Shown here: positions 1-64,000 of the stretch, piece by piece
Layout: every line of letters begins with the position of its first letter
Numbering within the stretch: the first letter of the stretch is position 1
Assembly: GCF_004339665.1 (NCBI RefSeq)
Contig: NZ_SMMU01000002.1
Location: 310,001 to 374,000, forward strand
Origin: Azotobacter chroococcum
Lineage (GTDB): Bacteria; Pseudomonadota; Gammaproteobacteria; Pseudomonadales; Pseudomonadaceae
Direction of reading: 5' to 3'
Length of the DNA stretch: 64,000 nt
Notes under the pieces: model-generated
Seen by the model: only the letters and a program-made list of their open reading frames with translations
Told to the model about the DNA's origin: nothing
The model's database searches: none
Program-made: the position numbers and the translations under genes

Positions 1-458
1 AGAGCGACCCGCTCGGCACCGGCTGGAACATCATCCAGTCGAAGGCGGCGATCGGCTCGGGCGGGGTGTTCGGCAAGGGCTGGCTGCTCGGCACCCAGTC
101 GCACCTGGATTTTTTGCCGGAAAGCCATACGGACTTTATCATTGCGGTCCTGGCCGAAGAGTTCGGCCTGGTCGGCGTCTGTCTGCTGCTGCTGGTCTAC
201 CTGCTGTTGATCGCCCGCGGACTGGTGATCACCGTGCAGGCGCAGACGCTGTTCGGCAAGCTGTGGGCCGGCGGCCTGACCATGACCTTCTTCGTCTACG
301 TCTTCATCAACATCGGCATGGTGAGCGGCCTGTTGCCGGTGGTGGGGGTGCCCCTGCCGTTCATTAGCTACGGCGGAACTTCGCTGGTGACCCTGCTGTC
401 AGGGTTCGGGGTTTTGATGTCGATCCACACCCATCGCAAATGGATCGCGCAAGTTTGA
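1..458 (+). CDS. rodA: RodA, rod-shape peptidoglycan glycosyltransferase (C-terminal part)
   Basis: This is the 3' end of a gene that begins before the window; about 152 codons are visible. RodA is a SEDS-family inner-membrane glycosyltransferase that polymerises lipid II for cell elongation with PBP2. The visible part contains the family-typical stretch [20 protein letters not shown] and the C-terminal [12 protein letters not shown] motif, with several hydrophobic membrane segments. The neighbours (SltB1, RlpA, DacC) are all wall enzymes, as in the Pseudomonas mrd cluster. FtsW is the related alternative, but [12 protein letters not shown] and this neighbourhood favour RodA. Confidence 0.95.
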
Positions 459-472
459 AGAGTAACGGATCG

Positions 473-1501
473 ATGCATATACGGCGTGGCCGAGCGGCCA
501 GAACCCTGGATTTGGCCAGCCTGGCGGGCTTTCTGGGGCTGGCCTGCGCGCTGCATGGCGGCGCGGCGCTGGCCGGCGACTACACGGATTCGCCACAGGT
601 CGACGAGTTCGTCGCGGAGATGACCCGCGACTACGGCTTTGCCGGCGAACAACTGCTCGGCCTGTTCCGCGAGGTGCAGCGCAAGCAGCCGATCCTCGAC
701 GCCATCTCGCGGCCGGCGGAGCGCGCCAAGCCGTGGAAGGAGTACCGGCCGATCTTCATCACCGAGGCCCGCGTGGCCCGCGGCCTGGACTTCTGGCGCG
801 AGCATGAGGCGGCCCTGGCCCGTGCCGAGCAGGAATACGGCGTGCCGGCCCAGGTGATCGTCGCGATCATCGGCGTGGAAACCTTCTACGGGCGCAACAC
901 CGGCAACTATCGGGTGATCGACGCGCTGTCCACCCTGGGCTTCGACTATCCGCCGCGCGCGCCCTTCTTCCGCAAGGAGCTGCGCGAGTTCCTGCTGATG
1001 ACCCGCGAGGAGCAGGTCGACCCGCTCAGCCTGACCGGCTCCTACGCCGGCGCCATGGGCCTGCCGCAATTCATGCCGAGCAGCTTCCGCGCCTATGCAG
1101 TGGACTTCGACAACGACGGCCACATCGACATCTGGAAGAACCCGACCGACGCCATCGGCAGCGTCGCCAGCTACTTCAAGCGCCACGGCTGGAGCGCCGG
1201 CGGACCGGTGGCCAGCCGCGCCGAGATCAATGGGCCGGACGCCGAGCAGGGCCTGACCGAGGGGCTGGAGCCGGTGAAGAGCGTCGGCGAGCTGCGCAGC
1301 CTCGGCTGGAAGACCCGCGACCGCCTCGACGACGGCCTGCCGGTCACCGCCTTCCGCCTGGACGGCGCGGACGGCGCGGAATACTGGATGGGGCTGCCGA
1401 ACTTCTACACCATCACCCGCTACAACCGCAGCGTGATGTATGCCATGGCCGTGCACCAGCTCTCCGATCTGCTGCTCCAGGCGCAGGGCGGCCGCCGATG
1501 A
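473..1501 (+). CDS. sltB1: Lytic murein transglycosylase B (SltB1/MltB family)
   Basis: A periplasmic peptidoglycan-cleaving enzyme that forms 1,6-anhydro-muropeptides. The catalytic Glu lies in VETFYGRN (about residue 136), followed by the family block GAMGLPQFMPSSFRAYAVDF. I chose the ATG at 473 because it gives a compact signal peptide ending near ALA-GDYT and has a GAAGAG upstream. An ATG at 440 would overlap the rodA end and add 11 residues. The protein is about 342 residues, normal for the family. No lipobox is obvious at this start, so it is probably soluble, like P. aeruginosa SltB1. It ends in an ATGA overlap with rlpA. Confidence 0.93.
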   Translation: MHIRRGRAARTLDLASLAGFLGLACALHGGAALAGDYTDSPQVDEFVAEMTRDYGFAGEQLLGLFREVQRKQPILDAISRPAERAKPWKEYRPIFITEARVARGLDFWREHEAALARAEQEYGVPAQVIVAIIGVETFYGRNTGNYRVIDALSTLGFDYPPRAPFFRKELREFLLMTREEQVDPLSLTGSYAGAMGLPQFMPSSFRAYAVDFDNDGHIDIWKNPTDAIGSVASYFKRHGWSAGGPVASRAEINGPDAEQGLTEGLEPVKSVGELRSLGWKTRDRLDDGLPVTAFRLDGADGAEYWMGLPNFYTITRYNRSVMYAMAVHQLSDLLLQAQGGRR

Positions 1502-2484
1502 CGAGGCGCGCCCTGCCGTTCCGTCTGCTCCTGCTCGGCGGCCTGGCGCTGCTGGCCAGCTGCTCCAGCACGCCGCCGGAGCGCGGCACGCCGTCGGGCT
1601 CCTCCGCCAAGGTCCACTACCCGCGCCCGCTCAAGGACGGCGCGCCCTGGTGGGACGTCGACGTTTCGAAGATTCCCGACGCGGTGCCCGCGCCCCACTA
1701 TGGGCCGGTCAAGGCCAACCCCTACACGGTGCTGGGCAAGACCTACTACCCGATGAACGACGGCCGCCGCTACAAGGCGACCGGCACCGCCTCCTGGTAC
1801 GGCACCAAGTTCCATGGCCAGGCCACCGCCAACGGCGAGCACTACGACCTCTACGGGATGAGCGCGGCGCACAAGACCCTGCCGCTGCCCTGCTATGTCC
1901 GGGTGACCAACCTGGACAACCGCAAGAGCGTGGTCCTGCGGGTCAACGACCGCGGCCCCTTCTATTCCGACCGGATCATCGACCTGTCCTTCGCCGCGGC
2001 GAAGAAGCTCGGCTATGCCGAGACCGGCACCGCGCGGGTCAGCGTCGAAGGCATCGATCCGGAAGAGTGGTGGGCCCAGCAGGGTCGCAAGCCGCCCTTG
2101 GTGCTGGCCCAGCCGCAGGTGGCCAAGGCGCAGCCGGCCACCCGTGCGGCGGTGCAGCCGATCGAGGAATATTCGCCGCCGCCCGGCCAGCATGCGGACG
2201 CCGTGCCGCCCGTGGCGGTCGCCGCCAGCCAGGCCGCCGCTCCGGCCGAGGGCCTGTACCTGCAGGTCGGCGCCTTCGCCAATCCGGACGCGGCGGAGCT
2301 GCTCAAGGACAAGCTGAGCCGGATCAGCTCCACCCCGGCGTTCGTCAGCCCGGTGGTGCGCGACCGGCAGACCTTCCATCGCGTGCGCCTGGGGCCGATC
2401 GGCAGCCAGGACGAGGCGCTCCAGCTGCAGGACAGCGTGCGCCTGGCCAGACTCGGCCAGCCGACCCTGGTCAAGCCCGATTGA
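1498..2484 (+). CDS. rlpA: RlpA, septal/rare lipoprotein A with SPOR domain
   Basis: An outer-membrane lipoprotein which in Pseudomonas is a lytic transglycosylase acting on peptide-free (denuded) glycan at the septum. The N-terminus has a signal with lipobox LLASCSS. The double-psi beta-barrel lies at about residues 95-185 (ATGTASWYGTKFHG, VLRVNDRGPF), and a C-terminal SPOR domain from about residue 250 (LYLQVGAFANPDAAELLKDK) targets septal glycan. The start overlaps the sltB1 stop as ATGA, implying translational coupling. Length is 328 residues, typical for the family. Confidence 0.95.
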   Translation: MTRRALPFRLLLLGGLALLASCSSTPPERGTPSGSSAKVHYPRPLKDGAPWWDVDVSKIPDAVPAPHYGPVKANPYTVLGKTYYPMNDGRRYKATGTASWYGTKFHGQATANGEHYDLYGMSAAHKTLPLPCYVRVTNLDNRKSVVLRVNDRGPFYSDRIIDLSFAAAKKLGYAETGTARVSVEGIDPEEWWAQQGRKPPLVLAQPQVAKAQPATRAAVQPIEEYSPPPGQHADAVPPVAVAASQAAAPAEGLYLQVGAFANPDAAELLKDKLSRISSTPAFVSPVVRDRQTFHRVRLGPIGSQDEALQLQDSVRLARLGQPTLVKPD

Positions 2485-2499
2485 GATCGGGACCCTCTC

Positions 2500-2518
2500 C
2501 ACAGCCCGCAGGGCTGTG
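2500..2518. other. Short hairpin between rlpA and dacC
   Basis: CACAGCCC and GGGCTGTG form an 8-bp stem around a GCA loop. No T-run follows, so it may be an attenuator or processing hairpin rather than a strong terminator. Confidence 0.4.
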
Positions 2519-2545
2519 TCCGACTAGCCAACGATCCGAGAAACG

Positions 2546-3754
2546 ATGAAAACCACCCGACTTGTGCAACGCCTTTTCCTGGCCCTCCTTATCTGCGTGC
2601 CGAGCGCCTGGGCCGCCGAGCCCCAGGCCACCCCGGTGCCGACGCCGACGCCGACGCGTGCCGCGGAGCCCCAGGCCATTCCGGCTCCGCCGCAGCTGGC
2701 CGCCACCTCCTATCTGCTGATGGACGCCGCCAGCGGCCAGGTGCTGATCGACAGCAACGGCGATCAGCGCCTGCCGCCGGCCAGCCTGACCAAGCTGATG
2801 ACTGCCTACATCGCCACCCTGGAGATCAAGCGCGGGCAGATCAAGGAAGGCGACATGGTCACCGTCAGCGAGCGGGCCTGGCGCACCGGCGGTTCGCGGA
2901 TGTTCATCCAGGTCGGCACCCAGGTGAGCGTCGACGACCTGCTGCACGGCATCATCATCCAGTCCGGCAACGATTCCAGCGTGGCGCTGGCCGAGCACAT
3001 CGCCGGCAGCGAGGACGCCTTCGCCGACATGATGAACACCACTGCGCAGCGTCTCGGGATGAGCAATTCGCACTTCATGAACGCCACCGGCCTGCCGCAT
3101 CCGGAGCACTATTCCTCGGCCCACGACATGGCCAGGCTGGCCCGCGCGATCATCTACGACGACCCGGCCCACTATGCGATCTATGCGCAGAAGGAGTTCT
3201 TCTGGAACAACATCAAGCAGCCCAACCGCAACCTGCTGCTGTGGCGCGACAAGACCGTCGACGGCCTGAAGACCGGTCACACCGAGGAGGCCGGCTACTG
3301 CCTGGTGGCTTCCGCCGTACGCGACGGCCAGCGCCTGATCTCGGTGGTCTTCGGCACCAACAGCGAACAGGCCCGCGCCGCCGAGACCCAGAAGCTTCTG
3401 ACCTACGGTTTCCGCTTCTTCGAGACCCAGACCTTCTTCCAGAAGAACACCGAGCTGGCCCGCTCGCCGGTATGGAAGGGCGCCAGCCGCGAGGTCAAGG
3501 TCGGCCTGGCCGAGGATCTGACCTTCACCATGCCGCGCGGCCAGCTCAAGCAGCTGACCACCAGCAGCGTCCTCGAGCCGCAACTGATCGCACCGATCCA
3601 GCAGGGCACCGTGGTCGGCAAGGTCGAGGTCAGGCTGGGCGAGCAGGTGCTGCGCAGCGCCGATCTGGTTGCCCTGGAAACCGTCGAGGAGGGTGGCCTG
3701 TTCCGTCGTCTATGGGATAGCATCCGCCTGTTCTTCTACGGTTTGTTCAACTGA
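2546..3754 (+). CDS. dacC: D-alanyl-D-alanine carboxypeptidase (PBP5/6 type)
   Basis: A low-molecular-mass penicillin-binding protein that trims the terminal D-Ala from pentapeptide stems. Signal peptide is residues 1-23 (SAWA-AEPQ). The three active-site motifs are SLTK (Ser80 nucleophile, Lys83), SGN (140-142) and KTG (242-244). The C-terminal beta domain is followed by an amphipathic anchor ([16 protein letters not shown]). The mature N-terminus carries an unusual Pro/Thr-rich duplication: AEPQATPVP, then a TPTPTR run, then AEPQAIPAP. The position after rlpA matches dacC of Pseudomonas. Confidence 0.94.
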
Positions 3755-3825
3755 ACCTCTGCCGACCGCCGTCCGCCGCTTCCGGCGGGCGGCCGTCCCC
3801 GCGGGCCGAACGGCCCGCCACCGCC

Positions 3826-4104
3826 ATGACCGATACCGACGTACAAGCTCCGAAAATCGAATTTCCCTGCGAGCGCTATCCGATCAAGGTGATCGGCGAT
3901 GCCGGCGAGGGTTTCGCCGACCTGGTCGTCGAGGTGATCCAGCGCCATGCGCCCGGGCTGGACAGCTCCACCCTGAGGCTGCGCGACAGCCGCAACGGGC
4001 GCTATCTCGCCGTGCAGGTGCTGATCACCGCCACCGGCGTCGAGCAGCTGCAGGCCATCCACCTCGACCTGCGCGCCACCGGGCGCGTGCACATGGTGCT
4101 CTGA
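3826..4104 (+). CDS. YbeD-like protein (DUF493/UPF0250)
   Basis: A small 92-residue cytoplasmic protein with the ACT-like alpha/beta fold known for E. coli YbeD, conserved between dacA/dacC and lipB in many gammaproteobacteria. [18 protein letters not shown] and the C-terminal [14 protein letters not shown] are typical. No catalytic residues are recognisable. A regulatory role linked to lipoate or wall metabolism is only suggested by synteny. Its TGA overlaps the ATG of lipB by one base. Confidence 0.9.
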
Positions 4105-4760
4105 TGCCGGGCGTGATCGGCGTCCGCGAGCCGGGGCTGCTCGACTACCTGCCGACCTGGCAGGCGATGCAGCGCTTCACCAATGGGCGCGGTCCGGAAA
4201 CCGGCGACGAACTCTGGCTGCTCGAGCATGCCCCGGTGTTCACCCAGGGTCAGGCCGGCAAGGCCGAGCATCTGCTGTTCCCCGGCGACATCCCGGTGGT
4301 GCAGGTGGATCGCGGCGGCCAGGTGACCTACCACGGCCCCGGCCAACTGGTCGGCTACCTGCTGCTGGACGTGCGGCGCCTGGGCATCGGCGTGCGCGAG
4401 CTGGTCAGCCGCATCGAGCGCAGCCTGATCGAGCTGCTCGCTGGCTATGGGGTCGAGGCCTATGCCAAGGCGGATGCGCCGGGGGTCTACGTCGGCGAGA
4501 TGAAGATCGCCTCCCTCGGCCTGCGCATCCGCAACGGCTGTTCCTTCCATGGCCTGGCCCTGAACGTGGACATGGATCTGGCGCCCTTTCAGCGCATCAA
4601 CCCCTGCGGCTACGCCGGCATGGTCATGACACAACTCAAGGATCAGGCCCGCGGGCCGGTCGAATTCGCCGAGGTGCGCAGCCGCCTGCGTGCACAGCTC
4701 GCTGCGCAGCTCGGTTACGCTGAAGCAAAGACCCTTACGGGCGGGATCGAAAGCATATGA
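4104..4760 (+). CDS. lipB: Octanoyl-[ACP]:protein N-octanoyltransferase
   Basis: Transfers octanoate from acyl carrier protein to lipoyl domains, the first step of lipoate synthesis. The family block [20 protein letters not shown] and the catalytic region [17 protein letters not shown] are present, with the active-site Cys in the later part (INPCGYAG). The start ATG overlaps the upstream stop (TGATG), giving 218 residues, which is normal. It overlaps lipA by 4 bp, so ybeD-like, lipB and lipA read as one transcript. Confidence 0.96.
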
Positions 4761-5737
4761 GCACGACGGAAACCACGGGCAAGGGCCCGGCCAACAAGGT
4801 TGAGACCGGGGTCAAACTGCGCGGCGCGGAGAAGGTCGCGCGCATCCCGGTGAAAGTCATTCCGACCGAGGAGCTGCCGCGCAAGCCGGACTGGATCCGC
4901 GTGCGCATGCCGGCTTCCCCCGAGGTCGACCGGATCAAGCAGCTGCTGCGCCAGCACAAGCTGCACAGCGTCTGCGAGGAAGCCTCCTGCCCGAACCTCG
5001 GCGAGTGCTTCGCCGGCGGCACCGCGACCTTCATGATCATGGGCGACATCTGCACCCGCCGCTGCCCGTTCTGCGACGTCGGCCACGGCCGGCCGAACCC
5101 GCTCGACCCCGACGAGCCGAAGAACCTCGCCGTGGCCGTCGCCGACCTGCGCCTGAAATACGTGGTGATCACCTCGGTGGACCGCGACGACCTGCGCGAC
5201 GGCGGCGCCCAGCACTTCGCCGACTGCCTGCGCGAGATTCGTCGGCTGAGCCCCGGCACCCAGCTGGAAACCCTGGTGCCCGACTACCGCGGACGCATGG
5301 AGATCGCCCTCGAGATCACCGCCAGCGAGCCGCCGGACGTGTTCAACCACAACCTGGAAACCGTGCCGCGCCTGTACAAGGCCGCCCGCCCGGGTTCGGA
5401 CTTCGAGTGGTCGCTGGACCTGCTGGAGGAATTCAAGAAGCGCGTGCCGGGCGTGCCGACCAAGTCCGGGCTGATGCTCGGCCTCGGCGAGACCGACGAG
5501 GAAGTGATCGAGACCATGCAGCGCATGCGCGAGCACGAGATCGACATGCTCACCCTCGGCCAGTACCTGCAGCCCTCGCGCAGCCACCTGGCGGTGCAGC
5601 GTTTCGTCCATCCCGACACCTTCGCCTGGTTCGCCGAGGAAGGGCAGAAGATGGGCTTCAAGAACGTCACCTCCGGCCCGCTGGTGCGTTCCTCCTATCA
5701 CGCCGACCAGCAGGCCCACGGCGCCAAGGGCGACTGA
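4757..5737 (+). CDS. lipA: Lipoyl synthase
   Basis: A radical-SAM enzyme that inserts two sulfurs into octanoyl-protein to make lipoyl groups. It has both cluster motifs: the auxiliary-cluster cysteines in [12 protein letters not shown] and the SAM-cluster CTRRCPFC. The family end region [13 protein letters not shown] is present. Length is 326 residues. The ATGA overlap with lipB couples translation, and a strong intrinsic terminator follows. Confidence 0.97.
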
Positions 5738-5755
5738 TTGCCCGCCAGCCGCAAC

Positions 5756-5783
5756 GAAAAAGCCCCCGCGAGGGGGCTTTTTC
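5756..5783 (+). terminator. Intrinsic terminator after lipA
   Basis: GAAAAAGCCCCC / GGGGGCTTTTTC forms a perfect stem with a GCGA loop and an A-run/T-run on its two sides, so it can end both lipA and the convergent trehalase transcript. Confidence 0.9.
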
Positions 5784-5809
5784 ATGGGCTCGGGAACGCC
5801 GCCTGCTGC

Positions 5810-7444
5810 TCAGGGGGCCGCCTTCTCCTGCGGATAGAGGCTCAGCAGTTTCAGGGTGACGCCGTTGGTCCAGCCGAAGCCGTCCTGCAGCTTGTATTCG
5901 CCGCCGCCCCCGCCGAGGTTCTCTCCTTCCACGCTGTATTTCTCCACCAGCTTGTGCTCCTTGTCGAACAGCGCCTGCACCTGGGCGAGGAAGTTCTGGC
6001 CAATGGTCTGCGCCAGCGCGTCCTGGCCGTAGCGGCGCAGGCCGGAGACGGCGATCCATTGCAGCGGTGCCCAGCCGTTGGGGGAGTCCCACTGCTGGCC
6101 ATTGTCGGTCTGCGTGGTATTCAGCCCGCCCGGCTTGACCAGGTTCGCCTCCACCGTCCTGGCGGTGAGGCCGGCCCGTTCGGGGGAGGCCACGCTGACG
6201 AACATCGGATAGAGGGTGGCGGCGGTGATCTGCGCGCTGAGCCGCTTCTTCTTCCAGTCGAAGTCGGCGTAGTAGCCGGCGTCGTTCCACAGATGTCGCT
6301 CGATCGCCTGCCGGCGCCGCTCGGCGCGTGCGCCGTAGGCCTCGGTGCAGCTCGGCATGGTGCTCTTCCCGCACGCCAGGGCGATGGTGCTCTCCAGGTG
6401 ATGCAGCAGACTGTTCAGGTCGATCGGCACTATGGCGGTGGTGCGGATGGTGGCCATGGTCTTGCCATCCTCCAGCCAGCGCGAGCTGTAGTCCCAGCCG
6501 CTGGCGGCGCCGGCGCGCAGGTCCCGGTAGACCTCGCTGGCCGGACGGCCTTGGGCCTGTTCGGCGGTCTCGCGGTCCTGCATGTAGGATTCCTGGCGTG
6601 GTGTGTCGCGGTCGTCCCAGTAGCGGTTGAGCAGGCTGCCGTCGGCCAGCCGGACGACGTAGCGTGCCGCCTCGCCGGGCTTGAGGGTCTGCGAGCCTTC
6701 CATCCAGTAGGCGTATTCTTTCTGCAGTTGCGGCAGGTAGCGGCGATAGGCGTCGTCGCCCTCCGCCTGCGCGACCAGTTCGACCATGAACGAGAAGAAG
6801 GGCGGCTGCGAACGGCTCAGGTAGTAGGAGCGGGTGCCGTTGGGGATATGCCCGTAGGTATCGATCAGGTGGGCGAAGTTGTCGACCATCTGCCGGGCCA
6901 GCTGCTTCTCGCCGCTCTCCACCAGGCCCAGCATGGTGAAGTAGGAGTCCCAGTAGTACAGCTCGCGAAAGCGTCCGCCCGGCACCACGTAGGGGTGGGG
7001 CAGCGGCAGCTCGCTGCTGTAGGCAGGAACCTCGGCATGCTGGCGGGTGAGCGCCGGCCAGAGGTTGCCGATGTGCTCGCGCAGGCTCACGCCCGGACGG
7101 GTCGGCTGGGTTTCCGCCGAGGCCGGGGGGACGAAGTTGTCCGCTACGAACTGCCGGAGGTCGAAGCCGGGCTGCTGGTGGCGGGTCAGGTAGTCGGCCC
7201 GGATGGCGGCGGGATCGCGCCGCGGCACGGCGTCCACGAACTGCTTCTGGTCGTCGAACAGCCATTGCTGCTGGACGCTCTGGAAGAGTTCCGGGTAGGC
7301 CTCGTCGGGGGTGAGCGCCCGCGCTGTGCTGGCATCCTCATGGCTCCAGGTGCCTTGAGCGAAGGCCGTGCCGGCGCTGGCCAGCAGGATCGAGAGGGAC
7401 AGGGCGAGCAGGGGGCCTGGGTGGGGGTGACGAAGGGTTTTCAT
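5810..7444 (-). CDS. treA: Periplasmic alpha,alpha-trehalase
   Basis: GH37 enzyme hydrolysing trehalose to two glucoses in the periplasm. A signal peptide of about 29 residues ends GTAFA. Both family signatures are present: PGGRFRELYYWDSYFTMLGL and QWDSPNGWAPLQW. Length is 544 residues, close to E. coli TreA. It runs convergent to lipA with the shared terminator between them. The about 600-bp upstream region holds LacI-like dyads. No trehalose transporter or regulator lies next to it. Confidence 0.94.
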   Translation of the reverse strand: MKTLRHPHPGPLLALSLSILLASAGTAFAQGTWSHEDASTARALTPDEAYPELFQSVQQQWLFDDQKQFVDAVPRRDPAAIRADYLTRHQQPGFDLRQFVADNFVPPASAETQPTRPGVSLREHIGNLWPALTRQHAEVPAYSSELPLPHPYVVPGGRFRELYYWDSYFTMLGLVESGEKQLARQMVDNFAHLIDTYGHIPNGTRSYYLSRSQPPFFSFMVELVAQAEGDDAYRRYLPQLQKEYAYWMEGSQTLKPGEAARYVVRLADGSLLNRYWDDRDTPRQESYMQDRETAEQAQGRPASEVYRDLRAGAASGWDYSSRWLEDGKTMATIRTTAIVPIDLNSLLHHLESTIALACGKSTMPSCTEAYGARAERRRQAIERHLWNDAGYYADFDWKKKRLSAQITAATLYPMFVSVASPERAGLTARTVEANLVKPGGLNTTQTDNGQQWDSPNGWAPLQWIAVSGLRRYGQDALAQTIGQNFLAQVQALFDKEHKLVEKYSVEGENLGGGGGEYKLQDGFGWTNGVTLKLLSLYPQEKAAP

Positions 7445-8054
7445 GAGTTATCCGTAGGGCCTCATTGTTGTTGTGGGAAGTCGGATACCGCGGGGAGACG
7501 GCGGCTGGCCCTGGAGCATGTTCGTGAAACACCGGCTCAAGACTGCAGCGATCTTTGGGGGCGACGGCCTTCAGCGCCCTCTCCCCCATGCCAGGGAGAG
7601 GAGAGAAGTCCGGGCATTCCTTGAGCCCGGGTACAGTGAAACGGCTCTAGCGACTGCGATGCGGGGCATCGAAGGTAAGGAACGCTGGGGGGGCTGGGGC
7701 TGCTGAAAGCAGCAGCGTCGTCGGTACGCACGCGCATGGCGGGGAAGACCTCGGCGTATGGACAGCGCTATCTCTGCGGATCGAACGAATCTGCAGGGCA
7801 GGGGCTGTCGTCGCTATCTTGTTGTTCTTGTGGACTACCGCCGGAGCGGTTCCGAAGCGGGCGGCTGCAGGGAGCACGCCATGCACGCCATTAAAGATAG
7901 CGCTACCTTAGTCTTCGGTTTTTTGTTTGGCAAGCTGCCCCGAGGCAGGTCGTGGGGTTCAAATCAAGAGCTGGGGCCTTGCCGAATGGCGGAGAAGGGG
8001 TTTTGAGCAGCCTGGGCCGGACCGGCGCGCGCGGGCGTCGGCCAGCACGGTGCC
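7445..8054. promoter_or_regulatory. Non-coding region upstream of treA
   Basis: About 610 bases with no convincing gene on either strand. It contains a CCTCTCCC/GGGAGAGG dyad at 7578-7601 (a common pseudomonad intergenic type) and two AGCGCT-centred near-palindromes at 7761-7772 and 7896-7909 that resemble LacI-family operators. It presumably includes the treA promoter, but I could not place its hexamers securely. Confidence 0.5.
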
Positions 8055-9374
8055 TTACTGCCGGCGCAGGGCCTCGAGCAGTTCGCTGGTCGGATAGCCG
8101 TCGGCCGGCCAGCCGAGGCGCTGCTGGAAGCTGCGCACCGCCTTGCGGGTATTGGCGCCGATGATGCCGTCGGCGCTGCCGGGGTCGAAGCCGTTGCCGG
8201 CCAGCAGGTTCTGCAGCTCGATGCGCTCGCTGCGGCTCAGCGGCGTATCGCCGCGCGGCCAGGCGCCGACGATCTGCCCGCGGTTCTCGAAGCGCTCGCC
8301 GAGCAGCCCGATGGCCAGCGCGTAGGAGGTGGAGTTGTTGTACTTGAGCACGCTGCGGAAGTTGTCCAGCACCAGGAAGGCCGGGCCGCGGTGCCCGGCG
8401 GGCAGCAGCAGGCTGGCCTGCTCCCCGGCCGCCAGGCCGTTGCTGCTGGCGGGCAGGGCCACGCCCAGCTGGCGCCACTCGCCCAGCGACTTGCGGGTGG
8501 CCATGTCGGCCTGGGCGTAGTCGAAGCCCTGCGGCAGGCGTACCTCGAAGCCCCACGGCTGGCCCCGGCGCCAGCCGGACGCCTGCAGGTAGTGGGCGGC
8601 GGAGGCCAGGGCGTCGGCGGTCGAGTCCCAGATGTCGCGGCGTCCGTCGCTGTCGAAGTCCACCGCATGGCTGAGGTAGGTGGTCGGGATGAACTGGGTC
8701 TGGCCCATGGCGCCGGCCCAGGAGCCGATCATCCGCTCCGGCCGCACGTCGCCGTTCTGCAGGATCGACAGGGCCGCCAGCAGCTGGTCGTGGGCGAACT
8801 GCGGGCGACGCCCCTCGAAGGCCAGGGTGGCCAGCGAGCGGATCACCGACTTGTTGCCCATGACCTGGCCGAAGTTGCTTTCCATGCCCCAGATCGCCAC
8901 CAGCGCCTGGCGGTCGACGCCATAGCGCGCCTCGATCCGGCCCAGCAGCTCGGCATGCCGCTTCAGCAGGGTCTGACCGCTGCGCACCCGCTGCTCGGCC
9001 AGGGCACCTTCCAGGTAGGCCCAGACCGGCCGGGTGAACTCCGGCTGGCTGCGGTCCGCGGAGATCACCGCGGAATCGGGCTCGACGCCGGCGAACGCCC
9101 GGTCGAAGACCAGCGGCTGGATGCCGCCGGCCAGCGCCTCGCGGCGGAAGTTGTCGCGCCAGTCCTCGAAGCGGATGACGGCGAGCGGCGCGGTCGGGAG
9201 GGCAGGCGGCGTGGCGATCGTCGGCGCCGGGGCCACGGCCGCGCTTGGCGCCGGCGCGGCGACTGCCGGGGCGGAGTCGGCGGTGGGGGTGTCGACGCAG
9301 GCGGTCAGCAGGACCAGTGCGCTGCCGGCGATCAGCTGGCGAAGGATCTGGCCGGGGGCCGGGGTGCTGAGCAT
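8055..9374 (-). CDS. Lytic murein transglycosylase lipoprotein with C-terminal PG-binding domain
   Basis: A second MltB-type transglycosylase. The chosen ATG gives a lipoprotein signal with lipobox LLTACVD and a 439-residue product, whereas upstream in-frame codons would bury the signal. A Pro/Ala-rich linker is followed by the catalytic domain with GMESNFGQVMG (catalytic Glu) and GAMGQTQFIPTTYL. The C-terminal peptidoglycan-binding domain ends with GIIGANTRKAVRSFQQRLG. It corresponds in order and architecture to the P. aeruginosa PA3992-type enzyme and marks the left edge of the accessory DNA. Confidence 0.92.
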   Translation of the reverse strand: MLSTPAPGQILRQLIAGSALVLLTACVDTPTADSAPAVAAPAPSAAVAPAPTIATPPALPTAPLAVIRFEDWRDNFRREALAGGIQPLVFDRAFAGVEPDSAVISADRSQPEFTRPVWAYLEGALAEQRVRSGQTLLKRHAELLGRIEARYGVDRQALVAIWGMESNFGQVMGNKSVIRSLATLAFEGRRPQFAHDQLLAALSILQNGDVRPERMIGSWAGAMGQTQFIPTTYLSHAVDFDSDGRRDIWDSTADALASAAHYLQASGWRRGQPWGFEVRLPQGFDYAQADMATRKSLGEWRQLGVALPASSNGLAAGEQASLLLPAGHRGPAFLVLDNFRSVLKYNNSTSYALAIGLLGERFENRGQIVGAWPRGDTPLSRSERIELQNLLAGNGFDPGSADGIIGANTRKAVRSFQQRLGWPADGYPTSELLEALRRQ

Positions 9375-9552
9375 CGGTACATCTCGAAAGGCTGCAATCA
9401 AGCGCCGACCATAACATGCCGGGGAAAGGCTTGTCCGCCCGTGCCGTCGGAAGGGGATCGCCCAGGTTGCGCCGCGTTGCCGGCGCGTGTAGGGTGGCCC
9501 GCGCTTCCTGCCCCCGACCGCTCGACAGCCGATTGCCCAGGTCCTTGCAGCC

Positions 9553-9933
9553 ATGTCCGGTTCTTCTCGCCATCGCCCCGTGCTCGTCCCGTGCCTCGTC
9601 GCACTGGCGCTGCTGCTGGCCATGGCGCTGCTGCCGGTACTGACCTCGCTCGGCGAGCTCCACGATCTCTCCCATGCGCCGCTTGGCGCCCATGCCTATC
9701 CTGAGCAGGCGTCCGGCCACGGCGGCGACGCAGAGCCGGATGGAGAAGGCGGCGGAGGCTTTCATGCGCTGCTCCATTCCGCCCACTGCGCCGGCCATGC
9801 CGCGCAGGTCGCCCTGGGCGCCTTCCCGCGGCTGACCGCCATCCCGCCGGGCAGCGCCCGGCCTCGGGACGAGACGCCGCTCCTGCCGGCGTCTCCCGCA
9901 CGCGCGCCCTACCGACCGCCGATCTTCGCGTAA
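9553..9933 (+). CDS. Small His-rich CzcI-like protein of the metal efflux operon
   Basis: A 126-residue exported protein: one hydrophobic N-terminal segment (VALALLLAMALLPVL), then a His-rich linker and HSAHCAGHAAQ. It ends in RAPYRPPIFA, a tail like those of CzcI/CopL-type small proteins in front of heavy-metal efflux genes. It sits 56 bp upstream of the CzcC-like gene on the same strand. By analogy with czcI of Cupriavidus it could modulate or sense metal. The function is inferred from position and composition, not from a catalytic motif. Confidence 0.7.
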   Translation: MSGSSRHRPVLVPCLVALALLLAMALLPVLTSLGELHDLSHAPLGAHAYPEQASGHGGDAEPDGEGGGGFHALLHSAHCAGHAAQVALGAFPRLTAIPPGSARPRDETPLLPASPARAPYRPPIFA

Positions 9934-9989
9934 GCGCCTGCCTGGCCTGTGGCCGGCATTTCCTTACCTCGATCGATCGGAGTTTCTTC

Positions 9990-11260
9990 ATGCGTTCACG
10001 ACTCGCGGCGCTTGCCGCCTGGGTCGCGGCATCCGTCGTGGCCTGGCCCGCGTTTGCCGCCGACCGCCTTTCCCTGGACGACGCCTTCGCCCGCGTTGCC
10101 GCCACCCATCCCGAGCTGCGCCTGTTCGACAGCCGCGGCGCAGTGCTCGCCGCGGAACGCGAGCGCGCCGCTCTGCGTCCGGCGCTGGTCGCCGGCGCCA
10201 CCCTGGAGAACGCCTTCGGCACCGACGAGGCGCGCGGTCTGCAGGGTGCCGAGCTGACCCTGACGCTGGCCTCGGTGCTGGAGCGCGGCGGCAAGCTCGA
10301 CGCACGCCGGACCCTGGCCCGCAGCCAGATCGACGCCCTGGCGGTCGAGCGCGAAGCGCGCCGCCTGGATCTGCTCGCCGAAGTGGCCCGGCGCTATCTG
10401 GCGATGGTCGCCGCCCGCCGCCAGGGCGAGATCGCCGGGGAGGACATCGCCCAGCGCCGGCGGACCCTGGCCGGCGCGCGCCAGCGCCTGCAGGCCGGCG
10501 CCTCGCCGGAGTCGGTGGTCCTCACCGCCGAGGCGGCGCTGGCCCGCGCCGAACTGGAGCGGGCCCGCGCGCGGCAGCGCCTCGACTCCGCGCGCCAGTA
10601 TCTGGCGGCACTCTGGGGCGAGCGCGATCCGCGCTTCGAGGTGGTCGCCGCCGATCCCGCGCGGCTGCCGGAGATCGCCGACTTCGCTGCGCTGACCGCG
10701 CTGCTCGAGCGCACCCCGGAACTCGAGCAGTTCGTCGGCGAGCGGCGCATCCGCGAGGCGCGCCTGCAACTGGCGCGCAGCCAGGCGACGGCGGATCTGG
10801 ACTGGCAGCTCGGCGTGCGCCGTCTCGAGGCGAGCGACGACTTCGGCATGGTCGGCAGCCTGTCGCTGCCGCTGGGCGCGGAACGCCGCGCCGCACCCGG
10901 GATCCGCGCCGCCGAGGCCGAGCTGGGCGCGCTGGAGACCGAGCGCGAGGCCCGGGGGCTGGCGCTGCATTCCACCCTGGTCGAGGCGCACGGCCGCTAT
11001 CGCACCGCGCAGCTCGAGGTCCGCCGCCTGCAGGACGAGGTGATCCCCCTGCTGTCGCGCGCCGAGGGCGCCGCCGAGCGCGCCTATCGCGCCGGCGCCA
11101 TCAGCTATCTGGAGTGGGCCCAGCTGCAGTCCGAGCGGACCGCGGCGCGCCGCCAGCAGCTCGACGCCGCCCTGGACGCCCAGCGCACCCTCATCGAAAT
11201 CCAGCGACTCACCGGCCAGGCGTTCATCGCCGGTCAGTCCACCGACAAAGGAAACACCCC

Positions 11261-11264
<4 letters not shown>
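9990..11264 (+). CDS. czcC: CzcC-like outer-membrane efflux protein (TolC family)
   Basis: The outer-membrane channel of a tripartite RND metal exporter. A signal peptide (WPAFA-ADRL) is followed by two OEP repeats with long helical segments, for example REARRLDLLAEVARRYLAM and the related second-half ALHSTLVEAHGRYRTAQLEV. Length is 424 residues. Its stop overlaps the GTG start of the CzcB gene (GTGA), so the three efflux genes form one translational unit. Confidence 0.9.
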
Positions 11265-15776
<4,512 letters not shown>

Positions 15777-15806
15777 GCAGCCTTCCCGCTCAGGCTGCCG
15801 CCGTCC

Positions 15807-16730
15807 TCACGACGCCTGCCGGTTGTCCGCCGCGGGCGTTGCTTCCTGGCTGCCGAGCTGGCGGACCGTATCGAGGAAGGCGCGCAGGATCGGCGAGCTG
15901 TCGCCCTTGCGGTACAGGCAGGCCAGTTCGATCTCGGCCTTGCCGCGGCAGCGCAGGGCGCGGTATTCCACGCCCGGCAGGCGCAGGTTGACGGTGGACT
16001 GGGGCACTACGCAGAGCCCCAGCCCGCCGGCCACCAGGGCGATGCTGGTGGTCACGTCGGTGACCTCCTGAACCACCCGGGGGGTGGCGTCGTAGTCGGC
16101 GAACAGCCGCCGCACATGGGTGGTCAGGCCCTTCCGGACCCCGCGCGGGTAGAGGATGAAGGGCTCCTCCAGTACCTCGCCCAGCTCGATGCTGTCCCGC
16201 GCCGCCAGCGGGTGCTTGGCCGGCAGCGCCAGCATCAGCGCCTCCCTGCGCACCAGTTCCTGCTCGATGTCCGGCTCGTTCGGCACCAGGCGGTTGAAGC
16301 CGATGCTGAGCCGGCGCTCGCGCAGCGCCTGGATCTGCGCGTCCTTGTCCATCGGATGCAGGGAGATCTCCACGGCCGGATGGGTGCGGCCGAACGCCTG
16401 CAGCACCCGCGGGATGAAGTCGAGGATCGACGAGCCGAAGATGCCGATCACCAGACTGCCCTTGCGGCCCTCGGCCAGCAGGCGCGACTCGTCGGCCGCG
16501 TGCTGCAGCTGGGCAAGGATGTTCAGCGCCTGCTGGTAGAAGGCCTGGCCGGCGTCGGTCAGTGCGACGCGCTTGGAGTTGCGCTCCAGCAGGACGGCGG
16601 GAATGGCTTCCTCCAGCTGCTGGATCTGCCGGCTCAGCGCGGGCTGGGTGATGTACAGCCGTTCGGCGGCGCGATTGAAGTTCAGCTCTTCGGCCACCGC
16701 GACGAAATACTTCAACTGCCTAATTTCCAA
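15807..16730 (-). CDS. LysR-family regulator of the aromatic island
   Basis: A 307-residue LTTR. The winged HTH occupies residues 1-60 (NRAAERLYITQPALSRQIQQ) and the effector domain follows (GSLVIGIFGSSILDFIPRVL). It resembles the CatR/BenM branch. The frame opens with TTG, giving MEIRQLKYFVAVAEELNF, a normal LTTR start with GGTGA just upstream; no in-frame ATG is nearby. It is divergent from the XylS-like gene. A GATGCC-N5-GGTATC dyad 37-53 bp upstream of its start, repeated upstream of xylJ, is the likely binding site, so I infer control of both catabolic promoters and autoregulation. Confidence 0.9.
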   Translation of the reverse strand: MEIRQLKYFVAVAEELNFNRAAERLYITQPALSRQIQQLEEAIPAVLLERNSKRVALTDAGQAFYQQALNILAQLQHAADESRLLAEGRKGSLVIGIFGSSILDFIPRVLQAFGRTHPAVEISLHPMDKDAQIQALRERRLSIGFNRLVPNEPDIEQELVRREALMLALPAKHPLAARDSIELGEVLEEPFILYPRGVRKGLTTHVRRLFADYDATPRVVQEVTDVTTSIALVAGGLGLCVVPQSTVNLRLPGVEYRALRCRGKAEIELACLYRKGDSSPILRAFLDTVRQLGSQEATPAADNRQAS

Positions 16731-16766
16731 GGGATCACCATGCTGCGCGGACAGGGGAGGGGCAAT

Positions 16767-16783
16767 GATGCCGTTCGGGTATC
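16767..16783 (+). promoter_or_regulatory. LysR-type operator (copy 1), upstream of the xylS-like gene
   Basis: GATGCC-N5-GGTATC is an inverted repeat with the LTTR T-N11-A pattern. Its centre is about 64 bases before the predicted transcription start of the xylS-like gene, the classical LTTR recognition-site position. The same dyad, with the same 19-bp gap to the -35 box, lies upstream of xylJ. Confidence 0.75.
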
Positions 16784-16802
16784 ATTCGGTGATTGTATTC
16801 GA

Positions 16803-16832
16803 TTGGACGGCATCGCCACGGCTGTTTATCTT
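16803..16832 (+). promoter_or_regulatory. Predicted promoter of the xylS-like gene
   Basis: TTGGAC (-35) and TATCTT (-10) are separated by 18 bp. A 17-base block covering the -35 (ATTCGATTGGACGGCAT) is identical at the xylJ promoter, and CTGTTTA before the -10 is also conserved. Confidence 0.6.
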
Positions 16833-16978
16833 CAACTTAGGTGGCGTGCCGGCATCAGGAGAGCAATCGGTAGAATCCCCCGCCAGGGATGGATGGTGTG
16901 CGTTGTGAAGAACGAGTCCAGAGCGGCAAAGCACCGCCTGGGTTTTATAAGAAAAACAATATCGAGAGGCCTTGAGTG

Positions 16979-17938
16979 ATGGAGTTTTCTTTACTGAAAG
17001 AAAAGAGCGTGGTCTTCCAGGGCGCCGACCCCTACGACGTTTCCGGCTACGTGAACCAGCATGTCGGCTCCCATTCCATCCGCCTGTCGCAGTCCAGCCA
17101 TCCTGCCGCCGACCTCAGCCATCGCAAGTTCGGCGATCTCGACCTCTGCCGGATCAGCTACGGCGGCACCGTGCGCGTCACCTCCGAGGCGCTGGAAACC
17201 ATCTATCACCTGCAGATCCTGCTCAAGGGCCATTGCCTGTGGCGCGGCGCGCGCGGCCAGGAGCACCACTTCGTGCCGGGCGAGCTGCTCTTGATCAATC
17301 CGGACGATCCGGTGGACCTGACCTATTCGCAGGACTGCGAGAAGTTCATCGTCAAGATGCCCGGCTCCCTGCTCGAGGCGGCCTGTGCCGAGAACCACTG
17401 GCACTGGCCCGGCGAGGGCATCCGCTTCACCGCCAGCCGGCACAGCCTTCAGGAGATCGGCGGCCTGCTCAACCTGCTCGGCCTGGTCTGCGAGGAGGCC
17501 GAGTCCGGCATCGCGCCGCCCCGCCTGCAGGAGCACTACGGGCGGATCATCGCCAACAAGCTGCTCTGCCTGCAGAACAACGTGCGCCGCGAGCAGCCGG
17601 GCAGCGCCTCGGCGATCTTCGAGCGGGTCGTGCACTTCATCGAGGAGAACCTCAAGCAGGACATCACCCTCGAACAGCTGGCCGGGCTGGTGAACGTCAG
17701 CCCGCGCTCGCTCTATGCGCTGTTCGAGAAGCACGCCAGGACCACGCCCAGGCATTACGTGCGGCAGAAGAAGCTCGAGCGGATCAACGCCAGCCTGCGC
17801 GACCCCTCGGCGCCGGTGCGCAACATCACCGAGGTGGCGCTCGACTACGGCTTCCTGCACCTGGGGCGCTTTTCCGAATCCTACCGCAACGCCTTCGGCG
17901 AGCTGCCTTCGGATACCCTGAGGCGCCGCGCCTGCTGA
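16979..17938 (+). CDS. xylS: XylS/BenR-like AraC-family activator
   Basis: Benzoate/toluate-responsive activator of ring dihydroxylation genes. The 319 residues resemble TOL-plasmid XylS throughout: [19 protein letters not shown] at the N-terminus, the [14 protein letters not shown] region, and the C-terminal double HTH with [20 protein letters not shown] and the ending [12 protein letters not shown] prefer the ATG at 16979 (GAGAGG 9 bases upstream); an adjacent GTG at 16976 would add one residue. A terminator-like hairpin follows, and its target boxes lie just before xylX. BenR is the closest alternative name. Confidence 0.93.
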
Positions 17939-17965
17939 TTCCGCCACCTCGCCGCACCGTCATCC

Positions 17966-17996
17966 GCGCCGCCCCGGCCTTGTGCTGGGGCGGCGC
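17966..17996 (+). terminator. Hairpin terminator after the xylS-like gene
   Basis: GCGCCGCCCC and GGGGCGGCGC form a perfect 10-bp stem with an 11-base loop, followed by GTTCGTTT. The T-run is weak but the stem is strong. It separates the regulator transcript from the xylX promoter. Confidence 0.65.
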
Positions 17997-18029
17997 GTTC
18001 GTTTCCGTCCGCAACCTTCGTACCGCGCT

Positions 18030-18093
18030 TGCAGAGAGTGGATAAAGGTCCTGCAGGAAACGGATATTGCCGGTCCTTGCCGATTCTTACGAT
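18030..18093 (+). promoter_or_regulatory. Tandem XylS/BenR boxes and promoter of xylXYZL (Pm-like)
   Basis: Two direct repeats match TGCA-N6-GGNTA: TGCAGAGAGTGGATA (18030-18044) and TGCAGGAAACGGATA (18052-18066), spaced 22 bp. The downstream box overlaps by 2 bp the position expected for a -35 (18065-18070), 17 bp before a TACGAT -10 (18088-18093). This is the arrangement known for the TOL Pm promoter. xylX starts 35 bp after the -10. Confidence 0.85.
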
Positions 18094-18128
18094 GGGGCTC
18101 TGACACAAAAACAACGGAGCCGACGGCA

Positions 18129-19490
18129 ATGACTCTTGGAATCGACGAGATCAATGGCTTGCTGGAAGAGGATCGCGAAAAGGGCCTCTATCGCTGCAAG
18201 CGGGACATGTTCATCGACGCGGAACTCTTCGAGCTGGAGATGAAGCACATCTTCGAAGGGAACTGGATCTATCTGGCCCACGACAGCCAGATCCCCGAGA
18301 AGAACGACTACTGCACCACCTACATCGGACGCCAGCCGATCATCATCGCCCGCACCAAGGACGGCGAGCTGAACGCCTTCATCAACGCCTGCAGCCACCG
18401 CGGCGCGGCGCTGTGCCGCTTCAAGAGCGGCAACAAGGCTACCTACACCTGTCCGTTCCACGGCTGGACCTTCAGCAACTCCGGCAAGCTCCTGAAGGTG
18501 AAGGACCCGGCCGATGCGGGCTACCCGGACAGCTTCAACTGCAACGGCTCGCACGACCTGCAGAAGATCGCCCGCTTCGAGTCCTACCGCGGCTTCCTGT
18601 TCGGCAGCCTGAATGCCGATGTCCAGCCGCTGAGCGAGTTCCTCGGCGAGTCGGCGAAGATCATCGACATGGTGGTCGACCAGTCGGCGGAAGGCCTGGA
18701 AGTGCTGCGCGGCGCCTCCACCTACGTGTTCGAGGGCAACTGGAAGCTGCAGGCCGAGAACGGTGCCGACGGCTACCACGTGACCGCCACCCACTGGAAC
18801 TACGCCGCGACCCAGAACCAGCGCAAGCTCAAGGAGGCCGGCGACGACATCCGCGCCATGAGCGCCGGCGGCTGGGGCAAGAAGGGCGGCGGCTTCTACG
18901 CCTTCGAGAACGGCCACATCCTGCTCTGGACCCGCTGGGACAACCCCGAAGACCGTCCGCTGTACCGGCGCCGCGACGAGCTGGCCCAGGCGTTCGGCCA
19001 GGCCCGCGCCGACTGGATGATCGGCCATTCGCGCAACCTCTGCCTCTACCCCAACCTCTACCTGATGGACCAGTTCGGTTCGCAGCTGCGCGTGCTCCGG
19101 CCGATCTCGGTCGACAAGACCGAGGTGACCATCTACTGCATCGCGCCCAGGGGCGAGAACGCCGAGGCGCGCGCCCACCGCATCCGCCAGTACGAAGACT
19201 TCTTCAACGTGACCGGCATGGCCACCCCGGACGACCTCGAGGAGTTCCGCGCCTGCCAGCAGGGTTTCCAGGGCCGCGCGGCGGTCTGGAACGACATGTC
19301 CCGCGGTGCTACCCACTGGATCGACGGGGCTGACGAGGCCGCCAGGGAAATCGGCCTGGCGCCGAAGATGAGCGGCGTGCGCACCGAGGACGAAGGGCTT
19401 TACATCATGCAGCACCGCTACTGGCAGGAGCGCATGACCGCGGCACTGCAGCAAGAACAGGACAAGCTGATTCACGTGGAGGGCAACTGA
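18129..19490 (+). CDS. xylX: Toluate/benzoate 1,2-dioxygenase, large (alpha) subunit
   Basis: Catalytic subunit of the ring-hydroxylating dioxygenase that turns benzoate or toluate into the cis-1,2-dihydrodiol carboxylate. The Rieske [2Fe-2S] ligands are in CSHRGAALC and CPFHGW, and mononuclear-iron histidines lie in [12 protein letters not shown]. Length is 453 residues, as for XylX/BenA. It is the first gene after the XylS boxes and lies 2 bp before xylY. BenA versus XylX cannot be separated by inspection; the xyl name is used because meta-pathway genes follow. Confidence 0.95.
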
Positions 19491-19492
19491 TC

Positions 19493-19981
19493 ATGAACGC
19501 ATCCTACGAAGCCGTACGCGACTTCCTCTACCGTGAAGCCCGCTACCTGGACGAGAAAGACTGGGACAGCTGGCTGGAGCAGTACGCCCCCGACTGCACC
19601 TTCTGGATGCCGTCCTGGGACGATCGCGACCAGTTGACCGAAGATCCGCAGAGCCAGATCTCGCTGATCTGGTACGGCAGCCGCCGCGGTCTGGAGGACC
19701 GGGTGTTCCGCATCCGCACCGAGCGCTCCAGCGCGACCATTCCGGATACCCGCACCTCGCACAACATCAGCAACCTAGAAATCCTCGAGCAGACCGGCGA
19801 GCTGTGCCGTCTGCGCTTCAACTGGCACACCCTGAACTTCCGCTACAAGACCGTCGACCAGTTCTACGGCACCAGCTTCTACACCCTGGACATCCGCGGC
19901 GAGAACCCGCTGATCAAGGCGAAGAAGGTCGTGCTGAAGAACGACTACGTGCGTCACGTCCTCGACATCTACCACGTCTGA
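19493..19981 (+). CDS. xylY: Toluate/benzoate 1,2-dioxygenase, small (beta) subunit
   Basis: A 162-residue structural subunit of the alpha3-beta3 oxygenase. It has the family pattern DFLYREARYLDEKDWDSWL near the start, and ends with KVVLKNDYVRHVLDIYHV. No catalytic metal site is expected or seen. It is tightly coupled to xylX. Confidence 0.95.
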   Translation: MNASYEAVRDFLYREARYLDEKDWDSWLEQYAPDCTFWMPSWDDRDQLTEDPQSQISLIWYGSRRGLEDRVFRIRTERSSATIPDTRTSHNISNLEILEQTGELCRLRFNWHTLNFRYKTVDQFYGTSFYTLDIRGENPLIKAKKVVLKNDYVRHVLDIYHV

Positions 19982-20083
19982 ACACAGCTCGAAGACCGCG
20001 CTCCGCCGGCGCCGTGCGGGACCCCTGCGTCCCGCCCGCCGCCCGGCGGCTGCTCCAACCGAAGAATGAGAGCGGGGTGCCAT

Positions 20084-21094
20084 ATGTCATACAAGGTTGC
20101 GCTGAATTTCGAAGACGGGGTCACCCGTTTCATCGAGGTGGACAGTGGCGAAACCGTCGCCGACGCCGCCTACCGTCAGGGCATCAATATTCCGCTGGAC
20201 TGCCGCGACGGAGCCTGTGGCGCCTGCAAGTGCCTTGCCGAGGCCGGTCGTTACGACCTGGGCGACAACTACATCGAGGACGCGCTGAGCGAGGCGGAGA
20301 AGGCCGAAGGCCTGGTGCTGACCTGCCAGATGCGTCTGGAGAGCGACTGCGTGCTGCGCATTCCGGCCTCCTCCGAAGTCTGCAAGACCGAGCAGGCCAG
20401 CTACGAGGCGCTCATCAGCGACGTGCGCGCGCTGTCCGACAGCGTGATCAGCCTGTCGATCAAGGGCGCGTCCCTGGCCAGGCTGTCCTTCCTGCCGGGC
20501 CAGTACGTCAATCTCAGGGTGCCGGGCAGCGACCAGACCCGTGCCTACTCGTTCAGCTCGCTGCCGCAGGACGGCGAGGTCAGCTTCCTGATCCGCAACG
20601 TGCCGGGCGGCCTGATGAGCGGCTATCTCAGCCGGCAGGCCAGGGCCGGCGATGCCATGACCCTGACCGGGCCCTTGGGCAGTTTCTACCTGCGCGAGAT
20701 CCGCCGGCCGCTGCTGATGCTGGCCGGCGGCACCGGCCTGGCGCCTTTCACCGCCATGCTGGAGAAGATCGCCGAAAGCGGCAGCGAGCATCCGATCCAC
20801 CTGATCTACGGCGTCACCCACGATGCCGACCTGGTGGAGATGGACCGGCTGGAGGAGTTCGTCGCGCGCATTCCCAATTTCAGCTTCACGGCCTGCGTCG
20901 CCAGCCCGGAGAGCAGTCATCCGCACAAGGGCTACGTCACCCAGCACATCGCGCCGGTGCACCTGAACGACGGCGAGGTGGACATCTACCTGTGCGGTCC
21001 GCCGCCGATGGTCGAGGCGGTCAACGGGTTCCTCCGCGAGCAGGGCATCCAGCCGGCCAATTTCCACTACGAGAAGTTCGCCGCCAGCGTCTGA
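20084..21094 (+). CDS. xylZ: Toluate/benzoate dioxygenase electron-transfer component (ferredoxin-NADH reductase)
   Basis: Feeds electrons from NADH to the XylXY oxygenase. The N-terminal plant-type [2Fe-2S] domain has CRDGACGACKC and a later LTCQM cysteine. FAD binding follows (RAYSFSSLP), and the NAD domain has LAGGTGLAPFTAMLEK and CGPPPMVEAV. I chose the ATG opening MSYKVALNFEDG (336 residues); an upstream in-frame ATG would add six atypical residues. A 102-bp gap separates it from xylY, longer than elsewhere in the block. Confidence 0.95.
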   Translation: MSYKVALNFEDGVTRFIEVDSGETVADAAYRQGINIPLDCRDGACGACKCLAEAGRYDLGDNYIEDALSEAEKAEGLVLTCQMRLESDCVLRIPASSEVCKTEQASYEALISDVRALSDSVISLSIKGASLARLSFLPGQYVNLRVPGSDQTRAYSFSSLPQDGEVSFLIRNVPGGLMSGYLSRQARAGDAMTLTGPLGSFYLREIRRPLLMLAGGTGLAPFTAMLEKIAESGSEHPIHLIYGVTHDADLVEMDRLEEFVARIPNFSFTACVASPESSHPHKGYVTQHIAPVHLNDGEVDIYLCGPPPMVEAVNGFLREQGIQPANFHYEKFAASV

Positions 21095-21140
21095 GCCGCT
21101 GCCCCGTGTCCGCACGGGCGGCCCCAAGGATAGAAACGCC

Positions 21141-21914
21141 ATGCATGAAAAACGCTTTCAAGACAGGGTCGCAGTGGTCACCGGCGCGGCCCAGGGCATC
21201 GGCCGGCGCGTCGCCGAGCGGCTGGTCGCCGAGGGCGCCCGTCTGGTCGCCGTGGACCGCTCCGAACTGGTCCACGAGCTCGAGGCGCTGGGCGCCGGCT
21301 GGGTGCTGACCCTGACCGCCGACCTGGAGCGCTTCGCCGACTGCCAGGGGGTAATGACGGCGGCGGTCGAGCGCTTCGGCCGCCTCGACATCCTGATCAA
21401 CAACGTCGGCGGCACCATCTGGGCCAAGCCCTTCGAGCACTACGCCGAAGAACAGATCGAGGCCGAGGTGCGCCGCTCGCTGTTCCCCACCCTGTGGTGC
21501 TGCCGCGCCGCCCTGCCGGCGATGCTCGAACAGGGCAGGGGGGCCATCGTCAACGTCTCCTCGATCGCCACCCGCGGCGTCAACCGCGTGCCCTACGGCG
21601 CGGCCAAGGGCGGCGTCAACGCGCTCACCGCCTGCCTGGCCTTCGAGACCGCCGAGCGCGGCATCCGCGTCAACGCCACCGCCCCCGGCGGCACCGAGGC
21701 GCCGCCGCGGCGCATCCCGCGCAACGCCGCCGAGTCGAGCGGGCAGGAGAAGGCCTGGTACCAGCAGATCGTCGAGCAGACCGTCGACAGCTCGCTGATG
21801 AAGCGCTACGGGACCATCGACGAGCAGGTCGGGGCGATCCTCTTCCTGGCTTCCGACGAAGCCTCCTATATCACCGGCACGATCCTGCCGGTAGGCGGCG
21901 GCGACCTGGGTTGA
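21141..21914 (+). CDS. xylL: cis-1,2-dihydroxycyclohexadiene-1-carboxylate dehydrogenase
   Basis: Short-chain dehydrogenase that oxidises and decarboxylates the dihydrodiol to catechol with NAD+. It has the nucleotide motif VTGAAQGIGRRVAERL, NNVGG, the catalytic Ser (NVSSIA) and YGAAKGG (Tyr and Lys). Length is 257 residues. It closes the upper ring-attack block; a stem-loop and the transporter gene follow. Confidence 0.94.
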   Translation: MHEKRFQDRVAVVTGAAQGIGRRVAERLVAEGARLVAVDRSELVHELEALGAGWVLTLTADLERFADCQGVMTAAVERFGRLDILINNVGGTIWAKPFEHYAEEQIEAEVRRSLFPTLWCCRAALPAMLEQGRGAIVNVSSIATRGVNRVPYGAAKGGVNALTACLAFETAERGIRVNATAPGGTEAPPRRIPRNAAESSGQEKAWYQQIVEQTVDSSLMKRYGTIDEQVGAILFLASDEASYITGTILPVGGGDLG

Positions 21915-21919
21915 GGCCG

Positions 21920-21943
21920 GCGCTCCGCCGCCGGGCGGAGCGC
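21920..21943 (+). other. Stem-loop between xylL and the transporter gene
   Basis: GCGCTCCGCC and GGCGGAGCGC form a perfect 10-bp stem with a 4-base loop. A TTTT appears only 10 bases later, so this may be a partial terminator or an mRNA-processing hairpin that lowers expression of the downstream transporter relative to xylXYZL. Confidence 0.55.
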
Positions 21944-21985
21944 GCACGTGGTTTTGCGATTACAACAACAACAGAGATCCACGCC

Positions 21986-23317
21986 ATGCAGACAATCGAT
22001 GTCAATCGCCTCATCGACGAGGCCCGCTTCAACCGCTTCCACTGGATGGTGCTGTGCTGGTGCGCACTGCTGCTGATCTTCGACGGCTATGACCTGTTCA
22101 TCTACGGGGTGGTCCTGCCGGTCTTGATGAAGACCTGGAACCTGACACCGCTGGAGGCTGGCGCGCTGGGCAGCTACGCGCTGTTCGGCATGATGTTCGG
22201 CGCGCTGTTCTTCGGCCCGCTGGCCGACAAGATCGGCCGCAAGAAAGGCATCGCCATCTGCTTCCTGCTGTTCAGCGGCTTCACCGTGCTCAACGGCTTC
22301 ACCCGCACCCCCACCGAGTTCGGCATCTGCCGCTTCATGGCCGGCCTCGGCATCGGCGGGCTGATGCCCAACGTGGTGGCGCTGATGAACGAATACGCGC
22401 CGAAGAAGATCCGCAGTACCCTGGTGGCCATCATGTTCAGCGGCTATTCGCTGGGCGGCATGCTCTCCGCCGGGCTCGGCATCTACATGCTGCCGCGCTT
22501 CGGCTGGGAGGCGATGTTCCAGGCCGCCGCCGTGCCGCTGTTGCTGCTGCCGCTGATCCTCTGGTTCCTGCCCGAATCGGTTGGCTACCTGCTGCGCCAG
22601 GGCCATACCGAGCAGGCGCGCGCCATCCTCCGCCGCGTCGATCCGGACCGGCTACTGACGGATGACGATTTGCTGGAGATGGCCGAGGCCAAAAGCGAGG
22701 GCGCGCCGGTGCTGCAGCTGTTCCGCGAGGGCCGCGCGCTGCGCACCCTGTCGATCTGGGTGGCGTTCTTCTGCTGCCTGCTGATGGTCTATGCGCTCAG
22801 CTCCTGGCTGCCGAAGATGATGGCCAGCGCCGGCTACAGCCTCGGCTCCAGCCTGTCGTTCCTGCTGGTGCTGAACTTCGGCGCGGTGTTCGGCGCCATC
22901 GGTGGCGGCTGGCTGGGCGACCGGCTGAACCTGCCCAAGGTGCTGGTGGTGTTCTTCGCCGTCGCCGCCCTGTCGATCGGCCTGCTCGGCTTCAAGACGC
23001 CGACCCCGGTGCTCTACGGCCTGATCGCCATCGCCGGCGCCACCACCATCGGCTCGCAGATCCTGCTCTACGCCTGCGCCGCGCAGTTCTACAGCATGGC
23101 CATCCGCTCCACCGGTCTCGGCTGGGCCTCGGGGATCGGCCGCAACGGCGCCATCGTCGGCCCGCTGCTCGGCGGGGCGCTGGTCGGCATGAGCCTGCCG
23201 CTGCAGGTGAACTTCATCGCCTTCGCCATCCCCGGACTGGTCGCGGCCATCGCCATGACCCTGTTCTGTGCGCACCGGCAGGCGACGGGCGCCGCGGCCG
23301 GCGAGGCGCTGGCGTAA
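21986..23317 (+). CDS. benK: BenK-like aromatic acid/H+ symporter (MFS, AAHS family)
   Basis: Inner-membrane importer of benzoate-type acids, 443 residues with 12 predicted helices. The AAHS features are the acidic TM1 motif LLIFDGYDLFIYGVVLP and the loop-2/3 motif GPLADKIGRKKGI. The start ATG lies at MQTIDVNRLIDEARFNRFHW; longer in-frame extensions run back into xylL. It lies between the dioxygenase block and the porin, so uptake and catabolism are co-located. The exact substrate (benzoate or toluate) is inferred from context. Confidence 0.9.
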   Translation: MQTIDVNRLIDEARFNRFHWMVLCWCALLLIFDGYDLFIYGVVLPVLMKTWNLTPLEAGALGSYALFGMMFGALFFGPLADKIGRKKGIAICFLLFSGFTVLNGFTRTPTEFGICRFMAGLGIGGLMPNVVALMNEYAPKKIRSTLVAIMFSGYSLGGMLSAGLGIYMLPRFGWEAMFQAAAVPLLLLPLILWFLPESVGYLLRQGHTEQARAILRRVDPDRLLTDDDLLEMAEAKSEGAPVLQLFREGRALRTLSIWVAFFCCLLMVYALSSWLPKMMASAGYSLGSSLSFLLVLNFGAVFGAIGGGWLGDRLNLPKVLVVFFAVAALSIGLLGFKTPTPVLYGLIAIAGATTIGSQILLYACAAQFYSMAIRSTGLGWASGIGRNGAIVGPLLGGALVGMSLPLQVNFIAFAIPGLVAAIAMTLFCAHRQATGAAAGEALA

Positions 23318-23551
23318 CGGGGGAAGAGGCGGCGAAGGGGAAGCAGAGGGCTGCCGGGTCTGTTTTCGCGCGCTCTTTCGCCGTCTCAGGAAAGTTGTCC
23401 CGGAAACGGGAAATAAACACCGCACCGTTAATCAAGGCGGCCGAACCGAGGCCGGCATTACTGCACACGGGAACTCTATTGCCAATATCTGCCTGCAAGT
23501 GCGCCTGATAACTTCCAAGGCACTTTTCACAATAACAACAAGAGACACATC

Positions 23552-24823
23552 ATGAAGCGAAAACTGCAATTCGCTATAACGCTTGCGACGGCCGGCGGTA
23601 TTCCTGCAGCAACGGCCGAAAGTGGATTCATCGAAGACTCCACCGCCACCCTGCAACTTCGCAATTATTATTTCATGCGCGACTTCTCCGATATCCAGGG
23701 ACGCAACCAGCAGTCCAAGGCGGAGGAGTGGGCGCAGGGTTTCATCCTCAACTTCAAGTCCGGTTATACCCAGGGACCGGTCGGCTTCGGCCTCGACGCG
23801 CTCGCCCTGGTGGGCGTCAAGCTCGACAGCAGTCGCGACCGCACCAACACCGGCCTGCTGCCGGTGCACGACGACGGCGAGGCGGCCGACGAGTACGCCC
23901 GCCTGGGGCTGACGCTGAAGACCCGCTTCTCCAACACCGAGCTGCGCTTCGGCGAGCAGACGCCGAACCTGCCGATCCTGGCGCACACCGACAACCGCCT
24001 GCTGCCGCAGACCTACCAGGGCACGACGCTGATCTCCCGGGAGATTCCCGGGCTGACCCTGCAGGCCGGCCGGCTGAACTCCGCCAAGATGCGCAACTCG
24101 ACCGACGACGGCGAGATGACCGCGCTGATCATCAACGACCCGATCAACCCGCGGCGCCTGGCCCACGTCACGGGCGACCACTACAACTACCTCGGCGGCG
24201 ACTACAGCTTCAACGCCAACCGCACCACGCTGAGCTTCTGGCAGGGCCAGCTGGAGGACATCTACCAGCAGCGCTTCTACGGCATCAAGCATGCCCTGCC
24301 GCTGGGCGCCTGGACCCTGGCCGCCGACATCGGCTACTACACCGCCCAGGACGACGGCAACACCGATGCCGGCAGCCTCGACAACCAGCTGCTCTACGGG
24401 CTGTTCTCGGCCAAATACAAGGGTCACACCTTTTATGCCGGCTATCAGGGCGTCTACGGCGACGACGGCTTCCTGCGCATCGGCGACACCCTCTCGCCGC
24501 TCGGCAACGAACTGCCGACCTACCAGTTCTCCGCGCCGGACGAGCGCTCCTGGCAGATCCGCCACGACTTCGACTTCGCCAGCGTCGGTCTGCCCGGCCT
24601 GACCAGCACCCTGCGCTATGTCCAGGGCGACAACGTCGACACCGGCAGCCGCGGCTTCGAGGGCGAGGAGTGGGAGCGCGACCTCGACCTGGCCTACACC
24701 ATCCAGAGCGGCCCGTTGAAGAACGTCAGCATCCGCTGGCGCAACGCGATCGCCCGTTCCAACTACGCCAGCGACATCGATGAGAACCGCATCATCATCA
24801 ACTATGCGATCAAGTTGTTTTAG
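23552..24823 (+). CDS. OprD-family outer-membrane porin (BenF-like)
   Basis: Substrate-specific outer-membrane channel of 423 residues. The signal peptide ends near AATA-ESGF, and the mature start FIEDSTATLQLRNYYFMRDF is typical of OprD porins of the OpdK/BenF branch. It ends with alternating strands and a C-terminal Phe (IIINYAIKLF). A 234-bp upstream gap suggests its own promoter, but I found no XylS or LysR box there. A role in aromatic acid entry is inferred from its position. Confidence 0.9.
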   Translation: MKRKLQFAITLATAGGIPAATAESGFIEDSTATLQLRNYYFMRDFSDIQGRNQQSKAEEWAQGFILNFKSGYTQGPVGFGLDALALVGVKLDSSRDRTNTGLLPVHDDGEAADEYARLGLTLKTRFSNTELRFGEQTPNLPILAHTDNRLLPQTYQGTTLISREIPGLTLQAGRLNSAKMRNSTDDGEMTALIINDPINPRRLAHVTGDHYNYLGGDYSFNANRTTLSFWQGQLEDIYQQRFYGIKHALPLGAWTLAADIGYYTAQDDGNTDAGSLDNQLLYGLFSAKYKGHTFYAGYQGVYGDDGFLRIGDTLSPLGNELPTYQFSAPDERSWQIRHDFDFASVGLPGLTSTLRYVQGDNVDTGSRGFEGEEWERDLDLAYTIQSGPLKNVSIRWRNAIARSNYASDIDENRIIINYAIKLF

Positions 24824-25168
24824 TCGTCTTTATCCGGAGTTTCCTGTGCGTGCAATTAACACCGGGCCGTATGGGTATGTCGGGAGGTTGCAGGAAACAG
24901 GCTGCCGAACTGTTCCGCACAACGTTTTCAAAGTTTCAGGGTTATCTGCCGGGGAGGACAAGGCACAAATGCGAAACAGACTGTTGTCGTTTTGGTTGAT
25001 GATCGGAAAAAGGCATGTTTTCGCCTTCGGCCAAGTGCATTCGATCGAAAACCGGATATCCGGCAAGAACCTTTTCTCGAACTTGGGTCGGCAACTTCCG
25101 CCGGCGCAACAAGGCAATTGCCTGATTTGCCGGAAGTTCTTCGGCAATCGCGAAGAGAGGAATTCAAT

Positions 25169-25185
25169 GATGCCCTCAAGGCATC
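25169..25185 (+). promoter_or_regulatory. LysR-type operator (copy 2), upstream of the meta operon
   Basis: GATGCC-N5-GGCATC is a perfect inverted repeat with the LTTR T-N11-A pattern, 19 bp before the -35 box, as at copy 1. The full element aligns without gaps to the one upstream of the xylS-like gene over about 70 bases. Confidence 0.78.
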
Positions 25186-25204
25186 GTTTGGTGCCTAGAT
25201 TCGA

Positions 25205-25234
25205 TTGGACGGCATTGCTGCCCCTGTTTACCTT
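25205..25234 (+). promoter_or_regulatory. Predicted promoter of xylJIHQTEGK
   Basis: TTGGAC and TACCTT are separated by 18 bp, matching the hexamers and spacing of the xylS-like promoter. The weak -10 fits an activator-dependent promoter. The predicted transcript starts about 85 bases before xylJ. Confidence 0.6.
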
Positions 25235-25324
25235 CCAGCCACTCCCGAAGCGTTCCGCTCCTGGCGGGCGCCTCGATACAGACACCCCTTTCGCCATTCA
25301 CGCTTAGCCCGCAGGAAAACAACC

Positions 25325-26110
25325 ATGCGCCAAGCCCTGCTCAACCAGTACGCCGACGAGCTCTACCGCTCGCTCAAGGATTGCCGTCCCATCGCCCCGC
25401 TGACCGAGCGCGATCCGCAGCTCACCCTGGAGGAGGCCTACCAGATCCAGCTGCGCCTGATCGCCCGGCGCCTGGACGCCGACGGCGAGACCGTGATCGG
25501 CAAGAAGATCGGCGTCACCAGCCGGGTGGTCATGGACCTGCTCAAGGTCGACCAGCCCGACTTCGGCCACCTGACCTCCGGCATGCTCCGCGCGGATGGC
25601 GCGGCCATCGAGGCCGCCGGGCTGATCGCGCCGAAGGCCGAGGGCGAGATCGCCTTCGTGCTCAAGCACGAGCTGGCCGGTCCGGGGGTGACCGTCGCCG
25701 ACGTGCTGCGCGCCACCGAATACGTGGTGCCCTGCTTCGAGATCGTCGATTCGCGGATCGCCGACTGGAAAATCAAGATCCAGGACACCGTGGCCGACAA
25801 CGCCTCCTCGGCGCTGTTCGTGCTCGGCGATGCCGCCGTCGACCCGCGCCGCCTGGATCTTGGCGTGGTCGGCATGACCCTCGAACTCAACGGCGAGATC
25901 GCCGCCACCGGCGCCGGCGCCGCCGCGCTGGGCCATCCGGCCAACGCCGTGGCCTGGCTGGCCAACACCCTCGGGCGCCTGGAAGTGCCGCTCAAGGCCG
26001 GCGAGGTGATCCTCTCCGGCTCCCTCTCCACCATGCTGCCGGTCAAGGCCGGCGACAACCTGCGCATCAGCATCGGCGGCATCGGCTCGGCCGGCGTGCG
26101 TTTCGTCTGA
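25325..26110 (+). CDS. xylJ: 2-oxopent-4-enoate (2-hydroxypenta-2,4-dienoate) hydratase
   Basis: Adds water to 2-hydroxypenta-2,4-dienoate to give 4-hydroxy-2-oxovalerate. A 261-residue member of the hydratase/decarboxylase family, with metal-site region EGEIAFVLKHEL and the CFEIVDSRIADWKIKIQDTV block. I used the ATG at MRQALLNQYADELY; it follows a GCAGGAA site. It is the first gene of the meta block and 13 bp before its paralogue xylI, with which XylJ-type enzymes form a complex. Confidence 0.93.
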   Translation: MRQALLNQYADELYRSLKDCRPIAPLTERDPQLTLEEAYQIQLRLIARRLDADGETVIGKKIGVTSRVVMDLLKVDQPDFGHLTSGMLRADGAAIEAAGLIAPKAEGEIAFVLKHELAGPGVTVADVLRATEYVVPCFEIVDSRIADWKIKIQDTVADNASSALFVLGDAAVDPRRLDLGVVGMTLELNGEIAATGAGAAALGHPANAVAWLANTLGRLEVPLKAGEVILSGSLSTMLPVKAGDNLRISIGGIGSAGVRFV

Positions 26111-26123
26111 CAGGAGAATTTCG

Positions 26124-26912
26124 ATGAATCTCGACCCGCAAACCATCGAGCGCCTCGCCGCCCACCTCGACGCCGCCGAAACCGAGCGTCGCGAAGTCCA
26201 CAAGATCACCGACGACTACCCGGACATGGACTGGGAGGACGCCTACGCCATCCAGGACGCCCTGCGCGCCCTCAAGGAAGCCCGCGGCGTGCGCGTCGCC
26301 GGCCTGAAGATGGGCCTGACCTCCCACGCCAAGATGCGCCAGATGGGCGTCGTCGATCCGGTCTACGGCTTCATCACCGACTACGGCGCAGTGGCCGACG
26401 GCGGCGAGATCGACACCCAGCGGCTGATCCATCCCAAGGTCGAGGCGGAGATCGCCTTCGTCACCAAGCGCCCGCTGAAGGGCCCGGGCTGCCACATCGG
26501 CAGCGTGCTGGCGGCCACCGACTTCATCCTGCCGGCGGTGGAGATCATCGACTCGCGCTACGAGAACTTCCGCTTCGACCTGAAGAGCGTGATCGCCGAC
26601 AACACCTCGTCGGCGCGCTACGTCCTCGGCGGCACCCACCGCAACGCCGAAGGCATCGACCTGAAGAACCTCGGCGTGGTGATGGAGAAGAACGGCGAGG
26701 TGGTGGCCATGGCCTCCGGCGCGGCGGTGCTCGGCCATCCGGCGCAGAGCGTGGCGATGCTCGCCAACATGCTCGGTGCGCGCGGCCGGGAGATTCCCGC
26801 CGGCACCCTGATTCTCACCGGCGGGGTCACCGAGGCGGTGGCGGTGGCCGCCGGCGACAACGTCACCGTGCGCTACCAGCATCTGGGCAGCGTATCGATG
26901 CGCTTCGTCTGA
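26124..26912 (+). CDS. xylI: 4-oxalocrotonate decarboxylase
   Basis: Decarboxylates 2-oxohex-3-enedioate to 2-hydroxypenta-2,4-dienoate; Mg-dependent and paralogous to XylJ. The 262 residues include RVAGLKMGLTSHAKMRQMGV and the metal-binding PKVEAEIAFV block with VEIIDSRYENFRFDLKSVIA. A GAGAA ribosome site precedes the start. It lies directly after xylJ. Confidence 0.94.
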   Translation: MNLDPQTIERLAAHLDAAETERREVHKITDDYPDMDWEDAYAIQDALRALKEARGVRVAGLKMGLTSHAKMRQMGVVDPVYGFITDYGAVADGGEIDTQRLIHPKVEAEIAFVTKRPLKGPGCHIGSVLAATDFILPAVEIIDSRYENFRFDLKSVIADNTSSARYVLGGTHRNAEGIDLKNLGVVMEKNGEVVAMASGAAVLGHPAQSVAMLANMLGARGREIPAGTLILTGGVTEAVAVAAGDNVTVRYQHLGSVSMRFV

Positions 26913-26928
26913 CTGCGAGGAAGACACC

Positions 26929-27120
26929 ATGCCCATCATGCAGGTTTACCTGATCGAAGGCCGCAGCGAAGAGCAGAAGGCCCGCCTGATCGACGCCCTG
27001 ACCCGGGCCACCGTGGATGCCCTCGACGCGCCGATCGAGAGCGTACGGGTGGTGATCACCGAGGTGCCCAACACCAACTTCGGCATCGCCGGGCAGACGG
27101 CCAAGCAGCGCGGCCGCTGA
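26929..27120 (+). CDS. xylH: 4-oxalocrotonate tautomerase
   Basis: A 63-codon gene; the mature hexameric enzyme converts the enol to the keto form of oxalocrotonate. After Met removal, the catalytic Pro1, the substrate-binding Arg11 and Arg39, and Phe50 are all at their canonical positions (PIMQVYLIEGR; VRVV; NTNFGIAG). It follows xylI by 16 bp. Confidence 0.96.
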   Translation: MPIMQVYLIEGRSEEQKARLIDALTRATVDALDAPIESVRVVITEVPNTNFGIAGQTAKQRGR

Positions 27121-27166
27121 GCGCGCCGCCCGACATCCAGCACAATGACAACAATCGAGGTTTTCC

Positions 27167-28123
27167 GTGGATAAGACATCGCCCCGTTGCAAGGTTGCGA
27201 TCATCGGTTCGGGCAACATCGGGACCGACCTGATGATCAAGGTGCTGCGCCATGGCAAGCACCTGGAAATGGGCGCCATGGTCGGTATCGATCCGGCGTC
27301 CGACGGTCTGGCGCGCGCCAGGCGGCTCGGCGTCGCCACCACCGCGCAAGGCGTGGAGGGCCTCTTGGCGCTGCCGGAGTTCAAGGACATCGGCATCGCC
27401 TTCGACGCCACCTCGGCCGGCGCCCATGCCCATCACAACGAGCTGCTGCAGGCCCACGGGGTGAAGGTCATCGACCTGACCCCGGCGGCCATCGGCCCCT
27501 ATGTGGTTCCGGCGATCAACCTGGACGCCGAGCTCGATGCGTCGAACATCAACATGGTCACCTGTGGCGGCCAGGCGACCATCCCGATGGTCGCTGCGGT
27601 GTCGCGCGTGGCCAAAGTCCACTACGCCGAGATCGTCGCCTCGATCGCCAGCAAGTCGGCCGGTCCCGGCACCCGCGCCAACATCGACGAGTTCACCGAG
27701 ACCACTTCCAAGGCCATCGAGGTGATCGGCGGGGCGCAGAAGGGCAAGGCGATCATCGTCCTCAACCCGGCCGAGCCGCCGCTGATCATGCGCGACAGCG
27801 TGTTCGTGCTCTCCGAGGTGGTCGACCGGGACGCCATCGCCGCCAGCGTCGCGGAGATGGTCGCCAGCGTGCAGCGCTACGTGCCGGGCTACCGGCTCAA
27901 GCAGGAGGTGCAGTTCGACCTGCTCGAGACGCCGGTCAACGTGCCGGGCGTGGGCATGCTCGCGGGCCTCAAGACCTCGATCTTCCTCGAGGTGGAAGGC
28001 GCCGCCCACTACCTGCCGGCCTATGCGGGCAACCTCGACATCATGACCTCGGCGGCACTGTCCTGCGCCGAGCGGATGGCCGAGCGCGGCAAGGTGCGGG
28101 TTCTGCCTTCGGCGCTGGTCTAG
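27167..28123 (+). CDS. xylQ: Acetaldehyde dehydrogenase (acylating)
   Basis: Converts acetaldehyde to acetyl-CoA in a channelled complex with the aldolase XylK. It has the NAD motif [14 protein letters not shown] and catalytic Cys133 in MVTCGGQA, with 318 residues. It begins with GTG, preceded by a GAGG site; no ATG suits the known N-terminus. Its aldolase partner is encoded four genes downstream, not adjacent. Confidence 0.95.
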
Positions 28124-28155
28124 ACGGTAGACCGGGCTCGCGGGAGGCGACGGCC

Positions 28156-28470
28156 ATGAGCTGGCTGCATCGGGTCCGCGAGCGGGTCAGTGGTGAAGTG
28201 CTTGAAGTGCGGCCTGGCGAATCGTTGCTGTGCGCCATGGAACGCCAGGGGAAGGGGTGCATTCCGGTCGGTTGCCGGGGCGGCGGCTGCGGAGTCTGCA
28301 AGGTCCGGGTGGTTTCCGGCCGGTTCGACTTCGGCGCCATGAGTTGCCGCCACGTAAGCGCCGACGAGCGCGGTCGGGGCCTGGCCCTGGCCTGCCGGCT
28401 GTTTCCCCTGGGCGATTCCGAGGTACAGGCGTGCGGCGAGGCAGTCCGGGCGGCTCCAGAACAACAATAG
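28156..28470 (+). CDS. xylT: XylT-type [2Fe-2S] ferredoxin
   Basis: A 104-residue chloroplast-type ferredoxin that reduces and reactivates oxidised catechol 2,3-dioxygenase. Cluster cysteines are in [10 protein letters not shown], preceded by the PVG-Cys segment and completed by LALACRL. It is immediately upstream of xylE, the usual place for this helper. Confidence 0.93.
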
Positions 28471-28478
28471 GTGTCATC

Positions 28479-29402
28479 ATGAAAAAAGGTGTAATGCGTC
28501 CGGGCCATATCCAGCTGCGCGTGTTGGACATGCAGGCTGCCCTCAAACACTACGTCGATCTGCTCGGGCTGATCGAGATGGACAGGGATGCGCAGGGCCG
28601 CGTCTATCTCAAGGGCTGGACCGAGATCGACCGGTTCTCGGTGGTGCTGCGCGAGGCCGACGAGCCGGGCATGGATTTCCTCGGCTTCAAGGTCGTCGAC
28701 GACGCCACCCTCTGCCGCCTGAGCGAGGAACTGGCCGCCTTCGGCTGCCAGGTGGAAAACCTGCCGGCCGGCGAACTCAAGGGCTGCGGTCGGCGCATCC
28801 GCTTCGAGGCGCCCTCCGGGCACTTCTTCGAGCTGTTCGCCGACAAGGAACAGACCGGCAAGTGGGGCGTCTCCGAGATCAACCCGGAAGCCTGGCCGCG
28901 CGGCCTGCAGGGCATGAAGGCGACCCGCTTCGACCACTGCCTGCTGTACGGCGTCGAGCTGCCGGAGACCCTGCGCCTGTTCACCGAGGTGCTCGGCTTC
29001 AGCCTCGCCGAGCAGGTGCTCGACGAGGCGGGCAGGCGCGTCGCCCAGTTCCTCACCGTCGGCATGAAGGCCCACGACGTGGCCTTCATCCAGCACCCGG
29101 AGAAGGGCCGCTTCCACCACGCTTCGTTCTTCCTCGAGAGCTGGGAGGATGTGCTGCGCGCCGCCGACCTGATCAGCATGAGCAACACCTCGATCGACAT
29201 CGGCCCGACCCGCCACGGCCTGACCCACGGCAAGACCATCTATTTCTTCGATCCCTCGGGCAACCGCAACGAGGTGTTCTGCGGCGGCGATTACCACTAC
29301 CCGGACCATCCGCCGGTGACCTGGACCGCCGACCAGTTGGGCAAGGCGATCTTCTATCACGACCGCCAGCTCAACGAACGCTTCCTCACCGCCCTGACCT
29401 GA
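28479..29402 (+). CDS. xylE: Catechol 2,3-dioxygenase
   Basis: Extradiol ring-cleavage enzyme converting catechol to 2-hydroxymuconic semialdehyde. The 307 residues are colinear with TOL XylE, and the Fe(II) ligands fall at His153 (RFDH), His214 (FHH) and Glu265 (GNRNEVF). The ending ILNERF-type tail ([11 protein letters not shown]) is also conserved. The start ATG is 8 bp after xylT. Confidence 0.97.
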
Positions 29403-29427
29403 TTCCAGATTTCACGAGATTGAGCCC

Positions 29428-30888
29428 ATGAAAGAGATCAAACATTTCATCAACGGCGAATACGTCGGTTCTGCCAGCGGCAAGCTGTTCGACAACGTCA
29501 ACCCGGCCAACGGCCAGGTGATCGCCAGGATCCACGAAGCCGGCGAGGCCGAGGTCGACGCCGCGGTCAAGGCCGCCCGCGCCGCCCTGAAAGGCCCCTG
29601 GGGCAAGATGAGCGTGGCCGAGCGCACCGAGATCCTGCATCGCGTCGCCGCCGGCATCACCGCGCGCTTCGACGAGTTCCTCGAAGCCGAGTGCCAGGAC
29701 ACCGGCAAGCCGAAGTCCCTCGCCTCGCACATCGACATCCCGCGCGGCGCGGCCAACTTTTCGGTGTTCGCCGACCTGGTGAAGAACGTGCCCACCGAGG
29801 CCTTCGAGATGGCCACCCCGGACGGCAGCGGCGCGCTCAACTACGGCGTGCGCCGGCCCAAGGGGGTGATCGGGGTGATCAGCCCGTGGAACCTGCCGCT
29901 GCTCTTGATGACCTGGAAGGTCGGCCCGGCGCTGGCCTGCGGCAACACCGTGGTGGTCAAGCCGTCCGAGGAAACCCCCACCACCACCGCGCTGCTCGGC
30001 GAGGTGATGAACGCCGCCGGCGTGCCGGCCGGCGTGTACAACGTGGTGCACGGCTTCGGCGGCGACTCGGCCGGCGCCTTCCTCACCGCCCACCCGGACG
30101 TCGACGGCATCACCTTCACCGGCGAAACCGGCACCGGCGAAACCATCATGCGTGCCGCGGCCAAGGGTGTGCGCCAGGTGTCCCTGGAGCTGGGCGGCAA
30201 GAACGCCGGCATCGTGTTCGCCGACGCCGACCTGGACAAGGCCATCGAGGGCACCCTGCGCTCGGCCTTCGCCAACTGCGGCCAGGTCTGCCTGGGCACC
30301 GAGCGCGTCTACGTGCAGCGGCCGATCTTCGACGCGTTCGTCGCCCGTCTGAAGGCCGGCGCCGAGGCGCTGGTGATCGGCGAGCCGAACGATCCGAAGG
30401 CCAACTTCGGCCCGCTGGTCAGCCACAAGCACCGCGAGAAGGTCCTCAGCTACTACCAGAAGGCCCAGGACGAGGGCGCCACCATCGTCACCGGCGGCGG
30501 CGTGCCGGACATGCCCCAGCACCTGGCCGGCGGCGCCTGGGTGCAGCCGACCATCTGGACCGGCCTGAAGGACGATTCGCCGGTGGTCACCGAGGAAATC
30601 TTCGGGCCCTGCTGCCACATCCGCCCGTTCGACACCGAGGAGGAAGCCGTCGAGCTGGCCAACAGCCTGCCCTACGGCCTGGCCTCGGCGATCTGGACCG
30701 AGAACGCCTCGCGCGCGCACCGCGTCGCCGGGCAGATCGAGGCCGGCATCGTCTGGGTCAACAGCTGGTTCCTGCGCGACCTGCGCACCGCCTTCGGCGG
30801 CGCCAAGCAGTCGGGCATCGGCCGCGAAGGCGGGGTGCACTCGCTGGAGTTCTACACCGAGCTGAAGAACGTCTGCGTGAAGCTGTGA
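29428..30888 (+). CDS. xylG: 2-hydroxymuconic semialdehyde dehydrogenase
   Basis: NAD-dependent aldehyde dehydrogenase of 486 residues feeding the oxalocrotonate branch. It has the cofactor region SPWNLPLLLMTWKVGPAL, the catalytic Glu in LELGGKNAG, and the catalytic Cys in NCGQVCLGTE. The gene lies between xylE and xylK. No hydrolase gene (xylF) accompanies it, so ring-fission product derived from benzoate must pass through this enzyme. Confidence 0.95.
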   Translation: MKEIKHFINGEYVGSASGKLFDNVNPANGQVIARIHEAGEAEVDAAVKAARAALKGPWGKMSVAERTEILHRVAAGITARFDEFLEAECQDTGKPKSLASHIDIPRGAANFSVFADLVKNVPTEAFEMATPDGSGALNYGVRRPKGVIGVISPWNLPLLLMTWKVGPALACGNTVVVKPSEETPTTTALLGEVMNAAGVPAGVYNVVHGFGGDSAGAFLTAHPDVDGITFTGETGTGETIMRAAAKGVRQVSLELGGKNAGIVFADADLDKAIEGTLRSAFANCGQVCLGTERVYVQRPIFDAFVARLKAGAEALVIGEPNDPKANFGPLVSHKHREKVLSYYQKAQDEGATIVTGGGVPDMPQHLAGGAWVQPTIWTGLKDDSPVVTEEIFGPCCHIRPFDTEEEAVELANSLPYGLASAIWTENASRAHRVAGQIEAGIVWVNSWFLRDLRTAFGGAKQSGIGREGGVHSLEFYTELKNVCVKL

Positions 30889-30943
30889 GGCAGTTACCCG
30901 TCAAGGAAAGCGGCACGAATAGCGCCGCCCGAGGAGAGCCAAG

Positions 30944-31993
30944 ATGACTTTCGATCCGAACAAGAAGCTGTACATCTCCGACGTGACCCTGCGCGACGGC
31001 AGCCACGCCGTGCGTCACCAGTACTCGATCAGGAACGTGCAGGACATCGCCCGTGCGCTGGACAAGGCCAGGGTCGACTCCATCGAGGTCGCCCACGGCG
31101 ACGGCCTGCAGGGTTCGAGCTTCAACTACGGCTTCGGCGCGCACAGCGACCTGGAGTGGATCGAGGCGGTCGCCGAAGTGGTGAGCCACGCGAAGATCGC
31201 CACCCTGCTGCTGCCCGGCATCGGCACGGTGCACCATCTCAAGGAAGCCTACGAGGCCGGCGCCCGGGTGGTGCGCGTGGCGACCCACTGCACCGAGGCG
31301 GACGTCTCCCGCCAGCACATCGAGTACGCGCGCGAGCTGGGCATGGACACCGTGGGCTTCCTGATGATGAGCCACATGACCACGCCGCAGAACCTGGCGG
31401 TCGAGGCGAAGAAGATGGAAAGCTACGGCGCCACCTGCATCTACGTGGTCGACTCCGGCGGCGCGCTGAGCATGAGCGACGTGCGTGACCGTTTCCGTGC
31501 GGTCAAGGACCTGCTCGACCCGTCGACCCAGACCGGCATCCACGCCCACCACAACCTGTCGCTCGGCGTGGCCAACTCCATCGTCGCGGTGGAAGAGGGC
31601 TGCGACCGCATCGACGCCTCGCTGGCCGGCATGGGCGCCGGCGCGGGGAACGCGCCGCTGGAGGTGTTCATCGCCGCGGCCGAACGCCTGGGCTGGAACC
31701 ACGGCACCGACCTCTACACCCTGATGGACGCCGCCGACGAGATCGTCCGCCCGCTGCAGGACCGTCCGGTGCGGGTCGACCGCGAGACTCTGGCCCTAGG
31801 CTACGCCGGCGTCTACTCGAGCTTCCTGCGCCATGCCGAGGTGGCGGCGAGCAAGTACGGCCTGAGCACCGTGGACATCCTCGTCGAGCTGGGCAGGCGG
31901 CGGATGGTCGGCGGCCAGGAAGACATGATCGTCGACGTGGCGCTGGATCTGCTGCGCCAGCAGGGCGAGGCTGCCCGCCAGGCGTCGGCGTAA
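30944..31993 (+). CDS. xylK: 4-hydroxy-2-oxovalerate aldolase
   Basis: Splits 4-hydroxy-2-oxovalerate to pyruvate and acetaldehyde; Mn-dependent and partner of XylQ. The DRE-TIM barrel start has [16 protein letters not shown], and the metal histidines lie in [15 protein letters not shown]. Length is 349 residues. It is the last catabolic gene before a strong terminator. Confidence 0.95.
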
Positions 31994-32034
31994 CAAGCCA
32001 ACCGGTCCGCCCGGCTTGGCTGTGGCGGTTTTCG

Positions 32035-32068
32035 AGCCTGGGGGCGGTTTCGCTCCCGGGCTTTTTTT
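32035..32068 (+). terminator. Strong intrinsic terminator of the meta operon
   Basis: AGCCTGGGGGCG and CGCTCCCGGGCT pair over 12 positions (two G-T wobbles) around a GTTT loop, followed by seven T residues. It lies between xylK and the GlcG-like gene. Confidence 0.92.
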
Positions 32069-32090
32069 GCCAAGACAGGACGCGAACGCG

Positions 32091-32540
32091 ATGAAACCTT
32101 CTCTTCGCCGGATCGACAGCATCAACCTGGCCCTGGCCATGCACGCCCTGCAGGCGGCGCTCGATCAGGCCGCGGCGCTGTCGGTGCGGGTCAGCATCGC
32201 CGTGGTCGACGCGGCAGGCCAGCCGATCCACACCGCGCACATGGACGGCGCGCCGCTGCAGTGCCGGGACATCGCCCTGAACAAGGCGCTCACCGCCGTC
32301 GGCTTCGGGGCGCCGACCCGGGTCTGGGAAGAGCGCCTGGCCGGGATGTCCGACGCCGTCCGCCAGGGCCTGCCGCTGCAGCCGCGCATGGCGCTGTTCG
32401 GCGGCGGCGAACCTTTTCTGTTCGAGGGGACGGCGGTGGGCGCCATCGGCATCTCGGGCGCTTCCGAACAGCAGGACGAGCAGTGCGCCCAGGCGGCGGT
32501 ACGGGCCGTGCTGGCCCTGCTGGATGCGCCTTCGGCGTAG
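32091..32540 (+). CDS. GlcG/HbpS-family protein (NahX-like)
   Basis: A 149-residue cytoplasmic protein of the GlcG/HbpS (DUF336) family: SVRVSIAVVDAAGQPI, the NKALTAVGFGAPTRVWEER helix and the glycine-rich AVGAIGISGASEQQDEQCAQ. Relatives occur at the ends of naphthalene and phenol operons and in glycolate operons, and some bind haem; the role is unknown. It starts after the meta-operon terminator, so it depends on read-through or its own promoter, which I could not identify. A bidirectional terminator follows. Confidence 0.85.
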   Translation: MKPSLRRIDSINLALAMHALQAALDQAAALSVRVSIAVVDAAGQPIHTAHMDGAPLQCRDIALNKALTAVGFGAPTRVWEERLAGMSDAVRQGLPLQPRMALFGGGEPFLFEGTAVGAIGISGASEQQDEQCAQAAVRAVLALLDAPSA

Positions 32541-32610
32541 CACGCCGCTGCGCTTTTCCGGGGGTGCTTTCGGCGGCAGCGGAACTGGGCCGCTGCTTTT
32601 TCCGGCGCAC

Positions 32611-32647
32611 GCAAAAACGGCGAGGGGGTTGGCCTCGCCGTTTTTGC
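32611..32647. terminator. Bidirectional terminator shared by the GlcG-like gene and the Rsm sRNA
   Basis: GCAAAAACGGCGAGG and CCTCGCCGTTTTTGC form a perfect 15-bp stem around a 7-base loop, with A/T runs on both ends. Confidence 0.93.
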
Positions 32648-32754
32648 TTCTTACGTCCCTGTGCTCGTCGTCCTGACGAAGTAGCCGCATCCTGCGACTG
32701 TCCCTCTGGCCGCCATCCGTGGTCGGCCTGCGTCGATCCTTCGACGTCTTGGTG
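32611..32754 (-). ncRNA. Rsm-family regulatory sRNA (RsmZ/RsmY-like)
   Basis: The minus strand encodes an about 144-nt RNA with six GGA motifs (complement at 32737-32739, 32716-32718, 32701-32703, 32690-32692, 32671-32673 and 32656-32658). Several are exposed in hairpin loops: CGTCGA-AGGA-TCGACG (perfect), CGC-AGGA-TGCG, CGTC-AGGAC-GACG and CCACGGATGG. It ends in a perfect intrinsic terminator. This is the architecture of RNAs that titrate RsmA/CsrA. A GacA-type upstream site and a sigma-70-like promoter precede it at the expected spacing. Which RsmX/Y/Z family it belongs to cannot be told by eye. Confidence 0.87.
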
Positions 32755-32760
32755 GGATTC

Positions 32761-32828
32761 AATCTACGCCGCTGGCCGTTCCGAACCAATGGGGAGAGCG
32801 CTCGATCTGCTGTAGGCGATGGCTTACG
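32761..32828 (-). promoter_or_regulatory. GacA upstream activating site and promoter of the Rsm sRNA
   Basis: CGTAAG-N6-CCTACA (32811-32828, minus strand) matches the GacA box TGTAAG-N6-CTTACA at 10 of 12 positions. It is centred about 65 bp before the predicted RNA start. The promoter is TTGGTT (32784-32789), a 17-bp spacer, and TAGATT (32761-32766). Confidence 0.8.
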
Positions 32829-32882
32829 GCGTGGAAGTCCCCTGTCATACTGCGCGGCCTTTTTCATCGTCAGTCGGGGGCC

Positions 32883-33560
32883 ATGAGCTGCGGAGGGCCC
32901 CGGATATGGTTTCAGCGCGAGTGGTGTTCATCGATGGCAGGCGGGAAGAAGATTCTGGAAGCGAAGGTGGTTCATGTCCCTGACGGAGATACCTTGAAGG
33001 TGAACTATGGCGACGGCATGACCGTGGTGGTGCGGTTGTGCAGCATCGATACGCCGGAAAAGGCTCAGCCCTATGGTCCGGAGGCGCGAGAGGCACTGGC
33101 GGCGCTGGTGCTCAACAAGAGCGTCAGGATCGAGCCGACGGCCCGGGATCGCTACGGCCGTATCGTCGGCAGGGTCTTTCGCGGGCGTACGTTCGTCAAC
33201 GAGGAGATGGTCCGGCATGGCCATGCCTGGGTTTACCATGACTATTCCAAAGAGCCGGAGTTTGCCCGGCTGGAAGAGCGGGCACGCAAGGCCAGGCAGG
33301 GGCTGTGGGCCTTGCCGAAGGCAAAGCGGGTGCCGCCATGGGAATGGCGCAAGCTCGGGAAAGGGAAGGCCAGGCCAGTTGAAAAGGGCTGGAAGCTATG
33401 GCCATGGCTGTTGGCGGCGCTGGTGGCGGGTGCGCTGGCAGGTGGTGCTTACTTGTGGATGACGGGGCGTCTGGATATTTCCTGGCTGGTCCCGAGCAGC
33501 CTCCTTCGGTTCTGGAGCGTTGGACAGGTCCATCTTCCAGCATCGCTATCGCTTTGCTGA
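32883..33560 (+). CDS. Thermonuclease-like (SNase domain) protein with C-terminal membrane segment
   Basis: The SNase fold spans about residues 22-145: VVHVPDGDTLKV, the catalytic-region Arg and acidic residues in VRLCSIDTPEKAQPYG, and ARDRYGRIVGRV. A basic linker is followed by one hydrophobic helix, WPWLLAALVAGALAGGAYLW, near residues 182-201, so the protein may be membrane-attached with the nuclease at the N-terminus. The exact start is uncertain: ATG at 32883 (225 residues), or ATG at 32934 that removes 17 residues. No signal peptide is seen. The substrate and role are unknown. Confidence 0.8.
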   Translation: MSCGGPRIWFQREWCSSMAGGKKILEAKVVHVPDGDTLKVNYGDGMTVVVRLCSIDTPEKAQPYGPEAREALAALVLNKSVRIEPTARDRYGRIVGRVFRGRTFVNEEMVRHGHAWVYHDYSKEPEFARLEERARKARQGLWALPKAKRVPPWEWRKLGKGKARPVEKGWKLWPWLLAALVAGALAGGAYLWMTGRLDISWLVPSSLLRFWSVGQVHLPASLSLC

Positions 33561-33643
33561 TGTCCCTGCAGCGGCTGCCGGAGAGATGTCCGCCGTGGCG
33601 GCGAGGAGGTATGGGGGAGGCGGGGAGAGGGGACGCGGGCCTT

Positions 33644-33805
33644 TCAGGCGGCCAGAAGGACAAAAGCCTCCCGGTCGTCGGACCGGAAGGCTTCGCGGCG
33701 GTAGCTGCCCTTGCCCTTCTTCGCTTGTTCCTGGCGGCAGCGGAACAGCGGCTGGGCGACCAGGGATTTGGCCTTGTTCGGCCGGGAAGGGGATTTCTTC
33801 GCCAT
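33644..33805 (-). CDS. arfA: Alternative ribosome-rescue factor ArfA
   Basis: A 53-residue basic protein, MAKKSPSRPNKAKSLVAQPL then FRCRQEQAKKGKGSYRREAF, with the ArfA core PLF-R-Q-KKGKGSYRR. ArfA recruits RF2 to ribosomes stalled on non-stop mRNA when tmRNA fails. A strong AGGAGG ribosome site lies 7 bases upstream. Inside the last 17 codons is a 13-bp hairpin (33664-33693) followed by TTTT. Known arfA genes carry such a hairpin so that most transcripts lack the stop codon and their product is tagged by tmRNA. The sequence continues past it to a proper TGA. Confidence 0.9.
   Translation of the reverse strand: MAKKSPSRPNKAKSLVAQPLFRCRQEQAKKGKGSYRREAFRSDDREAFVLLAA
33664..33693 (-). terminator. 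Intragenic terminator/RNase III-type hairpin in arfA
   Basis: AAGCCTTCCGGTC and GACCGGGAGGCTT (minus strand) pair with one G-T wobble around a 4-base loop, then TTTTG. It lies within the arfA frame before the stop codon. Confidence 0.8.
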
Positions 33806-34016
33806 GAGCGTCCTCCTGCAGGCCCGCCCCGTGCGGGCGCGCGCATCATGCGCGGCTGGTCAAAAAATGTCCAGCGGTTTGGGCGCGAGGCTCCGCTCGT
33901 CCGCCCAGGCCATTGCTTCCTGTGGTCGCATACCCGGACGGTTCGACTGGAATTCGCCCGATGGGCGGACTATATGCAGGTATGCCCACCACAACAAAAA
34001 CAAGGACGAAGTAGCA

Positions 34017-34601
34017 ATGGAGTTTTCCAACCAACAGAAGCTGATCATCACTCTGCTCACCGATATCCACGCCCGTCTCGGGATCGACAACAGCGTCGAC
34101 CCGCTCTTCGTGCAGCGGATGGTCCAGCGCGGTCATGGCTGGGCGCTGGGCTGGGCCTACCCCGGTCTGTTCGAGGACGGCATCGAGCCCCCGGAGGCCG
34201 TCACCTTCGTCGCCGAGGTGCTGACCATGTGGGAGGCCATCGAGGAGACCTATGCCGGGTTCGATCAGGCCCGGAAGGACCAACTGGCCGAGCTGGCCCC
34301 GACCTTCGGGCGCGACCCGCAGTTTCGCGGGTTCGACGGCAGCCATGAGGCCGATCTGCGGGGGATTGTCCATATCCTCGTGGATGACCTGGGCCGCTGG
34401 CCGGCCTTCAGGGGGCGCGATACCGACTCGCACAGGATCCTGGCCGACGGCTATCGGCGGATGCTGGAGGTGTACGCGCGCATCGCGGACTCCGGCCCCG
34501 AGTCCAGGCTGTCGGTAGAGGCGCTGGCGGAAATACTGAACGCAAAAATCATCCCGAAAAGTGGCATGGAACTGGACGCCAACGTGCTGCGCTGGGCCTG
34601 A
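34017..34601 (+). CDS. YfbU family protein (UPF0304)
   Basis: A 194-residue cytoplasmic helical protein of unknown function. The N-terminal block MEFSNQQKLIITLLTDIH, the WALGWAYPGLF segment and the DGYRRMLEVY region fit the YfbU family. The start was chosen for the AAGGAC ribosome site and the family-typical N-terminus; earlier in-frame codons belong to arfA-antisense sequence. A terminator follows at once. Confidence 0.85.
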   Translation: MEFSNQQKLIITLLTDIHARLGIDNSVDPLFVQRMVQRGHGWALGWAYPGLFEDGIEPPEAVTFVAEVLTMWEAIEETYAGFDQARKDQLAELAPTFGRDPQFRGFDGSHEADLRGIVHILVDDLGRWPAFRGRDTDSHRILADGYRRMLEVYARIADSGPESRLSVEALAEILNAKIIPKSGMELDANVLRWA

Positions 34602-34633
34602 CCCTTCCGCCCTGTGACGCTGCCTTCAGGACA

Positions 34634-34659
34634 AGGCCCCGAGTTCCACGGGGCTTTTT
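34634..34659 (+). terminator. Intrinsic terminator after the YfbU-like gene
   Basis: GCCCCG and CGGGGC form a 6-bp core stem, extended by A-T pairs, with a 7-base loop followed by TTTTT. Confidence 0.88.
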
Positions 34660-34726
34660 CGTTTCCGGCGTCTCCATTCCCTGACTCCCCCGGCGTGCCT
34701 CGGAAAGAGCCCGGGGCCGTCGCACC

Positions 34727-35767
34727 TCAGGTTTCCGGCGGCAGCTGCAGGCGCTGGCCGGCGATGGCCAGCGCCAGCCGGGCGAGGCCGTTCCACGGCT
34801 CGCCTTCGGCCTGGCCCTTGATCTGCGCGTCGATCAGTTGGGCGTCGAGCAGCAGCTGGTTCCAGCGCGCCGCCGGGTGGCGCTGCAGGGCCTTGGTCAG
34901 CAGCGGGCGGCGCTTTTCCCAGACCGGCGGGCGCAGCTGCGCGAAGGCCTTCTCCAGCGGCACGCCCTGGGCGTACTGCTGGGCGAGCGTGGCCAGCTGG
35001 CGCAGTTCGCGGGCCAGCGCCCAGAGGATCACCGGGGTTTCCACGCCTTCGCCGCGCAGCCCGTCGAGCATGCGCAGGGCGTGGGCGGCCTGGCCGGCGA
35101 GGGCGGCGTCGAGCAGGCCGAAGACGTCGAAGCGGGCGCTGTCGGCCACCGCGGCCTGCACGGTGTCGGCGCCGACCTGGTTGTTCTCGGCGAGCAGCTT
35201 GAGCTTCTCGATCTCCTGGGCGGCGGCCAGCAGGTTGCCTTCGACGCGGGCGGCGATCAGCTCCAGCGCTTCCTGGCTGGCGGCCAGCCCGGCCTGGGAC
35301 AGGCGCTGGCGGATCCATTGCGGCAGCTGCTGGGCGTCGACCGGCCAGACCTGCACGAACTGCACCTGCGGGCTGTCGAGCAGCGCCTTGGCCCACTTGC
35401 TCTTCTGGGTGGCGGCGTCGAGCCTGGGCAGGCTGATCAGCAGCAGGTTGTCCTCGGCGGGACGGGTCAGGTATTCGAGGACCGCCGCGGCGCCCTTGTC
35501 GCCGGGCTTGCCGTTGGGAATGCGCAGCTCCAGCAGGCGTTTCTCGGCGAACAGCGACAGGCTGGCGCCGGCCGCGTAGAGCTGGTTCCAGTCGAAGTTG
35601 GCGTCGGCGTTGAACACCTGCCGCTCGCTGAAGCCCTGGGCGCGGGCGGCGCCGCAGATGGCGTCGCAGGCCTCCTGGCAGAGCAGCGGCTCGTCGCCGC
35701 TGACCACGTAGACCGGCGCCAGGGTGTCCTTGAGCTGCTTGGGCAGTTGCGCGGAAGAGAGCTTCAT
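34727..35767 (-). CDS. holA: DNA polymerase III delta subunit
   Basis: Clamp-loader subunit that opens the beta clamp. From the ATG at MKLSSAQLPKQL it has 346 residues, normal for HolA; a longer frame reaching 35914 overlaps lptE and is rejected. Diagnostic segments are VYVVSGDEPLLCQEACD at the N-terminus, the VEGNLLAAAQEIEKL block (about residues 168-182) and the C-terminal helical collar. It follows lptE by 37 bp, in the order leuS-lptE-holA common to gammaproteobacteria. Confidence 0.95.
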   Translation of the reverse strand: MKLSSAQLPKQLKDTLAPVYVVSGDEPLLCQEACDAICGAARAQGFSERQVFNADANFDWNQLYAAGASLSLFAEKRLLELRIPNGKPGDKGAAAVLEYLTRPAEDNLLLISLPRLDAATQKSKWAKALLDSPQVQFVQVWPVDAQQLPQWIRQRLSQAGLAASQEALELIAARVEGNLLAAAQEIEKLKLLAENNQVGADTVQAAVADSARFDVFGLLDAALAGQAAHALRMLDGLRGEGVETPVILWALARELRQLATLAQQYAQGVPLEKAFAQLRPPVWEKRRPLLTKALQRHPAARWNQLLLDAQLIDAQIKGQAEGEPWNGLARLALAIAGQRLQLPPET

Positions 35768-35804
35768 GGCGGGAAGGGCGGGGCCGCAGCCCCGCCCGGC
35801 GGCG

Positions 35805-36431
35805 TCAGGGCATGAGGGCGGGCGGCAGTTCGAGCGGCGACTGCTGCGGCTCGCCTTGCTGCTCTTCCTGGGCGCGGCGCGCCGCCTCCGCGGCCTGCGC
35901 CTCGGCCTGGGCACGCTCCTTGGCCCGCTGCTCCATCAGGGCGATGCGCTCCGGGGTGAGCTGCTGCAGACGCAGCATCAGCTGCTGGACCATCTCGCGG
36001 CGCATCTCCTCGCGCAGCTGCTGGGCTTCCTGGGTCGAGGCGGTGATGTTGTTCTGGTCGTGGACGTAGACCTTCTGCACCTCCAGCTCGTTGCTGCCGA
36101 GCAGCTGCTTGCGGGCGTCGAGCAGTTCGTATTCGAGGGTGGTGGTCAGCTCGTATTCGACGCTGCGCGCCGAGCTGGTGTAGCTGGCGGTGCGCTGCTT
36201 CTCGGATTCACGGGCCAGCACCAGCTCGTAGGGCGCGCCGGGATACACCTTGACGCCGCTGGCTTCGAGCTGGCGGCGCAGCAGCCGCTGAGTCTCGCCG
36301 TAGGCGTTGCGGGCGCTCAGGTTGAGCTCGCTGAGGGCGAGGCGCCCGGTCTCGCCGGTGCCGCGCAGCTGGAAGCCGCAGGCGCCGAGCAGGCCGGTCA
36401 GGGCGATGAGCGCGAGGCTCCGTTTGATCAT
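35805..36431 (-). CDS. lptE: LPS-assembly lipoprotein LptE
   Basis: Outer-membrane lipoprotein that plugs the LptD translocon. The signal has lipobox LLGACGF, and the LptE fold has LRGTGETGRLALSELNLSAR and a strand-rich centre (SARSVEYELTTTLEYELLD). The C-terminus is a long Gln/Ala/Glu-rich tail (ERAQAEAQAAEAARRAQEEQ), as in Pseudomonas LptE. Length is 208 residues. It lies 49 bp after leuS. Confidence 0.93.
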   Translation of the reverse strand: MIKRSLALIALTGLLGACGFQLRGTGETGRLALSELNLSARNAYGETQRLLRRQLEASGVKVYPGAPYELVLARESEKQRTASYTSSARSVEYELTTTLEYELLDARKQLLGSNELEVQKVYVHDQNNITASTQEAQQLREEMRREMVQQLMLRLQQLTPERIALMEQRAKERAQAEAQAAEAARRAQEEQQGEPQQSPLELPPALMP

Positions 36432-36480
36432 CTGCTTTCCCCTTGGAGTGACCGGCGGCGTCTTGTCGCCGGGACGCGCA

Positions 36481-39243
<2,763 letters not shown>

Positions 39244-39289
39244 CTAAGCTCAGGGAAAAGAGATCGTTTCTCCCGGTGTGAGGTGTGGG

Positions 39290-39709
39290 ATGGACGAGAT
39301 GGGCGCGCGTGGCGGACTGTACCGGCGGCTGATCGAGCGGGTCGCCTGCGCCCTCGCCGGAGCCGAGGGCGCACGCTGTCGCGGCGGGCCGGAGCCGGTC
39401 GTGCTGGAGCTGCACGATCTGTCGCCCGCCGAGCGGGCGCTGATCCGCGCCTGGCTGCGCCGGGACCTGCAGTGGCTGCGCGGCTGGCAGGCGGCGGCCG
39501 AGGAGCTGGCGCTGATCGAGCGTCAGGAGCGTGCCCATCTCTTCGTGCCGCGGGAGCGTCCTGCCGCGCCACCGCGGCTTCGCCATGCCCACTTGCTCTG
39601 CGCCCTGTGCGGCCGGGCCGTGCGCTGGCGGCGCGCCGGCTGCGTCGCGGCTTGTCCGGTCTGCGCTTCGCGACTGTTCCGGGTCGCTCTGCGGCGCCGC
39701 TCGGGTTAG
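39290..39709 (+). CDS. Zinc-ribbon protein (YbeL-like)
   Basis: A 139-residue protein with an alpha-helical N-terminal half (LYRRLIERVACALAG; LIRAWLRRDLQWLRGWQ) and a C-terminal four-Cys zinc ribbon, CALCGRAV and CPVCASR. This layout and the position next to leuS match the YbeL family (DUF1451), of unknown function. The ATG at 39290 has GAGG 6 bases upstream; a GTG at 39278 is in frame but less likely. The gene is GC-extreme, so the sequence is Arg/Ala-rich. Confidence 0.78.
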   Translation: MDEMGARGGLYRRLIERVACALAGAEGARCRGGPEPVVLELHDLSPAERALIRAWLRRDLQWLRGWQAAAEELALIERQERAHLFVPRERPAAPPRLRHAHLLCALCGRAVRWRRAGCVAACPVCASRLFRVALRRRSG

Positions 39710-39735
39710 GCTCTGCGCCTCGCCCGGAGGTGCCC

Positions 39736-40497
39736 ATGCCGCTTCGCTATCTGCTCAAGCAACTGCTGCTGCCGCCGTCCGGCCTGCTCCTTCTGCTGGG
39801 GCTCGGCTGGTGGCTGCGCCGCCGTGCGCCGCGGGCGGCCGGGCTGTGCTTTGTGCTCGGTGCGGGCGGGTTGTGGCTGCTCAGCCTGCCGGTGACGGTG
39901 GAGTGGGCGGCGCGAGCCATCGAGCGCGAGCCGGCGCTGGTCGAGGCGCAGTGGCCGCAGCTGGCGCAGCGCGCCGAGGCCATCGTGGTGCTGGGCGGCG
40001 GCCGCGAGCGCGGCGATCCGGCCTGGGGCGGCGATCAGCCGAGCCCGCTGGCGCTCGAGCGGCTGCGCTACGCCGCCCGCCTGGCGCGGGCCTCGGGCCT
40101 GCCGCTGCTGGCCAGCGGCGGACTGCATTTCGGTGCGCCGCCCAGCGAGGCGGCGCTGTCCGGCGAGGTACTGGAGCGCGACCATGGCCTGACGCTGCGC
40201 TGGCGCGAGGAGCGCAGCCGCACCACCTGGGAGAACGCCCGCTACAGCGCCGAGCTGCTGCAGGCGGAGGGCATCCGCCGGGTGGTGCTGGTGACCCAGG
40301 CCTGGCACATGCCGCGGGCGCGCTGGTGCTTCGAGCGGGCCGGCTTCACGGTGCTGCCGGCCCCGGCGGGCTTTCTCGGCGTGCCCAACGGCCGCCCGCT
40401 GGGCGGCTGGCTGCCCGAGGGGCGGGCGCTGTGGCAGAGCGGCCTGCTGCTCAACGAGGCGCTCGGGCAACTGGCCTATCCGCTTCTCTACCGCTGA
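39736..40497 (+). CDS. YdcF/ElyC-type DUF218 membrane protein
   Basis: A 253-residue protein with two N-terminal membrane helices (SGLLLLLGLGWWL; AGLCFVLGAGGLWLLSLPV) and a DUF218 domain: AIVVLGGGRERGD, SGGLHFGAPPSEA, the RSRTTWENARYSAELL loop and VTQAWHMPRARWCF. ElyC, a relative, affects envelope and lipid-carrier metabolism; the role here is unknown. It overlaps the 3' end of lnt by 10 bp in a convergent arrangement. Confidence 0.88.
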   Translation: MPLRYLLKQLLLPPSGLLLLLGLGWWLRRRAPRAAGLCFVLGAGGLWLLSLPVTVEWAARAIEREPALVEAQWPQLAQRAEAIVVLGGGRERGDPAWGGDQPSPLALERLRYAARLARASGLPLLASGGLHFGAPPSEAALSGEVLERDHGLTLRWREERSRTTWENARYSAELLQAEGIRRVVLVTQAWHMPRARWCFERAGFTVLPAPAGFLGVPNGRPLGGWLPEGRALWQSGLLLNEALGQLAYPLLYR

Positions 40498-42041
40498 GCC
40501 TCGATGGTCGCGCCGGCCGCCGAGGCCCGTTCGGCGCGCCGGCGCAGCAGCGCCCAGCCGAGCAGCAGGACGGCGAGGGTCGCCAGCGGCCAGGCGCGCC
40601 ACTGCAGGTAGGGGGTGAGGCCCTGCATCGGCGTCACCTCGCCGTAGAGCACGGCGCGCTGGAACTGCGGCAGGCGCTCGGTGATCCGCCCGAAGGGGTC
40701 GATCAGCGCGGTGACGCCGTTGTTGGTGGTGCGGATCATCCAGCGGCCGGCCTCCAGGGCGCGCATCTGCGCCATCTGCAGGTGCTGCAGGGGGCCGATG
40801 GAGGTGCCGAACCAGGCGTCGTTGCTGATGGTGAGCAGCAGGTCGCTGCGCGCGGCCAGGCCGGCGGCGAATTCCGGGTAGACCACCTCGTAGCAGATGT
40901 AGGGGGCGATCCGCCAGCCGCGGGCCTCGAGCAGCGGCTGGTCGGCCGGGCCGCGGGCGAAGTCGGACATCGGCAGGTCGAAGAAGGCGATCAGCCCGCG
41001 CAGCAGCTCCTGCAGCGGCACGTATTCGCCGAAGGGCACCAGCTTCTGCTTCAGGTAGGTGCCCGCGCCTTCGCCGGCCACGGTGATGCCGTTGTAGTAG
41101 CGCGGCTCGCCCTGCGCATTGCGCTGGCGGATCGGCACCCCGGTGAGCAGTGCGATGTTGCGCGGGCGGGCGTAGCGCTCGAGGCCGGCGAGGTAGTCCT
41201 CGGCATACTCGCGGAGAATCGGCACGGCGGTTTCCGGCCAGACCACCAGGTCGACCGCCGCGGCCCGCTGCAGGGTGAGGTCGCGGTAGAGCATCAGCTG
41301 GGCGCTGAGCTGCTCCGGGTCCCACTTGAGGTTCTGCGGCACGTTGCCCTGCACCGCGGCGATCTTCAGCGGCGCGCCGGCAGACGCGGTCCAGGCATGG
41401 CCCTTGAGCGCCTGGCCGAGTCCCCAGGGGGCGAGCAGCAGACCGAGGGCGCCGGCCAAAGCCTGCGGCCGGCGGATCAGGCGTGGCAGGTTGACCGAGA
41501 GCGCCGCGGACAGCGCGAGGACGAAGGACAGCAGCCAGACCCCGCCCAGCGGCGCCAGGCCGGCGAGCGGCCCCTCGAGCTGGCTGTAGCCGGCGTAGAG
41601 CCAGGGAAAACCGGTGAGGAACCAGCCGCGAAAGCCTTCCAGCGCCAGCCACAGGGCGGCAAAACCCAAAGCGTCGGCCAGCGGCGCCTCGGCCCGGCGC
41701 AGCCAGCGGCCCCACAGCCAGGCGGGCAGGGCGAAGAAGAACGCCAGGGCGAGCATCAGGGCGAAGGTGAGCAGGCCGGCCAGCGGCAGCGAGGCGGCGC
41801 CGTAGTCGTGGATGCTGATGTAGATCCAGCTGGTGCCGGCGGCGTAGAGGCCGAAGCCGTAGCACCAGCCGCGCCACAGCGCCGCCCGCGGCGCCAGCTC
41901 GCGCAGGCCGAGGTAGAACAGGGCGATCGACAGCAGGGCCAGCGGCCAGATATCGAAGGGGGCCTGGGCCAGGGGCGTCAGGGCGCCGGCGGCCAGCGCC
42001 AGCAGGTTGCCCGGCCAGCCGGGGCGGGTGATCCAGCGCAT
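40488..42041 (-). CDS. lnt: Apolipoprotein N-acyltransferase
   Basis: Adds the third acyl chain to lipoproteins in the inner membrane. The N-terminal half has about six hydrophobic segments. The C-terminal nitrilase domain holds the catalytic Glu (VVWPETAVP), Lys (KQKLVPFGEYVPL) and Cys (YICYEVVYPE). Length is 517 residues, normal. It lies 123 bp downstream of corC with the same orientation; the gap shows no clear terminator. Confidence 0.95.
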   Translation of the reverse strand: MRWITRPGWPGNLLALAAGALTPLAQAPFDIWPLALLSIALFYLGLRELAPRAALWRGWCYGFGLYAAGTSWIYISIHDYGAASLPLAGLLTFALMLALAFFFALPAWLWGRWLRRAEAPLADALGFAALWLALEGFRGWFLTGFPWLYAGYSQLEGPLAGLAPLGGVWLLSFVLALSAALSVNLPRLIRRPQALAGALGLLLAPWGLGQALKGHAWTASAGAPLKIAAVQGNVPQNLKWDPEQLSAQLMLYRDLTLQRAAAVDLVVWPETAVPILREYAEDYLAGLERYARPRNIALLTGVPIRQRNAQGEPRYYNGITVAGEGAGTYLKQKLVPFGEYVPLQELLRGLIAFFDLPMSDFARGPADQPLLEARGWRIAPYICYEVVYPEFAAGLAARSDLLLTISNDAWFGTSIGPLQHLQMAQMRALEAGRWMIRTTNNGVTALIDPFGRITERLPQFQRAVLYGEVTPMQGLTPYLQWRAWPLATLAVLLLGWALLRRRAERASAAGATIEAQR

Positions 42042-42164
42042 CGGAGAGAGGTCCTTGCTCGGAAAAAAGGCGGCGCAAGCTTAATGGAGCGGCCCGCGGC
42101 ATGCCATGACAGTCCGTTGAATGGCCGGGGCACCACATTGCGCGCAGTGCCCCGGCGGGGACGC

Positions 42165-43007
42165 TCAGTGGCGCGGAGGGGTGAGGCGCAGCAGATGGAT
42201 GCGCCGGCTGTCGGCGTTCAGCACGCGGAAGCGGAAGTCGCCGACCTCGACGGTCTCGTTGCGCTTGGGCAGGTGGCCGAAGGCGTGGGCCACCAGGCCG
42301 CCGAGGGTGTCGAACTCGCTCTCGGGCAGCTGGCTGCCGAAATGCTTGTTGAAGTCCTCGATCGGCATCAGCGCCTTGATCACGAAGTCACCGCTGGGCA
42401 GCTCCTTGATGTAGCTGTCCTCCTCGACGTCGTGCTCGTCCTCGATGTCGCCGACGATCTGCTCGAGCACGTCCTCGATGGTCACCAGGCCGGCGACGCC
42501 GCCGTATTCGTCGATGACGATGGCCATGTGGTTGTGGGTGCTGCGGAACTCCCGCAGCAGCACGTTGAGGCGCTTGGATTCGGGGACGAAGGTCGCCGGG
42601 CGCAGCAACTGCCTGAGTTCGCAGGCGCAGGCCTCGCCGGTATTGCGCAGCAGCAGCGGCAGCAGGTCCTTGGCCAGGAGGATGCCGACGATGTCGTCGA
42701 GGCTCTCGCCGATCACCGGATAGCGCGAGTGGGCGGCGTCGATGATGGTCGGCAGGCACTCCTGCGGCGTCTGGCCGGCCTTGACGGTGATCATCTGCGA
42801 ACGCGGAACCATGATGTCGCGGACCTGCAGGTCCACGACCTGGATGGCGCCCTCCACGATGGTCAGCGCCTCGCTGTCGAGCAGCTCGTTCTCGTGCGCC
42901 TCGTGGAGGATATCCAGCAGTTCCTGGCGGTTGCGGGGTTCATGGGCAAAGGCCTGGGTGAGTTTGCTCAGCCAGGATTGCCCGTTGCTCGATCGATCGT
43001 CGCTCAT
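42165..43007 (-). CDS. corC: CorC/HlyC-type CBS-domain protein
   Basis: A 280-residue cytoplasmic protein linked to Mg/Co resistance. Two CBS domains (about residues 70-190: [38 protein letters not shown]) are followed by the CorC_HlyC domain, which ends in [18 protein letters not shown]. It overlaps ybeY by the ATGA arrangement and belongs to the phoH-ybeY-corC-lnt group. Confidence 0.94.
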
Positions 43008-43495
43008 CTTCCTTCGCTCGTGGTGACCAGGGATTCGGGCTGGTCGTCGCCGTCATAGGGGTCGGGGTAGCCCAGTTCAGCTAGCAAGTCCCGTTCCAGG
43101 GATTCCATTTCCTCGGCTTCCTCGTCCTCGAGGTGGTCGTAGCCGAGCAGGTGCAGGCAGCCGTGGATCACCAGGTGGGCCCAATGGGCGTCCGGCAGCT
43201 TGCCCTGTTCGGCCGCCTCGCGCTCGACCACCGGCACGCAGATCACCAGGTCGCCGAGCAGCGGGATGTCCAGCAGCCCGTCGGGGATGTCGGCGGGGAA
43301 GGACAGCACGTTGGTCGGGTAGTCCTTGTGCCGCCAGGTACGGTTCAGCTCGCGGCCTTCCGCCTCGTCGACCAGGCGGATGGTCAGTTCGGAGTCGGCG
43401 CTGCGCTGGCGCAGGGCCAGTTCGCACCAGCGGCGGAAGTCGCTCTCGGCGGGCAGCGGCCGGCCGCTGGCCGCCTGCAGGTCCAGTTCAAGCAT
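43004..43495 (-). CDS. ybeY: Endoribonuclease YbeY
   Basis: Zn-dependent endonuclease for 16S rRNA 3'-end maturation and ribosome quality control. The metal site is [15 protein letters not shown] (three His), and [20 protein letters not shown] is the conserved substrate-side block. Length is 163 residues. It overlaps phoH by 8 bp and corC by 4 bp. Confidence 0.96.
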
Positions 43496-44501
43496 CGCGG
43501 CGTCCTTCCTGGCGCGGCTCGCCCTGGGGGCGGGCCGGATGGAGTTCCTCGAAGCGCTCGTAGGCTTCGACGATGCGCTGCACCAGCGGGTGGCGCACCA
43601 CGTCCTTGGGCTGGAAGTGGGTGAAGCTGATCCCCGGCACGTCGCGGAGCACCTCGATCACATGGGCCAGCCCCGATTTGGTGCCGCGCGGCAGGTCGAC
43701 CTGGGTCACGTCGCCGGTGATCACCGCGGTGGAGCCGAAGCCGATGCGGGTGAGGAACATCTTCATCTGTTCCAGGGTGGTGTTCTGGCTCTCGTCGAGG
43801 ATGATGAAGCTGTTGTTCAGGGTCCGGCCGCGCATGTAGGCCAGCGGGGCGATCTCGATCACCTGCTTCTCGATCAGCTTGGCCACCTGTTCGAAGCCGA
43901 GCATCTCGTAGAGCGCGTCGTACAGCGGGCGCAGGTAGGGGTCGATCTTCTGCGCCAGGTCGCCGGGCAAAAAGCCCAGTTTCTCGCCGGCCTCCACCGC
44001 CGGGCGCACCAGCAGGATGCGCCGCACCTGCTCGCGCTCCAGGGCGTCCACCGCGCAGGCCACGGCCAGGTAGGTCTTGCCGGTGCCGGCCGGGCCGATG
44101 CCGAAGTTGATGTCGTTGTCGAGGATCGCCTTGACGTAGCGCTGCTGGTTGGCGCCGCGCGGGCGGATCAGCCCCTTGCGGGTGCGCAGGGCGACGCCGG
44201 CCTCGGCCCTGGGATCGGCCAGCGCCTCCATGCCCGATTCCTGGAGGTACAGGTGGACCAGCTCCAGCGACAGGTCGGCGCTGTGGGTTTCGCGGTAGAG
44301 GCGGCGCAGCAGGTGTTCGGCGGCCTGGGTGTGTTTCGGATCGCCGAGCAGTTCGAACTGGTTGCCGCGGTTGCGGATCTCGATGGCCAGACGCTGTTCG
44401 ATCAGGCGCAGATGTTCGTCGAACTGTCCGCAGAGATTGGCGAAGCGGCGGGCTTCGAAGGGGTCGAGGGTGAAGCGACGGGATTCTGTGGGTGCGTTCA
44501 A
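43488..44501 (-). CDS. phoH: PhoH-like ATPase
   Basis: A 337-residue protein with Walker [12 protein letters not shown] (about residues 118-128), Walker B in FIILDESQN, and the [15 protein letters not shown] region characteristic of the ybeY-linked PhoH (YbeZ). It is probably an RNA helicase or ATPase working with YbeY on ribosome metabolism. It is the first gene of the overlapping phoH-ybeY-corC set. Confidence 0.94.
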
Positions 44502-44596
44502 GGGCTTTCGGGGACAACCGTCCTGCGGCAGGGTGATGAAGGAAGGATAGCGCCGTCGGCGGCAGGGGGGAAGCCGATGACAGCCGACGGACGGCG

Positions 44597-44623
44597 GACC
44601 CGACGGGCGCCGCCCGCCGGGTC
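44597..44623 (-). terminator. GC-rich hairpin downstream of miaB
   Basis: GACCCGGCGGGC and GCCCGTCGGGTC (minus strand) pair with one mismatch around GGC. No T-run is present, so it is only a candidate terminator between miaB and phoH. Confidence 0.45.
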
Positions 44624-44640
44624 AGGGCCTCGCCTGGGCG

Positions 44641-45969
44641 TCAGTCGAGCAGGCTGCCGCGCAGGGAGTGGGGCAGGGCGTCGTCGATGCGCACCAGGAC
44701 GAACTGGCCGATCAGCCGCGGGTTGGCCGAGGGAAAGTTGACGATGCGGTTGTTCTCGGTGCGGCCCTGGAGCATGCCCGGGTCTTTCTTCGAGTAGTCG
44801 CTGACCAGGATGCGCTGGGTGCTGCCGACCATCCGTCGGCTGATCTCGAAGCCCTGCTGGGAGATGCGCTGCTGCAGGATCGAGAGGCGCTGCTTCTTCG
44901 CCTCTTCCGGGGTGTCGTCGGCCAGTTCCGCCGCCGGCGTGCCGGGGCGCGCGCTGTAGACGAAGGAGTAGGAGAAGTCGAAGCCGACCTCTTCGATCAG
45001 CTTCATGGTCTGCGCGAAGTCCTCCTCGGTCTCGCCGGGGAAGCCGACGATGAAGTCCGAGCTGATGCTGATCTCCGGCACCGCCGCCTTCAGCTTGCGG
45101 ATCCGCGACTTGTACTCCAGCGCGGTGTGGTTGCGCTTCATCGCCGCGAGAATCCGGTCGGAGCCGGACTGCACCGGCAGGTGGATGAACTTCACCAGCT
45201 CGGGAATCTCCGCATGGGCCTGGATGAGGGCGTCGGAGAACTCCAGCGGGTGGCTGGTGGTGTAGCGCAGGCGCTCGATACCGTCGATGGCGGCCACCAG
45301 GTAGAGCAGTTCGGCGAAGTCGACCAGGCGCCCGTCGTCGGCCGTGCCGCGGTAGCCGTTGACGTTCTGGCCGAGCAGGGTGACCTCGCGCACGCCGTTC
45401 TCGGCCAGGTGGATGACCTCGGCGAGCACGTCCTCCGGCGGCCGGCTGACCTCCTCGCCACGAGTGTAGGGCACCACGCAGAAGCTGCAGTACTTGCTGC
45501 AGCCTTCCATCACCGAGACGAAGGCGCTGGGACCGTCGACCCGCGGTTCGGGCAGGCGGTCGAACTTCTCGATCTCCGGGAAGGAGACGTCCACCTGCGG
45601 CTTTTGCGTGGTCCGCGCGGCGTCGATCATCTCCGGCAGGCGGTGCAGGGTCTGCGGGCCGAACACCACGTCGACGTAGGGCGCGCGCTCGCGGATCGCC
45701 GCGCCTTCCTGGCTGGCCACGCAGCCGCCGACGCCGATCACCAGCGCCGGATTCTGCTTCTTCAGCTCGCGCCAGCGGCCCAGCTGGGAGAACACCTTTT
45801 CCTGGGCCTTCTCGCGGATCGAGCAGGTATTGAGGAGGATGACGTCGGCTTCCGCCGGGTTCTCGGTGAGTTCCAGAGCCTGGTGCTCACCCAGCAGGTC
45901 GGCCATGCGCGAGCTGTCGTACTCGTTCATCTGGCAGCCGTGGGTTTCGATGAAAAGCTTCTTGGCCAT
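44641..45969 (-). CDS. miaB: tRNA-2-methylthio-N6-dimethylallyladenosine synthase
   Basis: Radical-SAM methylthiotransferase for A37 of tRNAs reading UNN codons. Cluster residues are in [20 protein letters not shown] and the SAM motif [15 protein letters not shown], with GGCVASQEG between. A TRAM domain closes the 442 residues. The start [13 protein letters not shown] matches the family; the longer frame to 46086 runs through the 66-bp repeat element. Confidence 0.96.
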
Positions 45970-46040
45970 GGGGGTCCGGTCTGGGTGATTCGAAAGACCG
46001 CGCATTATAGGTAGGCGCGAAAGGCTCGGCCAGAGAGGTC

Positions 46041-46126
46041 GGGCGGCTGGCAGGGCAATCGCATGAAGCGAAATGTCGGCATGCATACGCCCCTACACGT
46101 TCATGCGATTGCCCTGGGGCGGCTGG
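46041..46126. mobile_element. 66-bp mini inverted-repeat insertion with 10-bp direct repeats
   Basis: CAGGGCAATCGCATGAA (46051-46067) and its exact reverse complement (46100-46116) enclose 32 bases. Directly outside each end is an identical GGGCGGCTGG (46041-46050 and 46117-46126). Perfect 17-bp terminal repeats plus a flanking 10-bp duplication is the signature of a very small non-autonomous transposition unit. It lies between the divergent miaB and DUF1820 genes, where it could also act as a hairpin in either leader. Confidence 0.7.
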
Positions 46127-46197
46127 TGCGCCGGCGGTCTGCCGCGGCCCCTGTGCTATCCTTCGCAGCCCCTTTGCAGCGATTTCCCCGCAGTCCG

Positions 46198-46530
46198 ATG
46201 AGCAAGCGCGACGCCACGATCTACAAGGTGATCTTCCTCAACCAGGGCCAGGTCTACGAGCTGTACGCCAGGCAGATCCGCCAGAGCGATCTGTGGGGCT
46301 TTCTGGAGATCGAGGAGCTGGTCTTCGGCGAACGCACCCAGGTGGTGATCGATCCCGGCGAGGAGCGCCTGCGCAGCCAGTTCGAGGGCGTGCAGCGCAG
46401 CTTCGTGCCGCTGCACGCGATCGTCCGCATCGACGCGGTGGAGCGCCTGGGCACGGCGCGGATCAGCGAGGCCAGGGGCGGCGGCAATGTCACGCCGTTC
46501 CCGCTGCCGCCGACGCCGGACAAGGGCTGA
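46198..46530 (+). CDS. DUF1820 family protein
   Basis: A 110-residue protein conserved next to miaB in pseudomonads (PA3979 type). SKRDATIYKVIFLNQGQVYE and the DLWGFLEIEELVFGER block define it; function unknown. The ATG at 46198 gives the conserved N-terminus, whereas the longer frame from 46063 starts within the inverted-repeat element. A Pro-rich tail ends the protein. Confidence 0.88.
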   Translation: MSKRDATIYKVIFLNQGQVYELYARQIRQSDLWGFLEIEELVFGERTQVVIDPGEERLRSQFEGVQRSFVPLHAIVRIDAVERLGTARISEARGGGNVTPFPLPPTPDKG

Positions 46531-46542
46531 CGGGGCGCTGCG

Positions 46543-47088
46543 CTAGGGCAGCGGCGCGAACGGCGAGCGGCCTTCGAGGGCCTGCAGTTCCATGAGGTAG
46601 TTGCGGAAGATCTGGCCGAGCACCTGGGTGGCGATCTCCAGCTCGTCGCGGCTCATCTGTTCGGCGACCAGGTCGGCGCTGTCCAGGGCTTCCTCCGAGC
46701 CGTTCACCGCGGCCATCTTCAGCACGATGTAGGCCTGCACGTTGCTGGCCGGCACGCCCTCGCCGCGAAAGAACATCAGCCCCAGGCGGTGCTGCGCTTC
46801 GGCATGACCCTTGAGCGAGGCCTGCTCGAACCAGTTCAGCGCGCGGGACAGGTCGCGCGGGGTGCGCTTGCCGTCGTAGTAGAACTGGCCCAGCTCGTAC
46901 TCGGCCTGCAGGTCGCCGTTCTGCGCGGCCTGTTCGCAGCGCGACAGCGCCGCCGGCAGCTCTTCGGCGGGGCTGTCGAGGGCGCAGCTGCCCGGTGCCG
47001 GAATCAGCAGGGTGTTCTCCCCGGCCGCAACCGGCAGGGAGAGGGAAAATAGCAACAGGCAACCCAGGGTCAGGTTACGGCGGGTCAT
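46543..47088 (-). CDS. Exported Sel1-repeat protein
   Basis: A 181-residue protein with a signal peptide (LLLFSLSLPVAA-GENT) and two Sel1/TPR-like repeats: AEYELGQFYYDGKRTPRDLS followed by ALNWFEQASLKGHAEAQHRL and a partial third. The two Cys (CALD, RCEQ) could form a disulfide. It fits the PA3978-type gene next to hemL. The function is unknown; Sel1 proteins usually mediate protein contacts. Confidence 0.87.
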   Translation of the reverse strand: MTRRNLTLGCLLLFSLSLPVAAGENTLLIPAPGSCALDSPAEELPAALSRCEQAAQNGDLQAEYELGQFYYDGKRTPRDLSRALNWFEQASLKGHAEAQHRLGLMFFRGEGVPASNVQAYIVLKMAAVNGSEEALDSADLVAEQMSRDELEIATQVLGQIFRNYLMELQALEGRSPFAPLP

Positions 47089-47125
47089 GGAATCGCTGCG
47101 CCTCGAGTCGGAGCGGGCGGTCGCC

Positions 47126-47148
47126 CGGCCGGCAAAGTGTGCCGGCCG
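47126..47148. other. Hairpin upstream of the Sel1 gene
   Basis: CGGCCGGC and GCCGGCCG form a perfect 8-bp stem with a 7-base loop, between the Sel1-repeat gene start and the hemL end. It has no T-run and may stabilise the hemL 3' end. Confidence 0.4.
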
Positions 47149-47244
47149 CCACATTATGAATAAGCGGCGCCGGCCTTACAAAGCCTTTGCCGCCTTTTTC
47201 CCGCCCCCGCAACCGCAAGACCGCCGCGGATGGCGATCCGCCAT

Positions 47245-48534
47245 TCAGCCCCTGGCGAGCGCGGCGAAGGCGCGCTCGGCGGCGTCGAGGGTGATCGACA
47301 GCTCCGCCTCGCCATGGGCGATCGAGGTGAAGCCGGCCTCGAAGGCGGAAGGCGCGAGGTAGACGCCGCCGTCCAGCATCAGATGGAAGAAACGCTTGAA
47401 GCGCTCGGCATCGCTGGCCATCACATCGTTGAAGGTGACGATGTCGTCGGCGCCGCTGAAATACAGGCCGAACATGCCGCCGACCTGGGTGGTGACGAAG
47501 GGGATGCCGGCGGCATCGGCGCGCTGCTGCAGACCGTCGAGCATGCGCGCGGTGTAGTCGCTCAGCTCGGCGTGGAAGCCTGGGCGGCTGATCAGCCTGA
47601 GGCTGGCGAGGCCCGCGGCCATCGCCAGCGGATTGCCGGACAGGGTACCGGCCTGATAGACCGGACCCAGCGGGGCGATGCATTCCATGATCGCCCGCTT
47701 GCCGCCGAAGCAGCCGACCGGCATGCCGCCGCCGACGATCTTGCCGAAGGTCGAGAGGTCCGGGGTGACGCCGTAGTGCGCCTGGGCACCGCCCAGGGCG
47801 ACGCGGAAACCGGTCATCACCTCGTCGAAGATCAGCACCACGCCGTGCCTGTCGCACTGCTCGCGCAGCCCCTCGAGAAAGCCCGGCGCCGGCGGCACGC
47901 AGTTCATGTTGCCGGCCACCGGCTCGACGATGATGCAGGCGATGTCCCGGCCGACCTCGGCGAGGGTCCGCTCCACCGCGGCCAGGTCGTTGTAAGGCAG
48001 GGTCAGGGTGTGCCTGGCGAAGGCCGCCGGCACGCCGGGCGAGCTGGGCACGCCGAGGGTCAGGGCGCCGGAGCCGGCCTTGACCAGCAGGCTGTCGGAG
48101 TGGCCGTGGTAGCAGCCCTCGAACTTGATGATGGTGTCGCGGCCGGTGTAGCCGCGGGCCAGGCGGATCGCGCTCATGGTCGCCTCGGTGCCGGAACTGA
48201 CCATGCGCACCATGTCCATCGACGGCACCAGCGCGCAGACCAGCTCGGCCATCTCGGTTTCCAGGGCGGTCGGCGCACCGTAGGAGAGGCCGTGTTCCAG
48301 CTGCCTGCGCACCGCATCGAGCACTTCCGGGTGGCTGTGGCCGAGGATCATCGGGCCCCAGGAGCCGACGTAGTCGACGTAGCGCTTGTCGTCCTCGTCG
48401 ATGACGTAGGCGCCTTGCGCGTGCTTGAAGAACAGCGGGGTGCCGCCGACGCCACGGAAGGCGCGCACCGGCGAGTTGACGCCGCCGGGGATGTGCTTCT
48501 GGGCGTTGGCGAAGAGGGTTTCGGAACGGGACAT
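47245..48534 (-). CDS. hemL: Glutamate-1-semialdehyde 2,1-aminomutase
   Basis: PLP enzyme making 5-aminolevulinate for haem. It has the family start [20 protein letters not shown], the PLP Lys in [14 protein letters not shown], and [16 protein letters not shown]. Length is 429 residues. It lies downstream of thiE with a 56-bp gap, as in Pseudomonas. Confidence 0.97.
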
Positions 48535-48590
48535 GTGGGCCTCGCAAGCTTAAGGCGGCGCCGCGCGGCGGGCGCCACCGTGAGGGGAAA

Positions 48591-49220
48591 TCAGGAGTCT
48601 TCGAACAGTTGGCTGAAGGCGCGGGCGCGGCGCTCGACCTCGGCGGCGTTCTCGGCGGCGAACAGCGCATGGATCACCGCGACCATGGCGGCGCCGCGGC
48701 CGATCAGCTCCGGCGCGTTGTCCAGGGTCACGCCGCCGATGGCCACCAGCGGCTGGGCAAAGCGCGCGCGGGCCTCTTCCAGCAGTTCGGGGCTGGCCGG
48801 CGGCGCGCCGGGCTTGGTCGAGGAGTCGAAGAAGCGGCCGAAGGCCAGATAGCTGGCGCCGTCGGCGGCGGCCTGCTCGGCCAGCTCCAGCTGCCCGTGG
48901 CAGGTGGCGCCGAGGACCACCCTGGGACCGAGCAGGGCGCGGGCGGCGGACAGCGAGCCGTCCTGCTGGCCGAGATGCAGGCCGACGCCCAGGCGCGTGG
49001 CCAGCTCGAGGTCGTCGTTGATGATCAACTGCGCGCCGTGGCGCAGGCAGAGGTCGCGCAGCGCCTCGGCCTCGCGCAGCCGGCGGGCATCGTCGTCGGA
49101 CTTGTCGCGATACTGCAGCAGCCGGGCGCCGCCCTCGAGCGCGGCTTCGACATAGGGCAGCAGCTTGCCGCCGGCGAGCAGCTGGCTGTCGGTGATAGCG
49201 TAGAGACCGCGTAGTTTCAT
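48591..49220 (-). CDS. thiE: Thiamine-phosphate synthase
   Basis: Joins HMP-PP and thiazole phosphate to form thiamine phosphate. A 209-residue TIM barrel with [13 protein letters not shown], the pyrimidine-site [14 protein letters not shown], and [16 protein letters not shown], plus the [16 protein letters not shown] loop. It lies between thiD and hemL. Confidence 0.95.
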
Positions 49221-49323
49221 GGTGGATTCGCCTCGTCTGCGAAGGGCCGGCGGAAGTTGCCGGGGACTGACCGTCCCCGGCCAGTCAAGCCGATGCGCCC
49301 GGCCTGCGCCAGGCGCTGCCGGA

Positions 49324-50121
49324 TCAGTTGCCGAAATCCAGCGGCAGGCGGCGCGGCACGTACTGGCCGTGGCCCGGTGCCTCGGCGTCGCGCAGGGTGC
49401 GCCAGGTGTAGTCGAGCGCCGAGCGCACCGCGCTGGTCAGCTCTTCGCCGAGGGCCAGGCGGCCGGCCAGGGCGCTGGCCAGGGTGCAGCCGGAGCCGTG
49501 GTAGCTGCCCGGCAGGCGCACGCAGGTGAAGGTCCGGGCGCCGCCGTCCCGCGAGTACAGGCGGTTGTGCACCTCGCTCTCGTCGCCGTGGCCGCCGGTG
49601 ATCAGCAGGTGCTCGCAGTGCTCGAGCAGCCGCTCGGCGCAGGCATCGGCGCTGCCTTCCGGCAGTTCGGCGAGCAGGCGCGCCTCCGGCAGGTTCGGGG
49701 TGGCGATGCGACAAAGCGGCAACAGGCGCTCGCGGATCGCCTGGCCGACCTCGTCCTTGCCCAGCGCGCCGCCACCGCCGGCGCGCAGCACCGGGTCGCA
49801 GACCAGCGGCACGCCGGGTAGGCGCCGGGCGATCGCGGCGACGGTGTCGACCATCTCCAGCGAGCCGAGCATGCCCAGCTTGATCGCGGCGACCGGCAGG
49901 TCGGCGATCACCGCCTCGGCCTGGGCCAGCACCCAGGCCGGCTCGAGCACGCGGAAATCGCTGACGTTGCAGGTGTCCTGCACGGTCAGCGCGGTGACCG
50001 CCGGCGCGGCGTGGCAGCCCTGGGCGAGCAGGGCCTCGATGTCCGCCTGCAGGCCGGCGCCGCCACTGGGATCGTGGCCGGACAGGCAGAGGACGACGGG
50101 ACGGGAGTTCGGCATGTTCAT
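49324..50121 (-). CDS. thiD: Hydroxymethylpyrimidine/phosphomethylpyrimidine kinase
   Basis: Phosphorylates HMP and HMP-P for thiamine synthesis. Ribokinase fold with [19 protein letters not shown] near the N-terminus, [12 protein letters not shown], and [20 protein letters not shown] for the anion hole. Starts at 50121 or 50115 are equally possible, and a GTG at 50139 is in frame; 50121 gives 265 residues. No TPP riboswitch is visible upstream. The PA3974 and PA3973 equivalents that follow in P. aeruginosa are missing here. Confidence 0.94.
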
Positions 50122-50234
50122 GGCGTGCGAGCTTACCACTAATCGCCCGGGCCGAACTCCCGTCGGATGCGTCCGCCGCGCGGCATCCCGCGTGCTTCAC
50201 TCAACGGGGCAAACGCCCGCCGAGGACCGCCCCC

Positions 50235-51884
50235 ATGGACCTGCACCAGTACGCCGAAACCCACGAGGTGACCAACCAGGTGCCGCCCCTGGACGGCGCC
50301 AACCTCTACCGCATCGACCGGCCGCTGCAGGAATGGCTGTGCCGCTACGACGGCGACTGGGCGGACCGGCAGCTGGAGGCCTACGGCGCGCTGGCCGGCG
50401 GGCCGCTGCTGGCGGCGGGTTTCGCCGCCAACGAGAACCGGCCGGTGCTGCGCAGCCACGACCGCTACGGCCATCGCATCGACCAGGTGGACTTCCACCC
50501 CGCCTATCATGAGCTGATGGCCACGGCCATCGACCACGGCCTGCCGGCGCTGCCCTGGCGCGAGCCGCGCCCCGGCGCCCAGGTGGCCCGCGCCGGGCTG
50601 ATGTACCTGCACAACCAGGTCGAGGCCGGCAGCGCCTGCCCGCTGACCATGACCTTCGCCAGCGTGGCGGCGCTGCGCCAGCAGCCGGAGATCGCCGAGC
50701 GCTGGCTGCCCAAGGTGCTGGCCGGCGACTACGATCCGCGCAACCTGCCGATGGAGCGCAAGAGCGGCGTCACCCTCGGCATGGCGATGACCGAGAAGCA
50801 GGGCGGCACCGACGTGCGCGCCAACACCACCCGCGCCTGGCCGGTCGGCGCCGCGGGGCCGGGACAGGCCTACGAACTGCTCGGCCACAAGTGGTTCTGC
50901 TCGGCGCCGATGAGCGACGCCTTCCTGACCCTGGCCTGGAGCGACGGCGGGCTGTCCTGCTTCCTGCTGCCGCGCCACCGCCCGGACGGCGGACGCAACC
51001 AGCTGTACATCCAGCGCCTGAAGAACAAGCTGGGCAACTGGTCGAACGCCTCCGCCGAGGTGGAGTACCGCGGCGCCCTGGCCTGGATGATCGGCGAGGA
51101 GGGGCGCGGCGTGAGCACCATCCTGGAGATGGTCGGCCTGACCCGCTTCGACTGCATGATCGGCTCCAGCGCGCTGATGCGCCAGGCGCTGACCCAGGCG
51201 CTGCACCATTGCGCGCACCGCCTGGTCGGCGGCCAGGTGCTGATCGAGCATGCGCTGATGCAGAACGTGCTGGCCGACCTGGCCCTGGAGAGCGAGGCCG
51301 CGCTGGCCCTCACCCTGCGCCTGGCGCGGGCGCTGGACCACGGCGAGGACGAACGCGAGCGGCTGCTCGCCCGGCTGCTCACCGCGATCGGCAAGTACTG
51401 GATCTGCAAGCGCGCCCCGGAAATGATCGGCGAGGCCGCCGAGTGCCTGGGCGGCGCCGGCTACGTCGAGGAGGGCATCCTGCCGCGGCTGTACCGCGAG
51501 GCGCCGGTCAACTCGATCTGGGAGGGCTCGGGCAACGTGCAGTGCCTGGACGTGCTGCGCGTGCTCGGCAAGGAGCCGGAGGCGCTGGAGGCGCTGTTCG
51601 ACGAGCTGGACGGCGGCCACGGCGATGCGCGGCTCAAGGCGCGCATCGAATGGCTGCGCAAGGCGCTGGCCGACCGCACCGAGATCCACTACTGCGCCCG
51701 GCGGCTGGTCGAGGAACTGGCCGTGACCCTGCAGGCCGGGCTGCTGCTGGAGGCCGGCAACGCGGCGGTATCGGACGCCTTCATCCACAGCCGCCTCGGC
51801 GAGGGCGGTCGGGTCTACGGCACCCTGCCGCGCGGCCTGGACGTGGCCGGGCTGCTGGCGCGCAGCGCGCCGCAGCTCGGTTAG
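50235..51884 (+). CDS. AidB-like acyl-CoA dehydrogenase
   Basis: A 549-residue FAD enzyme of the acyl-CoA dehydrogenase superfamily. The N-terminal block HEVTNQVPPLDGANLY and the VEAGSACPLTMTFASVAAL region are characteristic of the AidB branch. The FAD motifs are GMAMTEKQGGTDVRANTTR and ECLGGAGYVEEGILPRLYRE, with NSIWEGSGNVQCLDVLRVL near the end. A role in DNA-alkylation response or fatty-acid oxidation cannot be settled from sequence. It is the last backbone gene before the siderophore cluster. Confidence 0.9.
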   Translation: MDLHQYAETHEVTNQVPPLDGANLYRIDRPLQEWLCRYDGDWADRQLEAYGALAGGPLLAAGFAANENRPVLRSHDRYGHRIDQVDFHPAYHELMATAIDHGLPALPWREPRPGAQVARAGLMYLHNQVEAGSACPLTMTFASVAALRQQPEIAERWLPKVLAGDYDPRNLPMERKSGVTLGMAMTEKQGGTDVRANTTRAWPVGAAGPGQAYELLGHKWFCSAPMSDAFLTLAWSDGGLSCFLLPRHRPDGGRNQLYIQRLKNKLGNWSNASAEVEYRGALAWMIGEEGRGVSTILEMVGLTRFDCMIGSSALMRQALTQALHHCAHRLVGGQVLIEHALMQNVLADLALESEAALALTLRLARALDHGEDERERLLARLLTAIGKYWICKRAPEMIGEAAECLGGAGYVEEGILPRLYREAPVNSIWEGSGNVQCLDVLRVLGKEPEALEALFDELDGGHGDARLKARIEWLRKALADRTEIHYCARRLVEELAVTLQAGLLLEAGNAAVSDAFIHSRLGEGGRVYGTLPRGLDVAGLLARSAPQLG

Positions 51885-51886
51885 TT

Positions 51887-53071
51887 TCAGGCCTCGAGGA
51901 ACAGCATCTGCGGCGGCTCGTGCATCAGAAAATGCTGGTGCGAGATGTTCCAGGCGTAGGCGCCGGCCAGGGTGAACACCAAGAGGTCGCCGACCGCCAG
52001 GGCGGCCACCGGCTGCTGGCGGGCCAGCATGTCCTTGGGCGTGCACAGCTGGCCGACCAGGGTCACCGGCTGGTTCTCCAGCTCGGCCGGTCGTTCGCCG
52101 CGGACCACCACGAAGGGATGGTCGTGGCCCTGGGCCGCCGGGGTGCGGAAGTGGTGGGTGCCGCCGCGGGCCACGGCGAAGTACTGGCCGTGGTTGCGCT
52201 TGATGTCCAGCACCTCCATCAGGTAGTAGCCGCAGGCGGCGCTGAGGAAGCGGCCGATCTCGAAGCGGATGCGCGTCCCGGCCATGCCTTCCTCGGCGAT
52301 CAATGCGGCAAGCCCCGCGCAGAAGCCCGGCCAGTCGAAGGAGCGGGCGTGGTCCTGGTAGTTGATGCCCATGCCGCCGCCGACGTTGAGCAGTTCCAGC
52401 TCCAGGCCGTGGCGCGCGTTCAGCTGGCGGAAGCAGCGGAAGTAGCTGCGCATCAGCTGCAGGTGGGCGGCGCTGTCCAGCTGGTGGGAGAGCAGGTGGA
52501 AGTGCAGGCCCTGAAGCTTCAGCCAGGGCTCGCCGGCGAGCAGTGCCAGGGCTTCGTCGAGGGCCTCCTCGTCGAGGCCGAAGGGCGTCGGCTTGCCGCC
52601 CATCACCAGGCGGCTGTCCGGCGCCTCGTCGAGCTTGAGGTTGAGCCGCAGCAGCACCGGGGCCGGACGGCCGTGGGCCCTGGCGACGACCGCCAGACGG
52701 CGCAGCTCGCCGAGGCTCTCGACGTGAAAGGCGGAGATCCCGCAGTCCATGGCGGCGGCCAGCTCGCTGTCCAGCTTGCCGGGGCCGCCGAAGATCAGCG
52801 GCTTGTCCGGATGACACTCGTGGAGCCAGCGCAGCTCGCCGCCGGAGGCCGCCTCGAAGCCGTCGACCCAGGGCGCCAGGGTGCGCAGGATCGGCGCCTC
52901 GGGGTTGGCCTTGGCGGCGTAGAACAGCTCGCAGCCGGCCGGCAGCGCCTCGCGCAGGGCGCGGGCATGGCGCGCCAGCGCCGGCAGGTCGTAGAGGTAG
53001 GCGCACAGCGGCTCGGAGCGGGAGCGGCGCAGCTCGGCGATGGCCTGCTGGACGGACGCGGGCAGGCTCAT
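51887..53071 (-). CDS. pvsE: PvsE-like PLP decarboxylase of siderophore synthesis
   Basis: Fold-III PLP decarboxylase (DAP/ornithine type) of 394 residues. The PLP Lys is in FYAAKANPEAPIL, glycine binding in LNVGGGMGINYQDH, and the C-terminal Cys in QLCTPKDM. It is the fifth and last gene of a pvsABCDE-ordered set. In vibrioferrin synthesis PvsE supplies the ethanolamine part by decarboxylating a serine unit; that substrate is assumed here from gene order. It overlaps the upstream synthetase by ATGA, and stops 2 bp from the convergent dehydrogenase. Confidence 0.88.
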   Translation of the reverse strand: MSLPASVQQAIAELRRSRSEPLCAYLYDLPALARHARALREALPAGCELFYAAKANPEAPILRTLAPWVDGFEAASGGELRWLHECHPDKPLIFGGPGKLDSELAAAMDCGISAFHVESLGELRRLAVVARAHGRPAPVLLRLNLKLDEAPDSRLVMGGKPTPFGLDEEALDEALALLAGEPWLKLQGLHFHLLSHQLDSAAHLQLMRSYFRCFRQLNARHGLELELLNVGGGMGINYQDHARSFDWPGFCAGLAALIAEEGMAGTRIRFEIGRFLSAACGYYLMEVLDIKRNHGQYFAVARGGTHHFRTPAAQGHDHPFVVVRGERPAELENQPVTLVGQLCTPKDMLARQQPVAALAVGDLLVFTLAGAYAWNISHQHFLMHEPPQMLFLEA

Positions 53072-54828
53072 CGGCACTCTCCACAGCAGGCCGCGGTCAG
53101 CGGATTGGGCAGGGCGGTGTAGCCGGCCTCGCGGTCGGCCTTCATCAGCAGGCGGGTCATGAAGTTCTCCTTGCTCGGCAGGGGCGCGCCGGCGCACAGC
53201 TCGCGCAGCGCCTGCGGCTCGCCGAGCGGCGCGCGCTGCGCTTCGAGGAGGTCGGCGATCTCGCGCCACAGGCGCTTCTCCAGCGCCGCGTCGCCGTTGG
53301 CCACATGGAACACCGCCTCGCCGAGGTTGTTGACCAGGGCGCAGTAGGCGACCCGTTTCCAGGCCTTGTCGGCGTCGTAGTGGAGCGAGGCGCGGGTGCG
53401 TTCGTCGAGGTGGGCCAGGCGCTCGGCCGGCCAGTGTTCGGGAACCAGCTTGGTGCCTTCCAGATCGCGGATCCACACCCGGCAGGGCAGGCCCTGGGCG
53501 TCGAGGCCGAGCAGGGTGTTCTGCAGGTGCGGCTCGAGCACCACGCCGTGGCGGAACAGGCAGTGCAGCGAGCCGCCGAGCAGCAGCCCGGCATAGGCGC
53601 GCAGCCAGCGCACGGCGGCTTCGGCCTGGTCGACGCCGAGCTGCGCCGCGCAGTGGGTGACCAGGGATTGGCAGGCGCTGATGCCGTCCAGGGTCCAGGT
53701 GAACAGGGCCATGGCGACCCGCGGCTGGTAGCGCGTGCGGCTGGCCTCGTCGAGATTCTGCCGGTAGAGGATGCCGAAGCACTCGGTGACCTCGCGGGCC
53801 TCCTCCGCGCTGCCGTAGGCGGACAGGTCCAGGGTGCTGGCGGCCGGCTCGGGCATCAGCGCGAAGCCCGGCTGGCTCTCGCCCAGCTCGCTCATCAGCG
53901 GGCCGAGCAGGCGGGTCAGGGCCACCGCGCTGTCCAGCTCGTACCAGGCGTTCTTGCGCACGCAGTTGGTCAGCCGCACGTGGATCGAGAACTTCAGGAA
54001 ATGGCTCAGCGCCGGATGGTAGAGGGTGCGCACCGAGGAGGTCGGGTAGAGCGCCAGGCCCTGCGGGCCGAGATATTCGAGCAGGCCGAGGTCGCGCACC
54101 CGCTGGACCAGCGGATCGGCCAGCACCCGGGAAACCTCCCAGGGGTGGCAGGGGTAGAGATGGTCGGCGCCGGCGATCTGCGCGAGCAGGCCGCGCGGGT
54201 CGTCGCCCTGATGGCGGATCAGCGCGGGATCGACGCGGAACCAGTGCAGCGGGAACTGTGCGCCGACTTCCGGCGAGCAGGCCAGCAGGTCGGCCTCGGA
54301 GACGCCGTCGCGGCTTTTCGGCGTCGGGTGCAGGGCGTGGCCCCAGACTTGGCCCTGCTCGGAATGCAGCAGGGTGTCGGCGGGATCGTGGTTGGCCGCG
54401 CGGGCGTGGGTGAGAAAGGTGCGGGTGATGCGCAGGCTGTTGTCGATCTGCTCGAGCAGCTCGCCGTGGCGCTCCGGACCGTTCATCGGGGCGAGCAGCA
54501 GGCGCGCCAGCTCGGCGGCGTCCAGCGGCCGCCAGCCCTGGCCGTGGCCCTTGAAGTAGGGCGGGCTGACGAAGCGGCAGCGGCCGAGCACGCTGGTGCG
54601 GTCGGCGAGCAGCGCCAGGCGGCTGCCGTCGGCGAGCCGGATGCCGATGCAGCGGCCTTCGGCATGACGCAGGCCCATCGGCAGGTCTTGGGCCTGGCAG
54701 TCGAGGGTGGCCTCGCCGCGGGGCAGGGCGTACTCGCGCAGGTAGCAGTTGAGCAGGCAGTCGATGGCGTGGCGCTGGGCCTCGCCGTCCAGGGTGCGTT
54801 CGTGGGGGGAGCGGGCGACACGGATCAT
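53068..54828 (-). CDS. pvsD: NRPS-independent siderophore synthetase (PvsD position)
   Basis: IucA/IucC-family ligase of 586 residues that condenses a citrate carboxylate with an amine or alcohol using ATP. Key blocks are LYPCHPWEVSRV, LYPTSSVRTLYHP with FSIHVRLTNCVRKN, and HGVVLEPHLQNTLLG. The C-terminal FhuF-like part ends ADREAGYTALPNPL. The ATG at 54828 has GGAG 8 bases upstream. Without the neighbouring MITE, the exporter stop codon would overlap this ATG as ATGA, so coupling was lost on insertion. Confidence 0.9.
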   Translation of the reverse strand: MIRVARSPHERTLDGEAQRHAIDCLLNCYLREYALPRGEATLDCQAQDLPMGLRHAEGRCIGIRLADGSRLALLADRTSVLGRCRFVSPPYFKGHGQGWRPLDAAELARLLLAPMNGPERHGELLEQIDNSLRITRTFLTHARAANHDPADTLLHSEQGQVWGHALHPTPKSRDGVSEADLLACSPEVGAQFPLHWFRVDPALIRHQGDDPRGLLAQIAGADHLYPCHPWEVSRVLADPLVQRVRDLGLLEYLGPQGLALYPTSSVRTLYHPALSHFLKFSIHVRLTNCVRKNAWYELDSAVALTRLLGPLMSELGESQPGFALMPEPAASTLDLSAYGSAEEAREVTECFGILYRQNLDEASRTRYQPRVAMALFTWTLDGISACQSLVTHCAAQLGVDQAEAAVRWLRAYAGLLLGGSLHCLFRHGVVLEPHLQNTLLGLDAQGLPCRVWIRDLEGTKLVPEHWPAERLAHLDERTRASLHYDADKAWKRVAYCALVNNLGEAVFHVANGDAALEKRLWREIADLLEAQRAPLGEPQALRELCAGAPLPSKENFMTRLLMKADREAGYTALPNPLTAACCGECR

Positions 54829-54853
54829 GGGGCAATCTCCGGCGAGCGTATGA

Positions 54854-55124
54854 CTAGGGTCTGTTGATGTTTTGGAGCGAGCCGCGTTGCCGCGCCAAAT
54901 GCCGCCAGGCAAGGCGCAGGGTGCCGGCAATGGTCATTCCCTTGCCAAGCCCTGCAACGCCGCATGGCGGCATTTGCCGCGCAACCCGAAGGGACGGGGC
55001 CCGTCTGGCGCAGCACGGCGTCTCTCGTCGTTCATTTGGAGTGACCAAACTTCTCTCCTCGTTCCTTGTTCTGCGCCAGACGGGCCTCCGTCGCGGTCTG
55101 CGCCAAAACGTCAACAGACCCTAG
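54854..55124. mobile_element. MITE-like element (263 bp) with CTAG target repeats
   Basis: Terminal inverted repeats GGTCTGTTGATGTTTTGG (54858-54875) and GGTCTGTTGACGTTTTGG (minus strand from 55120) differ at one base. CTAG flanks both ends (54854-54857 and 55121-55124). Inside are further nested inverted repeats, for example CCCGTCTGGCGCAG and its exact complement. No transposase is encoded, so it is non-autonomous. The CTAG duplication resembles the YTAR target preference of IS5-group elements. It lies in the 3' end of the exporter gene. Confidence 0.85.
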
Positions 55125-56237
55125 AGGGGAGGCCACGGCCAGCGCGGCGAGCGCGGCCAGGCAGGCGATCAGGAAGGGCATGGCGATGCCGTAGTGCTGG
55201 CAGGCCAGGCCGGCGACCAGGCCGGCGGCGGTGCCGGCCCACTTGCCGCTGGCATCGAACCAGCCGAACAGCCGGCCGGCGCCGCCGGCGCGGCGCCGCG
55301 CGGCGAGGCAGCGGTGCAGGCCGACGAAGGCGAGCAGCATGCCCAGCCCGGCGAGCAGGCGCAGGGCGAACAAGAGTTCGGCCGGCAGGCGCAGGAACTG
55401 CAGCAGGTTGCCCAGCGCCAGCAGGGCGAGCCCGGCCGGCAGCAGCGGGCCGCTCCTGCGCTGGACCCAGGGCAGGGCGAGCAGGTAGACCAGGTGCGGC
55501 AGGCTGTAGAGCAGGCCGATCAGCGCGTCGTTGGCGATTCCCAGGGCCTCGCCGTAGGGCACGAAGTAGGGGAAGGTCACCACCATGGCGAAGCTGAACA
55601 GGAACTGCACGGCGAGCAGGCGCAGCAGGTCCGCCGGCAGCTCGCCGGCCTCCGGCTTGCCGTCCGCGCTCCGCACCGGGGCGCGTGGCGCATCGGCCGG
55701 CAGCGGCAGGACCAGCAGGAAGGCGGCGAGCGGCAGCCAGACCAGGTAGCGGTACATCTCGATGCCCAGACCGGCGCCGGCCAGCAGGCCGACCAGCACC
55801 GGGCCGCTGAGCATCGCCAGGCGCGCCGAGTACTGGGTCAGGTTGAGGGCGCGCGACAGGCCTTCGCCGTCGAGCTGGCTCGCCAGGTAGGCGTTCGACG
55901 CCGCCATGGCGCCGCCGAAGGTGCCCTGGACAATCAGCGCGAGGATGAAGACCGCAAGGTTCGGGCTGAACCCGGCGAGCAGGAAGCCGGCGGCGAGCCC
56001 GGCGTGGGCGCGCAGCAGCGACAGCCGGCAGCCGTGGCGGTCGGCCAGGCGGCCCCAGAGCGGCGCCGCCAGCGCGGTGCACAGCGTCGGCAGCACGTAG
56101 AGCGCGCCGATGCTCCAGGTCGGCGCCGCGCTGCCGAGGTCGGCGAGGATGCGCGGCAGGAACAGCGGCGCACCCAGGGCGGTGAAGGCCGACAGGTAGT
56201 GGCCGAGCAGGACGCTGGCGGTCAGGCGCCGGGACAT
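55032..56237 (-). CDS. pvsC: MFS siderophore exporter (PvsC position), C-terminus replaced by a MITE
   Basis: A 401-residue major-facilitator protein with about 12 helices (SVLLGHYLSAFTALGAPLFL; WGRLADRHGCRLSLLRAHAG; LLAGLGMLLAFVGLHRCLAA). It is predicted to export the siderophore, as PvsC does. The last 29 residues (from GSVDVLAQTATEARLAQNK to GHSK) are encoded by the inserted element. Removing the element restores the tail VIRSPEIAP and a TGA overlapping the next gene. All membrane helices precede the junction, so the protein may still work. Its start overlaps the PvsB-type gene by 16 bp. Confidence 0.9.
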   Translation of the reverse strand: MSRRLTASVLLGHYLSAFTALGAPLFLPRILADLGSAAPTWSIGALYVLPTLCTALAAPLWGRLADRHGCRLSLLRAHAGLAAGFLLAGFSPNLAVFILALIVQGTFGGAMAASNAYLASQLDGEGLSRALNLTQYSARLAMLSGPVLVGLLAGAGLGIEMYRYLVWLPLAAFLLVLPLPADAPRAPVRSADGKPEAGELPADLLRLLAVQFLFSFAMVVTFPYFVPYGEALGIANDALIGLLYSLPHLVYLLALPWVQRRSGPLLPAGLALLALGNLLQFLRLPAELLFALRLLAGLGMLLAFVGLHRCLAARRRAGGAGRLFGWFDASGKWAGTAAGLVAGLACQHYGIAMPFLIACLAALAALAVASPLGSVDVLAQTATEARLAQNKERGEKFGHSK

Positions 56238-58000
56238 GGGGCCGCATCCAGCAGGAAGTTCGCCGCACTGTAGCCGTAGAACTTGTTGATGTCCGCCGCG
56301 CCGGAGTACTCCTTGCTGAACAGGCTGCCGGCGCTGAGCAGGTACTTCACCGGCAGTTTCGGGCTGTCGAGCAGGAAGCGGCGCGCCTCGTCGACCGCCA
56401 CGCCCTCGCCCTCCAGCGCATCGAGACAGGCGCGCAGGCGCTCGCGCAGGCAGGCGTAGAGCGCCTCGCGCCCGGCCAGGCCGGCCGCGGCGATGGCTTC
56501 CAGCGGCGCGACGATGTTCAGCTGCAGGGTGATGGTGCAGAACATCTCCGCCAGCGGCTGCACGCCGTCGACGCGGATCCGCTCGTCGCGCAGTTCGGCC
56601 AGGCGCGGCGCCAGGTCCGGGCAGGCGGCGGCGAAGCGCGACGGCCAGAGCCGCGCGGCGTCGTTGTCCTTCATCAGCAGCTGCAGCGGGCGGCCGGGCT
56701 CGAAGAGCAGCACGGCGTTCTGCTGGTTGGCTTCCAGGGCGATGCCGTAGCGCAGCCAGAGGCGCAGGTGCACGGCGAGCAGCAGGTCGAGGTAGGCCTG
56801 CCACCAGGCCAGCAGATCGCCGCCGTGGAAGCGCTCGGCCAGCGCCGCGACCAGCAGCCGGCCATCGGGCAGGCGGCTGGCCAGGGCGGCGACCGGCACC
56901 AGGCTGGCCTGCTCCAGGCCCGCCGGGTAGCGGCGCAGGATGTAGGCCAGGTGGCGCTCGCCGGCGGCATGCCCGCCGTGCTGCTCGTCGACGTGCACAT
57001 AGCGCGTGCCGAGCTGGCCGTCGCGGGCGGCGAGATCTTCGAGGACGGTCTGGAACCAGTGGCCGTCGTACAGGGTGCTCGGCTTGATCAGGCGCAGGTT
57101 GCGCGCGCCGAGGGTGCGCACCAGGAGCGGCAGTTTGATGTGGCAGCGCGGGTCCTCGACGCACAGCACGGTGCGCACCGAGAGGGTCGGTTCCACTTCC
57201 AGGGCGCTCTCCGGTGCGCGCAGGCAGCCTTCCGGCAAGCCGTGGGCGTCCAGCTCGGGCCAGGTCAGCGGATGCACCGGCAGCAGGGCGTGGCTGGCCT
57301 CCAGCGCCGGGTCCAGGCCGACCTCGGCGAAGCCCGGCCAGAGCGCGGGCGGCGTGCTGGTCCGTTCGAGGAGCGCCCTGGGCACCGCCAGCCAGTGGAG
57401 GCGAAAGCGCGGTGCGAACTCCGGGGCGTAGCCCTGCAGGGCCGTGGCGTCGAAGCCGCTCTTGGCCCGCGCGGTGGGGTAGAAGGGGTGGTCCAGGTAG
57501 CTGGCCAGGCGGTCGATGCCGAGCAGGCGCCGGCCCCAGTCGGGCTCGGCGAGAACCGCGCCCAGGTCAGCGGCGTGCGCGGCGTAGGCCTCGCGGCACA
57601 GGCGGCGGTGTTCGACTGCGCAGTCGGCTTCCGCGACGTAGTCGGCGAACAGCGCCAGGCTCTCGGCATCCAGGTCGGTGGCCAGGTGTTCGAGCCAGCG
57701 GCGGTAGCCCTGCTCCAGATGCACGCTGTCGCCCTGGCGGCGCAGCCAGCGGTCGCCGACCGCGCTCCAGTCCTGCAGCGGCGCGCCGCGGCGCACCGGC
57801 AGCCACAGTTCGCCGCAGCCTAGGTGCTCGATGCACAGCCAGTCCGGCTCCGCCGGCTGCGGCCAGTGGGCGGCCAGCTCCGCCGGCAGGGCGGCCGGCC
57901 GGGCCTGGCCGAGCAGCCCGCGGATGTCCTCGCGCAGGCAGCAGTCGAGGATGCGCTGGCCGATGGCCGCGCGGTCGTGATCCGTCATATCGAGGTTCAT
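56222..58000 (-). CDS. pvsB: NRPS-independent siderophore synthetase (PvsB position)
   Basis: Second IucA/IucC-family synthetase, 592 residues. Conserved parts are LLPVHPLTWPELDAHGL, LEVEPTLSVRTVLCVEDPRC with IKLPLLVRTLGARNLRLIKP, and LEANQQNAVLLFEPGRPLQL with MKDNDAARLW. The C-terminus has LPVKYLLSAGSLFSKEYSGA. It starts in an ATGA overlap with the ATP-grasp gene. In vibrioferrin synthesis two such enzymes act in turn on citrate. An internal ATG 12 bp later is possible. Confidence 0.9.
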   Translation of the reverse strand: MNLDMTDHDRAAIGQRILDCCLREDIRGLLGQARPAALPAELAAHWPQPAEPDWLCIEHLGCGELWLPVRRGAPLQDWSAVGDRWLRRQGDSVHLEQGYRRWLEHLATDLDAESLALFADYVAEADCAVEHRRLCREAYAAHAADLGAVLAEPDWGRRLLGIDRLASYLDHPFYPTARAKSGFDATALQGYAPEFAPRFRLHWLAVPRALLERTSTPPALWPGFAEVGLDPALEASHALLPVHPLTWPELDAHGLPEGCLRAPESALEVEPTLSVRTVLCVEDPRCHIKLPLLVRTLGARNLRLIKPSTLYDGHWFQTVLEDLAARDGQLGTRYVHVDEQHGGHAAGERHLAYILRRYPAGLEQASLVPVAALASRLPDGRLLVAALAERFHGGDLLAWWQAYLDLLLAVHLRLWLRYGIALEANQQNAVLLFEPGRPLQLLMKDNDAARLWPSRFAAACPDLAPRLAELRDERIRVDGVQPLAEMFCTITLQLNIVAPLEAIAAAGLAGREALYACLRERLRACLDALEGEGVAVDEARRFLLDSPKLPVKYLLSAGSLFSKEYSGAADINKFYGYSAANFLLDAAPCPGA

Positions 58001-59196
58001 GCCAGCTCCCAGCGCAGGTCGCTGCGCGCGGCATCGAAGCGCGCCTGCAACGCGGCGTCGTCGGGGGCGATCAGGCGCAGCACGCCCAGGTAGTCCTTGT
58101 TCGAGTTGCTCAGGCGGATCTCCTCGCCGACTTCGCGCAACGCGCAGTAGTCGACCCAGTAGCCGTCGCCCTCGGCGCGGAAGCTCGGGCTGGCCGCCAG
58201 CAGGCGGCCGCCATGCAGGGCGACCAGGTAGTGCACCAGGGCCTCGGCGCTGCTGTTCTCGGTGTCGTCCAGCGGCTCGCCCAGGTGCAGGGCGAGGATG
58301 CGCTCGAACCAGCCCTGCGGCAGCAGGCGGTCGAGGAGGAACTCGCGGCCGTCGCCGATGCTGCGGTAGTTGATCTCCACCAGCACCGGGCCGTCGGCGG
58401 TGAGGATGAATTCGCTGTGGCAGACCCCGAAGTTGACGCCGAAGGCCGCCACCTGGGCCAGCGCCGCGTTGCGCGCGGCCCGCCCGACGGGACCGTTCCA
58501 GCGCGCTTCCAGTTCGACGAAGTGCGGCGGCGGCGAGAGGCTCACGTCGAAGCCGCCGATGGCCTGCAGGCGCTGGCCGTCGCCGAGGGTTTCCAGGGTG
58601 AACAGCGGGCCTTGCAGGTAGGCCTCGAGGAGCAGCGCGCGGTTCGGCTGGCGCTGCCAGAAGGCCTCGCAGTAGGCGGCCAGTTCGCCGGCGTTGCGGC
58701 ACAGCTGCACGTCCAGGCTGGCGACGCCCTCGCGCGGCTTGGCCACCAGCGGGAAGGGGGCGTCCGCCGGCACTGCCATGCCGGGAGTGAGCACCTGGAA
58801 CCAGGGGCCGGGCAGGCCGAGGCGCTGCAGGCGCTCGCGCATCTCCGCCTTGTTCTTCGCCGCGTGGCAGATCCGCCAGTCCTTGCCGGGGCAGTCGAAG
58901 GCCTCGGCCACCAGGGCGCAGCTGGTCTGCAGGTGGTCGCTGTTGGAGAACACCGCCCGCGGGCGCTGGCCGTGGGCGTGCAGCAGTTCGATCACCGCCA
59001 TCGGGTTGAAGACGTCGCATTCGAGGATCTCCAGCCCGTCGACCGGAATCCCGGCGTCGGCCAGGTGGCGCCAGTGCCCCTGGGCATGGTCGGTGACGAT
59101 CAGCAGCGGGTGCCCGCGCCGCTGTGCGGCAGGCAGGAAGCCTTCGCAGACGGCATGGGTGGCGACATGACTGAGAATGACGAAAGGCCTTTGCAT
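57997..59196 (-). CDS. pvsA: ATP-grasp ligase (PvsA position)
   Basis: A 399-residue ATP-grasp enzyme: NKAEMRERLQRLGLPGPWFQ, the ATP-binding PLVAKPREGVASLDVQLC, and the metal/phosphate site GPVLVEINYRSIGDG. It is the first of the five genes in pvsABCDE order. In vibrioferrin systems PvsA is thought to make the amide between alanine and 2-oxoglutarate; this is by analogy. A GGAG site precedes the ATG. A stem-loop and 78 bp separate it from the receptor gene. Confidence 0.87.
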   Translation of the reverse strand: MQRPFVILSHVATHAVCEGFLPAAQRRGHPLLIVTDHAQGHWRHLADAGIPVDGLEILECDVFNPMAVIELLHAHGQRPRAVFSNSDHLQTSCALVAEAFDCPGKDWRICHAAKNKAEMRERLQRLGLPGPWFQVLTPGMAVPADAPFPLVAKPREGVASLDVQLCRNAGELAAYCEAFWQRQPNRALLLEAYLQGPLFTLETLGDGQRLQAIGGFDVSLSPPPHFVELEARWNGPVGRAARNAALAQVAAFGVNFGVCHSEFILTADGPVLVEINYRSIGDGREFLLDRLLPQGWFERILALHLGEPLDDTENSSAEALVHYLVALHGGRLLAASPSFRAEGDGYWVDYCALREVGEEIRLSNSNKDYLGVLRLIAPDDAALQARFDAARSDLRWELA

Positions 59197-59215
59197 GGGC
59201 GTTCTCCGGGCAGGA

Positions 59216-59241
59216 GCCGTCCGGCCGTGAGGCTGGACGGC
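59216..59241. other. Stem-loop between the receptor gene and the biosynthetic genes
   Basis: GCCGTCC and GGACGGC pair around a 12-base loop. With no T-run it is more likely a processing or attenuation hairpin that sets receptor-to-enzyme ratios than a terminator. Confidence 0.5.
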
Positions 59242-59274
59242 GATGCCTGCAGTGCAGTTGGGGGAAGGGGAAGC

Positions 59275-61389
59275 TTAGAAGCGGTAGTTGGCCGCGACCG
59301 TGAAGGCGCGTCCGGGCCCCGGCTGGCGGCCCATGGGACTGGTGTCGATGCCGCGGAAGTAGTACTCGCGGCCAAACAGGTTGCTGACGCCGAGCGAGGT
59401 GGTCAGCTCGCTTTCCTTGAGCTTGAACTTGCGCTCCAGCGAGGTGTTCCAGATCCAGTAGGAGGGCAGCTCGCCGTAGGAGCCGGTGGCGTTCTCCTCG
59501 CGGTGGTTGGCGTCGTCCGAGTAGGCCTCGCTGACGTACAGGCCGTCCAGGGTGTAGGTCCAGCCCTCGGCGAAGCGCCAGCGGCCGTCGACGTTGAACT
59601 GGCTCTGCGAGGCGTAGGGCACCTCGTTGCCTTCATGCTGGCCGGTGCGGATCTTGGCGTCGAGGAAGGCGTAGCTGGCGTGCAGGTCGAGGTTGGGCAT
59701 GGCCGCCGGGGTCCAGAACAGCTCGGTCTCGAAGCCCTGCTGGCGGGTGCTGCCGACGTTCTTCCAGGCGCCGTCCTGGAACACGATCTGGTCGTCGAAG
59801 TCGATGCGGTACAGGTTGAAGTCGTAGCGCAGGTTCGGCAGGGGCGTATAGCGGAAGCCGGCCTCGTAGTTCCAGGCGACCTCGGAGCTGACGTCGCCGT
59901 CATAGACGATGGTGGTGATCTGCGGCACGCGCAGCGAGCGCTGGGCGTTGGCGAAGAGGAACCAGTCGTCGGTGATCTGGTAGCCCACGGTCAGGCCGGG
60001 CAGCCATTCGTCGTCGAGGTTCTCGGTCTTCTTGCCGCTGACCGCGTCCGAATAGTCCTGGTGCACGCGTTCGTGGCGGATGCCGGGGGTGACGGTCAGG
60101 CGGCCGTCGAGCATGCTGATGGCGTTGCTGATGTAGGTGGCCTTGCCTTCGGTGTCGAAGTCCCAGTCGCGGACGGTGGTCACCGAGCCGGTCTTCAGGT
60201 CTTCCCGGTAGACCTCGAATTCGGTGTCTTCGCGGACGTAGCGGCCGCCGATCAGCCAGGTCTGGTTCACCTTGTCGCCGTAGATGGTGAAGCTCACGCG
60301 CGGCTCGAGTCCCCAGACCTTGTAGTCGCGGGGCGCGTCCTGCTCGTAGGCCGGCGGATTGGCCGGGTTGAAGGTGCGCTTGGAGTCCAGGCCGACATAG
60401 AAGTTGCGGTAGTCGTGGTGGCCGAAGCTGGTGAAGCTGAACTCCACGTCGTCGGCGAAGCCGATGCTGCCCAGGTACTGCTTGTAGGTGCCCCACAGGC
60501 GGTCGGTGTCGCCCTCGAAGCGGTCGAGGGGGCGGGTCGAGTCGCGGCGGTCGTCGTTGTAGTCGTCCTTGCTGAGGGCGCCGGCCAGCTCCATGTCGGC
60601 GTCGTAGCGCTGGACGCCGAAGCTCAGGCTGCGGTTCTCGTCGATGTCCCACTGGCCGCGCAGGCGGATGTTCTCGACGTCGGTGTCGGAGTTGTCGCGC
60701 TCGTAGTGGCCGCTCTTGGTGTTGTACTCGAAGAACAGGCCGAGGCTGTCGGTGACCTGGCCGCCGGTGCTGAAGTAGGTGTCGTACAGCTGGTGGCCGC
60801 CTTCGTAGAAGGTGATGCGCTCGGCGAGGTTGTGCTCCCACTTCTTGGGAATCGGCTTGCTGATGAAGTTGATCACCCCGCCGACGTTGTTCGGGCCGTA
60901 CTGCACCGCGGCGCCGCCGCGCACGATGTCGATCCGCTCGACGGTCGCCAGGGTCTGCGGGAACAGCGACAGGCTGGTCTGGCCGTAGGGCGACAGGGAC
61001 AGCGGGATACCGTCGGAGAGCACCTGCACGCGACCGCTGCGGCTCTCGTAGAGGCCGCGCACGGAGATCTGCGGCAGCACGCCGGTGCCGGTCTCGTCGA
61101 AGATCTTCACACCCGGCACGCGCTGCAGCGCGTCGTCCAGGCCGCGCACGCTGGCTTTCTCCAGGTCCTCGGCCTTGACCACGCTGCGGCTGCCCGAGTA
61201 GGTGCGGACTTCCTCGTCGGTGGCCTGGCCGAGCACGTCGCCCTTGATCACGGTGGCAGAGAGCGAGACCTTCTCCTCCTTGGAGGCCTCGTTTTCCTGG
61301 CGCTCCTCGGCGAGCGCGGGTTGAGCCAGCGCCACGGCCACAGCCAGCAGGCTGAAGGGCCAGCTGAACTGGCGAGTGTTGGTTTTCAT
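59275..61389 (-). CDS. TonB-dependent siderophore receptor (PvuA-like)
   Basis: Outer-membrane ferric-siderophore receptor of 704 residues. The signal peptide ends PALA-EERQ. A TonB-box-like VSLSATVIKGD lies near residue 45, then the plug (VVKAEDLEKASVRGLDDALQ; GVLPQISVRGLYESRSGRV) and the barrel, ending GRAFTVAANYRF with a terminal Phe. No FecIR-type N-terminal signalling domain is present. It lies between the aldolase and pvsA-like genes, so ferric vibrioferrin or a related citrate siderophore is the expected ligand. No ABC-transporter genes for import are nearby. Confidence 0.9.
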   Translation of the reverse strand: MKTNTRQFSWPFSLLAVAVALAQPALAEERQENEASKEEKVSLSATVIKGDVLGQATDEEVRTYSGSRSVVKAEDLEKASVRGLDDALQRVPGVKIFDETGTGVLPQISVRGLYESRSGRVQVLSDGIPLSLSPYGQTSLSLFPQTLATVERIDIVRGGAAVQYGPNNVGGVINFISKPIPKKWEHNLAERITFYEGGHQLYDTYFSTGGQVTDSLGLFFEYNTKSGHYERDNSDTDVENIRLRGQWDIDENRSLSFGVQRYDADMELAGALSKDDYNDDRRDSTRPLDRFEGDTDRLWGTYKQYLGSIGFADDVEFSFTSFGHHDYRNFYVGLDSKRTFNPANPPAYEQDAPRDYKVWGLEPRVSFTIYGDKVNQTWLIGGRYVREDTEFEVYREDLKTGSVTTVRDWDFDTEGKATYISNAISMLDGRLTVTPGIRHERVHQDYSDAVSGKKTENLDDEWLPGLTVGYQITDDWFLFANAQRSLRVPQITTIVYDGDVSSEVAWNYEAGFRYTPLPNLRYDFNLYRIDFDDQIVFQDGAWKNVGSTRQQGFETELFWTPAAMPNLDLHASYAFLDAKIRTGQHEGNEVPYASQSQFNVDGRWRFAEGWTYTLDGLYVSEAYSDDANHREENATGSYGELPSYWIWNTSLERKFKLKESELTTSLGVSNLFGREYYFRGIDTSPMGRQPGPGRAFTVAANYRF

Positions 61390-61410
61390 GGATGGTCGGA
61401 CTTCTGTGGG

Positions 61411-62172
61411 TTAATGGAAACTGTTCAGGCGACTCTTCAGCGCGGCGAGCAGCAGGCCGCGGTCTTCGCCGGCGAGGAAGCTCCTGATGCCCTGGCCGCG
61501 CCAGTGGCGGATCTGTTCGGGGGTGCGCGGGTTGGCGCAGAAGGGCACACCGGCGGCGGCGCAGGCGGCGGCCATCGACTGCAGCGCTTCCCAGACCTGC
61601 GGATGGGTCGGATCGGGGCCGAGCCCGAGGTCGAGGGACAGGTCGAGGGCGCCTTCGAGGATCATGCCGACCCCCGGCAGGGCGAGAATCTCCGGCAGGG
61701 CGGCGAGGCCGGCGGCGCTTTCGATCATCGGCACGATGCGCGGCTCGCCGTTGGCCAGTTCGATGTAGTCCGGCAGCGCCAGGCTGCCAAAGCCGGTGAC
61801 CCGTCCGCCGCTGATGCCGCGCCGGCCGCGGGGCGGGAAACAGGCGGCGGCGATGGCCCGCTCGACTTCCGCGGCGCTTTCCACCCGCGGCAGCACGATG
61901 GCTTCGACGCCGGCGTCCAGGGCCCGGCCGATCAGCTTCTCGTCCACCTCGGGCAGGCGCAGCCAAGGCGCGATGCCGGCGCTTTCGCAGGCGCGCAGGC
62001 AGTGCATCAGCTCGTCGCCGGAGCGCAGCAGGTGCTCCATGTCGAGGATCACGAAGTGATAGCCGGCGGCGGCGATCATTTCGCAGAGCAGGGGGGAAGG
62101 CACCGAATTGAGCAAGCCAAAGACTTCGTCGCCCTGCCGCAGCCGGGCGAACACAACGGATTGTCTGAGCAT
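61411..62172 (-). CDS. HpcH/HpaI aldolase-family protein (SbnG/AcsB-like)
   Basis: A 253-residue HpcH/HpaI-fold protein: FVILDMEHLLRSGDELMHCL, DAGVEAIVLPRVESAAEVER and GVGMILEGALDLSLDLGLGP, where the metal-binding Glu and Asp would sit. Relatives SbnG (staphyloferrin B) and AcsB (achromobactin) lie in siderophore operons, and SbnG is a citrate synthase. I infer that it makes citrate for the siderophore. The classical vibrioferrin clusters I know lack such a gene. It is first in the operon, behind the Fur box, and 21 bp before the receptor gene. Confidence 0.85.
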   Translation of the reverse strand: MLRQSVVFARLRQGDEVFGLLNSVPSPLLCEMIAAAGYHFVILDMEHLLRSGDELMHCLRACESAGIAPWLRLPEVDEKLIGRALDAGVEAIVLPRVESAAEVERAIAAACFPPRGRRGISGGRVTGFGSLALPDYIELANGEPRIVPMIESAAGLAALPEILALPGVGMILEGALDLSLDLGLGPDPTHPQVWEALQSMAAACAAAGVPFCANPRTPEQIRHWRGQGIRSFLAGEDRGLLLAALKSRLNSFH

Positions 62173-62199
62173 CGTGTGTATGTATGTGTGTCTGCTGTA

Positions 62200-62218
62200 T
62201 TAATGAGAATTGTTATTG
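62200..62218 (-). promoter_or_regulatory. Fur box and promoter of the siderophore operon
   Basis: TTAATGAGAATTGTTATTG closely resembles the 19-bp Fur consensus GATAATGATAATCATTATC. It lies 28-46 bp upstream of the aldolase start, within a plausible minus-strand promoter TTACAA-N18-TAATAC, so iron-bound Fur would block it. Confidence 0.8.
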
Positions 62219-62354
62219 TTTTGTAAGCTAAACGTCAAGGGTTCCGTTTCGTATTAATGGGCTAGACTGCAAATCGCCCGCCGGGCGACCGGCTAACGCC
62301 CGACAGGCAAATCCGGGCAAGATAGGCGGTGACAGAACGACAGAGAGTCCGATC

Positions 62355-63827
62355 GTGAATACCGACAGCGATGCCTTCATCGTCGCGGCCACCGCCGAGG
62401 AGGCGGTGGACCGCCTCGCCGCCCTGCACCTGCGCGCCACCTCCGCCCTGCGCCAGGCGCTCAAGCGCTACCTGACCGAGCGGGTCGAGCCGGATGCCGC
62501 ACAGCGCCACCTGTTCCGCTATCCCGAGCTGCGCCTGACCCACCTGCCGCAGGGCCAGGTGCCCTCCACCATCCGTGCCTATGCCCGGGTCCAGGCCGCC
62601 GGCGTCTACAGCGCCACCGTGACCCAGCCGCAGGCCTTCCGCCGCTATCTGCTCGACCAGCTGCGCCCGCTGATGAACGACTTCAACGTGCAGGTCGAGG
62701 TCGGCGTGGGGATACAGGACATTCCCTATCCCTATGTGGTGGAGCAGGGCGACGAGCTGGGCGGCTCGGGGATCACCGCCGCCGAGCTGGCGCGGGTCTT
62801 CCCCAGCACCGACCTGGCCGCGGCCTCCGACGACGTCGCCGACGGCCTGCTCGCCTGGGCCGGTGCCGAGTCCTTCCCGCTGGCGCTGTTCGATGCGGCG
62901 CGGGTGGACTTCTCCCTGCGCCGCCTGGTGCACTACACCGGCAGCGACTGGCGCCACGTGCAGCCGTGGATCCTCTTGACCAACTACCACCGCTACGTCG
63001 ACCAGTTCGTCCGCCACGGCCTCGAGCGGCTGCGCGAGGACGGCCGCTTCGTGCGCCTGGTGCTGCCGGGCAACGTGATCATCGAGCGCGGGACTTCCGA
63101 GGAGGACGCCCAGGCGGTGGCCGACGCGGTGGTCTGGCACCGCTACCAGATGCCGGCCTACCACCTGATCGCCGAGGACGGCCACGGCATCACCCTAGTG
63201 AACATCGGCGTCGGCCCATCGAACGCGAAGAACATCACCGACCACCTGGCGGTGCTGCGCCCGCACTGCTGGCTGATGATCGGCCACTGCGGCGGCCTGC
63301 GGCAGTCGCAGACCATCGGCGACTATGTGCTGGCGCACGCCTACATGCGCCGCGACGGCATCCTCGACCGGGTGCTGCCGCCGCACATTCCGCTGCCGGC
63401 GCTGGCCGAGGTGCAGCAGGCGCTGCAGGAGGCCGCCGCGCAGGTCACCGGGGAGCAGGGCGAGGCCTTGAAGCGCCGCCTGCGCACCGGCACCGTGCTG
63501 ACCTACGACGACCGCAACTGGGAGCTGCGCTGGGCCCAGGAGCGGCCGCTGATCAACCTCTCGCGGGCGGTGGCGGTGGACATGGAGAGCGGCACCATCG
63601 CCGCCCAGGGCTATCGCCTGCGGGTGCCCTACGGCACCCTGCTGTGCGTCTCGGACAAGCCGCTGCACAGCGAGATCAAGCTGCCCGGCGCGGCGAACGC
63701 CTTCTACGAGCGGGCGGTGAGCCAGCACCTGCGCATCGGCATCGCCGCCCTCGATCTGCTGCGCGGCCAGCTCGACACCCTGCACTCGCGCAAGCTGCGC
63801 AGCTTCGACGAGCCGCCGTTCCGCTGA
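62355..63827 (+). CDS. amn: AMP nucleosidase
   Basis: Hydrolyses AMP to adenine and ribose 5-phosphate. The 490 residues show the Amn-specific N-terminal domain (QPQAFRRYLLDQLRPLMNDF; SDWRHVQPWILLTNYHRYVD) and the phosphorylase-type C-terminal domain with VNIGVGPSNAKNITDHLAVL, GHCGGLR and AVDMESGTIAAQGYRLRVPY. The ATG gives MNTDSDAFIVAATAEEAVDR. It returns the order to the Pseudomonas backbone (PA3970 type) after the siderophore insertion. Confidence 0.95.
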   Translation: MNTDSDAFIVAATAEEAVDRLAALHLRATSALRQALKRYLTERVEPDAAQRHLFRYPELRLTHLPQGQVPSTIRAYARVQAAGVYSATVTQPQAFRRYLLDQLRPLMNDFNVQVEVGVGIQDIPYPYVVEQGDELGGSGITAAELARVFPSTDLAAASDDVADGLLAWAGAESFPLALFDAARVDFSLRRLVHYTGSDWRHVQPWILLTNYHRYVDQFVRHGLERLREDGRFVRLVLPGNVIIERGTSEEDAQAVADAVVWHRYQMPAYHLIAEDGHGITLVNIGVGPSNAKNITDHLAVLRPHCWLMIGHCGGLRQSQTIGDYVLAHAYMRRDGILDRVLPPHIPLPALAEVQQALQEAAAQVTGEQGEALKRRLRTGTVLTYDDRNWELRWAQERPLINLSRAVAVDMESGTIAAQGYRLRVPYGTLLCVSDKPLHSEIKLPGAANAFYERAVSQHLRIGIAALDLLRGQLDTLHSRKLRSFDEPPFR

Positions 63828-63845
63828 GTGCCGCGGCCTGCCGCC

Positions 63846-63996
63846 GTAGGGTGGGTCGGGCCGCAGGCCGTACCCATCGACCGGCCGTCAGGCCGGCAAT
63901 GGGGATGCCTGCCGGCATCCTTGGCGGGTTACGCCGCGTTGCGGCTAACCCGCCCTACGCACTGGCAGGTGGAAAAGACCTGCGGTCGTTTTCCAC
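63846..63996. repeat. Intergenic inverted-repeat cluster at the window end
   Basis: An outer dyad GTAGGGTGGGT / ACCCGCCCTAC (63846-63958) encloses a GC-rich hairpin region. It is followed by GTGGAAAAGACC / GGTCGTTTTCCAC (63969-63996), pairing with one bulge. Such GTAGGG...CCCTAC and GTGGAAAA...TTTTCCAC blocks are widespread intergenic repeats in pseudomonads. No gene start can be supported in the last 173 bases. Confidence 0.6.
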
Positions 63997-64000
63997 CATG

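What the first reader, a model, noticed from the sequence alone, without database searches (positions are those of the whole stretch)
16763..16836. Twin LysR-type activator promoters upstream of the xylS-like gene and of the meta operon
The 74-base stretch here aligns without gaps to 25165-25238. Shared parts: CAATGATGCC, the dyad GATGCC-N5-GGYATC (T-N11-A), a 19-bp gap, an identical 17-base block ATTCGATTGGACGGCAT, CTGTTTA, and -10 hexamers TATCTT/TACCTT. The dyad centre is about -64/-65 from the predicted starts, the classical LTTR position. The only LTTR gene in the window is adjacent and divergent. The dyad differs from the ATAC-N7-GTAT type of CatM/BenM, so it may be a distinct specificity.
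Basis: partly seen in the sequence, partly recalled or inferred. Interest (0 to 1): 0.78.

Follow-up and report, generated by a model that had tools for sequence, protein, structure and literature searches.

The report
Twin operators linking two benzoate-degradation operons
In Azotobacter, one LysR-type regulator most likely switches on both the activator of the benzoate-oxidation genes and the catechol ring-cleavage operon through two copies of one promoter; it is a tidy new example of a well-known type of control, not a new kind of system.

Summary
16763-16836 and 25165-25238 match ungapped at 55 of 74 positions and are each other's best match in the 4.86 Mb genome (E 4.9e-8); ATTGGACGGCAT occurs exactly only there. 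One detail is off: the dyad-to-17-mer gap is 13 bp; 19 bp is the gap to TTGGAC.

Both sites occur in 4 of 4 Azotobacter genomes searched. In 8 of 8 Pseudomonas genomes found with the orthologous LysR (67-73% identical), lysR lies divergent from dmpE, the first gene of the catechol meta operon, with the same composite operator between. So this is a LysR recognition site plus -35 activation site. In Azotobacter it flanks the xylS-like-benABCD block; a promoter tree is consistent with duplication.

The core is ATGC-N7-GCAT, one base per half-site from BenM/CatM's ATAC-N7-GTAT. Of four more distant relatives beside meta genes, three have ATAC left half-sites, one ATTC. The shift accompanies residue 31 (Ala versus Pro), one clade change only. 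Binding, inducer and start sites are untested. No proteobacterial catA passed its cut-off, so muconate is an unlikely inducer.

The parts
15807..16730 (-). lysR gene (LTTR, 307 aa, TTG start), proposed activator of both promoters; best match among solved structures is BenM
   Evidence: Pfam HTH_1 and LysR_substrate; phmmer BenM E 1.9e-56; TTG start in the 4 Azotobacter copies printed, ATG in the 6 Pseudomonas copies printed
16767..16783 (+). Site 1 recognition dyad GATGCC-N5-GGTATC (T-N11-A; core ATGC-N7-GTAT); 36 bp from the lysR start, so also a likely autoregulatory site
16797..16813 (+). Site 1 activation-site block ATTCGATTGGACGGCAT, centre 30 bp (about three helical turns) after the dyad centre, covering the -35-like TTGGAC (16803-16808)
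   Evidence: exact 12-mer ATTGGACGGCAT only twice in the genome; spacing
16827..16832 (+). Putative -10 TATCTT of the xylS-like gene promoter (18-bp spacer)
   Evidence: consensus only
16979..17938 (+). xylS/benR-like AraC-family regulator, 66.9% identical to TOL pWW0 XylS
18030..18066 (+). Two XylS/BenR boxes TGCA-N6-GGATA (18030-18044, 18052-18066) before benA: Pm-type promoter of the ben operon
   Evidence: only two TGCA-N6-GGNTA matches in 64 kb, both strands; same pair in the 3 other Azotobacter; box consensus recalled
18129..21914 (+). benABCD, benzoate dioxygenase and diol dehydrogenase
   Evidence: NCBIfam equivalogs above cut-off; benA ATG read by eye
21986..23317 (+). benK-like MFS transporter
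   Evidence: translation, start; named by eye and context, not scanned
23552..24823 (+). benF-like outer-membrane porin
   Evidence: no NCBIfam hit, named by eye and context
25111..25130 (+). Possible 20-nt relic of the 5' end of lysR upstream of site 2: 17 of 20 to Pseudomonas lysR starts, 72 nt from the ATTGGAC block as at site 1
   Evidence: 1 of 600 shuffles, 7 of 492 real window stretches as good; unrestricted gapped alignment not above chance
25169..25185 (+). Site 2 recognition dyad GATGCC-N5-GGCATC (core ATGC-N7-GCAT, perfect)
25199..25215 (+). Site 2 activation-site block ATTCGATTGGACGGCAT with -35-like TTGGAC 25205-25210
25229..25234 (+). Putative -10 TACCTT of the meta operon promoter
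   Evidence: consensus only
25325..31993 (+). Catechol meta-cleavage operon: dmpE 25325-26110, dmpH 26124-26912, tautomerase 26929-27120, dmpF 27167-28123, ferredoxin-like 28156-28470, catechol 2,3-dioxygenase-like 28479-29402, aldehyde dehydrogenase (HMS-dehydrogenase-like) 29428-30888, dmpG 30944-31993
   Evidence: NCBIfam for dmpE, dmpH, dmpF, Pfam for tautomerase, dioxygenase, Aldedh, dmpG; ferredoxin and C23O starts from the translation, ferredoxin named by eye

Best explanation
Both stretches are the operator-promoter of a LysR-type activator of the BenM/CatR/AphT class. A LysR tetramer should sit with one dimer on the ATGC-N7-GYAT dyad (centre about -65) and one on the activation block (centre about -35, three helical turns away), and on binding a co-inducer shift on the block so that RNA polymerase uses the weak TTGGAC-N18-TAYCTT promoter. 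Site 2 drives the catechol meta-cleavage operon (the arrangement kept next to lysR in Pseudomonas). Site 1 drives the xylS/benR-like gene and probably represses lysR itself. The xylS-like protein then activates benABCD from two XylS boxes. Because the same LysR sits beside meta operons that have no ben genes near them, its co-inducer is probably catechol or a meta-cleavage product rather than benzoate, which would make a positive feedback loop: benzoate, XylS-like, ben genes, catechol, LysR, more XylS-like protein and meta enzymes. Shown: sequence identity, spacing, conservation, genomic uniqueness, gene contexts. Inferred: binding, activation, autoregulation, duplication history. Guess: the inducer and the loop.
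For: Composite unique to the two places in the genome. Both sites in 4 of 4 Azotobacter genomes searched. Same composite at identical spacing (34 nt from ATGC to ATTGG) in 8 of 8 Pseudomonas lysR-dmpE intergenic regions. The 15 dyad columns hold 6 invariant ones against 5 of 48 flanking columns, Fisher p 0.016 over 16 related rows, 15 of them distinct. Four relatives of 43-52% beside meta genes carry a T-N11-A dyad and GTATTGGAC 34-35 nt on (spacing counted by eye). The two XylS boxes are the only ones in the window and lie before benA. 66.9% identity of the AraC protein to XylS. No catA above cut-off. Positions -64/-65 and -34/-35. No benA-D, benF or xylS-like match at E 1e-10 in the six Pseudomonas loci L005-L010.
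Against: No binding or expression data. The -10/-35 hexamers are poor consensus matches and start sites are predicted only. Site 1 has a degenerate right half-site (GTAT in 3, CTAT in 1 of 4 Azotobacter), so it may work mainly as lysR autoregulation. The block was located by its own pattern, so its invariance is not counted. In 2 of the 8 Pseudomonas genomes only dmpE, not the rest of the meta operon, was in the stretch fetched, and one of these (G691) has frame breaks in lysR and dmpE and a 43% benF-like match about 4 kb away. For catA, none of the 14 control genomes passed the cut-off, so the power of that search is not shown. A. chroococcum NCIMB 8003 is reported unable to use benzoate although its clusters look conserved (passage), so intact sequence does not prove a working circuit.
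Confidence: 0.75

Rival explanations
1. LysR regulates only the meta operon (site 2) and itself; site 1 is the lysR autoregulatory operator left next to lysR, and the xylS-like gene is expressed constitutively or from another promoter.
For: Site 1 has the weaker right half-site; LTTRs commonly bind beside their own gene (recalled).
Against: The activation block and CTGTTTATCTT downstream of site 1, pointing at the xylS-like gene, are identical in the 4 Azotobacter copies; a purely autoregulatory site would not need them on that side.
Confidence: 0.18
2. The XylS-like AraC protein, not LysR, acts at the twin promoters, as XylS does at Pm.
For: It is a close XylS relative adjacent to site 1.
Against: No TGCA-N6-GGNTA box at either site; the only two in the window are before benA. 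The element follows lysR in Pseudomonas loci L005-L010, where no xylS-like match was found.
Confidence: 0.04
3. The shared 74 bases are only a sequence duplication or chance similarity without regulatory meaning.
For: The two sites do look like duplicates: a 14-row promoter tree parts the 8 Azotobacter sites from 6 Pseudomonas ones, support 82.
Against: The strongest blocks are operator-like and are kept in 4 of 4 Azotobacter and 8 of 8 Pseudomonas promoters, while neighbouring DNA has diverged.
Confidence: 0.03

Closest known systems
BenM/CatM of Acinetobacter at PbenA and PcatB
   Same: LTTR with a T-N11-A dyad (Site 1) and further sites at two related promoters for benzoate and catechol genes (PMC6628147; passages and section 4.4 read); best solved-structure match. 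CatM is said there to favour ATAC-pyrimidine-N5-purine-GTAT; here ATGC-pyrimidine-N5-purine holds in 12 of 16 rows (counted by eye)
   Different: Half-site ATGC instead of ATAC; residue 31 Ala instead of Pro; targets a XylS-type regulator and a meta pathway; in the alignment BenM Arg160 is kept but Tyr293 is not (positions counted by hand), both named critical for BenM's benzoate response
AphT of Comamonas testosteroni TA441 and other Betaproteobacteria
   Same: CatR/ClcR-type LTTR that acts on lower-pathway (meta) aph genes with a T-N11-A motif like CatR/ClcR (PMC6449761; abstract and passages read)
   Different: Acts in phenol clusters with AphR/AphS; orthology to the Azotobacter LysR not tested because no AphT sequence was identified by name here
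XylR-xylS-Pm cascade of the TOL plasmid
   Same: A first regulator raises a XylS-type activator which switches a Pm-type promoter (cascade recalled; XylS 66.9% identical)
   Different: First regulator here is a LysR; in TOL a sigma-54-interacting regulator (gene beside xylS)
NahR nah/sal twin promoters
   Same: One LTTR, two similar promoters for upper and lower operons (recalled)
   Different: Different operator sequence (recalled, not tested)

Membership tests
LysR-type transcriptional regulators | N-terminal HTH_1 and LysR substrate-binding domain | tested here: met
   PF00126 84.6 bits, PF03466 145.5 bits, both above cut-off
LysR-type transcriptional regulators | T-N11-A dyad near -65 of the target and near the regulator's own gene | tested here: met
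   Position relative to predicted, not measured, starts
BenM/CatM equivalogs | NCBIfam BenM or CatM model above curated cut-off | tested here: not met
   201.7 of 600 and 169 of 580 bits; no NCBIfam model shown passed its cut-off (best 25 of 55 shown). Works like, but is not filed as, BenM
BenM/CatM operators | ATAC-N7-GTAT | tested here: not met
   Left half-site ATGC in 16 of 16 aligned rows; right GCAT in 11, GTAT in 3, CTAT in 1, TCAT in 1
AphT-like meta-pathway LTTRs | Gene beside a catechol meta-cleavage operon with a CatR-like motif | tested here: met
   Pseudomonas: dmpE beside lysR in 8 of 8, further meta genes seen in 6 of 6 loci reaching that far; relatives H5, H6, H9 and G931. In Azotobacter itself the meta operon is 8.4 kb away
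AphT-like meta-pathway LTTRs | Orthology with AphT of TA441 | not tested
   AphT sequence not fetched
XylS/BenR | High identity to XylS and tandem TGCA-N6-GGNTA boxes before the dioxygenase operon | tested here: met
   box consensus recalled
LTTR activators in general | Inducer-dependent activation | not testable with these tools
   needs wet experiments

The most novel reading that the evidence does not exclude
In the Azotobacter ancestor the divergent lysR/meta-operon promoter was duplicated around an inserted xylS-like-benABCDKF block, so that a LysR sensing catechol or a meta-cleavage product gained control of the benzoate sensor and closed a positive feedback loop; in the Pseudomonadaceae branch the operator moved from ATAC to ATGC together with residue 31 (Pro to Ala) of the recognition helix, a one-residue, one-base specificity switch.
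Probability: 0.35. Interest if true: 0.58.

Novelty: new member of a known kind. Interest (0 to 1): 0.42.

Why it matters
Azotobacter strains are known to use benzoate through catechol meta-cleavage (Hardisson et al. 1969, as cited in PMC4465626, passage seen; the same passage lists the ben and xyl/dmp genes of A. vinelandii). I found no description of how they are controlled in the listings. The finding gives a concrete regulator, two operators, a cascade to the XylS-type activator, and a simple residue-base pair to test for LTTR specificity. It is also a readable possible case of regulatory capture by promoter duplication.

Tried and rejected
lysR relic upstream of site 2: unrestricted gapped alignment of about 340 nt against the whole lysR (two lysR genes, four site-2 regions) gave scores of 10-14, inside the shuffle range (null maxima 14-16). 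Restricted to the first 63 nt of lysR in 8 orthologues, the match at one place is 17, 17, 16 and 15 of 20 in the four genomes. In one search, 0, 0, 5 and 1 of 200 shuffles were as good (W, G001, A. vinelandii, G002; for G002 the best match was a different one), 1 of 600 and 0 of 600 shuffles, but 7 of 492 real window stretches. The 72-nt distance equals that at site 1 of the window, but this distance varies from 60 to 73 among the 8 orthologues. A second lysR-like match (AGTTCTTCGGCAATCGCGA) is in the wrong order. I keep the relic as suggestive only.

Residue 31 and half-site: third base of the left half-site is G in 16 of 16 Pseudomonadaceae rows (12 genomes; residue 31 was printed for 10 of the 12 and is Ala in 10 of 10). 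It is A in 6 of 7 relatives with Pro31 (L149, L154, L155, L156, L158, L160) and T in 1 of 7 (L157). Right halves of L149, L155 and L158 are not GTAT. Residue 30 also differs in 3 of the 10 (Ser instead of Pro). Of the 7 relatives 4 are beside meta genes, L158 is beside chlorocatechol ortho-type genes, L149 and L154 were not placed. Wider sampling added one independent case, G931: class sample 2 of 369 (own genome and G931), its family 1 of 36 (G931 again). L011, L012 and L030 (40-43%) showed no such composite in the direction read; L030 has a lone ATGC-N7-GCAT and a GTATTGGAC on the other strand, not followed. This is a correlation on one clade, not a test.

Rejected: muconate as inducer (no catA above cut-off); XylS boxes at the twin sites; catR/benM naming.

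Limits and mistakes: one search kept the best 80 of 132 loci. One search failed on wrong coordinates. The benK query was an out-of-frame fragment, so its rows mean nothing.

Full report
What is there. The window lies in an Azotobacter genome: the closest named LysR orthologues are A. beijerinckii DSM 378 and A. vinelandii CA, 93%, and the three other genomes of the genus searched carry both sites. The order is lysR (minus strand), xylS-like gene, benABCD, a transporter (benK-like), a porin (benF-like), then a catechol meta-cleavage operon with dmpE, dmpH, tautomerase, dmpF, ferredoxin-like, catechol 2,3-dioxygenase-like, aldehyde dehydrogenase and dmpG.

The observation. 16763-16836 and 25165-25238 agree at 55 of 74 positions without gaps and are each other's best match in the genome (E 4.9e-8). 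ATTGGACGGCAT is found exactly at these two places only. GATGCC-N5-GGYATC is found exactly at four places; no ATTGGAC-N-GCAT showed up in the stretches fetched around the other two (one search scanned every locus then held). The gap from dyad to 17-mer is 13 bp, not 19; 19 bp is to TTGGAC. Dyad and block centres are 30 bp apart, at -64/-65 and -34/-35 of the predicted starts.

Conservation. A LysR orthologue was found in 6 of 398 genomes of the family sample (E 1e-80 or better; 4 of the 6 are Azotobacter), in 7 of 398 of the genus sample around G246 (E 1e-95) and in named Pseudomonas contigs (best 80 of 132 kept). In all 8, lysR lies divergent from dmpE with 148-157 bp between. In the six loci reaching that far (L005-L010), dmpH, dmpF, a C23O-type gene and dmpG follow; the aldehyde dehydrogenase matched in 2 of the 6. 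C23O is above cut-off in the two tested, L005 and L008. In G524 and G691 only dmpE was within the stretch; G691 shows frame breaks in lysR and dmpE. All 8 have ATGC-N7-GCAT (7 perfect, one ATGC-N7-TCAT) and ATTGGAC-N-GCAT at the same spacing as in Azotobacter. A second lysR copy in one genome (L007) has upstream DNA broken off inside the dyad. No benA-D, benF or xylS-like match was found in L005-L010 at E 1e-10; G691 has a 43% benF-like match about 4 kb from lysR.

Wider relatives. LysR proteins of 43-52% identity lie beside meta genes on an E. coli plasmid (dmp-like genes), a Burkholderia anthina plasmid and a Sphaerotilus plasmid (both with C23O), and in G931 (C23O-type gene). Left half-sites are ATAC, ATAC, ATTC and ATAC; two of the four (B. 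anthina, G931) have the exact ATAC-N7-GTAT quoted for BenM/CatM in PMC6628147 (passages and section 4.4 read). All four have GTATTGGAC 34-35 nt on (counted by eye). The Pseudomonadaceae regulators form one fully supported group in a 19-row tree. They have Ala at residue 31 in 10 of 10 printed, where the 7 relatives have Pro. Residue 30 of BenM and CbnR contacts the T of T-N11-A (PMC12609908, passages read); the base that changed here is the next one. In 3 of the 10 residue 30 is Ser. It is a single clade change, so only a correlation.

Duplication. The 8 Azotobacter sites share features absent in all 8 Pseudomonas promoters (TTCG before ATTGG, CTGTTTA). A tree of 14 promoters of 70 nt (8 Azotobacter, 6 Pseudomonas; G524 and G691 left out) parts the Azotobacter sites from Pseudomonas (82) and puts the four site-1 copies together (99); the site-2 copies are not resolved as a group. 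This fits a duplication before the genus split, perhaps from site 2. A 20-nt match to the lysR 5' end upstream of site 2 points the same way, but its statistics are mixed.

Mechanism. The best reading is a LysR activator with recognition and activation sites at both promoters. The xylS-like product (66.9% to pWW0 XylS) then acts at two boxes before benA, the only such boxes in the window, kept in the three other Azotobacter. The genome has no catechol 1,2-dioxygenase of the proteobacterial model above cut-off (best 51 of 392 bits; none of the 14 control genomes passed either), so cis,cis-muconate is not an expected inducer; catechol or a meta product is more likely because the regulator's constant partner is the meta operon. 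In the BenM alignment Arg160 is kept but Tyr293 is not (counted by hand), which speaks mildly against benzoate. The positive feedback loop follows from this but is not shown.

Known and new. LTTR control of meta genes (AphT) and cascades onto BenR (AphS in Thauera and Dechloromonas) are described in PMC6449761 (abstract and passages read), twin promoters under one LTTR are known (recalled, and BenM/CatM in PMC6628147). I saw no account of the Azotobacter control in the listings, of which several show only the best part; five papers were opened (PMC4465626, PMC5429807, PMC6628147, PMC6449761, PMC12609908), by passages. Subscription literature is mostly outside that library. Hence: a new member of a known kind, of moderate interest.

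Noticed in passing
window 16949-16959, 18107-18114, 21964-21971, 23531-23541, 28460-28467: Crc/Hfq-type CA motifs (AANAANAA; motif recalled) end 10-19 nt before the starts of the xylS-like gene, benA, the benK-like gene, the benF-like gene and the C23O-like gene; 22 matches in all on both strands of 64 kb. Those at the xylS-like gene and benA recur in the 3 other Azotobacter loci L083-L085. Suggests layered catabolite repression, as the title of a cited paper says for P. putida BenR (reference list).
   Followed up: partly
L007 12433-13329: A second lysR copy of the same length in a Pseudomonas genome; its upstream DNA breaks off inside the dyad and continues with unrelated DNA.
   Followed up: no
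L155 4594-5484: An E. coli IncC/IncR plasmid (RCS46_p) carries a LysR beside dmp-like meta-pathway genes with a similar composite operator, close to IS elements.
   Followed up: no
L030, 340 nt upstream of the LysR at 10001: A lone ATGC-N7-GCAT and, on the other strand, GTATTGGAC near a 43% LysR in a Moraxellaceae MAG.
   Followed up: no
window 32016-32540: HbpS-like gene just after dmpG; a heme-binding-protein gene also lies inside the B. anthina meta cluster.
   Followed up: no
window 16730: lysR starts with TTG in the 4 Azotobacter copies printed but ATG in the 6 Pseudomonas copies printed, possibly lowering regulator level.
   Followed up: no
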